The translations under genes were made by a program, and so were the position numbers. The notes below the pieces were generated by a model. It saw only the letters and a list, made by a program, of their open reading frames with translations, was not told the origin of the DNA and did not search any database. This document shows positions 1 to 64,000 of a stretch of 64,000 nucleotides of DNA, in pieces. The stretch comes from Capillidium heterosporum. Its lineage: Eukaryota; Entomophthoromycota; Entomophthoromycetes; Entomophthorales; Capillidiaceae. Each line of letters opens with the position of its first letter. Within the stretch, counting starts at the first letter, position 1. The stretch spans positions 496,001 to 560,000 of the forward strand of contig WBMQ01000007.1 of NCBI GenBank assembly GCA_016630905.1. Reading direction: 5' to 3'.

Positions 1-2127
1 ATAGGATCTCCGTCTAGTACTTGGGTAGTCAGTTGTTCGGCTGATTTGAGAGGAGTGACCAGCCTAAACTTAGAAATTGAAGGTAATATGCCTACAATTT
101 TTCCCATTTTATACGAAAGTATTCATGTATTCCTTCTCTGAGCAGAAAATTGATAGTGCTCCAAATTTTATCATTAAACTAATGTTCGATCCAAATCTTA
201 ATATCAAGCACAACTACTATATTCATAGACTATGGCCTCGTTTTCAACTGTCGGTTTGCCAGCAACCAGCAGTTAAAAACAGGACTTATGGCTAATAAAC
301 CAAATTACATACCATCTGAGGGTACAAAAGGAGCAGTGTATATATGAACAGTGGGAGACTTTAACTTGATGCACCAAGCTTAAATAACAAACGGTACAAA
401 TTTCTAATAAAAATTAAACATTATCAAAGTAAAGCACATTTGAGTAAGTAAATATGAAGCAAAATAGAAAAATTGGCAACTTTTTATTGGAAATTTATTA
501 AATCGAGTATCAACCATCCACACATATTTCAACTACAAAGACAGCTTAAAAATTTAATCTTTTGAAGTCTTCAATATTACAAAAAAGTGCCAGCATTAGA
601 TCTATTGAAAGCAAAATATGTATAAATTCTAGCAAAGCTGCAGCAACGTACAAATATTTTGACGACATACAGTTTTGTGGATTGACTGTTTTTATAAATA
701 CCCTACTTTAAGCTTTGCCTCGATTTCATCAAGCCAAGTAAACATTTCAATGATCAGCAGTACATAGTTCAACCTCCTGTCCAAGCTCATCCCGGGTTTT
801 GGTTATGAATCTGCCACCAGACAACCTAATCAAAAGTTTCCAAAACCTTTTCAACTCTGATGCAACTCCTCAAATGAAGAGTTATCAATCGTACAAAAAC
901 AGCTTGAAACACACATTTCAAAGTATTTATCTTTAGCCTCTTTCCAAGTTAGTAAATAAGAAGGTAAGGTTGAAACTTGTACAACCCTTTATCTGTTCAA
1001 AATATTCGATCTCATCAGAATTCATCAAATCCTTCTAAATTGAGCTTGAATTAAAATCAGTAATGTTCAGCTTCAGCTAAAAGGTTAATCAGATGAAGAT
1101 TACCATATATGTAAGTAAGTATAGAAAATTGGGAGGATCTACGAACGAAAGTTCAAGTTTAGAGCCAGTGTCCAAGTCAATGCGAAAAATCGATATTGAT
1201 ACTGGATTGAGAGCCCGTTATCACCCTCAAGGATCAGCGTATAACCTTACGCTTACTATTCTTGCCTATCAATGTTTCCCCAGTCCTAACTAAAAATTAG
1301 TAATTGATCTTTGAAGTTAATAGCCATAAATATGATAGTTCAGTTATTCCCCTCCTACAAAGTCCGGCAATAGAAGTAAACCTGGCTTTCCTCTAGAGAA
1401 CTCATACAAAAATCCAATTCCCACCTATATCGTCCTATAAATATAAACTTTAGTGATGAATTTTACTTGTAAATTTAACATTAACTAAAAATAAGATCCT
1501 TCATATGACTTTATAGCTCAATGTTCTAATAAAAGGTTTACTTTAAGTTAATGTCAAAGGTATTTCAGTTATTTTTTACAGTCCAAAATTCTTGGTATTG
1601 AATAAAACAGCTTAAAATGCTTTTATAATTCCAGGATGTCGTATTGATAAACTTCCAATAAACGTAGGTTGCTTTTGCGTATAGTTTTGGTAGGTGGGAG
1701 TAGGTGATGTTACTAATTAGTTTGCCCACTTCGCCCAATTCTATGTTCATCGTTAACGGTTTGTAGCAATTTCTTCGATTAAAGCTTCCGATTTGTACAG
1801 ATAAGAAATCATATACTGATTTGGATCCCTTTCAATTCTTTTCATCAGATGTCAAACTAACATATCTATTTTTTTTAGATAAAGGTTGGGAGTAACTTTT
1901 AGTGATGCCTTTTTGACCTTTAGGCTGGAAATAAAAGAGTACTTTCAATCAAATAATAAATTGATAAAAATATATAAATACTTAATCAAAGGATATATAA
2001 ATTGAATACTTGGACTTGAAAGAAAATAAAATTTATTTGAATATGTATCTTGTATTTCAGTTACAGGTGAAGGCTTGCAACTGTCTATATAAAGTTATTA
2101 CAGGTAAGTTAGGCCCAAATTTGAAGT
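1..2127. other. AT-rich region without a supported gene
   Basis: No reading frame here looks like a real gene. The open frames are short and have AT-rich composition. The first 140 bases hold a short open stretch that enters from outside the window and could be the tail of an exon, but I cannot identify it. A short imperfect inverted repeat lies at about 231-281 (gttttcaactg paired with cagttaaaaac) and resembles the larger hairpin at 11578-11712. Stretches near 1800-1960 and 4280-4440 resemble each other weakly, which suggests old duplicated and decayed DNA. Confidence 0.5.
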
Positions 2128-3659
2128 TCGAGTGCTTTACACATCTCAATAAAAGAGCTTGGACTCGGTGACATCGTGTCATAGTTCAGTTCTAAAGCAA
2201 CGATCCAATCTAAATAAAGCAGGCATATTGTCTATGAATCAAGGTTCTAGCTCAGCAAGTACATTTTCCAATCCCAATGTCAACAATTCGGGGAACTGCA
2301 TGGGGAGAATGGCTGTAAATCTGACTTGGCTTTGCTGTTAAGCTTGAAACCTAGTGTAAGCCTCTACAAAGAAGATAGTTCAACTAACAAGTTTAAAAGT
2401 ATCATGCCCAATTCGTCAGTGCTTAAGGGAAAGCTGTTTCAACTGCAACTTGGGCTCGAAATCGAAGTAGTCGATGGGGAAGTTATTGTTCTTGAGGATC
2501 AAGTTTTCTAGGCTTAGTACAAGTTCAAACAGCTGCTGTAGAGAACCGTATTCAGCCTTTTCATCTAGCTTGATGCTGAAAAGCCCCAACTTTAACAGCG
2601 TGGATAAATGGGTCGGCTCTACTGATGAAAAGTCAGGAATTTCCAATAATTCGAAGTTTGACTAAAAGCTTTGATCATCTGAAAAGATCTTAGAGTTCTT
2701 AGCTCTTGATAATTTAATTCAATTAGGCTTAGGGAAATATTTTTTGGTCAGTATCTCTTATGTATTCTTTGTTAAAAAATACCACTTTACGTTGTAAACT
2801 AGCTGTGTCAAATTTTGAAAGTGGAGTAAAGTGTTTGATTCAATCCTTGAATGTAAGTTATGGGTAAAATCAAGTCCTTAAAATTGGGGCACTTGTTACT
2901 GATTGAAATTATAAAAAGTGCTGATAATACCTTGCCATCGATAAGTAGGCGTTTTAAATTAGATATCGTAATTAAAAGACTATCAAAATGTGGAAATCTC
3001 ATAGTCTCATTAATCATCATCATCAATAATTAGTTCGTATTCGGGCTTACCAACTGTCGAAAGGATTTTCAAGTTGGGAAAGTTTGTCTGGGTGGCTCGA
3101 AACCGGTCCTCTTTGAATATGGTAAAAGTAAGGCATAAGTGTGCCAAACTAAGCATGTTGGTATCATCTATTCAGCTTCAGGAAAATTCCAGGCTGGTAG
3201 CAGTCAACACAAAATTCTCCAAGTTAGGGAGTGAGGGACCTAAGGCAGATATACCTGTATATTTCTCGCGGTTCCGAGTATCATAAAATAAGAGAACTCT
3301 CAATTTAAAAGATTACAACTTACATATGGTAGGAAAGCCTATTTCTAAAATGCTGTTGAAATGATACTGCTTATTTACCGAATCGCTATAAACAAATAAA
3401 TTATAGTACAGGCTAATCTTTGGCTTCTCTGAATTAAATTGTATCTTTTTAAAAACCTTGGTATGTTGGTCATATTTGCTAGCTAACCGTTTAGCGAAGC
3501 TATATTCTTAATCTCAGTTGCTAACCTTATCTTTTCCCAGTTTTCGTAAATCTATGGTTTTGCTGATTAATATAGTAGTTGGTTTTATTGGGTTTTTCTA
3601 TCAACTACTGAAAATACATGTGATAGGATCTTGTTAGGGAGCTTAGATAGTTGATCCAT
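2128..3659 (-). pseudogene. F-box/leucine-rich-repeat protein, degenerate
   Basis: This is a dead copy of the F-box/LRR family whose intact member lies at 37701-39251. The start ATG at 3659 opens a recognisable F-box beginning MDQLSKLPNKIL, but a stop follows after about 24 codons. Collinear blocks continue in shifting frames: LYYNLFVYSDSV near 3420, an LRR block at 2808-3026 and another at 2416-2646 containing YFDFEPKLQLKQLSLKH. A C-terminal FPELLTLGLENV block lies near 2280, and the end matches the family terminus at about 2130. Many stops and frame changes rule out a full-length product. The upstream element ATCAATACAAG shared by the family is kept at about 3710-3722. Small + strand ORFs here are shadows. 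Confidence 0.8.
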
Positions 3660-3729
3660 GTTGAATGAAGCTGTTTATTTCGAGTATTCAAATATCCATA
3701 AGCCTATCTCTTGTATTGATAAAAAGTTT

Positions 3730-5593
3730 GCTTTTTCTATGATGTATGTAGTTTAATGAAAAGCCTTTATTAGGATAACGTCATATTAAATTTAGGTCTA
3801 ACTATAGCCAGTAAATTTTCAACTTTAAGCTATTTTATTAGAAAACAAATATGAATGTAACATAGTATATTGGTTTAAACTTCAATTCCTATTAAGCTAG
3901 CTGATTCATTTCAGAAGGCCTTCAAAATGTAGCATTCAAGAAAGCACATTAAAAATGAAATACATCATAGGTTACAATTGCAATGAAAATCATACACGCT
4001 ATATAACGCTTAGTACTTTAAGTTGTCCACAAGTTACACTTTTAGGTTTTTAATTTGAAAGCCAAGGTTTCCAAAGTTGAAATAGAATAACTTTCAAGAA
4101 TTCATACTACAACTTCAAGGTACAAATTGATCTGTAACTTGCACTCAAAGTCAAGTAGGTAAGGTCGAGTCGATGGAAGAATACTATTTTGCCAGTATTT
4201 GGAAGGGCTACAATTCTAAACTTAAACCTATGTCTCATTATATAGCTCTACATCCATCACTAAAAGACCATACTCACTTCTCGTTTAGAAGCCTTTAGCC
4301 CATACGGAGAAATATTGAACTGGATTGGATCTCTCTTCAACTATTTTGCACATACATCAAACTAACAAATCTACTGATATTTTAGGATAGAGGAGAGCTG
4401 TTTTTTGTGACAATCTCTGTTGTTAAAATGCGAAATAAAAGGAAGCAAGCTTTTGATTAAATAGCCTGCTTTCAAATTCATATATAAAATTTTAAGATAT
4501 ATAATGGGTTTCTAAATAAACAAATATAGCAGAGTTTTAAAACTCAACCTATTATATGGTGCTAAATATATTATTGATTAAAAGTTAGTGAGAGATGAAT
4601 GAGCCAATGTACCTCCTATTTCTCCTTGACAGCTCTATAAAATTAGCACCTCCAATTTCAACACTTTACAAGCAGCTCATTCAATCATCAAGTTCACCGA
4701 CCATTGAAGACCCGTTGTATTCACTGTTAGCCAGAAAGGAGGTAAGGTATTCAATATTGAATTGAGCAAGTCTTAAAAATTTTGATAAAGTAAGAGACGA
4801 AGCGATTGAAAGCCATTAACTTCAATGAGTTTTTTATATATAAAATAAATATGCTATGATCAAGTGTCTATTAAAATCGCCTTGTAAGCATTGTTGATTC
4901 AAACTGATGGCATTCAGATGTTTCTTACAAATATACCAAGAAAAGCATTGCTACATTAGTAGCTTTGATGTTACAGTTCATATTACACTGCTGATGTGTT
5001 GAGCTTATTCAAAGTTATACCTGTCAAATCTTCTTCCCATTGATATTTAAAATATCTTGACTTCAAAATTCGTATTGACTTTCTTTTTAGAAAGTAGATT
5101 GTCGAAGCTATAGAATAAAAACTAACTTCAGCTAAACACTCAGCATAAAGGTATCGTAAAGCAGACAGTATCTCTTATGGATAACCGTGCTAAGTATGGG
5201 ATGCGTAGTTTTAAAATAGAATGGCCATAATCTTCAAAATGTATTTATGTTTACTGTCATTTACTTAGAATGAACAGCTGCTTCAAGTTGAGAAATACTT
5301 GAATTTATAATCTAAAAGCATACTGTTTGTTAAACAAAGGTGATGATTATAATTTTAGAAAAGTAACCAATAGTACCCATAGGTAGATATATAGCTACCT
5401 ATAAATACCTTCAAAATCTTGAAAATAATATAGCAGGATACAGTAAAAATATATAGAATAAACCAGTTTTTATATTAATAAAAATAGAAAGTTCACTAAA
5501 GCATAGTTTACTTATACAGTACGAAATATAGAAATGATAAATTATATACTCAAGAACGAAATACCAGAAAAGCTTCAGCTACTTCACAACTTC
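3730..5593. other. Gene-poor AT-rich spacer
   Basis: No gene is supported. A roughly 48-codon open frame on the + strand starts at 4595 (MNEPMYLLFLLDSS) and runs to a GT that could be a splice donor near 4740. It has no recognisable similarity and no downstream exon that I can join. The rest is AT-rich with scattered stops in all frames. Confidence 0.45.
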
Positions 5594-8563
5594 TTAACCC
5601 ACAAAAAGGAACTTAAGGTCATCTTCAGTGAGACGGGCTAGTGCCGCCGAATCCTTACCGATGGTAGATTGAAACATGGCCTGCTTCTTGGCTTGCAGCT
5701 GCAAGATTCGTGACTCGATCGAGTTTTCAACAATAAGTCTAGTAACCATGATGGGTCGTCGCTGCCCCAGTCTATGGATGCGATCCATAGCTTGGTCTTC
5801 GACGGCTGGGTTCCACCACGGGTCACATAGGAAGACTCTGCTAGCTTCCGTCAAGTTCAAAGCGATACCCCCCGCCTTGAGGGAGACTAGGAATACGGTG
5901 AACTCATGCCGCTTCATGAAGGTCTGGATGACGGCATCACGTTGGGCTGGGCGCATACGGCCATCCAGTCTACAGCAGGCGAAGCCAGCTCGAGTGAGGC
6001 GCCAATGTACGAGGTCGAGGAAATTGACGAATTGGGAAAATACTATAGACTTGATGGTGTAGTCCTTGGATCGTAACTTGTCTAGCTCTTCAACAAGGGC
6101 CTCGATCTTAGTAGAAGAGCGCCACCGGTCCATATTGATACGGTTGACTATAGAGCCCTTGAACTGCTCACCACCAACCTTAAAATCGTTACCTAAACGT
6201 TTCCGTTCTTCAAACTCTTCTTCAAGCTTTTCAAGCTCCGTCTCGTCATCTTCTACACTTACAGTGGGTTGAGTGAGGTCAATAGTTAGAGGTACAAAGC
6301 AGGAGGGGCACTTGGGGTGCATCTCCAAGCTCGAGCTGAGGTACTGGCTAGCGTCCTCTCGACAGAAGACGTGCTTGCATTTGGAGACGATTGGATCTTC
6401 GGCTTCGTCTTGGCATATAACACAGATGAGATGGTTACGTACAGGTGCAGCTGTCGGATCTGGGATGATTCCAGCACCGGTACCGGTTGGAATACGTTTC
6501 AGTATCAAGTCGGGGTGGTTGACGGCTAAGCGCATCTTGGTGATCAACTCGAAGATGTTGGCGTAGTTGTTGAGCACAGTACCCGCTTCAACATAGGTTG
6601 TAAATTTACGCTTGGTATCACTATATAAAGATTCGTACATATCTTCTTCCTCTTCGTTAAAGACATCCCTGCGGATGGTGAGAACTCTTGGTGGTAACCC
6701 AAGGTCATCAGCCTTCTCGTTCTTAGTCCTGCGTAGCATGATGCGATCAAGGATCTTACCCAATTTGATAAAGCCGTCGGCACCTTCACCACGACAACCA
6801 AACTTCTGGATTGGTTTCATGACCTCCGAGTTCCACCAGCAGAAGTGGTTCATGGGGGAACACCCGCAGTCGTTACAGATGGAGTTATTCTTGAAACTCC
6901 ACGACAGCGATTTGCACGGGCATTTCTTGCAGTAGTAGTAGCTGAAAGGGTCAATGCGCAGGAAACGTATCAAGGAGTACAGTTCACCGACTCGGTTCTG
7001 GAGCGGGGTACCCGACAACGCCCACTTGTGTTCAGCATCCAAAGCAAAGGTAGCCCGAGCTGTATTACAGGCCCGATCTTTGATATAGTGACCCTCGTCC
7101 AGGATAACACGGTGCCATTGGGTATTATGAAGTATGGACTTCTCCTTGACCTTGATACCCTTACGCTTGAAACCGTAGTTCTGCTTGCGGAAGCTACTTT
7201 CGATGATGGAGTAGGTAGTCAATATGATATCGTAGTCTTTGAAGGTGTCCAATTTCTTGGTACGGTCGTGGCCATGGAAAAGAAGAACCTTCAAGGTCGT
7301 CGTGTGGTTCTCAATCTCAGCCATCCATTGCATCAAGGCGACGGTAGGAGCAACTAGGAGATTGGGTCGGTGACGGGGTTCTGAGAGCAGAAGGGCAATG
7401 GTCTGGATCGTTTTACCCATTCCCATCTCGTCAGCCAGCAGACCCCCTTTGAATACACTCTTCTCCTGCTGGAGCATCCAGCTGACACCTTCCCTTTGGA
7501 AAGGAAGGAGCTTTAACTTTAAGTCAGAAGGCTGTTCGATCATACTAATCTTGGGTACTTCGATGTTATCTACATCCTTCCAAACATGTTCAAGATCGGG
7601 ATGAACGGCTAGAACTCTTGGATCCTCGCAGGGATGGGTGAGGTAGTATCTTAAGGGTTTGTCTCCAAGTTGTACACCCTTATTTAATTTGGCTCTGGCA
7701 TTACGTTTGGCAGGCCGTGATTGAGCTAGTGGAATATCGGATGAGCTGTCCGAAAACTCGGAAAGAGATTCATCTGCATCGCTTGCTTTAAATTCTGAAT
7801 CACTTCCAACTTTCGAAAGTTTAGCCTTCTTGGTCTTGCTTCTTGTTGATCTACGAATAGGTACAGTGGATTCGGAGCTTGATGGTTTGGAGGAAGACGG
7901 CTTGCTAGTTTCACTTTCACTTTCGGTGACCGGCTCTGATGCTTCAATCTTAGTAATAGTTCGTCTAGCCTTCACAGATTCACTTCTAGTCGATCTACGG
8001 ATAGGTGTAGTGGGCACTGTGCTCAAAGATACGACAGAAGTAGGCTTACTTGCTTCGTCCTCACTCTCATTTTCTGAGGTGATATCTGGCTTACTAAGCT
8101 TAGCTGTACTTCGAGTTACTCTTCCAGTAGCATTTTTAGCTGAACTTGAGGAGATTTCTATAACAAATTGGCTACCACTTGAATTCTGGGACTCCTTTGG
8201 AACTCGTTGTACAGCAGGGAGCTTAAAATCGTCATCAGAGCTTACGAATTCAGTAAAATCGGTAACTTTATACAGAGATTTGGTTTGAGCTTTGGGATTC
8301 CTTGATCTTAGTTGATATGCTATTGACGAGGCTTTAATGTTTTCGATAGCTTCTTCATCTTCATTAGGGACTTTGGGTTGATCGGTCGGGGTGAATACGA
8401 TGCTTGATGAAGTGTCTTTAAAGGTGGTGGATGCCTCAGCACTTATTGGGTCCAATTGGTGTTCAATAGTGCTTTGATCCACTAGACTCATCTCGGTAAC
8501 CTTCTCCTCCTTCTGACTGGTGACTTGTTTGGCTTTCACTCTTTCTGAACGCCTTGGACCCAT
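5594..8563 (-). CDS. RAD16: RAD16-type SNF2 ATPase/RING E3 ligase of global-genome nucleotide excision repair
   Basis: One uninterrupted 989-residue frame. In yeast Rad16 partners Rad7 (NEF4 complex) to find lesions in non-transcribed DNA by ATP-driven translocation, and it carries a RING used in ubiquitylation. Visible here: a Ser- and acid-rich tail (1-300), the helicase Walker A DEMGMGKT (about 378-385), the DEGH box (about 489-492), a Cys-rich insert (about 546-575), a C3HC4 RING from CVICQDEAEDP (about 714) to CPSC (about 752-755), and the C-terminal helicase lobe with SQFVNFLDL, AGGIALNLTEAS and DQAMDRIHRLGQ. Yeast Rad16 is about 790 residues; the excess is in the tail, which carries two PIRRSTRS repeats. 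It is divergent to RAD7 and has a paralogue at 11872-15043. All catalytic motifs are present, so function is likely intact. ORFs on the other strand are shadows. Confidence 0.95.
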   Translation of the reverse strand: MGPRRSERVKAKQVTSQKEEKVTEMSLVDQSTIEHQLDPISAEASTTFKDTSSSIVFTPTDQPKVPNEDEEAIENIKASSIAYQLRSRNPKAQTKSLYKVTDFTEFVSSDDDFKLPAVQRVPKESQNSSGSQFVIEISSSSAKNATGRVTRSTAKLSKPDITSENESEDEASKPTSVVSLSTVPTTPIRRSTRSESVKARRTITKIEASEPVTESESETSKPSSSKPSSSESTVPIRRSTRSKTKKAKLSKVGSDSEFKASDADESLSEFSDSSSDIPLAQSRPAKRNARAKLNKGVQLGDKPLRYYLTHPCEDPRVLAVHPDLEHVWKDVDNIEVPKISMIEQPSDLKLKLLPFQREGVSWMLQQEKSVFKGGLLADEMGMGKTIQTIALLLSEPRHRPNLLVAPTVALMQWMAEIENHTTTLKVLLFHGHDRTKKLDTFKDYDIILTTYSIIESSFRKQNYGFKRKGIKVKEKSILHNTQWHRVILDEGHYIKDRACNTARATFALDAEHKWALSGTPLQNRVGELYSLIRFLRIDPFSYYYCKKCPCKSLSWSFKNNSICNDCGCSPMNHFCWWNSEVMKPIQKFGCRGEGADGFIKLGKILDRIMLRRTKNEKADDLGLPPRVLTIRRDVFNEEEEDMYESLYSDTKRKFTTYVEAGTVLNNYANIFELITKMRLAVNHPDLILKRIPTGTGAGIIPDPTAAPVRNHLICVICQDEAEDPIVSKCKHVFCREDASQYLSSSLEMHPKCPSCFVPLTIDLTQPTVSVEDDETELEKLEEEFEERKRLGNDFKVGGEQFKGSIVNRINMDRWRSSTKIEALVEELDKLRSKDYTIKSIVFSQFVNFLDLVHWRLTRAGFACCRLDGRMRPAQRDAVIQTFMKRHEFTVFLVSLKAGGIALNLTEASRVFLCDPWWNPAVEDQAMDRIHRLGQRRPIMVTRLIVENSIESRILQLQAKKQAMFQSTIGKDSAALARLTEDDLKFLFVG

Positions 8564-8923
8564 CTTTTCAGCTTTAAAAGAAAAATAAAGGTTGGAGAAT
8601 TTGGAAAGCTGGAAAGCTATTGCTAAATCTAAGTCTATTTAAAATCTTTTCCAAGGCCAAGAGTTCCTATTGGCTATCAACTTTGCAAACCTCTTAAACT
8701 AAATCACAATGGCAGGATTAAATTAGGAGTCAGCCAATTGTGTGCAAGTTCCTAAACTGCGAGTTTATTCCAGAAGATAAATACCAATTAAATTTTTTAT
8801 AAATTGATAAAGACCAATGGATTCGTTATGTTTCTAGGCCAATTAAGCGTGCTTAGTAGATAAGGAATTAAATTGGGGCTTGTCTGTAAACTCTACCTTT
8901 CTTTGAAGCAAAAGAATTCGAAA
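8564..8923. promoter_or_regulatory. Divergent RAD16/RAD7 promoter
   Basis: About 360 bp separate the two start codons, so both repair partners are probably driven from one bidirectional promoter. The stretch is AT-rich and contains no ORF. I see no element whose function I can name with confidence; the call rests on gene orientation and spacing. Confidence 0.6.
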
Positions 8924-10827
8924 ATGGTTAGAGGTCCACGATCAGCTTTAACTGAATTTCTTGCGGTAAGTGCTTTTGCTAAAGTTCAAAACTGATTTAT
9001 AATACTCTTAGGAAAAGGGAATTCGAGCTACCAACCCAACACCAAGGGCACAGCCCCCAACTCAAGGTCCTGCTGAAACTAATGGACCTGGTGTAAGTGG
9101 CGAAACCGAAACCAACAGCCAGCAACCAGCTCAAGGAAATAGTGAAGATATGGTCGTTGTAAACCTTGTATCTGATGACGATGAAAGAACAGTGCAAGTT
9201 GAAGCTATATCCTCAACCAGCTTTACAACCCGATCAGGAAGGACCATTCAATCGACTACCACCTTGACAACTTCCAACCATAGTACCGAGAAGAAAAGCT
9301 CAACCAAAAAGAAAGGTAAGAAGGGTGGGAAGCGTAAAAAAGGAGAAAGTAAAGGGTCTGACAGCGATTCGAATAGTGACGACGAATTTCTACCTAGTCC
9401 CTCGTCAAATCCTAGAGCCCGATATTCCCGCTTCAACCCTTCTCTCGACGATGCAACCCCCCTCAACGGTTTGACGTTCTGCTCCAAATGTAATACCAGA
9501 TTCATCGTAAAACCCACTACCTTGCCAGATTCTGATGGAAAGTTCAACTGCGGGAACTGCGATAAGAACTTGCAAAATCGAACTAATCAAACTAAACGAA
9601 GCAGAATGGCAAAGCGCGACAAAGCATTGCAGGGGAGTACCGGTTGGTTTGACTTGGAAAAAATACCTACCCTTCAGGCGTTATGCATCAGTGTTATCGC
9701 TGATAATTCGAATTTAGTCCAATCCTTGTATGGATTGAGTGAAAAATCGACTATCCAGATTGCTAGGATCATGTCGAAGCATAGAAAATTGGACGACGTC
9801 ACTTTACCGCTTTTCCTTGCCCCACTAAGTAACTCTTTAAGTTTATTCGATTGTGCACGACTCAACGAGGAAAGCTTGAGCAGCATTGCTATGACCGGCG
9901 CAGATTTGACAAATTTGAAGCTAATGTTTTGTGGACAGATGTCCGATATAGTGGTCGATGTATTTGGTAAGCATCTGAATAATTTAACTCATCTTACGAT
10001 CCACGGTGGCTTCCTGGTTACCGATAGTGGCTACGCTGGTATGCTGGATAGTTTGGGATCCCAGTTACATCAGCTGTCGATTCGACACTCGCCTCGATTC
10101 CATATAAAATCGATGCAGGCCTTGGTTAATAATTGTAAAAGATTAGAGCACTTGGACCTTAGTGACTGCCAGAAGCTAGACGACACTTGTATTGACTTGT
10201 TGATTACTGCTGGGGATACAAATGTCGAACCGGTTTTAAAGAAGCTCGTTGCTTTAGATCTATCGAGTCGTAGCACCTTGATCACCGAAATGAACTTGAC
10301 TAAAGTTTTAGGAGTTGTTGGCATCCAACTTGGATACACTCAAGCTCAATAACTGGACCAAGCTTCAGGATGATGATCTTCTTCCTATCGTATCTGTCTT
10401 TAGCAAAGTTACTCACTTGGAACTCTCCCACTGTGAAAATTTGACTGGTGCTAGTCTCAACCCCCTGCTCCAAAACGTAGGCCAGTCTGGGTCATTTAAA
10501 CACGGGCTAAAGGTATTGAATCTAGAGTTCTGCTCTATCGAAGTCAATAACGAAGTCTTACTCACTGCTCTAAAGTTCCACCACAAATCGCTTGTCGAGT
10601 TGAATATGGCTGGGCTGGATAAGTTGACGGATAAGGGGTTAAGGGATGGGTTTACCACCTACCCACCGGTAAAACTACATATTTTAAATTTGAGTTGGGT
10701 TAGAGCAGTAAGCGACCCACTCCTTAGTGGACATTATTCCTGGTTTAATTTGGTTGAGAGAGCTGAGAGTTTGGGGTTGCCATTTAGTGACGGAGTCGCT
10801 ACCCAGATTCATGGTAGATCTAACTGA
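8924..10827 (+). CDS. RAD7: RAD7-type LRR damage-recognition protein with one internal frame break
   Basis: Partner of Rad16 in yeast NEF4. Exon 1 (8924-8965) encodes MVRGPRSALTEFLA; a 46-nt intron (8966-9011) follows, and exon 2 resumes with EKGIRA. This rebuilds the family N-terminal signature SALTxFLxxxGI, which settles the start. Then come a Ser/Lys-rich linker, a CxxC..CxxC zinc site (CSKCNTRF ... CGNCDK), and leucine-rich repeats to the C-terminus. The frame changes by one base near 10295-10352: the upstream frame ends at 10352, while the LRR continues one frame over from about 10300 (LLASNLDTLKLNNW). Removing one base gives 618 residues, against 565 in yeast. The break could be a sequence error, a real mutation or frameshifting. 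A gene with this degree of conservation is unlikely to be long dead. Confidence 0.9.
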
Positions 10828-11871
10828 TGAGATGGAGGATGGGCTACTGGTTTCGAAAGGTTACGTAAAGATTGTGGGGAGAGAGTGTGATACTTTGTAA
10901 TTGGGAATGGAATGCCTATAAATAAATGCCTTTTAATTTTACTAGAGCTGCATTATATTCCTATATTATTGATTAATTTATTAAGGTTTTCTAAAACAGG
11001 GAAAAGCTTACATTTTGGTTTTTAGTTTATTGAAATGGCTTTACATTATAAGAATTTGAGTTTGACATTCATCTATATTCAAATATTGTTTACTGAATAG
11101 TTTTAAAGGTGAAGTTTAAATGTTTTAGTAACAAAATGTGTATATAGATATGAAGTATTAAAACAATAGCTTCATATGTAATTTTAAGTTAAATCAAAAT
11201 AACTAGCAGTTTTTTTATATACCAAGGATTCTCTTATAAACCCTTGTTAAAAATGTGATGAAAATTTCAATATAAAAATTATTACCTAAAGTGAAGAACC
11301 TACCTATCAATTAAACTAAACCAAGGAAAGCAGCTGTCCAGATAACTCAGGTAATGTGGTCGAAAGTACAAAAGCATTGGATGACTCTTGGAAAATAGAG
11401 GGCGTTGTCGATGAATGGGTGTTGAGAATAAAATCGTATTCGAAGCCGATTCTGGGTTCCCAGTTGGTGCCTTTAGCTAATTTTGTACCTCCTAATCCTT
11501 GCTGTTCTTTTGAGCCACCTGTTGTCTTATAAAAGTAAAGAATTTTTGATATCAGCTGAAATTTGAAGTTTTAGTTCCATTTTTCAACTGTTGGCTTCCA
11601 GCAATCTGCAAACTTTACGTAGTTTTTAGTCTAAAGACTAACATTAAAAAGGATACAAAATCTAAATTACGTAAAGTTATGCTGATTGCTGGAGTTCAGC
11701 AATTGAAAAACAGAGTCTTCACATAGCAAATAAAAACGGAATATATCTTCCTTTAATTGGCCAAATTAATTTCCGACTTTATTGTAGGAGTGAAGCTCAA
11801 TTTTGATCTCAAGCAAGCTTGCAGTTGCAATGAAGGCGGTTTTTACATTATCTTTGTCCAAAATATAAACT
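10828..11871. other. Spacer between RAD7 and the second RAD16-like gene
   Basis: AT-rich, with no supported gene. It holds the RAD7 3' end (AATAAA-like aataaat near 10920), then an unremarkable stretch, and the hairpin-forming inverted repeat listed separately at 11578-11712. Confidence 0.6.
11578..11712. repeat. Imperfect inverted repeat (hairpin, MITE-like)
   Basis: The left arm at about 11578-11630 and the right arm at about 11664-11712 are reverse complements over roughly 48 bases at about 75% by eye. They share the cores CCAGCAATC and ACTTTACGTA. The spacer is about 35 bases. A smaller relative of the arm (ttttcaactg..gccagcaa) lies at 231-281. It may be a small non-autonomous element or an extruding palindrome; I see no transposase and cannot define target-site duplications. 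Confidence 0.55.
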
Positions 11872-14800
11872 ATGATTCCAAGCTCAGCTAAGGAAGAACC
11901 CAAGAAACTAGTTACCAACAAAGAAGTTACCAAAAAAGCCATAACAGACCAAGGTATTCTCAGCCTTCTAAATCAGCTTACGGGCGGCAATGTATTCGCA
12001 ACTTCCGAAGATACCACTTCGAACGAACTGGCAAACTCATCCTCTCAGTTCGAAATCCCCAATAGCGATGTATTATTATTAAAGGATATAAATGAAGCTA
12101 TGATTCCGAGTTCAAGTAAAGAATATCCCAAGCAATCAATAGACGGTAAGAAAGGAAAGGATATCCAAGCAGGTTTAGCAAGCAAAGATATCAGAGATTT
12201 CCTTCAACTTAATGATGACGAAGCATCAGCCACATCTCAAGATACCAATTTGAATGAACTAACAACCTCAATCTCCAAGTTTAAAGTCTTTAACAATGAT
12301 GCAGGCACAAACTCAAATTCCAAAGTTACTTCAGTTGAGCACCGACTTAATTCAAGGCAGGTTGAAACTTCTACCGTTGACTTGACACAACTTACAAGCT
12401 CAGATGAATATTCAGATTCTTCACCAGCCCTCATTGACTTAACTTTAGATTCAAGTATCGATGAAGATGCAGATTTTTCGCTGGCTTATAGTAATGTGTC
12501 TCGACAATCGAGCATCAATCACAATATCAAATTCAATTCACTAGTACAACAAACAACATCAACCGAAGTTCTACCATATCCTAGATTTGATCAATTTCCA
12601 ATTGAACTCGACTCCTCTTTGGTCCTCTCAGCATTTTGGAAGTGCAACTCAAACCACATCTAGAGTCAGAACTCTGGATATTGCCACATGTATTAATGGT
12701 AAGCTTTTAAACCCATATTCACTCTAATACTTGATATAAACTTAACAGAGGAACCTATTTATAGGTCCAATACGAATGGCTTATTCAAAAAAGCAAAAGT
12801 TTTAACAGCTACTGGAGATTTCAAGGTAGAAAATAATTTGACTGGTGAAATTGATCTGGTTGATCCTGCAGATACGTACGAACCAGTCGAAATACTATCG
12901 GACGACTCCTGGTGTACTAAACTTGAGAAACGGAATTTCATCAATAATAGAAATAGGAAAGTGCGCTCCAAAAAGCCACCAAAGCACTACAGCACCCATC
13001 CCTGCGAAGACCCAGCCGTTCTAGCCAACCACCCCGATCCTCACTTACGTCTGGCAGAATATGGATAGGATTGAGGCATCTGGAATTAGAATGATTAAAC
13101 AACCTTCTGATCTCAAGTTGAAGCTCCTTCCCTTCCAATTAGAAGGCGTCAGCTGGATGCTTCGACAGGAAGCGAGCATCTTCAAAGGGGGTCTACTTGC
13201 TGATGAAATGGGGATGGGCAAGACGATCCAAACCATTGCCCTCCTACTCTCGGAACCCCGGAATCGACCTAGCCTCTTGGTCGCCCCCACTATTGCCCTG
13301 ATACAGTGGATGGCTGAGATCGAAAGCCACACAACGACTTTGAAGGTACTCATTTTCCATGGCTCCAACCGTACCGACGATTTAAGCAGTTTTGACGACT
13401 ACGACGTTGTGCTGACCTCCTACGGCACCGTTGGACATAGCTTAAAGAAAGAGGAAATCGGTAGAAAATCTAAAACCACAAATGAAATGGTTAAGAAGCC
13501 ATCCATACTGCACCAGATTAAGTGGCACCGGATAATCCTGGACGAGGGTCACTACATCAAAGCCCAGAATACCCTTGGAGCCAAGGGTGTCTTTGCCCTA
13601 CAAGCCGAGTATAGGTGGATATTATCTGGTACTCCCTTGCAAAACCGAATCGGGGACCTGTACTCGCTTGTACGCTTTTTGAGGATCAATCCATTTAGCT
13701 ACTACATATGCCAAAATTGTCCTTGCAAATCGCTATCGTGGGACAGCAAGTATGGTATGTGTCATCAGTGTAGATGTCCGTTGATCAATCACTTTTGCTG
13801 GTTTTTCACCGAGATTACGACACCAATCAAGAACTACGGCTTCAAAGGTCCAGGAGGCGTCGGGTTTGCTAAGCTGCGGAGAATCTTGGATATTATTATG
13901 CTGCGAAGAACTAAGAAGGAGAATCTTGACGCAATATGTCTGCCTCCCCGTGTCCTATCCGTTCGCAAATGTTTCTTCAACGAGAAGGAGGATGCTGCCT
14001 ACCAATCTTTATTTACGGAATCACGGCGTGAATTCTCAAACTATCTTAGAAATGACTCGGTCCGCGAAAACTATGTAAATATTTTAGCATTGATTACCAA
14101 GCTACGCATGGCTGCCGACCACATAGACCTGGTTCTCAAGCGTATCCCAATTGGTATTGGTGCTGGCATTAGGCGAGACCCAGGATCTATCTCTGTAGAT
14201 AACCACTTCATATGCGCTTTATGCCAGGACGAGGCTGAGGATCCTATCATTTCCAAGTGCAAGCACATTTTCTGCAGGGAGGATGCCAGTACATATCTAG
14301 AAACTAGCTGGGAGGATGCTCCCAACTGCCCCACCTGCTTCAAGCCTCTAATCGTTAACCTTGAACAACCTACCTTTGAAATTGAAAGTGATGACAGTGA
14401 CGCTAACGGATCTGAAGAGGAGATTGAAGAACTTGGACGTCCAGGTAACAGTTTCAAGGTCCCTGAGCTACAGCCTCGAAGCACCATAGTCAACCGCATG
14501 AACCTGAATCAGTGGCGGTCCTCCACCAAGATAGAGGTCCTAGTCGAAGAATTAGCTAAGCTACGGTCTGAAGATTATACTATCAAATCCATTGTCTTCT
14601 CTCAGTTTGTCAGTTTCCTGGACCTCATACACTGGCGGCTAACTAAAGCTGGGTTCTCCTGCTGTCGATTGGATGGCACTATGACCATCACTGAACGGGG
14701 CACCATCGTTAAAACCTTTATGGAGCACCACAAGTACACCGTCTTCCTCGTTTCCTTGCGGGCTGGTGGCATCGCCCTAAACCTTACCGAGGCTAGTCAA

Positions 14801-15043
14801 GTGTTCATATGTGATCCTTGGTGGAACCCAGCGGTAGAGGATCAAGCTATGAATCGGATCCATCGCTTAGGTCAGCACCGACCTATACTCATCACTAGGT
14901 TAGTCATCGAGGACTCGATTGAGAGTCGCATAATTCAACTGCAAACTAAGAAGCAGGCCATGTTCGATTCTACGATTGACAAAGATTCGACGGCTCTTTC
15001 CCGCTTGACTATAGATGATCTCAAATTCCTGTTTAAGGTCTAG
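11872..15043 (+). CDS. Second RAD16-like SNF2/RING protein, diverged N-terminus and two frame breaks
   Basis: Paralogue of the RAD16 at 5594-8563. The 660-codon core (13061-15043) has Walker A DEMGMGKT, the DEGH box, the Cys-rich insert, the RING CALCQDEAEDP and the C-lobe motif DQAMNRIHRLGQ. The N-terminal part (from the ATG at 11872) is Ser/Asn/Asp-rich and lacks the PIRRSTRS repeats. It includes an internal repeat (MIPSSAKEEPKK / MIPSSSKEYPKQ). I infer a 50-nt intron at 12699-12748. Two one-base frame changes interrupt it: one between about 12605 and 12663, the other near 13045, where the frame ending HPDPHL.. must jump to VWQNMDRIE to match VWKDVDNIE in RAD16. Correcting both and splicing gives exactly 1040 codons. 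It may be functional with sequence errors or a young pseudogene. Two intact-looking ATPase lobes argue for recent selection. Confidence 0.75.
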
Positions 15044-15579
15044 GTGATTGTAATGTAGCTTGGGCTTTGGGATGCCTAAGTGTAAATGTATTTTCTTGGA
15101 ATTTTAATAAGGTTTTGCACAAATTAATTATGCTTTTGTATCTCTTTAATAGATATATCTTTAAATTGTAAGCAGAGAGTATTTATCTATAGCTTTATTA
15201 TCTACTATATAAATGATATAACCCTAATTTATAAAAGTAGCCGTTTATACTGAAAATTCGAATATCTCTTAAGTTTCATAGCTACTTACAATATACAACT
15301 ACAAGCCAAAAAGCTTATACGTGTTATCAAAGTGATGGCCAATCTTCATTGCAGTACACCACCCTTAATTACTAATATGCTGGCTCGATCGTCTTTACAA
15401 ACTGAATGATCTGAAAGGCTTGGTTGTTTCATAATAAAATTTCAACTCCTTATCCAAGCTTTTTGAGAAGTGGCTTAACATGTATACACTAAAGGTTTAT
15501 AAATTCATATAAAATGCCAATGGGTTTGTTTAAAAGCCATTACGTATATATGTGGTGGTTTACGAACACCTGCTATGGC
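15044..15579. other. Spacer leading into the 1.5-kb repeat array
   Basis: AT-rich 3' flank of the RAD16-like gene. No ORF is supported. The sequence from about 15300 may already be a worn edge of the first array unit. Confidence 0.4.
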
Positions 15580-15585
15580 TAGATA

Positions 15586-16589
15586 TTAATCTAACTCATG
15601 GTTTCTCAGCCTTATTTTAACTCCACTGATGGGAATAGGATTTTCAAAATAAGCATGCCAGTGCTTCATTAGTTGAAAACTAATATTGTAGTGGATTTGA
15701 AGAGCTGTGAGAAATCCTGGTCTAGTTCCTACTTTACCGCCATAATCTTCAAAATTATAAACTTTAATTAGATTTGATGTCAACCTTCAAAGTGCAAGTT
15801 TTAGAGCATATTTATACCCCTGTGCATCCTAGTTATCAAATGGCCTTTATATATCAATTTACTTCCAATATAAAGCTATTTTAATACATAATTAAAAAAT
15901 AATATAGTTATATATCCTTTATCCCTGACATTCCAATACAGACTCTACCCTTACTGATTTTCTACAAAAATTACTAAGATGTTAGTATATATTTAAATTT
16001 CCATCTATAAATAAAAGTTATATCAGTATATTTTTTTAGATGGCTTTGAAACATATGTGATCCCATCCATATTAAGCTTTACTTTTCAAACCTAGTTTGA
16101 AAGGAATGGAAACTAAACTAAGATTAAATCCTACCATACTTATATAGCGCTTGTTAAAGAAAAACCTACAGTTTATAATTGCATAGTATAAAAGTATACC
16201 TGTTTGCCAATAAATTAGCTAGAGGACAATGTAGGTTTGGATTGAATGACTTTTCATAGTTTACGGTCATGATGGCGTTGGGTAGAGTTTTGATATTAGT
16301 AGCTGAAACCAATCTAGTAACTAGAGTTTTTTGTGGACCTGAAGAGTTTAACAAAATATAGGTTTGATCAATTAGTTATATAAGGTACTGAAACTATCAA
16401 ATAAATACAAAACCAAGCATTGAAGTACACTGCCATCAACTTTATAATATAACTATAGGGCTGATATCTCCTTCCAGAACCCAAAAAGTATATTTGCGTT
16501 CCACATATATCTAAAAAGAATCTAACTTTGCTTACAGATTTAAGCTCAATTAGCAGCGCTAGGCAATAAATTAGAAACCAGTTCGCCAT
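15586..16589 (-). pseudogene. Array unit 1: decayed - strand gene, family unknown
   Basis: Three short open pieces on the - strand (16368-16589, 16166-16354, 15586-15783) are collinear with pieces in the other units. The first begins MANWFLIYCLALLIEL and has a counterpart near 21450. The second carries a LVSATNIKTLPNAI block matching a LASANSIKALPSGI block near 24100. Stops separate the pieces and no good splice sites join them. I do not recognise the family. Its 5' end faces the TATA box of micro-gene 1, so the two would be divergent. Confidence 0.4.
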
Positions 16590-16736
16590 AAATACTTTCA
16601 GAATAATAATAATAAAAATATACCCCAGCTCACGTTTAAACTAATCAAGGGCTAACCAAATTCCGGATTAGAGCTGGATTCGGAAAATTTTAGTATATGG
16701 TACTTTGATATTCGAAACGAAAAGGTAGACGAAGAG

Positions 16737-16744
16737 TATATAAG
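16737..16744 (+). promoter_or_regulatory. TATA box of micro-gene 1
   Basis: TATATAAG lies 87 bases before the micro-gene ATG. The element TTTGATATTCGAAA sits at 16704-16717, about 30 bases further upstream, and recurs at the same spacing in unit 4 (21583-21596). Confidence 0.6.
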
Positions 16745-16823
16745 GTGAATACTTTCAAATAAACCAGCATAAAAACCAAATAGCTTTACCATCCATCTAA
16801 ATTCTACTCGTATCCTTCAAAAT

Positions 16824-16886
16824 ATGGTTCCAGGAGGTCCTTTGATTACCAAGATCAGAAGTGCTACAAAACCTAAATCTCAATAG
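16824..16886 (+). CDS. Micro-gene 1: 20-residue peptide MVPGGPLITKIRSATKPKSQ
   Basis: A 20-codon frame with ATG and TAG, repeated at the same place in each array unit. Between copies most changes fall at third codon positions (GTT/GTC, GGA/GGC/GGT, ACA/ACC, AAA/AAG, TCT/TCC) or are synonymous (AGA/CGA), so the peptide is kept better than the DNA. It is basic (K and R) with a Pro-Gly-Gly start and no signal peptide. A TATA box lies upstream and AATAAA at 16992-16997 downstream, giving a complete unit of about 260 bp. I do not recognise it. The antisense frame shares the same wobble positions, so codon pattern alone does not prove the strand; the preserved ATG, stop, TATA and polyA signal favour +. 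Confidence 0.55.
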   Translation: MVPGGPLITKIRSATKPKSQ

Positions 16887-17332
16887 ACCATACTGTTCAA
16901 CTGCAATCACTACATTTCCAGGAGATTCTATTTACATATACAGTCGATGTACTCTTAGAACATCAGCATCATCACTATACACTTCATTCTTAATAAAAAT
17001 TAAAAGATTAAGCTTTTTTCATACTGAATTCTTCGTTGTCTATTATTTGAACTTAAATTGATTTTGCAGCCAGAATTTAGCATATTTTTAAAGGAAGGTG
17101 AATGTTATCGTTAGTAAAGATTAATATTAAATCTACAAATACGTGCCAAAATTGTATTCTACAATCCTGTAGTATACTACAACAAATTTTTTACTTTCAA
17201 AACTAAGAGAATATATATATTCCATAGAAAATCCTTAATATTTGTGGAAAGTTCATAAGCTTGGAATACCAACATCCTTTCAATGTCTATTTAATACTCT
17301 AAACTATATGTGTTGATAATGACTTATATATC

Positions 17333-18034
17333 TCACAAACGATCTCCCACTTTGAATTGCTGGCTGCAACCGTAGTGGCACTACAAATTACTTCAAAATT
17401 TTTATTCCGAACCTAATATATAAGATAAGATCGATTTCTACATTACGGCTACATCTATTCAGCTTAGAAAATGATGTATACTTTTCAAATTGGCCGGGTC
17501 TTTGTTCAAAATTTCTGAACTGGGTAGTAATCCGAAACTAATTTCGTATTAATATATTGGCCAGTGAACTCTTCCATCCATCATTATCCGATAGCTATAA
17601 AATGATACTAAATAAGCTAAAAATAAAAATATACATATTTGTTCTTTAGGAATATATTGTCAGAATTCCATAGTTATTCGAAGGAAATCGTCAAAAGGAC
17701 TAAATGAATTCGACCATCATTTTATCAAAGAACACTTTACACTTGCAGATTTTACGGCATAGGGATATATTTGGTTGTTAACATAGTAACTAGAGAAGAG
17801 TATAGGTTGGTATTGTAAGGCTTTTCTTTACACAAAAGGAATAGGGCTCAGCGGACTTTGATGCCAGTAGCTAAGGCTAATATATTGATTAACATCCTTG
17901 GTAGACGTCAAATCCTCAGAAAAATATGGGCTTATCCATCTATTATGTAGATTATCAAAGCTACTTAATTTACACGAAGCCAAAAATAGAGACCTATCAC
18001 CAACTTTCAAAAAAATTACTTCAAATATCTTCAT
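17333..18034 (-). pseudogene. Array unit 2: decayed - strand gene, family unknown
   Basis: The largest piece is 17828-18034, containing SSFDNLHNRWISPYFSED followed by LTSTKDV. This block recurs in units 3 to 6 with the pattern YFSExLTSxK. Downstream on the - strand are EFTGQYINTK near 17560 and SNSKWEIVCEIYK near 17345, each matched in unit 4. Stops and frame changes separate them. The repeated protein-level resemblance shows that this strand was once coding. No family assigned. Confidence 0.45.
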
Positions 18035-18385
18035 CTAATCCTTAAAATTTACCTACCTTAGATCTATACTTAATTTAGATCAACTCTTAATGCGGACAAA
18101 TGTTTTAGCTAACCAAAGCTATCCAATAAATTAGAAAAGTGATCCAATTTTACAGTTATCGGAGCATGTACAAGAAAGGTGTAGTCTGAATCACGTTCAA
18201 TCAATTCCAAGATCACCTAAATTCCGAAATGAAGCTAGACTTAGTGATTAAGTACAAGGCCAAGATTTTGATTTCGAAGAACAGATGAAGAGTAGTTAAA
18301 GGAATGGCATTTCGAGGCAAACCAACATAAAGTTAAATGGCACTTCATTTATTCAGACGATATTCCTTTTCACTTCCTACAAACT

Positions 18386-18448
18386 ATGGTTCCATTTGGG
18401 TCTATGATAACCAAGATCAAAGACATTTTGGAGTCTAAATCCCAATAG
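18386..18448 (+). CDS. Micro-gene 2: 20-residue peptide, most diverged copy
   Basis: Reads MVPFGSMITKIKDILESKSQ and ends at the conserved TAG. It keeps the length and the ITKI core but has lost the Gly pair and two basic residues. The upstream TATA is degenerate (gtagttaa near 18296), while a TTTCGAAG element remains about 25 bases before it. ATTAAA follows at 18534-18539. It may be a fading copy. Confidence 0.45.
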   Translation: MVPFGSMITKIKDILESKSQ

Positions 18449-19489
18449 ACTGCTTTGTTCCTAAACTAGCTCCCTATTTACATTCAAAGTTGATATATTT
18501 TTGGAACCCAATATTGCGACTATATAGTATATTATTAAAAGCTAAAGTATTTGTTAGTTTATCATATATTTTTAATTTAACCATTCTTTTTAAATAGGGA
18601 GCTCTAATAAGCTTTACATTCGTTACGAATCTTTATATATTCAACTAACGTTTCAAACAAAATAAATCTCGTAGAGGTTACAATATTAAACTAATCAAAC
18701 AATATTTTGATTACAAAATTGAAAATATTTACCAAAAGCTAATAAACTTGAAGTATAGATATCCTCTCAACGCCTTTCAAAGTTTTCATAAGCCTCATGC
18801 AGCGTCGATGACTTAGATATTTCAAGAGCCTTTTTCTTTTAAGCTTTGAACGGTATCTTAACAACCTTGCCAACTTCTGTAAGGTGTCCCACTCTAACAT
18901 CAACAGGCTTAAGGATCGAATCTTTGTAGTATAAAATCTAGAGCTTGGCTCAGGAATTCATGTGATATTTTAGTTCCATATGGGCTAACATTTGGAATTA
19001 TTAAACTTAGTAGTAGTCTAAAATTAGTTTTTGGTTACTATGAGTTAAAAATTTTGCTAATGATTGAAGGCATGCTGCTTAAGTTTTGATCAATTCTGTA
19101 TTAAATATCTAAAGATCTGAAAATAATAAAGTGTAGGTTATCAATTTAAATTTCTACAAAATGCCTATGAAATACTTGAGGAGAAATTGCTTGCAAAAAT
19201 TTTAGATCATATATTGGATGCAGAGCTTTGCCAAACTTTAGTAGCCTAAAGAGTATTTAGGCAGAAAATTCAGCATGAAACAGCAATAGAATAGTTAAAG
19301 GGTAACAGCTATATACACATATAAGGCAGCTGCGCAAAAAATTAATCAATTGGATTACCATTATGCCAAGAATCAACATACACATGCAAATTTTGTGAAA
19401 AAAAATATATGGTAACTCCTATACCAAATAGGCGGCATTGTAATTTAATCATGGGTTACTTTTATTTTTGTTTGATGGTTTAACATCTG

Positions 19490-19640
19490 GTAAACTTTTG
19501 ATACAATTAAGACTAATTTATCAGTAGCATTTTTTGCAGACGTAAAATGCTCAGAAAAATATACTTTTGTCCATCAGTAATGTAAGATATCGACACCATC
19601 TAATTATCACAAAGATATATATCCAAGAGTCTCATCACCA
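19490..19640 (-). pseudogene. Array unit 3: fragment of the decayed - strand family
   Basis: On the - strand the stretch reads DILHY, a stop, then WTKVYFSEHFTSAK. It is aligned with DNLHNRWISPYFSEDLTSTK of unit 2. The remainder of this unit, 18550-19490, is AT-rich with no block I could align confidently. Confidence 0.35.
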
Positions 19641-19887
19641 ACTCTCCAGTAAGAGTATAAGGTTATCGCTTCCATCAAAAATGCAAGAGTAGACCTTCAT
19701 TCCATCCATTCCAAAAAAGCTCCAGTATATAAATTATAGCTATACTAGTCTAAATTTTAATATATTGGAAAACCAATTTATAATCAATATAGTTTAGGTT
19801 TGCCCAGAATAGAGTAAAACTATATTTGGAAGTTCAGGATTAGCGATGCGATATCCTAACATTCGAAACTGAGAGGTAAGCAAAGGG

Positions 19888-19895
19888 TATATAAG
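19888..19895 (+). promoter_or_regulatory. TATA box of micro-gene 3
   Basis: TATATAAG lies 92 bases before the ATG, with ATTCGAAA at 19861-19868 about 27 bases upstream, as in unit 1. Confidence 0.55.
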
Positions 19896-19979
19896 ATGAA
19901 TATACTTTCAAATAAGTCGGCATAAAAATTAACTAGCATTTCCACCTATCCAAACGTTACTCTTTTCATCCTACAAACC

Positions 19980-20042
19980 ATGGTCCCCTTTGCTTCTTTA
20001 ATTACCAAGATCAAAAGTGCTAAAAAGCCTAAATCCAACTAG
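19980..20042 (+). CDS. Micro-gene 3: 20-residue peptide MVPFASLITKIKSAKKPKSN
   Basis: Same length and stop position as copies 1, 2, 4 and 6. It keeps ITKIKSA and the KPKS end; FAS replaces GGP. ATTAAA follows at 20161-20166, within the conserved 3' block TATACTACCTCACTCATTAAA that recurs in units 5 and 6. Confidence 0.5.
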   Translation: MVPFASLITKIKSAKKPKSN

Positions 20043-20629
20043 AAGTCTTGTTCAAAAGCTAAAGCTGTTCTTCAAGCCACTTTATTTGCATTTATAGATG
20101 CTTTACCCTTAGAGCCTAGATTCATAGAAATCACTATATTTACTGTATACTACCTCACTCATTAAAGTTTGAAACTAAATTCTGTTTACTCCTAATTTTT
20201 ATAGTATATTTTACTTTTCAGCAGAGGGATACCTGACAAAATACTTAATTTTGTTGCAACCTTGTTATATAAAATAACATATTAATCAAAAGAAGCGCTA
20301 TAGAAGTCAAAATATTAAGTTAATTAAATAATTTAATCAATCGTAGTCTTTTTCGATGATATATTTGTATATTTGAAATACCGATAACCCTTAAACATCT
20401 TTTAGTATGAGTACTACATGAGTACAGTTTGTGCACAAAGTATAGGTTTAAACTTTTGAAGATTATATATATAATTATTAAAAAATAAGAACTATCTAAA
20501 TTAAAAGTGATAGATCTAAAGTTAAATGTTTCAATCTACAGTTTGTGCATATACTATAGGTTGGCTAACAAATTTATCACTGTAATACTAGAGTTAGTAC
20601 AGTTTAAACTTAAAGTGCTAATAGCTTAT

Positions 20630-21480
20630 ACATCTCGCAAGCCAGTTTCCACTTTGAATTGCCAGCTGAATCTATAGTAGGCTTGTTAGTTTCAACTAGG
20701 AGCTACTCCCCAGATTAACCAAAGCATAAAGAGCAATGCTCATCTTGTAAACGCAAATAATTTTTGTCAGGACTGAAGAGCTTTTCAGTAGAATGTGGAT
20801 TACCGCACAAAATTCCTACATTGAGCAATAATCCGAAATTAGCTTTATTATCAATATATTGATAGATGAATTCTGTCGTCTGTCGTGAAGGACTACCTAC
20901 AAGACATAATTATGGAAAGCTTTCAAACAAAGATTGTGCTAAATATACGGGAAATTAATAGTCTAGTATAGATAAAAGGCAGTATTAATTGCAATGATTA
21001 AGTATATCCAAAGACCATTTTACTAAACTAGTATAGCTTATTTTAGAGCCGACTTGTATTTGCAAATTTACGGCATAAATATATATTTGGCTATTAATAT
21101 TGACCTAGAGAACAATATAATTTTGAAATAATCTACATTACACTTTCTTGACGGAATATCGTCCCGAGTTTTTGATATAAGTGATCAAAACTATTCATTC
21201 TTACATATCCCTCGGTAGACGTTGAACGCTCGATAAGATACAACCTTTGTCTATCAGTCATGTAAGGTAATAAGACCACAAAAGAATTTCAAGTTAAACG
21301 TTGAAGGACCCTCACTAAATTTCAAGCATATCTATACTGCTGATCCTTCTATCTGATCTCAAAAATTTAATATATACTCCACCTATATCCAAAGGAAACC
21401 AGATCTTGCATGCTAATAAAACGTTTATTAACCTGAACTATGTAATAAATTGGAAATTCAGTTCACTATAAGGATTTCCG
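20630..21480 (-). pseudogene. Array unit 4: decayed - strand gene, family unknown
   Basis: The best-preserved stretch of the - strand family runs from about 20870 down to 20640. One long open piece reads FIYQYIDNKANFGLLLNVG and then GILCGNP..FSPDKNYLRLQDEHCSLC, followed after stops by AGNSKWKLACEMYK. Other blocks are YLIERSTSTEG near 21240 and ISNLL near 21450, matching the start of unit 1. Several stops remain. It looks like an ordinary soluble or membrane-associated protein, but I cannot name it. Confidence 0.45.
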
Positions 21481-21614
21481 GTGCAATTCCAAAAAAGGTC
21501 TAGTAAAGTTCACGTTTCCTAGAATCGAGGGCTTGCTCAATCCTGACTTAAAGCTGAATTTGGTAGTTTGCGCTAGCTATACTTTGATATTCGAAAAAAC
21601 TAAAAGATAAAGAA

Positions 21615-21623
21615 TATATAAAG
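21615..21623 (+). promoter_or_regulatory. TATA box of micro-gene 4
   Basis: TATATAAAG lies 93 bases before the micro-frame, with TTTGATATTCGAAA at 21583-21596, identical to unit 1 over 14 bases. Confidence 0.6.
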
Positions 21624-21707
21624 GGTGTCTACTTTCAAATATTTCGACATAAAATCAAATAGCAGCATCACCCATCCAAACACTACTTTTCACATCCATC
21701 GCAAAAT

Positions 21708-21770
21708 ATAGTCCCAGGCGGTCCTTTTATAACCAAGATCAGAAGTGCTACCAAGCCCAAATCCCAATAG
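21708..21770 (+). pseudogene. Micro-gene 4: start codon lost (ATA)
   Basis: The frame is otherwise intact and reads (I)VPGGPFITKIRSATKPKSQ to the conserved TAG, close to the array consensus. The initiator is ATA in place of ATG. The TATA box and AATAAA (21840-21845) remain. It may be silent, use a near-cognate start, or carry a sequence error. Confidence 0.45.
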
Positions 21771-22195
21771 ATCGTTTCCTTCTAAAGTTAGACCTACATT
21801 ACAAGAAACTTTTTCATTTTTAGATCTCAATATCATCTCAATAAATAGTTTTAATAGTGATACTTTTATTTTTTTGATATATCATATTTTTAGCATGTAG
21901 CGGCTGATTTCACTATAGGAAGTTTTATACATTTTTAAAAAAATAGGGTATGTTCACGAATGACTATAATCTTAACTTTAGACATGGGTATTTAAGTTCC
22001 ATTTAGTAATACTATATCAAATTCCATAAAACCCACTACCTTTTAGATTCGAAAATATAGGCTCAAATAGAGCAAATTTTCTATCACGAGCTCTCAATAT
22101 TTACGTAGATTTCTCGAAATTGAAGTTTTAATATCCCTTTGTCTGCTTTTAAAGCTCCTTATCTACATATAATACTGGTTGCTTGGATTCTCATG

Positions 22196-22960
22196 CACCA
22201 TTTTTTACTTTTAATTACCAGCTGTAGTCTAATAACTTTACCATTTACTTCAAAAAGTCAGCTCCAATATAACAGGTAGATTGGAGTGATGGTTTACATT
22301 GTGAAAATGTATAGCTATGGTCAGAAATGACGAAAACTTTTAAAACTGCATAGGGACTACCGCTAGGAATTTTTGATGCGAATAGTGCTTAAATCAGCTC
22401 CTTGCCAATATATTTGTTGGTGAACTCTTCAATCTATCGTTGATCAGTAGTTTACAAAACGCGATATAGGCAAAATTTTTAGCCTAAAATTGCCACTAGA
22501 AAAGTTAAAAAGCAAATGGATATATATGTTCATAAAAGGGAATTTTAAATAGCCTGATATATCCAACTATAGCTTCACTAAAATAGTATACCCTTTGATA
22601 AAATCGATGGAATTTTAAAGTTACGGCGGAAATATATTTTTGGTTATCAACGTGCTAACTAGGGAATAAAATAGTGTCATTGGATCCCTTCTTTACGCCG
22701 AATGGAATAATTTCGATAGATCTTTGATATGAGTATTGAACTATAATCCAGCATATAGGCCTTTTGCAGATGTCAGACGTTCATCAAGGTATGGCTCTCA
22801 TCAATCATATAAGATAGTGAGGCTACCTAACAAACTCAAATCCAAGTATTGAAGTGTCTGTCCACAAATTTTCAAATGGTTCTATGCAACTGACGCCTCC
22901 ATCTGATCTCAAGAAATATACCTAAAAGATATCGAATCCTAAATATATATTTAAACTATA
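22196..22960 (-). pseudogene. Array unit 5: decayed - strand gene, family unknown
   Basis: Aligned blocks on the - strand are EPYLDERLTSAKG near 22780, EFTNKYIGKELI near 22420, a following open stretch with SGSPYAVLKVFVISDHSY, and GADFLK near 22260. Order and spacing match units 2, 4 and 6. Stops interrupt it. Confidence 0.4.
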
Positions 22961-23128
22961 TTAGCCCAGGCTCTGCTAATGCATTGGAAAACCAGATCTC
23001 GCTTAATAAATCCAGGGTTACTTAAATCCGAGCTTATGGCTAAATTTAGAAACTCAAAGAAGCTCTAACATCTGTATCCAAATAACCGACAGTTGACATA
23101 TAATGGAATATATTTCCAAGAGATCTCA

Positions 23129-23136
23129 TATATAAA
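23129..23136 (+). promoter_or_regulatory. TATA box of micro-gene 5
   Basis: TATATAAA lies 64 bases before the ATG, closer than in the other units (87-93). Confidence 0.5.
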
Positions 23137-23192
23137 AAGCAAATACAAGTATCACCTACTTGGACATTATCCTTCAGTACATCTTACAAACC

Positions 23193-23288
23193 ATGGTTCC
23201 AGGCGGTCATATAATAGCTAAAATCAAAAATGCGACCAAACCCAAATCCAGCCAGAACATTTCGTTCAAAAACCAACCTGTTCTTTAA
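23193..23288 (+). CDS. Micro-gene 5: stop lost, extended to 31 residues
   Basis: Starts MVPGGHIIAKIKNATKPKSS and then reads through, because the conserved TAG is CAG here. It continues for 11 more codons to TAA at 23286. AATAAA follows at 23357-23362. The replacement of the stop suggests weaker constraint on this copy. Confidence 0.45.
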   Translation: MVPGGHIIAKIKNATKPKSSQNISFKNQPVL

Positions 23289-23589
23289 AAGCATCTTTAA
23301 ATACATGCAAAAATATATCCTTAGTACTCATTTCGTTGTTGCATACTGGCTCATTTAATAAAGTTTGAAGTTTAAACATTTTGGACTTGTGCTTTCCATT
23401 GATTTTTAATATAATTAACCATCCAATTGAATATATATGTCATTTATTAATATTTCTACATTAAACTGACGTTAAAAATAAAAGTATTATGGAAGCTAAA
23501 ATATAAATATAATAAGAGTTCCGTCCCAAAGTATATTTCGGAAATTTTGCTAATCTTCATATGTCATCAAAATCTCGAATGGCTCAGGT

Positions 23590-24250
23590 CATCGCACACA
23601 TTAAACTACCGGTTGTAGCTCTATAACTTTACCAGCCACTTCAAGGAATTCAATTCCAGCTTTGTTGGCTAAAACGAATAGATGCTCAAACTGCAGCTGT
23701 CTATAGTTTCACCCACAAGCTTATGAATACTTGCAGTTGACCACGTTTACTATTACAAAATCTTTGATAGGAGTACTGGAGTTTGGATCGTATCAATATA
23801 GTGATTGTTGAATTCCCCCTTCACCAACAACTGAAAATGTTGCTTCTCGCGTTAAAAGCAACACTTTTAGCCTAAAAGTATCGCTAAATAGGTTAAAATT
23901 GGATTTCCAATATACACATGAAAGGCAATTGTCCAATAGGTAAACTAGTTGTATATCATTTCCCCAAGGATATTTTACACGTGCAAGTTTTATGACAAAA
24001 AGAATACACTTGATTACTAATATATTGAATAAAGAGCAGTATAGGGCGTCGCTAAATAACTTTTCATTTTGGCCGTATCAAATTCCGCTAGGTAAAGCTT
24101 TTATACTATTAGCTGAAGCTAGTCCACTGCTTAACTTTTTCAATAGATATCAGATCTTCGGTAAAATAGGATCCCTTCCAATAATCCTGTAAGATATTGT
24201 AACTACTTAATGAGCCAGTTTTCAGATGTCGAAGCATGCTATCACTGACT
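23590..24250 (-). pseudogene. Array unit 6: decayed - strand gene, family unknown
   Basis: Blocks on the - strand: NILQDYWKGSYFTEDLIS near 24180, LASANSIKALPSGI near 24100, EFNNHYIDTIQTPVLLSKIL near 23800, and AGIEFLEVAGKVIELQPVV near 23640. All have counterparts in the other units. The + strand ORF at 23992-24192 is a shadow. Stops prevent a full product. Confidence 0.45.
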
Positions 24251-24561
24251 TTGGAATAGTTTAAATTATTGGTGCTTCAATTCAAAGTCCAAAAAAGTAG
24301 ATCTAAGATCCATCTATACCTAATATGTATCCAATCCTGTTCACGGCGTATCGCGTTATTAGCTAAAACTACCAAATTCCGCCATTTCGTACTACTATGA
24401 GCATCTTATTCCCTTACATTTCAGATGTTTAAAGAAAGCAATATATTTGAAAACATGTTCACGCTTTATATAACTTAGGGTACATAAATTCTGACTAAAG
24501 CCAAACTTGCAAATCTAGCTGTCGATTCCTTGATATTAGCGTCTAAATGTTCGATTGTTGG

Positions 24562-24570
24562 TATATAAAG
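24562..24570 (+). promoter_or_regulatory. TATA box of micro-gene 6
   Basis: TATATAAAG lies 93 bases before the ATG. Confidence 0.55.
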
Positions 24571-24654
24571 GGGATACATGTGGAATTAACTCGATATAAA
24601 AACTAAACAGCATCACCACTTACCTAGACGCCATCTCCCTACAGCTTACAAATA

Positions 24655-24717
24655 ATGGTTCCAGGTGGACCTTTTATAATCAAAATCCGAAGTGCTACAA
24701 AGCCCAAACCCAGCTAG
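24655..24717 (+). CDS. Micro-gene 6: 20-residue peptide MVPGGPFIIKIRSATKPKPS
   Basis: Intact ATG-to-TAG frame at the last unit. The codons differ from copy 1 at many wobble positions while 16 of 20 residues match. ATTAAA at 24818-24823 lies in the conserved block TATACCACCTCACCTATTAAA. The array ends shortly after. Confidence 0.55.
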   Translation: MVPGGPFIIKIRSATKPKPS

Positions 24718-24850
24718 ACAGTTTCGTCCAAAAGTTAACACCATATCAAGACACTTTTTGCATTCATAGTAAATATACATCTAAAATATAACCCCATTAT
24801 TGTATACCACCTCACCTATTAAAATTTGATGCCTCAGCCTTTTATCCTAC

Positions 24851-25672
24851 ATTTTTTGTTGTATACTATTCTTTTAATATAGCTGGAAGTCCAATAAACT
24901 CTACATTCTATACAAAACCAACTTTTAATCAGTAAATATGTAGAAGCCAACCTATAAAGGTATATATTACAGGCACTATATTCCAAGCTATTTTTATAAA
25001 TTACATCAACACCGTTGAGGTGATAGATATTTAATATCGACATAATTGCTGATATTTAAGTGGTATATTAATATCAAATGATCGCTTGATGTGTGACATT
25101 ACCACATACTTAGAAATCAATTGAAAAGATAAAGCTGATTAGTATTTAGTGATATGCGTTTACTTTAAATTTTGAAAAGTAGTAAACTATAACTTTCAAG
25201 CTGCTTATGTAAGTGGCTGATACATTCAAAGTCTAGCTGTAGCGTTACAACTATCTTGAGAAGGGGCCACTTTACTCTTCCTATATCTTTCCTGGAATAT
25301 CTGCTGAAAATCGCTGTAGTTTCATCAAATCCTTTACAACTACAAGCTCTTTAGTGAAGACAAGCCAAAAACAGGCACTTGAAATTTATATATTCATATA
25401 TAAAGTTACTATTACATGCAAATAGAGTAGTTGTGCTCAAGGAGCACAGGTCCAGGTGCAGCTGATGGATGCTAAATTAGCCAGTCTCATCATTTTGTAA
25501 GTTGTTAGGTCTATTCAAACAAGTTGCCGCACTTCATTACTGGCTATGATTGACACTGAAACTTCGATGACGTTGCTTGGAAATGATTAAAACCAATCTT
25601 CTTTTTGGAATCAATACAAGCAAGCTTAACCAAATACTCGAATATTTAAGATAGACATCCGACTTGTTCAAC
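24851..25672. other. Spacer between the array and the F-box cluster
   Basis: AT-rich with no supported gene. It ends with the F-box family element aatcaatacaag (25609-25620), about 55 bases before the next ATG. Confidence 0.5.
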
Positions 25673-27223
25673 ATGGTCCAGTTATCCGAGCTACCAATAG
25701 AAATCCTCAATGCCATAATCTCAGCGACCGATACGAAAACTCAGTCTATATTGGCTCAAACCAACCAAATATCCCATCAACTTTCGACAGCTCATATCTA
25801 CAGAGATTTGGACATGTTTTCAATTTGGGATTGCAAAAACTTCACCAAAATGGAGTTTAAAGCTCTAGTTTGCAAATTCAACAGCCATATTCGATCTTCT
25901 AACAAGCTGTTCATAGATTCCAACTTACCTGAGGTCGGCTTATACCAGAACTTAAACTCCTACTTTGAAGTGGTAGCTGATCAAACATACTTTGATAGAG
26001 TTGTAGACGTTGGGTTAGATAACATCCAAATGTTAAGCTCCTATGGCCTACATTTTCTAGAATCCAACAACGCTTCAGGAAATGATACCGTAGATATCTC
26101 AGGTTTAGGTCCCATTCTCCCCAATCTAGAGCTTTTCAAGGTGCATGGATCCTATTCTCGACTGAATACTAGTTGGTTAAATGAAATCAGTATGCCAAAG
26201 CTAACTAATCTGGAACTCGAAGTATATAAGCTTTCGCAGATTGAGTTCCAAGCCATCCAGAAAGCTTTCCCAATTTGAAAGTACTTTCGTTAGATTGTGG
26301 CTATGGACATGGGCAAGGATTTACAATGCAATTCATCTACTTAATGCCAAACTTGAAAACTCTAAAGGTTAGTATGACAGCAGTGACATCGAGTTTTGTC
26401 ATTTCGGTTGGTAAGCAGTGCCCCAATGTTAGGTACATGCATCTAATTATGGAGAGCTTTGAAGTAATCGAAGAAACTTTGCTATACTTGGGATGCTTGG
26501 TTCAACTAATAGTGAATATTTTTGTGATTAATAATGATGGCTTGAAATACTTGCAAAAAATATTGATTAAGAGGTGTTTTCCAAAGCTCAAGAGGCTTGA
26601 AATGCCTTCACTCGAAAGGTGGAATGCACCTAGTGAGGACAATACCTATGGAGCTAATGATGACCATTTTCTTTCGAGAGATACTAGCTTCTGGTTCGAC
26701 CTCGAAGTCTTGGATCTACCCCGATTCCAGTTCAAAAAGACCTCTCAACTACCCATGTTGCTTAACTTACAGGTACTTACCCTTAAGTTGGATTGCAATG
26801 CCGAAACAAACTCTGTAGCATATCTATTTACTTTCTTGCCCAACTTGAAATGCCTCCACCTCGACTTTGCCTGCTTTACGACCAACCTTTTCAATTTTGA
26901 GCCCACCGTAAAGCTTAAGCAGCTTACTCTGGAGAACTTAAGCTGTATCGACATCTCATTTGTTCACTTTCTGACCAAACTACCAAGCTTACAGAAACTT
27001 GAAGCTGATATTCTGTGAGCGCTACAATTTGAAAGTCGACTTTCAGCTCCCAGATATCAAGTTCTTTGAGCTACTCAATTTGAGATTGGATTTCGCACCA
27101 GTTGAACTGAAGCATTGGTTTGTAGAAAGCGCAGTTGCTTTGTTCAAATTGAACTACCATTATAAGAAAAGTAAGAATCACCATGTCTCTAAGACAAAGT
27201 TCTTTCATTGGGATAACGTCTAG
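25673..27223 (+). CDS. F-box/LRR protein with two frame breaks that restore net frame
   Basis: F-box proteins are SCF ubiquitin-ligase adaptors: the N-terminal F-box binds Skp1 and the repeats bind a target. The start MVQLSELPIEILNAIISATD is an F-box, and leucine-rich repeats follow to the end TKFFHWDNV. Three open pieces (25673-26278, about 26270-27018, about 26999-27223) belong to one protein. A base seems missing in the run ttcccaat near 26269, and a base is extra near 27016 (KLEADIL / ERYNLKVDFQL). Correcting both gives 516 residues, exactly the length of the intact paralogue at 37701-39251. It is either a recently broken gene or an intact gene with two sequence errors. A preserved upstream family element supports expression in the recent past. 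Confidence 0.7.
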
Positions 27224-27994
27224 CAAATAGTTTATAAATGCTGTCCCGTACTACCTATAAATATCTAATTATATTTTTAAAATTTACAACTTAATTTAAA
27301 TTACATTCGAATATATAGTATATATCAGTTTATATAAAACAAAGCTCAGCATTTTTAATATATAGAAAATGATTATCCAATTTGTATTTAATTTTTTAGT
27401 CTAATATATGATCCTTTAAATTAAGTATAATTTTAACACCACGGTTTTCTTGGGAACCAGTCGTTTTTTCCAAGTACCTAGAATGTGAGGCAGCTTAAAA
27501 ATATTAATGATGCCTACAAGAACAAATAAAATTGAGCAGCAAATGAACTCAAATGAACTACTATGTCTATGTAAGCAAAAGAACTAGAATAAAGTGATAA
27601 AAATTGTCCTATAGAGCATATTTTCAATATGAAAATTGATATAAAAGCAATGAGTTCTTGACAGCGGCTAGAGGTTGCTATCTCCAATAATCAACCGTTG
27701 ATCTTCAACCAAAACGAACCTAAGTTTGATTAGTGTGTACCAAATACAATATTAAGCGATGGTTTCTAAGGAAACAAATCTCTATCTTTCAACCCTACCT
27801 ATATACTAAACTAATGGAATAAATAGACATGCATATGAAAATATTATCATTTTTATGCTTCAAAAAACTTGATATACGTCTAAGAATAATTTACTAATTT
27901 TAAAAAGCATACCTTACATTTAGAAGATCAAATTGGTTCAATTCCTTGAAGGTGATAGCATTCATCTATAAAGGAAAGATATTGGAGCACGAAA
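27224..27994. other. Spacer, nothing recognised
   Basis: AT-rich, no supported gene. Contains the 3' flank of the F-box gene. Confidence 0.5.
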
Positions 27995-28393
27995 TTAAGA
28001 TTTTATTTGCTTGATATATATCGCCATATATTGAGAAAATAAAAGAAAAAACAAATTTATATATTTAAAGCTAATAAAAAACAAAACTATTGCATTTGTG
28101 AATAGAACTTCTCGTCTTCTATGCCAACTATCAAAGCTATAAATATTATCTTTAGGTAATTCATTCCAAGAAATAGTGAGTGAACCATTTAATTTTGGGT
28201 TTTTATAGGTTGCACCTATGTAAACTTCATGGTGTAGTCGCCTTTCATTTTGCAAAGCTCTTTCTGATATATTCAAAGGTTTTTGCTGTATTCCATTTAA
28301 AATCCTATTTCGACTGACATGCTCTTGTAAATTTTCTAGGCGCAAACAATCAGCACGAAAGCAACCAAAACTAATATGTTTGATAGAATTCAA
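27995..28393 (-). CDS. Hypothetical 132-residue ORF
   Basis: The N-terminal 100 residues have mixed, protein-like composition (CFRADCLRLENLQEH, NGSLTISWNELPKDN, FDSWHRRREVLF). The last 30 are AT-driven Phe/Ile runs, as if translation ran into an intron or the 3' flank. The FDSWHRRREVLF stretch faintly resembles FDNLHNRWISPYF of the array's - strand family. Probably an exon or remnant; function unknown. Confidence 0.3.
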   Translation of the reverse strand: MNSIKHISFGCFRADCLRLENLQEHVSRNRILNGIQQKPLNISERALQNERRLHHEVYIGATYKNPKLNGSLTISWNELPKDNIYSFDSWHRRREVLFTNAIVLFFISFKYINLFFLLFSQYMAIYIKQIKS

Positions 28394-28613
28394 ATTGGCT
28401 AACTACATCGTATCACTCAAAATTTATCTATCAAATTACTTAAAATTGTCAGATTGTTGGCTATTAGTTTTAGCTATTTTATGGGTGATGTAAGTGAGAC
28501 AAAGGAATACCATATATTTACTCAGGCCATATGGAAGTACCAAACTTCAATATAATAAGAAACATTTGCTGAATAAACGTATATTTGAGATAAATATCGA
28601 GGTAAATTGACAT

Positions 28614-30150
28614 AGGCCAGTTGTTCAAGCTTCCTAACAAAACTCTGATAGAAATAATTTGTAGTTAATAAGAATACTAAATTTTTTATTGCCTAACTGA
28701 ATAGCTATTAAATCAACTGGTGATTCAATTTATTTACAAGAATTGGAAAGATTCAAATACACGACGTAGAATCAAAGACTTAGATTCCTTGGAACGGATA
28801 GTCAGTAATCTCAACCCATACGTTAAGAAAGCTTGTAAAGTATTACTGAGCTCAGAAGAACCGGAAGTCAATCTATATCAGAATTTAGCTTCATACAACG
28901 ATGAGATATCCAAGTGAAATCATTTCACTAATATCATGAACGTTGGTTTGCCTAATATAAGGAAGCTTGAATTCTACAGAGTACAATTGGACAGAATCTG
29001 ATTCTTCCTTCAATGGTGAGAGGTATGTAAATATCTCTGCCTTAGGTTCTTTCCTCCCCAATCTGAAAAACTTTGCATTAGCTACTACCAACCTAGAATT
29101 CGATTGAGATTGAGTAAGTGAAATTAATATGCCTAAATTGAATTTATATCTCAAACTTCCTAAGATCAAAAGCTATGGGTTTTAAATCCTTTAAACAGTC
29201 TTCTCAAATTTGAAAATCCTTTCAATAGCTAGTAAGCTGGACCCAAATATATTTTTTGGTAGGGTTGACGATTCATTTTTTGAATCAACTTCATTAGAAT
29301 GGGTTTCCAACTATACGATGACTAGTTTAAAGTGGCTACATTTCGATGCCAAAGGATTATCAGCATTAACTACAATGTCCATCGACACAGGTATCCTAAC
29401 CTTAAGTATTTATCTCTAGCTATACATTCTATTCGAGGATCGGATGAAAATGGTTTGCCACGCTTTTAAAATATAACTTAGCTTGCTGTTAACCTAAGAC
29501 GAAATCGTTCCAAAATAGTAAAATACATGCAAAAAACATTAATGAAACGATGTTTCTCAAATAACCTAAATTAAGTTAGAGAAAATCAGTGACGGTCGAA
29601 TTTTTTTGAACGATAAATACTTTTGATCTGACCTTGAAGTGTTGAGCATGCTCAACTTTTGTTAGTAGATGTAGCACATTTACTTATATTGTCGAGATTG
29701 AAAATTTTCTACATCAGTATAAGCATCGATCCTAAAAAGCTTATATAAGAATCTTTTGAACTGGCACCGAACTTGAAGCACCTTAATCTCAACAGTCAAA
29801 GCCTCAGTACCAATCTATTTGTCTTTGGGCCTAAATTAAAGCTGAAGAAACTTTCCCTCTGGCATCTTGATGGAGTGAACGCCCCACTTGCAAACTTCTT
29901 AGCTAAGCTATATGAGCTACATAAGCTTATCTTATGCTTCAATTTGATGTGCTGAGACGAGCTAGATTTTCAGCTACCATTCATCTAGTTCCCAGAGCTG
30001 CCGTGCTTACACTTGAAATATGTATTTGTTGAGTTTAAAGATCGATTTTTAGGGGGCACAGATTTGCTCTTCGAATTGAACTGCTGTTACTATAATGTCC
30101 AGGACGTATACACTTTCAAGACCAAGTTTTTTCACTGAAATATCATGGAA
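28614..30150 (+). pseudogene. F-box/LRR protein, degenerate, start lost
   Basis: The F-box remains as QLFKLPNKTLIEIICS near 28625 with no ATG. The homologous body includes YKNWKDSNTRRRIKDLDSL and LLSSEEPEVNLYQNLASYND (28720-28917), a LRR block at 29773-29955, and the family ending CYYNVQD..FKTKFFH near 30130. It is closer to the 37701-39251 gene than to 25673-27223. Many stops and frame changes. Confidence 0.8.
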
Positions 30151-30380
30151 AGTTTGAACTACGAATTCTAACTTACTCAGTTATTCACTTTTACTCATAT
30201 TTTATATGTATATATTTTTCAATAAAATGAAATCTTATTTCAAACAATAATACTGTAACTTTTATATTCGTTTTATATATCCCCTGCAATACTAATCTAA
30301 AGTAAACTTAAAATCATCGCTTTGACTGAATTTATATTCTACAAATATGCTCACAACACCTTTGCCTCCAATATAATGCT

Positions 30381-30809
30381 TTCAACGACCCTTACAAGGA
30401 TTAAAATAAGTTTGGTGGACATCTATGCTATTGGCTCGATATTATCTAATTCATATTGAACAGACTAGTAGAGCTTTCTCATGTTTTGAGAAACTATTTG
30501 TATCTGTAAGTAGTAGCAAAGTATACTATACCACTGAGTAGCATGTCCAATAAAAGATCCAAACTGCATGTTTTACTGGTTACTTTTGACCCAAGACTTG
30601 GATGACGTTTGGCCAATCCTCTATTTCATCAGCCTTTCGAAATAGCAACCCTTTCTATCAATACAAGAACTAGGTTTTACAAGAGCCTGTACATCTGAGA
30701 TAACATCCAGCTCGATTCAACATGAGCCAACTATCAGATCTCCCCAACGAAATCCTGGTGGAGATAATTTCAGCATCCTGACAAAAAAACTCAATTTGTT
30801 ATAGCTCAA
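30381..30809 (+). repeat. 429-bp inverted duplication, copy A
   Basis: Nearly identical to the reverse complement of 39165-39593. By eye I count three substitutions and two one-base indels. It covers the promoter and the first roughly 30 codons of the F-box gene. One indel, an extra C at about 30778 (cagcatcctg against cagcatctg), shifts this copy out of frame. Homology ends sharply at 30809. Confidence 0.9.
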
Positions 30810-31978
30810 ATCAACTGAGTATTCTAACAACTAGCAACACCTCGTGTTTACACATATTTGGATATACTTTACAGCCATGCTCCTGGAAATTTCAACAAAG
30901 AGGTATTCAAGCATATTCTAGACAAATTAAACAACCATATTTAATCTGCTAGCAAATTACTCATCGATTGTGGCCAACCTGAAATCAATTTATAGAATGA
31001 CTTGAATACTTATATCGAGTGAATGAGCAGTCAAGGATACTTTGATAAGGTGGTACATATCGGTTTAAATAGCATTCGAAGATTGACTCCTTACTTTTAC
31101 GAGTCTTAGTATCTAGTGGAGCTTTTGACAACGACATTATAGGTATTTCCAGTTTAGGGCCTACACTTTCCAACCTGCATCCCTTCGAAATTAAGGGCTT
31201 CTACTCAAGGTTGAATAGCAACTGGATTGACAAAGTCCACATGCTAAAGCTAGTCTGTCTACACCTCTACGCACTCAAACTTACGTAAAGCCAATTCCGA
31301 GCCATCTAAAGATCTTTCCTAGTTTGAAAACGCTTTCGTTAAACGTCAACTGCTGGATGGGATACAAGGAAATGTTGGACTTCACCTATCAAATGTTTAG
31401 CTTGTGAAGTTTTAATATCGGTATAGGGAAGATTCCAACGACGCTCATCATCTCAGCTAGTAAGTTGTGCTCGAACGTTAGGTGAACACTAGCTTGCGGT
31501 CTGATCTTGAAACCCTAAATTTGAATGAATTCCTATTGCGAATGACTGTCCAACTTCAAATATTACGCAATTTAAAAGTACTTGTCCTTAAATTGGAAGG
31601 CAATCTGGGATCAAATGTTGTTTCCGATGTATTTAATATCTTACCTAATTTGAAATGCCTGTTTCGATTTCGTTTATTCCGCTGCCAGATTTTTCAACTT
31701 TGAGCCCACCATAAAATTTAAGTGGGATGGATTTTCACTCATCTACCTATTATCCAAATTATCTAGCTTACAAAGCTCGATCTATTGTTTACTAAGCCTT
31801 GTAGTATAGAAATGGATTTTCAGTTCCCTGAGTTGTTTGTCTTGAAATTGGAATATGAATTGATTGAATTGAAATGTTGGTTGGTAAGAAATGCATCAGC
31901 TCTCTTCAAATTGGATTAGCACTATAAAAGAATTGGGATTGCTTCAAGACAAAGTTTTTTCATTGGGAAAATATTTAG
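30722..31978 (+). pseudogene. Chimeric F-box/LRR pseudogene
   Basis: The first part (MSQLSDLPNEILVEIISAS, 30722 on) belongs to the inverted duplicate of the 37701-39251 gene. After 30809 the body instead matches the other subfamily at 25673-27223: SASKLLID, NLNTYIE-like and GYFDKVV blocks, a SLKTLSLN block near 31330, and the ending TKFFHWENI. An internal deletion near 31480 joins NVR directly to the SDLETLNL block, removing roughly 80 residues. A one-base insertion near 30778 and many stops disable it. Confidence 0.8.
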
Positions 31979-32910
31979 GATTCGAATTAGGTACCCTATA
32001 GCCAAGACAATCCAGTGCTTTGCAAATTTACTACAGTTCCTTTTTGTTAGTTAGCTTTGGCTTTTACTTATATTTTGAACATATTTTCATCTTAATAGGA
32101 CTATCATCTTTTCAAATAAAAGCTCTATAAATTTTATTAAATTTACACTTTTTATCGATCATTTCATAACACAATCATACAGCCAATATAGCATCATGGC
32201 AAGCATTCCTATCACTCTAATATATCCAATACAATCACTTTATTATTTAAGACTTCGTAAGCAAATATCTATAAAGCTAATACTTCTTTTGGAAGATACT
32301 TCAACCTGATATCACAAGGAAACTATAAGTGCAGTTGGTATTAAATATAAGTCTTACTATTTAGTATGGATAGCCGAATGATGTTTTTAATAGATTACAG
32401 GAGTGTCCGATGAAAGGCCAAATTTACCTCTCAATAGATAGGTTTTATAGCTTCGCATACCTTTTATGATGGCTATTTTTACTTTGAAGACCACTCGCCT
32501 TAAATTAAACTACATAGTACACTCACTAATAGCTCTATCACCTCATCTGGTTAAACTACTAGTGCTTTTTGCTTTTGCCTTGTAGGTAGACTCCTACCTT
32601 CTTATACTTCGGGCCGGCTAATGTATCCAGTGTACATTTCTCTAAACAAAGTTCCCATCACTAAAGCCAAAAATAAAGGAAAGTTCCATCTAAAATCAAT
32701 CTATCCAATCAAAGTTTAGAATTGGACGACATGTACGTCACTTTCGTTTAGGATAGAAATTCAAATACTGAGCATTCTATTTGGAGTAGGATCTGCTTTA
32801 TTGTTTAGCAAGCCTCTACATCCGTACCCCCCTATAAATAGAAGAGGCCTTGCCACTGTCCTCCTCCAATAAAGTTTCCAATTTTTAGAGATCAGACTCA
32901 GATAGCTACT
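31979..32910. other. Spacer, nothing recognised
   Basis: AT-rich, with no supported ORF. The only open frame (32761-32958, - strand) overlaps the start of the next gene and is a shadow. Confidence 0.5.
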
Positions 32911-33907
32911 ATGACAAAGAAGATTTGTATCATCTACGACTTTGATTGGTAAATTCATTTCCTAAACCTTTCAACACTAACCTACCTACGTATTTTAATT
33001 TAGGTCTTTAGCTGACCAAGATTCGTGAGTTATCTAACTTTAAACCATACCATTAACTTCTAATAATATATAGAGATTATCAAGTCCTAAGCAAGTTCAA
33101 CTTAAATATGGATGAGTACGAAGCATCAAGTTCTGTATGGGTCGACAAGATGGTACTTTATTCCCAATTTTACATAGCTTACCTTTACCTATAGAACTTT
33201 TTTTTCCAACTATTACATAAAGAAGGAAAGATAGTTCCCGATTTTATTAACTGCTTTGAAGATTTCCCTATTTCCAAACACATGGTCGAAGCCATTACTT
33301 TAGCCAAGGAGAAGAACTGTGATCTGTTTATCGTTTCTGATGGTAACTCCACCTTCTTAAGAACTGCTCTGAGCAAATATGAAATTTCCGACAAGTTCAA
33401 TGAAATTTGTACCAACAAAGCACAAGTTTTAGAGTCGGGGCAGTTGGTTCTGAAACCAGCTATGGAATTGGGGGAGTATAGATGTAAGACTCAAATTGAA
33501 GGTGTAGGGGAAGCTTGTACTTACAACTTGTGTAAAGGTATATAAGCCAATGTTTTCTTTCGAATACGTACTGATTTTTTTAAATATGATAGGTTTGAAG
33601 GTTACGCAGATAAAAGAGAAGAATAATTACTCCAAAACTATATATATTGGGGACGGTAAAAATGATTTCTGTGCTGGGTGCCACCTCTCCAAGTAACTAT
33701 CTTGCCACCATTTTAATACTCAATTTTCAATTTTTTACTTTACCTTTTATGTGTAGGGACGATGTATTGCTAGTTCGTAGTAACCGAACCTTGGATAAAA
33801 TTTTGTCAGTCGCTGAAAACCGAGATAAGATCAAGGCGGAAGTTCAATATTGGAGCGATGCTAGCGAAGTTTTGGAAAGGTTCCAATTAGAGTTTAAAGG
33901 TTTATAA
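32911..33907 (+). CDS. PHOSPHO-type HAD phosphatase (phosphocholine/phosphoethanolamine)
   Basis: Six exons: 32911-32948, 33004-33024, 33074-33152, 33195-33537, 33593-33692, 33757-33907. They join in frame to 243 residues. HAD motif I is IYDFDWSLADQDSD (DxDxS); motif II is IVSDGNS; motif III is IGDGKNDFC, with AGCHLSKDDV beyond. The DGNSTFL and GDGxNDFCP-like pattern is that of PHOSPHO1/PHOSPHO2, which hydrolyse phosphocholine and phosphoethanolamine or pyridoxal phosphate. The first intron splits motif I right after the second Asp and the Trp, and exon 2 is only 21 nt. It lies about 1 kb upstream of PCT1 on the same strand, whose substrate is phosphocholine. The family call is firm; the exact substrate is inferred. 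Confidence 0.85.
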
Positions 33908-34955
33908 AGCTTTCTAATTATTCTTGGTAGTGCTTCCTTTATATTGGATACGGACAATTTTTTATGATTGAATTTAGGTGGTTTAAAGTTGTAAATATTC
34001 TGTATATTTCTTATCTTATGTGATAGTAGATAATCACTTTAATATTAAAATTTGAAATCTAAATATCGGTTGTATAAGTGCTACAGCTCATATTAATTCG
34101 AAAGCTATGTCTTATAATATATACTTAGTATCCCTTTTAGCTTTAAGGATGTCTATTACAAATATATCGAAATGCATATATAAAAATGCTCTTTAATTCC
34201 ATTCAAGTACAGCATCAAGTTAATTGCTAGATCTTTATAGGAAGTTACTCAACTTCATTGCAGGTACCCTTGAAATTTCACCCAAGACTTATGCATTTAG
34301 GATATTTTTAAATTAAGCATTACAGAGCTATTCAGTGGTATCAAATCTTTATTCTCAAATACTACTAAAACATATGGAGTTCTCGAATACTTTTAATGAA
34401 ATATAAACCTTCGTTTAGCATCGATGTGTTGCTGTAAAGATGTGCTTCTTTCTGATTATCCTCACAGATTTCGCAATACCAGTTCATTAATTCATATATT
34501 AAATACATCATTAAGTTTAGCTATGCCCATAACATCACATATCAAACGATCAGATTTTTTTGCAACTTTAAAAATGTACTTCCCCATCCCGCCCTTTCCA
34601 AGTTGGTATCCTACAACTACTTCACGATCGCCTCCATACAAAAATCCCAAGTTCCTATTTCCAGTAAAAAAATTTCCTAATTTAGTCTTGATACCTGGAG
34701 TAACAGAATCCTCGAGTTTTGCACTAATTACGCCTTTAGATCCAACAGGAGCTATCAATCAAAGTGAGTCATTTTATCATACCATTGGACTTTCAAATCT
34801 CATTGCTGGTTAAAATATCTTTCTCCACTCCAAGTAAATTGGTTTGCTGTAGAGCTAAGAACAACTTAGTTCTAGAAAAGCCATTAAATTTAATTCAAGT
34901 TTACAACTGTCTTTAGAAGGAACGTAGGAAAAGTAGGTCTAAACAACAGCACAAG
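33908..34955. other. Spacer with one uncertain ORF
   Basis: Between the phosphatase and PCT1. Mostly AT-rich; the - strand frame at 34492-34758 is listed separately. The PCT1 promoter must lie in the final few hundred bases, but I see no clear TATA box. Confidence 0.5.
34492..34758 (-). CDS. Hypothetical - strand fragment
   Basis: 88 codons with balanced composition (AKLEDSVTPGIKTKLG, GNRNLGFLYGGDREVVVGYQ, KYIFKVAKKSDRLICDVMG). It looks more protein-like than the overlapping + strand frame at 34424-34813. It could be a lone exon or a remnant: an upstream ATG at about 34800 and a possible short intron do not join cleanly. Not recognised. Confidence 0.3.
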   Translation of the reverse strand: MIAPVGSKGVISAKLEDSVTPGIKTKLGNFFTGNRNLGFLYGGDREVVVGYQLGKGGMGKYIFKVAKKSDRLICDVMGIAKLNDVFNI

Positions 34956-35969
<1,014 letters not shown>

Positions 35970-37700
35970 TGCTGTCTATCACGATGCCAAAGCCCACTAA
36001 TCTAGATTGGGATACTGCTCTTCACTGTGATCAATATATACCTAGCATAAGCTTGACTTGAGCGTAGTGGTTGGCGGTCTTTTTTGCCTAAGGATATTTT
36101 AATGGACGAGTTGATGATTGTACTTTGTATGTTTACGTTTTATAATGGGGAGCTTTTGGTTGTTTTATAAACTTGTAATCTTTTAAGCTTTTCAACTCCG
36201 TTTATCTACTGCTGGTAGGTTATTTTTTAAAATTTGGCTTGTTTTATTCCAAGGTAGTGACTGTACCACGTTTATATTTAGCTTAGTAGTTAAGCTTATG
36301 TTAAACATCAACCCACCTATTCCATTGCGCTACTCAAACTTTCAACACTAATAAATACGACCTCAGTACCTTGCATTCAAATTTCCAACCTTAGTTCCCA
36401 TCCCATACTGAACGTACGACAAGTAAAAGTACCAACAACTATTCATTCCCTGAACTTAAAACTAAAACCTAAAAGTTACCTGGCTATGTATTTTATTTTC
36501 ACCTAGCCCAATTCGAAGCTTATCCACTTTTACCAACTAAGCTAAACCTTTATAGACTTAATAGATGACTCCAAGGTAATTTCAATTCCATCATTTACCA
36601 ATTAAAAGACGCAGAAATCTAGTAGTTTAAATGTGAAAATTTCGAGACAATAATCACCACACTTACGATCAGTTTAATTTTCTAAAGGCTGCCGTCAAAA
36701 TTAATGAGGTACTCTTTAGAGCTGCAGTACTACTTCTATCTAAAAGCTTTTAAAATGCTTAACCAAGAATTTAGAACAAAGTAAGGTGTACAAATCAAGT
36801 GAATGTATTTTAAGTATCAGTTTGTATATAGGATATTTTAGCTTATAAGTAATATACTTTTGCTTTTATAAGATTTCAAGCCTCCAGTAGTTTATTGAAG
36901 TTATTATCTGAACAGCATCGCGAGCTAGTGCACACCAATAACTACCTTATTCCAAGCTAGAGATATCTTCAAATAGAACTATGATCCCAGCTTGTGGAAT
37001 AGCATTCCCTTGACATTTCAACTGAAACGATAGTTGATCTTCCAAGCTAAAATTGAGTTCAAAAGGTGGTCTTTTTAAATATATATTATATAGCTTAGGT
37101 TTTTTACAATAATAAAGGTAGCATAAAACTGCCACATTGTTTCAAATTCTTAAATATATATACTAATCTCAATAAGTCTTAATTTATTTGCTAGTAAGAT
37201 AGATATATAAAGGAACTTATATAGTAGCGCTTTATTGCATTCCTCTACATGATCGTGGATTAAAGCTTGTTGGAGTTCGCTTCTGCTTTGAAAATGCCTT
37301 TAGATTTATTGTATTGTTGTCTACAAACGACTGATTCCTTGAAATGTGGATGAGCTTTACTAATACTACTCAAGATAGATTGGTTAATATTGAACTATGT
37401 GCATGTGTTGTATTTGCTTCAGGAATGTCCATAAAGCCTATCCTACTCCTTATTAGAATTACTAACGATATTGCATTGAAGGTAAGGGCATAGTATGCTC
37501 GTAGAGTAGGATACTAATCAAGATCATAATACTAAACTCACTGTATGCTGTCGTTGTAAAGTTAATTTATAAAACACATAGAGAAAAGGTAAACCTGTTA
37601 AGCTATTTTTGAAATAGTAGTTTGCATTCTTGTGAAGCGTATATATGTAAAGTATAAATAAATCTAATAGCTGAGGATGACGATGTTCATAATCTGAACC
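35970..37700. other. 1.7-kb spacer between PCT1 and the intact F-box gene
   Basis: AT-rich, with no supported gene. A 62-codon - strand frame at 36947-37135 has a short balanced middle (FELNFSLEDQLSFQLKCQG) but no recognisable relatives. It may be a remnant. Confidence 0.45.
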
Positions 37701-39251
37701 TTAAACGGTATCCCAATGGAAAAGCTCGGTGTCATAGACGGTTTCAAATCTTGTATCAAAGTAGCAGTAGCTGAGTTCGAAGAGTTTGCTTGCCCCATCT
37801 ACGAACCAGCTTTTCAATCCAATAGGTGCATACGCCAATTTCAAAGTCAACAGCTTAGGAAATTGTGTATATGGTAATTGGAAATCAAGGCAGGCCAGGT
37901 ATGTCGCACTGAAGCCCAACTCAAGTCTGTGCAGATCAGGTAAGTTGGCCAAGAAGTTTATAAGCACTACATCCAGTGCAGTGAAGTGCTGCAGAGAAAG
38001 CTGTTTCAGCTTTATTTTGGGCTCGAAATCGAACAGTTTCGTATCAAGGAGGGGACTAGTGAGATTTAAACATCCCAGGTTGGGGGCAAGTTCAAACAGT
38101 TGCTGTACAGAATCTTGGTTGGCACTAATATCTACATGGAGATCAAGGTATTTCAACTTTGAAAACTTGGGTAGGAGTTCTGGATCTACTAATGAAAGCC
38201 CAGGCATATGCAGCAGTTCAAGGTTCGACCAAAAGCTCCTATCCATTGAAAAGATCTGATGATCATCGATATTTTCCAATTTGATTCGATTGATCTTTGG
38301 GAAGCATCTCCTCGTCAATATCTTTTTTATATACTGCACCCCGTTGGAAGTAAGCCATTTTACGTCGATGGCTAGCTGCGTTACATTTTGAAAGTTTGGA
38401 ACAGTGCTTTCATCGATTCCTTTTACATAGTACGTGGATAGAGATAGGTATTTGAGGTTTGGGCAGTGGCTGCCAATCGAAACTATAAATAACGAGGACA
38501 TCATTTCCACATCGACATGTAAGCATTTCAAATTGGACATTTCATGATTAAAAGACCATCCAAATATGACTGATCCAAAAACAGCTTCGTCATCCTCATA
38601 GTAGTACCTTTCATGTTGTGGCCCGCAGGTTATGGAGAGGGCTTTTAAGCTGGGGAAGGTCTTTAAGATGCTTTGGAACTTATAGCCCTCCATTCTGGGA
38701 AAGTTGAGGGCTAAGTTGGCTAAACTAGGCATGTGAATTTCCCTTATCCAATTCCAAGGGAAATCTCGGTAGGTGGTAGTTAGTGAGAAGCACTTCAGGT
38801 TAGGTAGTGAAGGACCTAGGGCTGAGATATTTCTACATCGTTCGTCGTATCGTATCGAATCAAAACTCAATATTTGCAATTTGTACGATTCTAACCTTTT
38901 TATGTTGGGTAATCCCACTCCTACAACACCATCGAAATGACACTGCCTAAAAACTATATCATTATATGAAATTAAATTCTGATATAGGTTTATTTCTGGC
39001 CCCTCTGAACTCAATAGTACCTTACCAGCTTTCTTGATATACCGGTTGAATTTTCCAACTATATGCTTCAAGGAATTCAAGTCTTTGATTCCACGTCTTA
39101 TATTTGGGCCTTCCCAGTCCCTGTAAGCAAGTTGAATAACCAGCTTATTTAGCAGTTGGCTTAGTTGAGCTATAACAAATTGAGTTTTTTTGTCAGATGC
39201 TGAAATTATCTCCACCAGGATTTCGTTGGGGAGATCTGATAGTTGGCTCAT
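37701..39251 (-). CDS. F-box/LRR protein (intact family member)
   Basis: An uninterrupted 516-residue frame, the reference copy for the six family members in this window. F-box at 1-40 (MSQLSDLPNEILVEIISASD). Next comes a spacer with RDWEGPNIRRGIKDLNSLKH and SSEGPEINLYQNLISYND, then leucine-rich repeats (NIKRLESYKLQIL, NLKYLSLSTYYV, NLELLHMPGLSL, KIKLKQLSLQHF, FPKLLTLKLAYAP) to the end TELFHWDTV. Known role of the family: SCF substrate adaptor; the target here cannot be told. The element CTATCAATACAAG lies about 55 bases before the ATG (39306-39318). Its promoter and first 30 codons are duplicated in inverted orientation at 30381-30809. Confidence 0.85.
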   Translation of the reverse strand: MSQLSDLPNEILVEIISASDKKTQFVIAQLSQLLNKLVIQLAYRDWEGPNIRRGIKDLNSLKHIVGKFNRYIKKAGKVLLSSEGPEINLYQNLISYNDIVFRQCHFDGVVGVGLPNIKRLESYKLQILSFDSIRYDERCRNISALGPSLPNLKCFSLTTTYRDFPWNWIREIHMPSLANLALNFPRMEGYKFQSILKTFPSLKALSITCGPQHERYYYEDDEAVFGSVIFGWSFNHEMSNLKCLHVDVEMMSSLFIVSIGSHCPNLKYLSLSTYYVKGIDESTVPNFQNVTQLAIDVKWLTSNGVQYIKKILTRRCFPKINRIKLENIDDHQIFSMDRSFWSNLELLHMPGLSLVDPELLPKFSKLKYLDLHVDISANQDSVQQLFELAPNLGCLNLTSPLLDTKLFDFEPKIKLKQLSLQHFTALDVVLINFLANLPDLHRLELGFSATYLACLDFQLPYTQFPKLLTLKLAYAPIGLKSWFVDGASKLFELSYCYFDTRFETVYDTELFHWDTV

Positions 39252-39593
39252 GTTGAATCGAGCTGGATGTTATCTCTGATGTACAGGCTCTTGTAAAACC
39301 TAGTTCTTGTATTGATAGAAAGGGTTGCTTATTTCGAAAGGCTGATGAAATAGAGGATTGGCCAAACGTCATCCAAGTCTTGGGTCAAAAGTAACCAGTA
39401 AAACATGCAGTTTGGATCTTTTATTGGACATGCTACTCAGTGGTATAGTATATTTTGCTACTACTTACAGATACAAATAGTTTCTCAAAACATGAGAAAG
39501 CTCTACTAGTCTGTTCAATATGAATTAGATAATATCGAGCCAATAGCATAGATGTCCACCAAATTTATTTTAATCCTTGTAAGGGTCGTTGAA
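39165..39593 (-). repeat. 429-bp inverted duplication, copy B
   Basis: Promoter and 5' coding part of the intact F-box gene. Reverse complement of 30381-30809 with about five differences. The frame is open on this copy, so it is the likely donor and the other the recipient. Confidence 0.9.
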
Positions 39594-39904
39594 GGTAAGG
39601 AAATTGTATATATGTTTTAGAGTATAATACTTGTTAAAGCAGCAATGCTACGTTTATTATATATTAGTTTTGTAAAGCCAATCTGTAAAATATATGAAAT
39701 ATGTATAACTGTAGAACTATAGCTATAAATAATGCTTTGTTGAAAAGCCTATATGTAGAAACATTAAACTTATATAGAAAGCATATAGTTGATTTATAAA
39801 GTTCTGAACGTTATACGATACTCTAAACATGTTTGGTTTTCATTATCTCTTTATATAAGTGCCAATATTTGAGATTGTAGAGAAAGTTAAAACTATATTG
39901 AAGC

Positions 39905-41269
39905 CATTACCTTAACTCATAAAGTGCATATTCCAACCACAAAATCAACAGCTTAGAAGATTTAGTGATGATAGCCAGAATTTCAATTTAGTTTTACATT
40001 CTCTATTGAAACATAGTTCGAGCTACTGAAATCCAGTTAACTTGGTTACAAAAATGATAATTAGGAAGTCCAAACTGCTGGGATACTTGATGGCGAGTTA
40101 CTTCAACTCGAGTTTAGAGTATAAATTGAAGAACTTCATACCGAGATTAATGCTCCTAGTATTTAAACATTCCAAGTTGTGTAGAAATTTAAACTATTCT
40201 AAAGAATCCTTCTTGGCAAAATTATAAATATGAATATCAAGTACTTTTAAGTTGAATAGGATGGTTAGCTTTGTAATGCCTTTTAACAGATAGTTAGGCA
40301 ATATTAATGTCTCAAGGTTCAATCAGAGCCCACTATCTTTTAAAAAGATTTGAAGATCGATAATACCTTTTAGTTGAAATCTTTGAAACCCAAGGAAGCA
40401 TTCCTGTGTCAGCATCTTTTGCATGTACTCTACTTTGTCAGAAGTATAAAACTCAGTATTGACAGTTAGTTGCGTTAAATTCAGGAAGTGTGGTAAAATA
40501 CTTTCATCCGATCCTCGTACACAACATATACATAAGATCTGATGCTTGAGGCTTAGGTACATTATATTGATCTATGCTATAAATTTTGAGGATAGCACTG
40601 CGATATCAACTTGTAAGCATTTCAAATCGGATATCTTACAGTCGAAGGACCATCCAAATGCAATTGCCCCATAATACAATTCCTCCTTACTGTAGAACTG
40701 TTTCTATTCTCGCATACAAACTATTGAAAGGATTTTGGGGTGATCATACTGAACATGTCAGCTTCACTCATCTAATTCTAGTTGAATTCAGAGTCAGTAA
40801 TAGTCAATGTGAAATTCCTTAGGTTGGGAAGTAAAGAGCCCAAAGTGGATATAGCTTTACATTTTTCGATATCTAGTATCAAAGTATAGTTCAAATTTGT
40901 AATTTTTAGGATTCTAAATTACTTATATTGTATAAACTCCTTTCAACAATATTACCAAATTGATTTTGCTTAGTTACACTATCTTTGTATGAAACTAAAT
41001 TCTGGTACAGGTTGATTTCCGACTCCTCTGAATCTCATAATACTTTACCAGATTTCTTGATATGCAGATTGAATTCACCAACTATATGTTGCAAGAAGCC
41101 TGTACTTCTAATCTTACACTTCAGATTTGGACTTTCAAAGTTTTGTAAATAGTTGGTACGGCCAGTTGATTGAATAGTTGGTTTTGTTTAACTAAAGTCA
41201 ACTGGGTTGCCTTATCCAAAGTCGAAACTATTTCTACTAGGATTCTTTAAGTATCGGTAGCTGGATCAT
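39905..41269 (-). pseudogene. F-box/LRR protein, degenerate
   Basis: The ATG at 41269 reads MIQLPILKE, and the F-box resumes after a one-base shift as ILVEIVSTLDKATQLTLVKQ. Later blocks: an LRR piece at 40323-40562 (DESILPHFLNLTQLTVN, EYMQKMLTQECFLGFQRF), NLECLNTRSINL near 40160, and a truncated C-terminus near 39905. The family upstream element is kept (cctgtattgatag, 41328-41340). Many stops. The + strand frames at 40042-40227 and 40586-40822 are shadows. Confidence 0.75.
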
Positions 41270-41837
41270 GTTGGATAAAGTCGAATGAATGCCTCAAATA
41301 TATTTAACTTTCAGTAAGGATAACTTCCTGTATTGATAGAAGCTTGATAAATCTACAAAGCTTAGTTAAAATTAAGAGATTCTGAAAAAATGTCCTTTTA
41401 ACTAATGGGATGTTGCATTTGATTTATTCGAATAGATAGAGCTTCACAATACTATAAATTATTATTACTGCAATATTAACCATTTATAGCTTCATGTCCT
41501 CGGAGTAGCATCAGGTCTGCCATGCTACTGTTGCAGACATCAACACTTTTCCAAGCTAAAGTACGAACAAGCTCCCAAAACTAGTCTACCTTTATCGCCC
41601 CAAATCAGCACCACTAGTTTTCTTTCCCCGTACTTGCATATGCACAATAGTTTTTTTGATTGGCATATCTTTACAAGCTTTAATAGAAGACTATATGCTA
41701 TATCGGCAAAGTAGTATGCTCTTCCCTAAAGCCTTGAACTCATAACGTCATATGACGTATCCATCCCCAACCTCAAAGCGACAAATTCACTCAGCCTTAT
41801 TCAGAAGCCAAGTCAACGGAACAAAAAGCAAAAGCAG
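41270..41837. other. Promoter-side spacer of KXD1
   Basis: AT-rich spacer with no ORF supported. It lies between the divergent starts of the F-box pseudogene (-) and KXD1 (+). Confidence 0.5.
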
Positions 41838-42453
41838 ATGGCAACTACTCCTAATTCCAATCTTAGAGGCGGTGATCAAAGTCACAGTCCCAGTAGTACC
41901 TCTTTAAAGTCACAACGGTCTATCCCTTTCTTTTCCAACGACAAACGTACCCAGTCTCCTAGCAACTACAATACTACCAACTTTGAAAGTGAAATCGGAC
42001 AAAATGAACTTTTAGAAGTAGGTATAACTGAAAAGTTAATACAGGTTATCAACGATGAAGATTTAGTTCAGATGAAGGATATCCAAAACGATATGTAAGT
42101 TATTGTTTTTATCTTAAGGATATAAGTTGAATTTAAATAGCTAATCATTTTATTTTTAGAGTAGAAGATGTTCAAGAGACTTTGGAAAAGTGTAGTCTAT
42201 TCGAAAAATACAGTGTGGAGCAGTATGAAAAGCTGAGTAAGAGTTTTGAGGTCCATACCAAAAGTATCGTAGAGTTGCAAAAAGATTTGGAGAATGTGTT
42301 TAGGCGAATAAGGTATATTATTTTTGCAATTTTTGTTTATTTAATTTTGGTTGATAATAAAGGAATTTGAAAGTCAAGTTACAGGCCAACTATCCCGAGC
42401 AGTTCAATAAGGTTTGTAAAACTTTACCCGACGTTGAGGTGGAGGACGACTGA
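41838..42453 (+). CDS. KXD1: KxDL-motif protein (BLOC-1/BORC-related)
   Basis: Three exons (41838-42094, 42160-42312, 42363-42453) join to 166 residues. The N-terminal 50 residues are Ser/Asn-rich and probably disordered. A coiled-coil region follows (VEDVQETLEKCSLFEKY, VHTKSIVELQKDLENVF). The signature is the conserved C-terminal run FRRIRNLKVKLQANYPEQF, matching the KxDL family pattern (RRIRxLKxKLxxxxPExF), here with KVKL in the named position. Relatives are subunits of lysosome/endosome positioning complexes (BORC in animals, BLOC-1 in yeast). Both introns have canonical GT..AG ends. It is convergent with the P4-ATPase gene. Confidence 0.85.
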
Positions 42454-42772
42454 GATTCGTGTTTTGCAAGGAGCTTTTGAATACTTAAAGTCGGGATGAA
42501 AGATTGAAGGAGGTATCATTTTTCTAAGAAACTTTGAATTTACATTTAATAAGAGGAAGTTTGTAAGATAAACCGTTAGTGACTCTTTACTAGCATACTT
42601 ACAAACTCTACAATGTAATCCTATAAACGTTGATTTTGATATAAATAGGTATTGGCAAACATAACTTAATAAAAATACAAAATCTATCAAGTAAATGCTT
42701 TTAAATTTATTTTAGTACCAACATAAAAAGTTTCTACCCATTTACATCTATATATATCGATTTTTAAACTTT
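42454..42772. terminator. Convergent 3' region of KXD1 and the P4-ATPase
   Basis: About 320 bp between two stop codons on opposite strands. AT-rich, with AATAAA-like runs (aataaaaat near 42667). No gene is supported; it must hold both 3' ends. Confidence 0.45.
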
Positions 42773-45700
42773 TCAATGCTTTGATACATCCTCCTCCTTG
42801 TCCGTATTTTCAACGAAGGAATCCTCCTCCCCAAATTCAACCTCCCTTAACGATGGAGTAGTAAGCTTCATAACCGGCATACCTCCAACTTCCAACTGAT
42901 TTCCATTTGAAGGGGGATCACAGTCGACCGACTTGTTATCTTCGAATGGACCACTTGTACTACCGAATGGATCACTTGCATATATATCCAAACCACCCTT
43001 TAAACCTCCTTCCTTCGTCAGGTGCATCAGCTCCTTCAAGGTATCAGGGTCCTTGACATGGCTCATCTGCGACTTGATGACAGCACCTTTGAGCTGCTCA
43101 CTTAGAGGACAACTATCATCCATCGAAAAGGCATAGCCTGAGTAATCCTCCGGTTTGCCAGTACGCATAGAGATGAGTCGGTTGAACGGAGACCAGTTTT
43201 TGTGGCCGGCGGCAGCGGTCTGGGTATCGGCTCTAAGTGCCTCGATCTGGCGTTTACGGTTATGGCGTATACGTTTGGACTCACGTTTGATGAAATTGTA
43301 GAAAAGTAGGACTTGCTCGCGAACAATGTCAATGTCGGTAGGCCGGATCAAAGAGCGCATGTATCTGGCAATGAATCTTGGTAGAAGGCAAGCGATCACT
43401 GTTATCAACAGAACTAACCAAAAGTCCAAGGAAGCGAACAGCAACGAATCTACTGCCTTTATAGTCTTGACAATGTGAGAGAAGATCAACAGCGCAATGA
43501 AGAAGACGACGATAGAGAAGCCAATAACGAAGAACATCAAACCGGTCCAGTTGAAGGTCCACAGTCCGACGTAGAGGTTAGTTGTAACTACGACACAGGC
43601 CGTTACTGCCGTACCGAATCCATCCAACGAGTTGGTCGAGTTACCACTCATAGCGAAAGTAGATGGGGCAAACATGATGAAGGGTAGGAAGAAGCATACC
43701 AAAGACTGGTAGGTAGCATCCAAAACTACTAACCAGAACCGTTTGTGTGAGTACTCTTCGTGTTTGATGCCGCGTTGGTAGAGTTGAGGAGTGACTAGAG
43801 CTACATCCGATTTGACGTCCTGGTCGAAGGCTCCCAAAACCATAATGGGGAAGGCAGTAAACACTAAGTTATAACATAGGACTAAGGCGTAGTCGAACAG
43901 GAAAGTTTGGGAAGGCCCGTTGAACCATTGGAACCAAAAGTTGGTCAACGTCATGACCAGATTCTTGTAAAAGAAACACAATATCATACGGCTAACTCGA
44001 GTGTAGGACCATCGACCGTGGACAAGGAGTAAGCGGGTGAGGTATCGGAACTGAGCTATGGCATAGTCGGAAGCCATGACAGCTTGGTAGCCTTCCAGCC
44101 CAGCTATACCGATACCTATGTGGGCGGCTTGGATCATGGAGACGTCGTTGGCACCGTCACCGATCGCCAGAGTCATAGCCTGCAAGTTATCTTTGACCAA
44201 AGTTACTACCTGGGCCTTCTGCAGAGGGGAGACACGACAACATACAACAACCTTACAAGCTTTACCTACTTCCAATAATTTCATGTTTAGGGGTGGCAGT
44301 AGAGCGAACTTTAAGGCACCTCCATCGATGACTAAAGCTAGTGAACCGTGGCTGGGAGTTAGGAAGTTGCTGATGGCGGTATCGATCTGCTTCTCAACTT
44401 CTTGATGGGTGTCACCGTCGACTAAAATGAGGGTCATGTCGGAGGACAGTAAGTTACAAGAGAACCCGATATTGATGGCGGTTTCCGTTTTATCTCCTGT
44501 TAACACCCAAATTTTGATTCCAGCTTCTCTCAATAGAGAGATGGATTCGGGTACCCCTTCTTGAAGTTTATCCTCAATAGCTGAACCTCCTACCAGTAGG
44601 AGATCCTTTTCAATTTCTTCGGAAACTTCCATTACCTTTGCATCACGATCCTCCAACGAGTTGGTAGCTTCTCTGTATTTTGATTCCCACTCCTCATATA
44701 CTTCTAAAGGGATCTTACGGTAGGCGATACACAGAGTACGTAACCCAGTCTTGGCGAAGGCTTGCAGGTGAGTCAAAGTATCTTCGATGAGATCAGAGTC
44801 ATTGTTGGGGACCTAAGCGCTCCATGATTATAGAATCGGCACCCTTACAATAGAGGAGGATCTCGTCACTTTCAATCAGTTTGATAATGACCGACATACG
44901 CTTTCTCGTAGAGTTGAACTCTAAGACGTGTAACAGCTTGAACCCGACAACTTCACCTAAAATGTCGACTTCGATACGATCTTGAACGCGCGTCAGGAAG
45001 GTGAAACCGACGTTGGTAGCTGCCGATACTAAAGCAGCTTCGTCGGGGGATTGCGCCTTGTACACTACCTCCCTATAAGGACCACTACCCAGCTGATCGA
45101 CTTCGGCTAGTACGGTATGGCAGGCGGCTAAGATGGTGAAGAATAGTCTGATATCTTGTTGTCGCTTGGGGTGGTTGCGTATATCCATGTAGAGTTGGGG
45201 ATCTACGAAGGTTATAGGCCCAGAGCGGTACCGGTTGTTGGTGACGCGGTCGCGTTCCTCACCCATGATCCGCAGTCGGTCTGCCGAAGTTGCCGCTGAA
45301 TCGGAGTTAGTACTGGATCGGTCGTCGAAACTACCTTCCAAGTCGTCATCCAAGAGGCGCGAGGTGTCATTGGCCGAAGTCTCAAAGTCGCTGGGTAGTG
45401 GTTGACTTACTATAGTGGGTAGGTGCCCGTACATGACCCCGCCGATCGTACACTGCTTGAATTCCATGACATTTTGAGTTAGGGTGCCCGTCTTGTCGGA
45501 GAATATGTACTCGATCTGGCCTAAATCATCGGACAGATTCCACGCCTTGGGCACGCAGGGGACATCTAAAGGTTCGTAGTACATATTTACGTCACAGTGG
45601 ATAAAGTACGCTTGTACCGATTTGACTACTTCCACCGTTAGATACAGCGATATGGGGACGATATTCTGGAACAGGATGAGGCAGGTGAAGAAGCCTAGGA

Positions 45701-46938
45701 ACCCAGTCAGCGCGCCGTCCTTTTGCGATTTGGATAGGAAAGGGTTGATGAAGAAGGAAGCTGACGTCGAGGATTGGTCGAACCATATACCACCCGAGAT
45801 GGAGACAGATAATGCCATAAAGAACAAGATGATAAAGTTCATGATTACCTGCTTGTTCATCATTACTTCAATGTAACTGCGTTTACTTGGAGTCGCTCCC
45901 GAGTTCAATAATATCTTGGTATCAATACCTGTGAACAACACTAGACCGTAGACGTGACTTACATTGCGAACTATACAACCTCGTAGCAAGAGATTATTGG
46001 TCGAAATAGGCTCTTGGATTTGAATGGTACGCGTTCCACTGTTGTCGAACCGTGAATTCTGAGCCAATAGATTGAGGGTCGCCGTAAAGGAGTAGAGATT
46101 TACGTTGGGGGGCTCGGATTCCACGATGAATTCAGCCTTGCGTAAAGTTTTGGGACCCAGGTTGGAAGTCTCTACTAAAGCGTTGCGAGCCTTCAAGTTG
46201 GTTTCCCCGTCCAAGTTCTTGGTTTCGATAAAGCAGCTTCCGTCGGCTTCCGAGGTGGCTAAGATTAGGATATCAGCTGGTATGGCTTCATCATTCGTTA
46301 ATTTGACTATATCTCCTACTTTGACTTCCTTCCAGAAGATCTCCTTTGAAGTCGTTGTCAGCACCCTTTAATTCGGCAGACATCTCCATATCCTCCAACA
46401 GGTAATCTTCCTCCTTCTCTAATATACTTGTATCATCCTCGTTGTTGGATTTGGCCTTCTTGCTTACCTTCTTCACTTCAAAGTCGTTGAAGTTGCGGTA
46501 CCCCTTCAGAACTTTGCACTTCTTGTTGTTCAACTCGTTGTCTGATTTGTGCCTGTTGAAATCTTCGTAGCCATCCTTCAACATAGTCATCACTAGGATG
46601 GTAGCGAATGCTAGAGAACCCATAAATGCAGCTCTTAGCCCATCTCCTATGAAGGGTATCACTTGCAAGACAATGAGAAAGAGGAAGTAAATGTTGGCCA
46701 CTCGTTTAAACTGTTCGAACAGATTTTTGGGGATGAAATTCCATAGTGTGTACTTAGTGGTACGAATCTTGTTGGTTGGGTAGGGCAAGTTGCTGGGTTG
46801 GTCGTTAGGGTCGTCTAAATCTTGGGACGGTCGATCTTGAGGTGTTAGGATCTGGGTGGTGGATGGGATATTTACATAGACTTTTCGATTGGCAGCTTCC
46901 CCTATAGCTGCAGCCTTGGATTTGAATAGACCGAACAT
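42773..46938 (-). CDS. P4-ATPase phospholipid flippase, Dnf-type, with two frame breaks
   Basis: Flips phospholipids to the cytosolic leaflet of Golgi, endosome or plasma membranes, usually with a Cdc50 partner. Pieces: 46291-46938 ([19 protein letters not shown]), 44799-46364 (A-domain DGET in [18 protein letters not shown] in TM4; phosphorylation motif DKTGTLTQN), and 42773-44776 ([32 protein letters not shown]-terminal TMs). The wording around DKTGT ([19 protein letters not shown]) is that of the Dnf1/2 group. Frames change by one base near 46345 and near 44805 (ERLG / [10 protein letters not shown]). Removing one base at each gives 1387 residues, a normal length. All catalytic motifs are present, so an intact gene with sequence errors is the likeliest reading. 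Confidence 0.9.
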
Positions 46939-48646
46939 AACTCTGTTGTTGGTATAATAAAATTAATTATAGGCGTATATTTAACTTGGGTCTGTTTTTA
47001 TGTTGCAAGTTGAAGTGTGGTGAGGTAGACTTTTGCTTTTCAAGTTCAAATTGACAACGAGGTCAATTTTAGTTTTGCTTTGTAAAGACGGAATTATTTA
47101 TACGGAGGAATTTTTCATTTGAGATTTGGACCATTGCTATACTCGGAACTCCAATTCCTGCCAACATTTCCATGAAAATATAATTTGCCTTATTTGGAAT
47201 GGGGAAATTAATGAGTTGGAAAGTGAACTTGAAGTTCAATAAATTGCAAAAGCTGTTCAATATATCGAGTTGTATATTGGTTTGCAGCAGAATGTACCTT
47301 TAACTCACCTGTACATCTCAACTCGATGTCGTACCAAAAGTTGTTCTGAATATAAAATACTTAAAGGTAAGACTTTTTTCTCCTTTAATTCTTCTATACC
47401 TGAAAAAGTCCATTTCAAAAGGTAAAGGAGAATTTCTGTTAATGAGATTTAACCATACCTTAAAGAAACTCTGTCGCATTTCTATTTATAAGTTAGGAAA
47501 GTCCGGGTAGGTTTAAGTTGTACTTGTACGATGATGGAATGGGTTTGTTTTTATCAAAGTTACTTGGATCTAACCTGTGTTAATGATGGACTATCAAAGC
47601 TACTTTTAAACCTTTCAAATAACCCCAACTATGTAATTATCCATCATCATCGTTACAGCTATCTTTAAATCCATAGATACCTTCCCACAACTTTTTAAAA
47701 TTTGACTACAATATCCTCCTATCCAACAAGGTCGGAACTACCCTTTTCTTCACAACCTTAACTAAAGCATACTGCCCAATTTCTGAAATCTAAAAGTTGA
47801 TAAGAGACTATCAACTGGAAGGTTTAACTATCACAATATCCAGTGGTAGCTACATCTGCATAACTGGTATACTCATTTAGCTTATAGATAGGCTTATAAG
47901 GATTAAGAAACTAGACATACAAAGTTACATTTTTTGTTTGCTAAGTTTGATGTAGACTAGAAATGGATCTAAAGTCATGTAAAAGTAGAGATAGTGTCAT
48001 AATCTTTTCCAGAAGTTGGAGGAATCGTTGATTCAGTTAACCATGTAGGGAGCTGATTCAAAGTGGCGATTTAAACAGGGACTTGTTGCATAAAGCAACA
48101 ATAAAGGCTAAAATACAGTAGGCAATTGGAATATAAGTAGGGATTATAAATTTATTTAGAGTAGTAGAATGAAGGAAGTATGAAACTTAGGTATGTTGTT
48201 TGAGGATTCATCATAAACAGCATACAAAGAAAGGTCAAAAAGAGGGAAAGATAAATGAACTGAAAAGCAAGGCTGATATATTAGCTAATTCAAACTAATG
48301 GATGTTGAAAGGGACTACCTTGGGTTATTAATTCCAGAAAAGTATAGTAAAGGGTTAGTGGCAAGTCAGAGAAAAATGTAAGCAAAAGCTCATTGAACTT
48401 CAAAGAAACCTATGGAACTGTTAGGTATCCACACTTTACGTTAAATTGAAAAGACTCCAGCTCCAACAATCCATTTAACCTATCTAGCAGTCGACCTTCT
48501 ACTTAAAAAAGGTCCAGATATACATAAATGATATATATATATGTTTAATCGTAATAGAGCCATTATCGATAAAATCACAATAAAATTCTACCAACAATTT
48601 ATTGTTAATAGACAAGGGAAGTGCACCATAATTCCATAGCAAAAGA
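46939..48646. other. 1.7-kb spacer between the P4-ATPase and PUP3
   Basis: AT-rich, with no supported gene. A 63-codon - strand frame (47069-47260) starts NSFCNLLNFKFTFQLINF; not recognised. A short TA repeat lies near 48525-48540. Confidence 0.45.
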
Positions 48647-49595
48647 TTAATCCTATACAACAGTTAATATTCTATTTGGAAAGAAGAAAATAATAGCAAA
48701 AATTTTAAATCGTACCATTCTTGCTTTCAACTGACGGATGATATGTTTCTCAGGGGTACTAATAAAATCAAAGTTAGCTCGATATAATATAAAACCTTAC
48801 AGAATGTGGACTTCGGCACCCCAACCAGACAGACAGTCCCTATCCAAGGCCGAAAGCAATACCTGAGAAATAGTTTCGAAAAGTTCGTTAGGTCCCTAAT
48901 AAAATAATATAAGCATCAGTGTTAATCCCATTAAATAAAAGTATTTCCTACCATATCCTCCTCCCACAAAGCTTCACATAAGCCATTTAGAGCGTCAGAA
49001 GCGACTCCTGAGACGACAAAATCTTTAGGTTCACACAGACAACCGATAAGGTCCATAGAAGCGATGTAGGGGTTGTTGTCCTTATCCAAACCGGCAACTA
49101 CCGGTTCGACAAAGTAAGGACCGAATCTTTATTAAAAATAGATCACATTAACAAACTAATGTCAAAATTTGCTAAAACTACCTCTTCTCGTACAAAGTAG
49201 AACTAACCAAGTGGGCAAACTTCTTGATTTCAATCTCACGTTCCTCCTTCAACTTGTACAAATTGGTCTTCAACCTAAAGCGCTCACTCCTATTTATTAA
49301 AAAGAAATGTATAAATCAGTATAAGCGAAATTAAATGCAGCAAAGGAGTAAAATAGTTACAAAGTTTGAACGTCGGTAGCGAGTCCAGCTAATCCAATTA
49401 GAGACTTGTCGTTAATTTTGAAGATCTTCTTGAAGTCACAACCAATAGTCATGTTGCGTTGCCCTAAACGTTTATCCGAAGCAATGGCAATGCAGTTCTT
49501 GCCTACCATGGCGACTACCGCCGAACCGTTGTATTCCATAATCGACTATTTAGGTAGAATTTTAGTTACCGCTGCACTTTATAGTTTATTACCAT
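48647..49595 (-). CDS. PUP3: Proteasome subunit beta-3
   Basis: Non-catalytic beta subunit of the 20S core. Seven coding exons (- strand): 49595-49593, 49545-49361, 49289-49182, 49126-48952, 48895-48801, 48758-48716, 48652-48647. They join in frame to 204 residues, against 205 in human PSMB3. Exon 1 is only the ATG; exon 2 gives [13 protein letters not shown], matching the animal start MSIMxYNGxAV, which settles this structure. The last coding exon is GAT TAA, restoring the family ending KARMD. Other conserved blocks: [64 protein letters not shown]. All introns are GT..AG and 42-71 nt. Confidence 0.92.
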
Positions 49596-50823
49596 CTTGT
49601 TAAAGCTGTTTCTTTGATTTAGTTGTTGTTAAGTATGTAGTTGGGTTGTAAACTTTGAAAAGGGCAAAAGTTCTAAGTTGCTGGTTTTGAGCTTTGAGTT
49701 GTACGTCATCTAATCTAAGCCAAATTTTTACTGGATTTAATAAGGGACAAACTCTAATGAATTATTTGCATATTTCTATAGATTTGATTTGAAAAAGCAA
49801 ATGTAAGAAAAGTAAACCTATGAAAAGTTAAAGCAAGTTTAGAGGAAAGGATGGGTTCAAATAGCTAATATATTTTGACTATACATCTAAAGTAGAATTT
49901 CTAAAGAACTGCAGATTTGCTACTATTGTCGTAACAAATGTATAATATGGAAATTGTAGTATACTTTGACTTGGAATTGAAGAGCTAATAAATGAAGATA
50001 AAAGACGGATGGATTTAAGTAGAGGCGTAATAAAGAGCTTTAAACAGTGGCAAGTAGTGATCTGATATTTATCACTGGGATGCATATTTAGTTGACCATT
50101 ACTTTGACTTGAATTGGCTCTATTACAAAACCAATTCCATCCTAACCGACAGTTTATTTGAAAACCAATCTTATTAATGAATTTACTATACTTTTATACT
50201 GATGCCAACTATACATTTAAATTGAATGGGACTTGGAAACTTATGCAATCAATTGATAGGAGTAGGTGTATTCTACTTGAAATCTAGTAAGATTACAGCT
50301 ATGAGCTTTTAAATACACTAGATAGTACATCCATATTCAATTTACTACATTATGTAAGGTAATGAACCCTTAGTTTTCAAAATTGAAAGCATTGGTATTT
50401 GTTCAAAAGTTGTCTGTAGAATTAAGCTGAAAACTTTTAGAAACTAGGAAAAGATTTGACGATGAACTGCATGTACAATACATTGAATAAAAAGGAAGGT
50501 AAAGTAAAATAGAGAATAAAATTTCTTGGAAACGATAACGGTACTGACATTTCAAAGATCAACAGGACTATGAACTTTCAGTGCCAACTCAACAGAATTT
50601 TATATTGGTAGCACTAGCATCCAGTTGTATTCAAATAAAGCGATCATTGCAAAAGTTAAAGTTAGTATCACTACTTGTATATATACTTGAGTTAATCTTA
50701 TAAGAATTTTTAACTATAAAATGTACTTGTAACTTCATCTGATTCAAAATAATACTAAATCTTTAAATTATATGAAATCTCATCAAAACTACTTGAAATA
50801 AAATAGAAATTTAGTAAAAAACA
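49596..50823. other. Spacer between PUP3 and UBC7
   Basis: 1.2 kb of AT-rich DNA with no supported gene. It contains the PUP3 promoter at its left end and the UBC7 3' end at its right. The 49879-50085 frame is low-complexity. Confidence 0.5.
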
Positions 50824-51596
50824 TCACTCCAACCCCAAAGTCTGCAACACGTTATTTCTTACAATTTCGTCGTACTTGGCTCGATCAGTACGCCAGACTT
50901 TACAAGCATCGATGTTGGCACCACTTTCATCGTTAGGTTCTATTAAAATATCTTAATAAATCAAACACTCTACGCTAAAATAGGTTACCAGCTAACATCG
51001 ATACAACTGAAAGTAAAATTTTCTCTACCGATTGGACGGGGGACCATCGTTCCGATGAAGATTCGTATTGGTTAGGGTCTTCTCCAGGTGCATGTAAAAT
51101 GGAGATACATACCATACCATTCTCATATACTAAATTGAAGGTTAACTTAAATAAACAACTGGTACTAAATAAATGAAGTTTTAAAGCTTACCGTTGGGGT
51201 GGAACATAGGACAAGTGAACTTCATAGTTGGCGGTGACAGCGGGTAATCTTTGGGAAAAGTCAATAGAGCTGGGAAGAGTCCCCCTTCAAAAGGAGTTTC
51301 TTCAGGTCCACTGAATCAAATATATAAAAACTATGGTTACTACAATTAAATGTTGAAATAAAGTACGCGATAAGGGCTTCCCACTCGAAGAAGTTGTCTT
51401 CACTTATAGGGCCTATTTTTTAAGAATTGGGTATTGAGATTTAAAAAATTATATGGTTTAAATATAGTTACCAGCTGTGATGCCTTCCGGTGCATTTAAA
51501 GTTAACTCTTAAAAAATTAAACTATACAGTTTATATAAGAAATTTACCTTTGTATTCAGTCATAAGACGTTTCATAGCAGTGCCTGGTCTACTCAT
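50824..51596 (-). CDS. UBC7: Ubiquitin-conjugating enzyme E2, Ubc7/UBE2G2 type
   Basis: E2 of ER-associated degradation. Six exons on the - strand join to 168 residues. Start [20 protein letters not shown]; then [34 protein letters not shown] and the active-site Cys in [12 protein letters not shown] (about Cys91). Next comes the acidic loop [14 protein letters not shown], the insertion that marks the Ubc7/UBE2G class, and the end VLQTLGLE. Introns are short GT..AG, and no frame break is present. It reads in the same direction as PUP3. ERAD partners (E3, Cue1-like) are not in the window. Confidence 0.93.
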
Positions 51597-53003
51597 GTTT
51601 CTTTTGTTTCCTTCTTATAAATGTCTTTAAGTTGGTAGTTTTCAGGTTTGAGATAGGTAGTTCAAGTTGGAGATATGGAAGTGAGATTTCAGTTCTCAGA
51701 CCATTTTGGACAATCAGACTTACAATTCGACGTTGACTTTTTAGGAGAGTGGACCAATAATTACCTGATGCCAAAGTTTATTACGTAGTTTTCATTGTTT
51801 ATGAGGTATTGGACTGCTCTTATAGTAAGTTTTAAAATGTTGCATCAATCGTTGTATAATAAGTTTTATCTAAATAACAAAAATGGAAAGACGATATAAC
51901 TTTTATGAAGCGTAGTGCTCCTTACGTATATTTTTGAAAGGTATAGGTGTTAGTAGCTTACTGTCTCTCGTTAAAACGCCCCAACCGTTTTCTAAATAGA
52001 AGACAGGGTAGTGATGGAAGCTACAAACATCAACAGTAGCTCAAAGGGAAGATGTGATGATAGCTGTATCGATCTAATTTAGGAGACGTACATTCGTACC
52101 CTCATCGTTGTAGTTGAATGTTAGACTCTTTACGATCAGACTTGTATAACTTCTACTTTACCGATCCTTGAAAGAATATACAATTCGATCAATATTTTAT
52201 TTTCTTTCACTTCGATTACATTCTAACATTTAGCCAACCTGCTGTTTTACAATCAAAATCTTAATGGATGGAAATCAAAGGCGACGATAAGGATCAAGTT
52301 GCCTCTATATATCTTTATTTGAAATATTCTTTAAGGTAGCGTCAATAGTCCTTGTATTGTGATAAGCGTGCCCCTAAAGGTATAATTTGGCGACTTGATT
52401 CTTTCATCTTCAAGTAAATACTTGTTTTTGCCAGCAAGTATTTCCCAAAAGCAAATTTAAGATTTTCTAAAGCCAACTATCTGACGCTGTAGAGAAATAG
52501 ATATAGAGTTGATAAGTTTATTAGATAGTCGAGGCTATAAGGAACTTTTATTATAAACCTCATTGAGCTTAATAGATTGAAGGACCTATACAATTAATTT
52601 TGTTGTTGCTATTGCCATTCAAAAACTTTGGTACCAAATCATCCCACCACCCAGCCATCTTCTAAGAATAGTTTATAGCTGATCATACAAAAACTCCGGT
52701 TAATTTTGTTCGATAATTTTGCGAAATCTAATAAGCTTTTCGGAAATTGCTGATCGTAAAATGGAAACTTGCAAAACTGGATGGAAAACAAAGCTTTCTA
52801 TGGCTTGAAAGCAGTATAAGTTAAACGCGATACCAACAAGTTTTGGATCGATTGCCATCTTTTACATTGTTCCTCACCATTTCAGAGCTTTTACTCTTAA
52901 GCAACAACCAACTTTAGGTGCTACAACCGTACTTAGTATTGGAAATCTGTATTTGTATTCAAATCCATCTCACCGACTTCAATCCAAAAATAGAGTAAAC
53001 AGG
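51597..53003. other. Spacer, divergent UBC7 / membrane-protein promoter region
   Basis: 1.4 kb with no supported gene. The frame at 51589-51774 overlaps the UBC7 start and is a shadow. Confidence 0.5.
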
Positions 53004-53853
53004 ATGAAAGTATTAACCAGCTTAACTCCCAACCTAATTGTCCTACAAAAATCCATCAATTTGATAGTCTACAGTAGTATCCTAGTCCAACTTACCTTGT
53101 TCATACATACGATCCTATCACTAGTCCTACCGATTATAAAGCTCACTTTCTACATCATCAATTTACAGCAAATTGTCCTCCTCTACCTCCAACTTTACCA
53201 TACAGCTCAAGAATTAATAACCCAGTACTTCAAAGTCGATGCCCATGATTATAAAGAAAAAAGTTTGCTGTTGAAGGTTTATAAGACATGCGACCAACTT
53301 GAAGTCACTAGTTATTTGATGCTAAAGGGCTCAGAAGCTAAAAGCTTCAATGGTAAGGTTAAGAAGCTGGCTTTTAACTTGGTATCGGTAATGTATCAGT
53401 TATTTTATATTGTAAGGTTGGCGTTAGTAGTTTTGAAGTTAAAGGACTTTCGATTCGATGCTAGCAAAGTTAAGTTATTATACTTCAATTTGTGGTGTAA
53501 AAGTAGGTTCGTAGGCTGCTTACCTTACCTTATTGACGAGACTAATGTAAGTTTAAGAGTTCTCTATCTACCTTGCTAATATTTTTATAGGGTAGATCTA
53601 TAGAAGGATGGAACAAAAGGAGTCACAGCCTACCTATATTGTTGGAAATATTGAAAAAGTATCGGATAGCTGGTGGTAAAAAAGTTTATGGTAAATTTAG
53701 TATACTATATATTTCTAATTTGTGCTTTCACTGCCTTTAGTTTTAGTCTCTACTGACAACTTGAACTACCAGACTAAGCTTCTAAGTTATGAGGTGGAAT
53801 TCCTATTGTTGAACGGAGACAAGTTGTTGGATTGGTTCAACAGTCTGAATTGA
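53004..53853 (+). CDS. Predicted membrane protein of unknown function
   Basis: Three exons (53004-53546, 53591-53690, 53741-53853) join to 251 residues with clean GT..AG introns, and the frame closes exactly. The ATG at 53004 is chosen because upstream codons in this frame have no ATG at a good position. Residues about 15-70 are hydrophobic and could form two membrane spans (LIVYSSILVQLTLFIHTIL, LPIIKLTFYIINLQQIVLL); a third weaker stretch lies near 125-145 (FNLVSVMYQLFYIVRLALVV). A Lys-rich soluble C-terminus follows. I do not recognise the family. Intron structure and closure make it a real gene. Confidence 0.7.
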
Positions 53854-54804
53854 ACCGATAGTAGGCTTGGCACCTTTATACGTTTGTTGGTTGAGAGATA
53901 AGTTGGAGTTATTGTGTTGGCATTTGTTTTTCTAAGTAGTAAAGTTTTAGTTCTTGAAAGTTTAAATTAACTAAGTTCTATATTTATATTTAAAAAGCAT
54001 AACTTTACCTATACTTTGGCGGTATCCTTTGTAACTAAGTGTAAATTTTGAATTTTACAGCAGTCCAAGCACTGATTGCAAACTTTTAATGTCATTGGGG
54101 CAAGGCTTAGAAACTTTACTTTTCTTGTAATGTCCACTACCTACCTCCAGATTTTAGATCTGAGCTGGTGGTGTAAGAATAAGTAAACAGGTAGTTGTTA
54201 GTTCAAATGACTTGTACACATACAGGGCCATTCTATAGCTAAATGTTGTTTAAAGCTAAGATTTAGATCATATATTCAAGTAAGATCTGATATTTGTTTT
54301 AAAAGATGTACTCTATAGCTGTAAGAGTTATACAGTTAACATGTGGACATGGCAGTTATTGTACAAATAGCTTTCTACATTCCGTGACAATCCTATGTTC
54401 TCAAGAGATGGCTGGTGTATTATAGTGTTGAGGCTATAGCTTACTAGTAGAAGACTAAGCAAATGGGTATGATACCTTTCAAACTAGGCTTTTATACTTC
54501 CGGATCTATACTTTTTTCTTGCATCTTTTAATCCCAACTTGGGCTAAGTATACTATATAAACTTATAAACTTCACTACCACTTTGCAGTAGTATTTTCCA
54601 GTGTGGTAGTATTACGTGTAAATTCCAAAAACAACATCCTTTGCAAATCATCAATTCAACTTCAAATATTTCTACCACCAACTGCAAATAAGATTTGGAC
54701 ATTGAACCTTCGTTTGATTGAGTATTTTCTATTATGTCATCAATAAAGAATTGGAAACATAAAAGTACAAAACTAGCTTTTGCAGCTTTCAAGTCAGAAA
54801 CAAA
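53854..54804. other. Spacer, nothing recognised
   Basis: AT-rich. The - strand frame at 54553-54834 overlaps the SPC3 start and is probably a shadow. Confidence 0.5.
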
Positions 54805-55441
54805 ATGTATACGTTGTTCAACCGCGCATCGCAAACCTTCAGCTTCGCCCTCACCGTCAGCGGATTTTTATTGGCAGCTATCGCCTTATCCAGCTTCCAG
54901 TTCACTTTGGACGCCCAAGCGAAGGTTAAGATTACCGATGTTAAAATGTAAGTTTGCAAATTTTACTTTGTTTTTAATTAGTCAAACAGAATGAAGGGAA
55001 GGTACAGCAACATGTACCAAGATTACCACTACCCAGCCAGCCAATTTGTTATGCCAAGAATAAGTGTTGAAGCTGGTAACTAACTACTCTACTTTTAAAT
55101 ATTTATAGCGTTTTATTCATAAAATAGACCTAAGCCCATTATTTCACTGGAACACCAAGCAGGTTTTCGTCTTTGCCGTCGCCGAGTACACCAACAGCAA
55201 CTACACCAAAAACCAAGTTGTTGTTTGGGACCAGATAGTCAAAAATAAGAAGAAATCTATTGTTAAGATTACCAATCGTAAATTGAAGTATGGATTATCA
55301 GATATTACTCCTACTATAGCTGGCAACGACATCAAATTTACTATTTATTGGGAAGTCGTACCTTATTTAGGCCTGTTCCTGCCTCATCAGTCTAAAGACA
55401 GTTTTGGACCTATCAAGGTGGAAGAAACCTGTGAAGCCTAA
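54805..55441 (+). CDS. SPC3: Signal peptidase complex subunit 3
   Basis: ER membrane subunit of the signal peptidase complex, needed for cleavage in yeast. Exons 54805-54947, 54990-55075 and 55128-55441 join to 180 residues. It has one N-terminal membrane anchor (FSFALTVSGFLLAAIALSS), then the lumenal domain with the family blocks DLSPLFHWNTKQVFVF, YTKNQVVVWDQIV, and a C-terminal beta region ending FGPIKVEETCEA. The length matches the family. The stop is followed at once by a 21-codon frame (55443-55508), one base out of phase, which could be a lost C-terminal extension (see findings). Confidence 0.9.
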
Positions 55442-55442
55442 G

Positions 55443-55508
55443 ATGGTCAAACGTAAACTAGCCGAAGAGAAAGTGGGTAAAGTCAAGCATAACTATGCCG
55501 AGTATTAA
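55443..55508 (+). other. 21-codon frame just after SPC3
   Basis: Reads MVKRKLAEEKVGKVKHNYAE plus one Tyr and a stop. Highly charged. It starts one base after the SPC3 stop, in the +1 frame. It is either the C-terminus of SPC3 with one extra base upstream or chance. Confidence 0.35.
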
Positions 55509-56561
55509 ATTTTTGGCATCCTTTTTATTTTTATATATTTTAGTTACCCTATACTCCTATTTTTATTTATGTTTTTTATACTTTAGTTGCCAAGCCGGTC
55601 CCAGGTCGCGATTGCGATTTACTACTCAACCATTTTAGTTAGCATCGCTACTGATATAGAATTAAATAGATGCTTTGACCTATTGACGATTTTTTCTGTA
55701 TAGTTGATTTACAATTAGTCAATCTGTCTACATCAAAGTGTTTTTGCTCTAGTTAGTTGTATATATGTTGCTTTAAAGCCTTTTACCTCACAGTTGAATT
55801 TCATACTTCCACTACCACTTCTCTATATAAAACATCGAATTTTATTTCCAGAATGAAACCTATCAGTAAATCAAATAGAAGTTCAAGTGACATCTCATTC
55901 CTTCAGCTTCGTTATATCTATCCTTTTTGTATACTTGGATATTTTTAATGTTTATCACTTTTATAAAAGCTAAAGTTTTACATCTAAGACACTGAAGTTT
56001 GAATTGGTAAAATAGGTATATCGATGTTAAAATAAATTTCTTTTAATATATAGTATATGTAGATCTAGATTTTTAGATTTCTAGATTCCCTATGCCAAAT
56101 TTTCATTTTAGATTTCGAATACTACCAATACATATTTAATCATTCTCTTCAACTCGTACAAAAAAGATACTTTGAACTTGAAAATCCAATACAATATCCA
56201 TAAAAGCACACTTCATTTCATACTACACCAATATCTCAATAAACTCTAGGTATAGGATATCAAACTCTGTATTAAGTGAAAGTTTATTAATAAAAGTTTT
56301 GGTGACAACAAATTTTAGTAGAGTAAAATATTATAAAAGAGCGACATGAGTGAAGTGGAATTATGGTGAGATGGAATAAACAGTGCGATATAGTATAGGA
56401 TATTAAAATTTTGTGGTGAGGTCGAATTATAACGGAAATATTTTTGGACATATAGGTGAAATTCTAAGATGAAAGAGACCTATTGCAGTTGGAACACTTG
56501 GTTGATAGCAGATATCCAAATTATTAAAATCGATGTATAAGCAGGAGCAGTCGTATAGAAC
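55509..56561. other. Spacer, convergent 3' region of SPC3 and the kelch gene
   Basis: AT-rich with polyA-signal-like runs and no supported gene. Confidence 0.5.
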
Positions 56562-58790
56562 TTATCTCGTGATGCCAAACTGTACTAACTGCTCGTTGAG
56601 AGTGAGCTCGTAGGCCAGAGAACTATGTTTCTCTTCGATCTGCTCTTTGTGGCTCGATGAACTTTCCGGTCGTACCTTGCTGGAGCGATCCTTCTTGGTC
56701 TTATATTTAAACACCGACAAGATGGTAGTAGAAGTTGAGCTGGAGCTGTCAGTCGAAGATCTTGTAGGGGTCTCTGAGATTAGAGCGTCAGTCGAAGCTA
56801 AAGGTGGCAGGGAGGAATGTGCATTTTGCGAGCTAAAGTGGAAGAAGGTGGCGAGGCTAGGTCGGCGCGGCGCGAAGCTACCCAAAAAGTTGACACTGTT
56901 GCGTGTTTTTTTCTTGATGGTGGGGCTTGAGTTGATGAGGGTACCTTCATCATAGGAGAATTTGGAAGAAGCAGTGGAGTCGGTCAACGTGCTAAACCGA
57001 TCAGACATGCTCAACCGTGTCAGATCGGATGGGTTGGGTGACGTTGTAAAGAGTTGCTTAGAGGTGGCGATAGACTTGCGATTACCCTTCTTAGTAGAGA
57101 AAGAGTTTCGTGAAGTTAAGTTGCAGCCGGTAGAAATGGTCTCTTGCTCTATCACTTCGGCAGAAGATTGAGAGTCGCAAGTGGCATAGGGATTCTTGAA
57201 GCTGAGGGGCATATACTCAAGGATCTCGTTGCGCAAGGTAGGTGAGTAAACGTCCCAGAACTTCTTGCAGTTTTGAATCTTGTCATGGTTTTGCACCATC
57301 AATGCCAGCGAACGTAGCTTGAGTCCTTCACGCTTGGCCGAACTGGCGTAGGCGTACACAATGGGGGCAACGTCAATGCTCAACATCTGGTGCAAATGGT
57401 AGGCGGCTAGGTCCATGAGGTGCTGGATAGAGTAGTTGCGTGAGAAGTTGAGCAATTTACCTAGCAGCACGACGTCGTAAGCCTCCTTGGCCTCTAAAGT
57501 CTGGGTGTAGATGTAGCGCACAAAGACCTTGACTACATTGTAGGTCTCCTGCAGCAGTAGTACGTTTTGGCTGGGTTGGGCCAAATCGGTATCAGCACTT
57601 TGACATCGGTTTAAGAAGGTCAGATAGTTAGGCCAATATATCTTAAGGAACCCAGAGTTGACTTGGAGAATGTACCCGTCGCTTGTCTTGAAGGTGAAAT
57701 TGGAGAATCGTGGCTCGTACATCATGGTAAGGCCAAGTTTGATGGCTTCAGGGTCCTTGCAATAGTACGGCGTACGATAGACAGAAAAGGCTTCCATATC
57801 CACCATACTGACATGGTCCAGGCTGACGTTCTGGTTGTTGAGATCGAGCTTAAACTCTTTCTCGCGGTGGCCGAATATAAGCATCCTGTTCTCAATTGGG
57901 TGCAACACACCTCTACTCCAAGTACCTCGAGCTAAAGAATAGCCGGTGTCAATCTTTTTCCAAGTTTGCCGTGTCAGATTGAAGGCCCAAAGCCCGTATG
58001 ATTGTATACCGTTGTCGCTGTAGGCTCCGTTGACCAAAAAACTGTTACCAATTATGTGCCCGTCAGGGAATTTCAAGTTAGGAGGAAAGTCGGTATTGGG
58101 GCCTCCAAACTGCATAGTCTTGGTTGTCAGATTGCCATTGACTATAGTCAACCGATGCTCTTTGCCTCCCTTGTTCCAACACGAGTAGAAATAGATACCT
58201 TTGTCTGGTTTGGGGAACTCGCATGCGGTAGCAAATTTGGTACTCACTAGATCTACTGTACTCGAGCCGACAAAGTCCCGCTTGCTGAGGTCGAATATTA
58301 TCATGTCATTGAGCAGTTCGTTGTCGGAAGCTTGGCCCCCAGCCAAAAAGACTTGGTTGCCAAAGGACCCAGAAAAGTGTGAAAAGCGTGGTTTGAACTG
58401 CATGACTGAAAAGTTTATGATAGTCCACTCTTTGGTGCTGATGTCAAATATACATATGTCGTTCAGCACGGTGAACTCGTTGTTGTGGCTGGTAGTTGCA
58501 CATCCTCCACTCACTACTATCGAGCCGTCGTCGCTAAAGAAGGCAGAGTGGTTGTACCTAGGTACTGGCTTCGAACTACCCTTGATCTGCACTAGATCCC
58601 ACACCAAAGTCTCTATGTCAAAGACGTACAAGTCGTTGAAAACGGTGCGGGTATCCAAGCAAGCGCCACCAAAGAGGTAGATATGCTTGCTACCCACCAA
58701 AGTTAAACTAGGGCCGGCCCGGGCCATAGGTACCTTGCCTAAGGTGAGAGATGTCGAAACAGTTGCATCGGTTAGGTGGGCAATCGTCAT
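56562..58790 (-). CDS. Kelch-repeat / BTB-domain protein
   Basis: A single 742-residue frame without introns. Kelch repeats in the first 340 residues: YLFGGACLDTRTVFNDLYVF, IVVSGGCATTS..LNDICIFDI, VFLAGGQASDNELLNDMIIF and weaker ones, probably forming a propeller. A BTB/POZ-like part at about 370-500 begins FSNFTFKTSDGYILQVNSGF, continues with VVKVFVRYIYTQTLEAKEAYDV, and ends with a BACK-like AAYHLHQML..VAPIVYAYA. The last 200 residues are Ser/Thr-rich and probably disordered and phosphorylated. Such proteins act as scaffolds or Cul3 adaptors; fungal relatives include Ral2 and the Mds3/Pmd1 group. Orthology is not determined. Confidence 0.88.
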   Translation of the reverse strand: MTIAHLTDATVSTSLTLGKVPMARAGPSLTLVGSKHIYLFGGACLDTRTVFNDLYVFDIETLVWDLVQIKGSSKPVPRYNHSAFFSDDGSIVVSGGCATTSHNNEFTVLNDICIFDISTKEWTIINFSVMQFKPRFSHFSGSFGNQVFLAGGQASDNELLNDMIIFDLSKRDFVGSSTVDLVSTKFATACEFPKPDKGIYFYSCWNKGGKEHRLTIVNGNLTTKTMQFGGPNTDFPPNLKFPDGHIIGNSFLVNGAYSDNGIQSYGLWAFNLTRQTWKKIDTGYSLARGTWSRGVLHPIENRMLIFGHREKEFKLDLNNQNVSLDHVSMVDMEAFSVYRTPYYCKDPEAIKLGLTMMYEPRFSNFTFKTSDGYILQVNSGFLKIYWPNYLTFLNRCQSADTDLAQPSQNVLLLQETYNVVKVFVRYIYTQTLEAKEAYDVVLLGKLLNFSRNYSIQHLMDLAAYHLHQMLSIDVAPIVYAYASSAKREGLKLRSLALMVQNHDKIQNCKKFWDVYSPTLRNEILEYMPLSFKNPYATCDSQSSAEVIEQETISTGCNLTSRNSFSTKKGNRKSIATSKQLFTTSPNPSDLTRLSMSDRFSTLTDSTASSKFSYDEGTLINSSPTIKKKTRNSVNFLGSFAPRRPSLATFFHFSSQNAHSSLPPLASTDALISETPTRSSTDSSSSTSTTILSVFKYKTKKDRSSKVRPESSSSHKEQIEEKHSSLAYELTLNEQLVQFGITR

Positions 58791-60235
58791 TATATTAGGT
58801 TGTTGGCGAAGTGCTCCTAAGTCGGTAGTATAAATTGAGGGCTAAAAAGACAAAGTGGTAGCAAAAGCCAAATCGGTTGAAATGCACTCCAATCGATTAG
58901 ACATAAGTGATGGCTAAGTTAGGTGACTGTGATGTGAAACTGGTGGAAAATTAAAGCCAATATTCGATCTCCATCTACCATAAAAAAACTCCCCCTCAGT
59001 CAGCCACCATATAATAGAGATGCCCCAACTTATTCTCAGCGCTAGCTAATCAGCGGGTACGAAGTTGACATATCTTTTGTCAAATTGTAGCTAGTACAAC
59101 CTACAAAGCTGACTTAACGCGAAGGATAAGTTAGTTTAGTTGCTGAGGAGCAATCCAGTTTTATCCATTTTCGCTAAAGTAAAAGGTGCCAATCAAACTG
59201 TAAATGAGTTCAAACTTATCCGAAAACCTACCTACAAAATGTGAAACCTAGGACTTTGAGAGGCTGGAAGTCAAGTCTAGCCGTATCAATAGATTTATAT
59301 ATTGGACTAGCAACAATTTTGGCAACAATGTCCTTGAAACAAATGCTATATGACTTTAATAAATTTACAGATCTATCTCCTAGTACTCGAATAGGAGGAT
59401 TTCCTACCATAATCGACTCTATCTTTCGCCTATGAAAAAACAAAAGTATTTATAGATTTAATATAGCTTCAAAGGCAAGTTCACCTGTAAAATACCCCAA
59501 GTCCAATATATTGCCTCTACAAGCTTAGTGGAAGCCTTGAACTATCTTCCTCCCAAATTTTAATGAGTTTCCTTCCAAGCGCCACTTGTAGCGTTCTAGA
59601 TTGAATGCAAGTTTTCAAAATGACTTTGACTTTTTGGACGATAGTTTATCTATAGTTATTCCTAAGTTACCTGAAACCTGCTTTACATAAAGTGGATGTA
59701 TACTTGTAAGGCCTTATTCCAAAGTTATGTATAACTAAATGCAAGGGATGAAAGCATTTTCGTAAAAGAAATTAAGGAGAACTTGGGATTTGGAGGTAGT
59801 TGTAGCCTCGATTCAATTATATAAATTGCCTTTTCCTTCCTATTCCTGATACTATCAAAGGCATAGGTTTCAAGTCGATTATATCCCCTATCAAGCGGTA
59901 ATAGAACGGTACCTAGGTCCATCTCCTATCTATAGTTTTTAAGGCTTAAGTTGTTAGACACCTACGAAATGTAGATCAAAAAGCTGAGGGTTATTGAAGA
60001 CTGATTGCAAATGAATATTTTAGTAAGATAAAATATCCATCTATTGAAAATCCGCGCTTTCGACAAGTATTTTAGTGGGTTTCGAAATATCTCAATAAGA
60101 TATAAATTGAGATGAATAGTTCAAATGCTATTAGAAAATTAATTTTCCGTCAATATTATTGAAAAGATAGTCCATCAAAATTTATCCGTTCCTACAGGCT
60201 ATATTGCACTTAAATTTTATTTACAATCTACACAT
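58791..60235. other. Spacer between the kelch gene and MO25
   Basis: 1.4 kb with no supported gene. The frames at 59228-59443 and 59241-59435 are antisense overlaps of low complexity. Confidence 0.5.
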
Positions 60236-61641
60236 TTATACCTCGATCTTTTGAATTTGAGCTATCAAGTAGTTCTTTTCTTCCAAGAACTGGGGATTAT
60301 CTAAAAAACCAACATTAGTATGCCACTAAACACTATAAAATATACTATTCTTGTCGTTATGGAAAGCTTCCATGTACTCGATCAGCTTCGTCTTATTTCG
60401 TTTTAATATGCACAATATGGCTTCATCCTTCTTGGGGTTGGCAATGAAGATCTAGTTGGTAAGTTAGCAATGTAAATATTGGTAATTTTTGGCAAAGTAC
60501 TTTAAATATATGAAAAGCCTCCAGCTGGATGTTTCTTGACTTATCTTTGAGGAGATTCATCATTAATTTCAAGTAGTCCTTTTTGTTGACATAGCTCAAC
60601 ATCACTCGAAAGTTGTGCCTGTTGAGGAGGAGATCGCTCAACAGCTGTCGTAGGTGTATATTAATATTTTGATATTTAAAGTATGTGAGTACCTTCAACG
60701 CCAACCTTTTGGTAGCGTAATTGCCATTGATAAGTAGTTTTTCATAACTGGTAAAGAACTAAATTGATATCAGCAAATTTCCTATTGAAATAAAAGCTAC
60801 CGAGTCAAAGTTATCAGTTAGAAACTTGGCGGTAATTTTGGGATGTAAAGTTAAAATTTCCTTTGGTATAGTTAATAAATATATAGTTAAAAAGCATATT
60901 ACTCTAAAGGAGGTGAAGGCATCAGAAGCTAGGTCGAATATGGGGGAATCGATGTACTGGAAGAAACATTCGAAGCTTTTGCTGTTGAATAGGATAATAC
61001 AGGCACGTTCATCCTTCAAAACTTCACGGAATATACGGCCCGTAAAGTATGTCAGTCTTCGGTTTTCGTAACTATATTTAAAGGATATCAGACGTTTGGA
61101 TATGGGAGTGGCTTACCTATGGAACAGCGCAAATATAATTTCTGGCTTGTTACTCAATTCTTCGGTTGTCTTCAACTTGTTTTTGATTTGAAAGTGGATT
61201 TGGTGAATAAAGATTTTGGTTACTAGTTTGCTGGCCTATATATGTTGACATTAATTAAAATTTGATATGCAAATAGAGATTACTTCCAAATCAAAATTCT
61301 CTAGGTGGATAAGTAGTAGAGGTAATAGGTCGTTTTTTATGATGTATTCGTGGATCTTTAGTTGGATTTGATGGTCTTGTTCTATCGATATAAAATTTAA
61401 ATATCGAAAACATTTCGTATCATTACCTTGGATTATACTATCGTAGAGTTGGTGGATACTTTTAGAAACTTCGGCAGATGACTTGAAGATCATAATAGAG
61501 GATCGGAATTAGTGCTGACATTACAAGGAATTGATTTACTTTGACAATAGGTCCTTTGTCGGTCCATTCTAACAACTTGCGCCTCAGATAGTCGACGAGC
61601 TCGGACCAACTCTTGTTCTTGGAAAATAAGGATTTGAGCAT
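60236..61641 (-). CDS. HYM1: Mo25/Hym1-type scaffold of the STE20/NDR kinase module
   Basis: Armadillo-like scaffold that activates Ste20-family kinases in the RAM/MOR polarity pathway. At least eight exons on the - strand. Start ATG at 61641: [20 protein letters not shown], matching the family N-terminus. Then [103 protein letters not shown], and the hallmark [25 protein letters not shown]. It closes with [12 protein letters not shown] and [14 protein letters not shown]. Introns are short GT..AG. Nothing essential looks missing. Confidence 0.9.
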
Positions 61642-62472
61642 AGGGGAAAGGAAGGCTTGCTATCATTTCTTTTTTAAAAGACTAATAGCTATATGTTATT
61701 GTCGTTGGTATTATAAATATTTCTACTGTTCGGAATTTTAAATTTCCCAATATATTTAAACGTCCCGTTTCAATAGGTGTTTCTATTCATCTTACAATTG
61801 CTTTGTAGCTTTAGTGTTCCGTTGATAGTTTTGAAGATTTGCTTAGTGTCTAACTGATATTTTAAATTAACTATGACAACTTTCCAAATATATATTTATA
61901 CTCTACTATACGGTTGGTTAAAGTGGTGTAAATAAAGTCTATTTAATATTGGTCTTATAGTCGGCCTAGAGTTTAATAGTTCTTCAAGAGATAGATCGCA
62001 AATCTTTAAAGTAATATTTCAAGTATGGAGTGGGAATTAAATTATTTAGATGTTCTTGTAGTGGAAATATGCATCGGTTATTTCAATATGAAATTTAATA
62101 CTATACCATATTTCTATGATAGTCATTGTGCATTTTATCAGATTTAACAATATAATTTGATTAGCTACGTACATGATTTGAATATTACTATCCTAATAAG
62201 CGATATATATTAGTGTTATAATTAAGGACTAATATATATTGAGTAGCAAGCTATACACCACCATATCTATTTCCCCTATATGAGAGAGGGTTTTTACAAT
62301 AAAAAGAACGGTTTAATCCTATATAACCTGTAAAAGAACCAAAGAACTCGGCAAAAATTGCAACATCCATTGGATTAAAATTTCCCCTCAAATTTATGAA
62401 TCAAGCGGAGATATAAAGTCGGAACAAACTCCAGCCCCAGCTTTTCTCAGTTTTGAGCAAGTTAACACAAGA
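61642..62472. other. Divergent MO25 / SEC9 promoter region
   Basis: About 830 bp of AT-rich DNA between the two start codons. No ORF supported. It presumably carries both promoters. Confidence 0.5.
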
Positions 62473-63263
62473 ATGGACAGCTATCGCAACTACAAGAACA
62501 GCATCAACAACAATACTACCGACTATGATGCAGCAAAGGAGGATGAGGATATCGAAGCTTTGAAGTCGCAGATAAGGGGTGTCAAGCAAGATACCTTAGC
62601 TTCCACTAGGGTAGCCGTCTCCAAGATTACCGAATCGGAAACTATGGCTTCCAACACCTTGTCCAAGCTGGGAAAGCAAGTCAGGTAAAACATACTATTT
62701 TAAATTCAAATACTTAATGCCTTTTTATAGAAAAAATAAACTCTATTGAACGCCAGATGGAGTTGGCTGAACGACAAGCCGACCGTGCCCTGGATAAGGC
62801 TTCCGAGCTCAAAACCATTAATAAATCCATGTTCTCGGTGTTCAGTTTCAAGAATCCCTTCAAGAATGAGAAGCGTGAGCAGGAAAAGATCGAAAACTTG
62901 AAAAAGGAACATGCCGATTATATAGCTCGCGAAGATGAGTTACGTCAAAGTAATTACGAGGTGCAGCATAGGGTAGGCAACGCCCTGAGCAACAAGAACC
63001 TCAACTCTACGCATGCAACTACTACTAGTTCCAACTCGCAGTACAACTTTGAGGAGGATGAGGAGGGTATGAAGATGGAGCAGGAAATTGACGGTAACTT
63101 GGATATCGTAAGTTCTACGCTGGGTCGCCTCAAGGATATGTCGTTGGCTATGTCTTCCGAGTTGGATATCCAGAACTCCAAGTTGGATAGTATCAATAAG
63201 AATGCCAACTCGGTGCAGACCAAGATCAACTTGGGTAAGGACCGCCTCAAGTCTATCAAATAG
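62473..63263 (+). CDS. SEC9: SNAP-25/Sec9-type t-SNARE
   Basis: Qb,c-SNARE for plasma-membrane fusion. Exon 1 (62473-62684) carries the first SNARE helix (EDIEALKSQIRGVKQDTLAS, ESETMASNTLSKLGKQV). Intron 62685-62730. Exon 2 (62731-63263) continues IERQMELAERQADRALDKA, a linker with SVFSFKNPFKNEK, and the second SNARE helix (GNLDIVSSTLGRLKDMSLAM, SSELDIQNSKLDSINKNA). There is no membrane span, as expected for the class. At the splice junction the frame needs one A fewer in the A6 run at 62731-62736; with that, 247 residues. This is a small protein for the Sec9 group, closer in size to SNAP-25. Either a sequence error or an unusual splice. Confidence 0.88.
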
Positions 63264-63632
63264 ATTCGCGTTGCTTTATCACTACTCTTGCGTTATCTAA
63301 GGCGAGTCAACTTTTCTTTATTACCTAATTTTTATTAAAATTACTCGTTTAATATAGTTTAATTTGAACTGTTATATGAATCACTATATATTAGCTTTGA
63401 TTATCTACGAGCAAATTTAGTTTCTTATTAGGTAGATCCACTTTCAAGTTCTGCGAGACTGATGCCATTATTTTTACTCTACTGCCACCTTCTCAGATTC
63501 GATTTACCTAAAGTATTCCATGATATTAAAACACCCCTCTACTCCACATCTTCGATAATTGTAAATCAGCTTGACTAGGTATAAATTCAACCCAAAGCTC
63601 CCTTTATCAGAAACAGCCATAAATCATATTCG
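63264..63632. other. Spacer, SEC9 3' flank
   Basis: AT-rich with no ORF supported. Confidence 0.5.
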
Positions 63633-63785
63633 ATGAAAAACCACCGTAACTTTAAGGGCGGCATTGGCAACACTACCTACACTGAGGATATCTATAATCT
63701 AACAGAATATGACAAAGCTATTGAAATTTTGAAGACTTTTATCAAAAATATCCAACAGGACCTGTTTAGTTTTCATCGATATTAA
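63633..63785 (+). CDS. Hypothetical short ORF at the window edge
   Basis: Fifty codons, MKNHRNFKGGIGNTTYTEDI and then YNLTEYDKAIEILKTFIKNI to a stop. The composition is balanced and the helical C-terminal part looks real. It may be the first exon of a gene that continues beyond the window. Not recognised. Confidence 0.35.
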   Translation: MKNHRNFKGGIGNTTYTEDIYNLTEYDKAIEILKTFIKNIQQDLFSFHRY

Positions 63786-64000
63786 AGCTTCATAGACTCT
63801 TGAGTTAAAAGCTGAGGTCTTTGGCATTTGATCCAAGCTAGGCAAAGCGTCTTATAAAACTAATTGAAAGGTAAATTTATGTGGTCTTGGGCAATTAAAC
63901 TACCTCCTTGTCTTGGAACCAGCAAATTTTTCCTCTAAATTAAATTTCTGTTGTAGTTACTTGTTTGCCATCTCAGTTAAAAAATTTAGATTAAAATGCC
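63786..64000. other. Window end
   Basis: AT-rich, with no supported feature. Confidence 0.4.

Follow-up and report, generated by a model that had tools for sequence, protein, structure and literature searches.

Known small-gene systems and the locus

Short genes overlooked by annotation have been described in fungi as small open reading frame (smORF) or microprotein genes (PMC7394265), and they resemble the locus reported below in being short frames missed by annotation and found through conservation. The locus differs in that its frame of 20 codons is very short, in that it consists of six tandem paralogues within one genome, and in that the conservation on which it rests is between paralogues rather than species. 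The mark of the class, a short ORF under protein-level purifying selection, is found here. Twenty codons lie near the lower limit for recognising any gene, and since six paralogues stand in one array and can be compared internally, the locus offers a clean test of paralogue conservation for genes below the annotation limit.

Two further systems invite comparison. The arginine-attenuator-type regulatory upstream ORFs (uORFs) of fungi are similar in length to the 20-codon frame; unlike them, the micro-ORFs have no main ORF in the 900 nt downstream. The F-box/LRR family of the locus itself is close in position and perhaps weakly alike at the N-terminus, but the micro-ORFs have neither an F-box or LRR body nor a common promoter with it, and their peptide is four residues shorter than the F-box/LRR N-termini before a shared Gln.

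In the present study we analysed a window of 64,000 nucleotides from Capillidium heterosporum (contig WBMQ01000007.1, positions 496,001 to 560,000, forward strand). Judged from the sequence, its six blocks are probably copies of a lineage-restricted, decaying gene family for a basic microprotein of about 20 aa.

The tandem array and its six short frames

The array and the frames within it, a frame of 20 residues having been proposed for each unit by the original prediction, are as follows:

16132..24916, + strand, tandem array of six diverged units (self-comparison and unit alignment)
16824..16886, + strand, copy 1 ORF, MVPGGPLITKIRSATKPKSQ followed by TAG, complete
18386..18448, + strand, copy 2 ORF, MVPFGSMITKIKDILESKSQ followed by TAG, complete, diverged
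19980..20042, + strand, copy 3 ORF, MVPFASLITKIKSAKKPKSN followed by TAG, complete, diverged
21708..21770, + strand, copy 4 frame, IVPGGPFITKIRSATKPKSQ followed by TAG, with ATA as start codon
23193..23288, + strand, copy 5 ORF, codon 21 CAG and not TAG, giving a 31-aa frame
24655..24717, + strand, copy 6 ORF, MVPGGPFIIKIRSATKPKPS followed by TAG, complete
19039..19213, + strand, dispersed repeat between copies 2 and 3, outside the micro-ORF family (genome matches)

A script found all six copies where they had been placed, with the predicted ATG in five (copies 1, 2, 3, 5 and 6; ATA in copy 4) and the predicted TAG at codon 21 in five (copies 1, 2, 3, 4 and 6; CAG in copy 5). The net charge of the peptide is +4 or +5 in five of the six copies and +1 in copy 2. 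Four copies look intact, 1 and 6 being conserved and 2 and 3 drifted; copies 4 and 5 are formally broken, the former through its missing ATG and the latter through its missing stop. With two of the six broken and two drifted, the family seems to be shrinking.

The six units are spaced 1562, 1594, 1728, 1485 and 1462 bp apart by self-comparison. Local alignments of unit against unit (n = 19, E <= 1e-3, up to 2 kb long) gave 57.9-66.5% identity, and whole-unit global identity between array copies was 49-57%. When the unit alignment was divided into 146 overlapping windows of 60 columns, those over the micro-ORF ranked first in conservation (0.72; mean 0.53, SD 0.066), and the next-best covered the TATA box and the leader. 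The 1.5-kb units are old, diverged tandem copies in which the 20-codon frame and the promoter are best preserved.

Read in one minus-strand frame, two unit bodies (17720-18013 and 23959-24258) show 34% likeness across about 100 aa; in coding tests the unit body did not rise above noise. The dispersed repeat at 19039-19213, about 175 bp long, has nine other matches in the genome, seven of which are aligned with sharp ends, and it looks SINE-like; Rfam, run on four of its loci, returned no match supporting that reading.

A genome-wide search with the consensus, as the original prediction had proposed, recovered only places within the array, at limited sensitivity. More widely, protein searches (consensus, copies 2 and 3), DNA searches (copies 1-2, 3 and 5) and a degenerate pattern allowing up to 3 mismatches found no family member outside the array in the 29.5-Mb genome; the dispersed repeat was matched elsewhere. 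The DNA searches were of low sensitivity, one query recovering itself only and another one further known copy. Because they overlook known copies, and because only the best first-look candidates were scored, distant copies could be missed. Viral contigs held no exact match to the pattern.

Promoter-like and poly(A)-like flanks

The elements located around the six frames, all on the + strand, are these:

16737..16743, + strand, TATATAA of copy 1; others start at 19888, 21615, 23129 and 24562 (copies 3, 4, 5 and 6)
16711..16716, + strand, TTCGAA of copy 1; others start at 18273, 19862 and 21590 (copies 2-4)
16992..16997, + strand, AATAAA of copy 1; AATAAA or ATTAAA also starts at 18534, 20161, 21840, 23357 and 24818

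As predicted, TATATAA precedes the start by 64-93 nt in five copies (-87, -92, -93, -64 and -93 in copies 1, 3, 4, 5 and 6); the script found none upstream of copy 2, and that of copy 5 (23129) lies off the aligned position of the other copies in the unit alignment. An upstream element had been placed about 28 bases before the TATA box in copies 1-4. TTCGAA is present in those four, starting at -113, -113, -118 and -118, and absent from copies 5 and 6 in the script check, but its distance to TATATAA is 25-26 bases start to start, and this holds only for copies 1, 3 and 4.

Past codon 21, AATAAA or ATTAAA occurs in all six copies, starting 70-119 nt downstream, which agrees with the original prediction; the AATAAA of copy 4 is off the aligned position of the others in the unit alignment. 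Since these hexamers occur at 3.9 per kb across the AT-rich array, their downstream presence alone says little. The blocks had been put forward as self-contained transcription units of about 260 bp; the repeat is larger, its real unit being about 1.5 kb.

Protein-level constraint on the frame

The changes between copies are concentrated at wobble positions, as had been claimed: pairwise differences number 73, 62 and 123 at the first, second and third codon positions, so that across the six copies third positions change at 1.7-2 times the frequency of the others. Of 100,000 column shuffles, 6 attained the amino-acid conservation score, pN/pS across the copies was 0.45, and constraint at the protein level was equalled in 5 of 5,000 simulations matched to the observed identity of the copies. 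The coding signal stops at the TAG, downstream of which Z is -0.2. The 20-codon frame has been under protein-like constraint that ends at the shared stop. Charge, codon-position bias, the shuffle test and the matched simulations agree with the earlier proposal of a short basic peptide under selection, and it is fairly well supported from these alignments that the coding signature, in so very small a frame, is real and unusual.

The TATA box and leader are conserved as well, as they would be if the block were a DNA or RNA element, e.g., a promoter or a noncoding RNA, with a frame open by accident. We consider this quite improbable, as synonymous change is in excess, the consensus RNA structure for the micro-ORF family contains 0 pairs, and Rfam at gathering score found no family in the window. 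No tRNA was found in the window either.

A stand-alone gene or part of something larger

Within 900 nt past the stop, the plus-strand ATG ORFs reach at most 34, 14, 30, 28, 66 and 23 aa for copies 1-6, and the longest, that of copy 5, begins 736 nt past the stop. The majority sequence of the unit has a longest ORF of 63 aa, a length reached by 195 of 300 shuffles. These figures bear on the idea that the frame is a conserved-peptide uORF that regulated translation of a since-lost main ORF downstream. A short ORF soon past a TATA box and a constrained peptide would both fit such a role, but no main ORF is found behind any copy over these 900 nt, and every stop has a poly(A)-like hexamer in the next 119 nt; of the readings weighed here, we give this one the least credence.

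Hardly more probable is a spliced gene of which the frame would be the first exon, with the TAG inside an intron. RNA polymerase subunit genes of the same genome match in pieces, as spliced genes would, and copies 3 and 6 share GTATAC at an aligned place past the stop. Against this, copies 1 and 5 have no donor of the GTRNG, GTNNGT, GTAA or GTAT type over the first 260 nt from the start, and no second coding block appeared in the unit among 51 testable gap-free windows.

The signal ends at the stop, and neither a further exon nor a main ORF was detected, as expected of a stand-alone gene. Since no RNA structure, second block or long ORF was found, and copies 1 and 5 lack a donor, a 20-codon gene with its own promoter is the simplest reading.

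The neighbouring F-box/LRR genes

Downstream of the array, the stretch 25.7-41.2 kb contains F-box/LRR genes and pseudogenes; a single decayed copy is found on the far side of the RAD genes, at 2.1-3.7 kb. The copy nearest to the array is:

25673..27220, + strand, F-box/LRR copy with broken frame, N-terminus MVQLSELPIEILNAIISATDTKTQ (among 16 compared)

The segment ITKIRSATKPKSQ of the micro-peptide lines up with LNAIISATDTKTQ of this copy. The frame could be seen as the relic 5' end, i.e., promoter and first codons, of tandem protein genes that have decayed, likeliest of the F-box/LRR family next door, with the coding signature left over from before the death of the genes. We hold this reading to be unlikely, if far from negligible. 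Live and decayed F-box/LRR copies adjoin the array. A profile of the six peptides aligned residues 7-20 with residues 11-24 of 16 F-box N-termini at a score of 14.1 (P 0.0053), higher than all 150 of 150 column-shuffled controls (maximum 11.9). With an HMM of nine N-terminal sequences the consensus scored 2.6 bits, a value attained by 1 shuffle in 2,000, and in global comparison its score was equalled by 1 shuffle in 1,000 and by 4 of 408 other ATG 20-mers of the window. The same cluster, moreover, holds a 430-bp copy of the 5' end of an F-box gene joined onto another copy.

The likeness is nevertheless uneven. The same HMM gave copies 5 and 6 only -2.1 bits, the hhalign probability for the N-terminal profile comparison was only 6.8%, and in local comparison copies 3, 5 and 6 failed to surpass shuffles (75, 143 and 121 of 300); the global score of copy 6 was reached by 22 of 1,000 shuffles and 54 of 408 ATG 20-mers. 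No F-box/LRR coding remnants were found in the unit body: the highest score of a 15-sequence F-box/LRR profile in the array was -1.3 bits, lower than the best of 4 of 15 shuffled arrays and of one control region, against 11.8-158.6 bits for the decayed copies nearby, and the unit majority sequence had no positive F-box/LRR score and no ORF beyond shuffles. Nor is a promoter shared with the F-box/LRR genes: under a model built from the six micro-ORF promoters, which themselves score 43-77 bits, the best of 15 F-box upstream regions scored 1.1 bits, exceeded by 4 of 200 shuffles. A relic would also leave unexplained the retention of amino acids in the frame against a drifting unit body, and the end of the coding signal at the shared TAG. 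Finally, the comparison was picked after the likeness had been seen. For this reason, and because the body and promoter tests fail, we treat the F-box origin as a rival and not as a verdict.

The 430-bp segment is an inverted copy, 98.8% identical between 30381-30809 and 39165-39593. It comprises the promoter and about 29 first codons of the F-box gene at 39251 (-), joined onto the F-box copy at 30722 (+); owing to a one-base insertion, the frame left there is 19 aa long. Elsewhere in the genome, contigs C10 and C13 (L016-L019, L020) carry four F-box/LRR matches of equal score, three of them on C13, with one inner TGA each; a fifth match, on C10, has no inner TGA. All five are 37-38% identical to the window gene.

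A candidate microprotein family

Returning to the microprotein gene family that we favour, each gene would comprise an upstream element and, 64-93 nt ahead of the start, a TATA box, followed by the frame of 20 codons and then a poly(A)-like signal. Such a gene may have been amplified as 1.5-kb tandem units, in which purifying selection would have maintained the basic peptide, about 20 residues long, as the remaining sequence drifted. Decay by birth and death may account for the present state, with copies 1 and 6 conserved, copies 2 and 3 diverged, the ATG of copy 4 lost and the stop of copy 5 lost. The micro-ORF is presumably transcribed and translated. Going by the charge, +4 or +5 in all copies but copy 2, one may guess, speculatively, that the product is a free microprotein that binds an acidic partner or a membrane. 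The roles first proposed for the peptide, in signalling, defence or binding, are likewise conjectural.

As to how the family was born, one might speculate on the capture of a promoter and first codons from a neighbouring F-box gene. That an F-box 5' end was copied alone, had its own stop fixed, was amplified and was then selected as a free 20-residue peptide appears to us distinctly unlikely; its role, to give a speculative example, would be to compete for a partner of the F-box proteins encoded next door. Were the F-box link true, the locus would show a microprotein family arising from a larger gene's 5' end, next to a cluster in which a 5'-end copy is still visible.

Other genes in the window

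The gene at 9012-10827 (+) has the DNA repair protein RAD7 as its best match among solved structures, and it is flanked by inverted SNF2-RING helicase genes of the Rad16/Rad5 type at 5594-8638 (-) and 13025-15043 (+). Rad7 and Rad16 are partners in yeast, which makes this clustering notable. Changes of reading frame without an evident intron, as small indels would cause, occur in the RAD7-like gene at 10200-10440 and in a P4-type ATPase gene at 44760-44860 and 46240-46400; in both genes they read as assembly errors or as damage to the genes.
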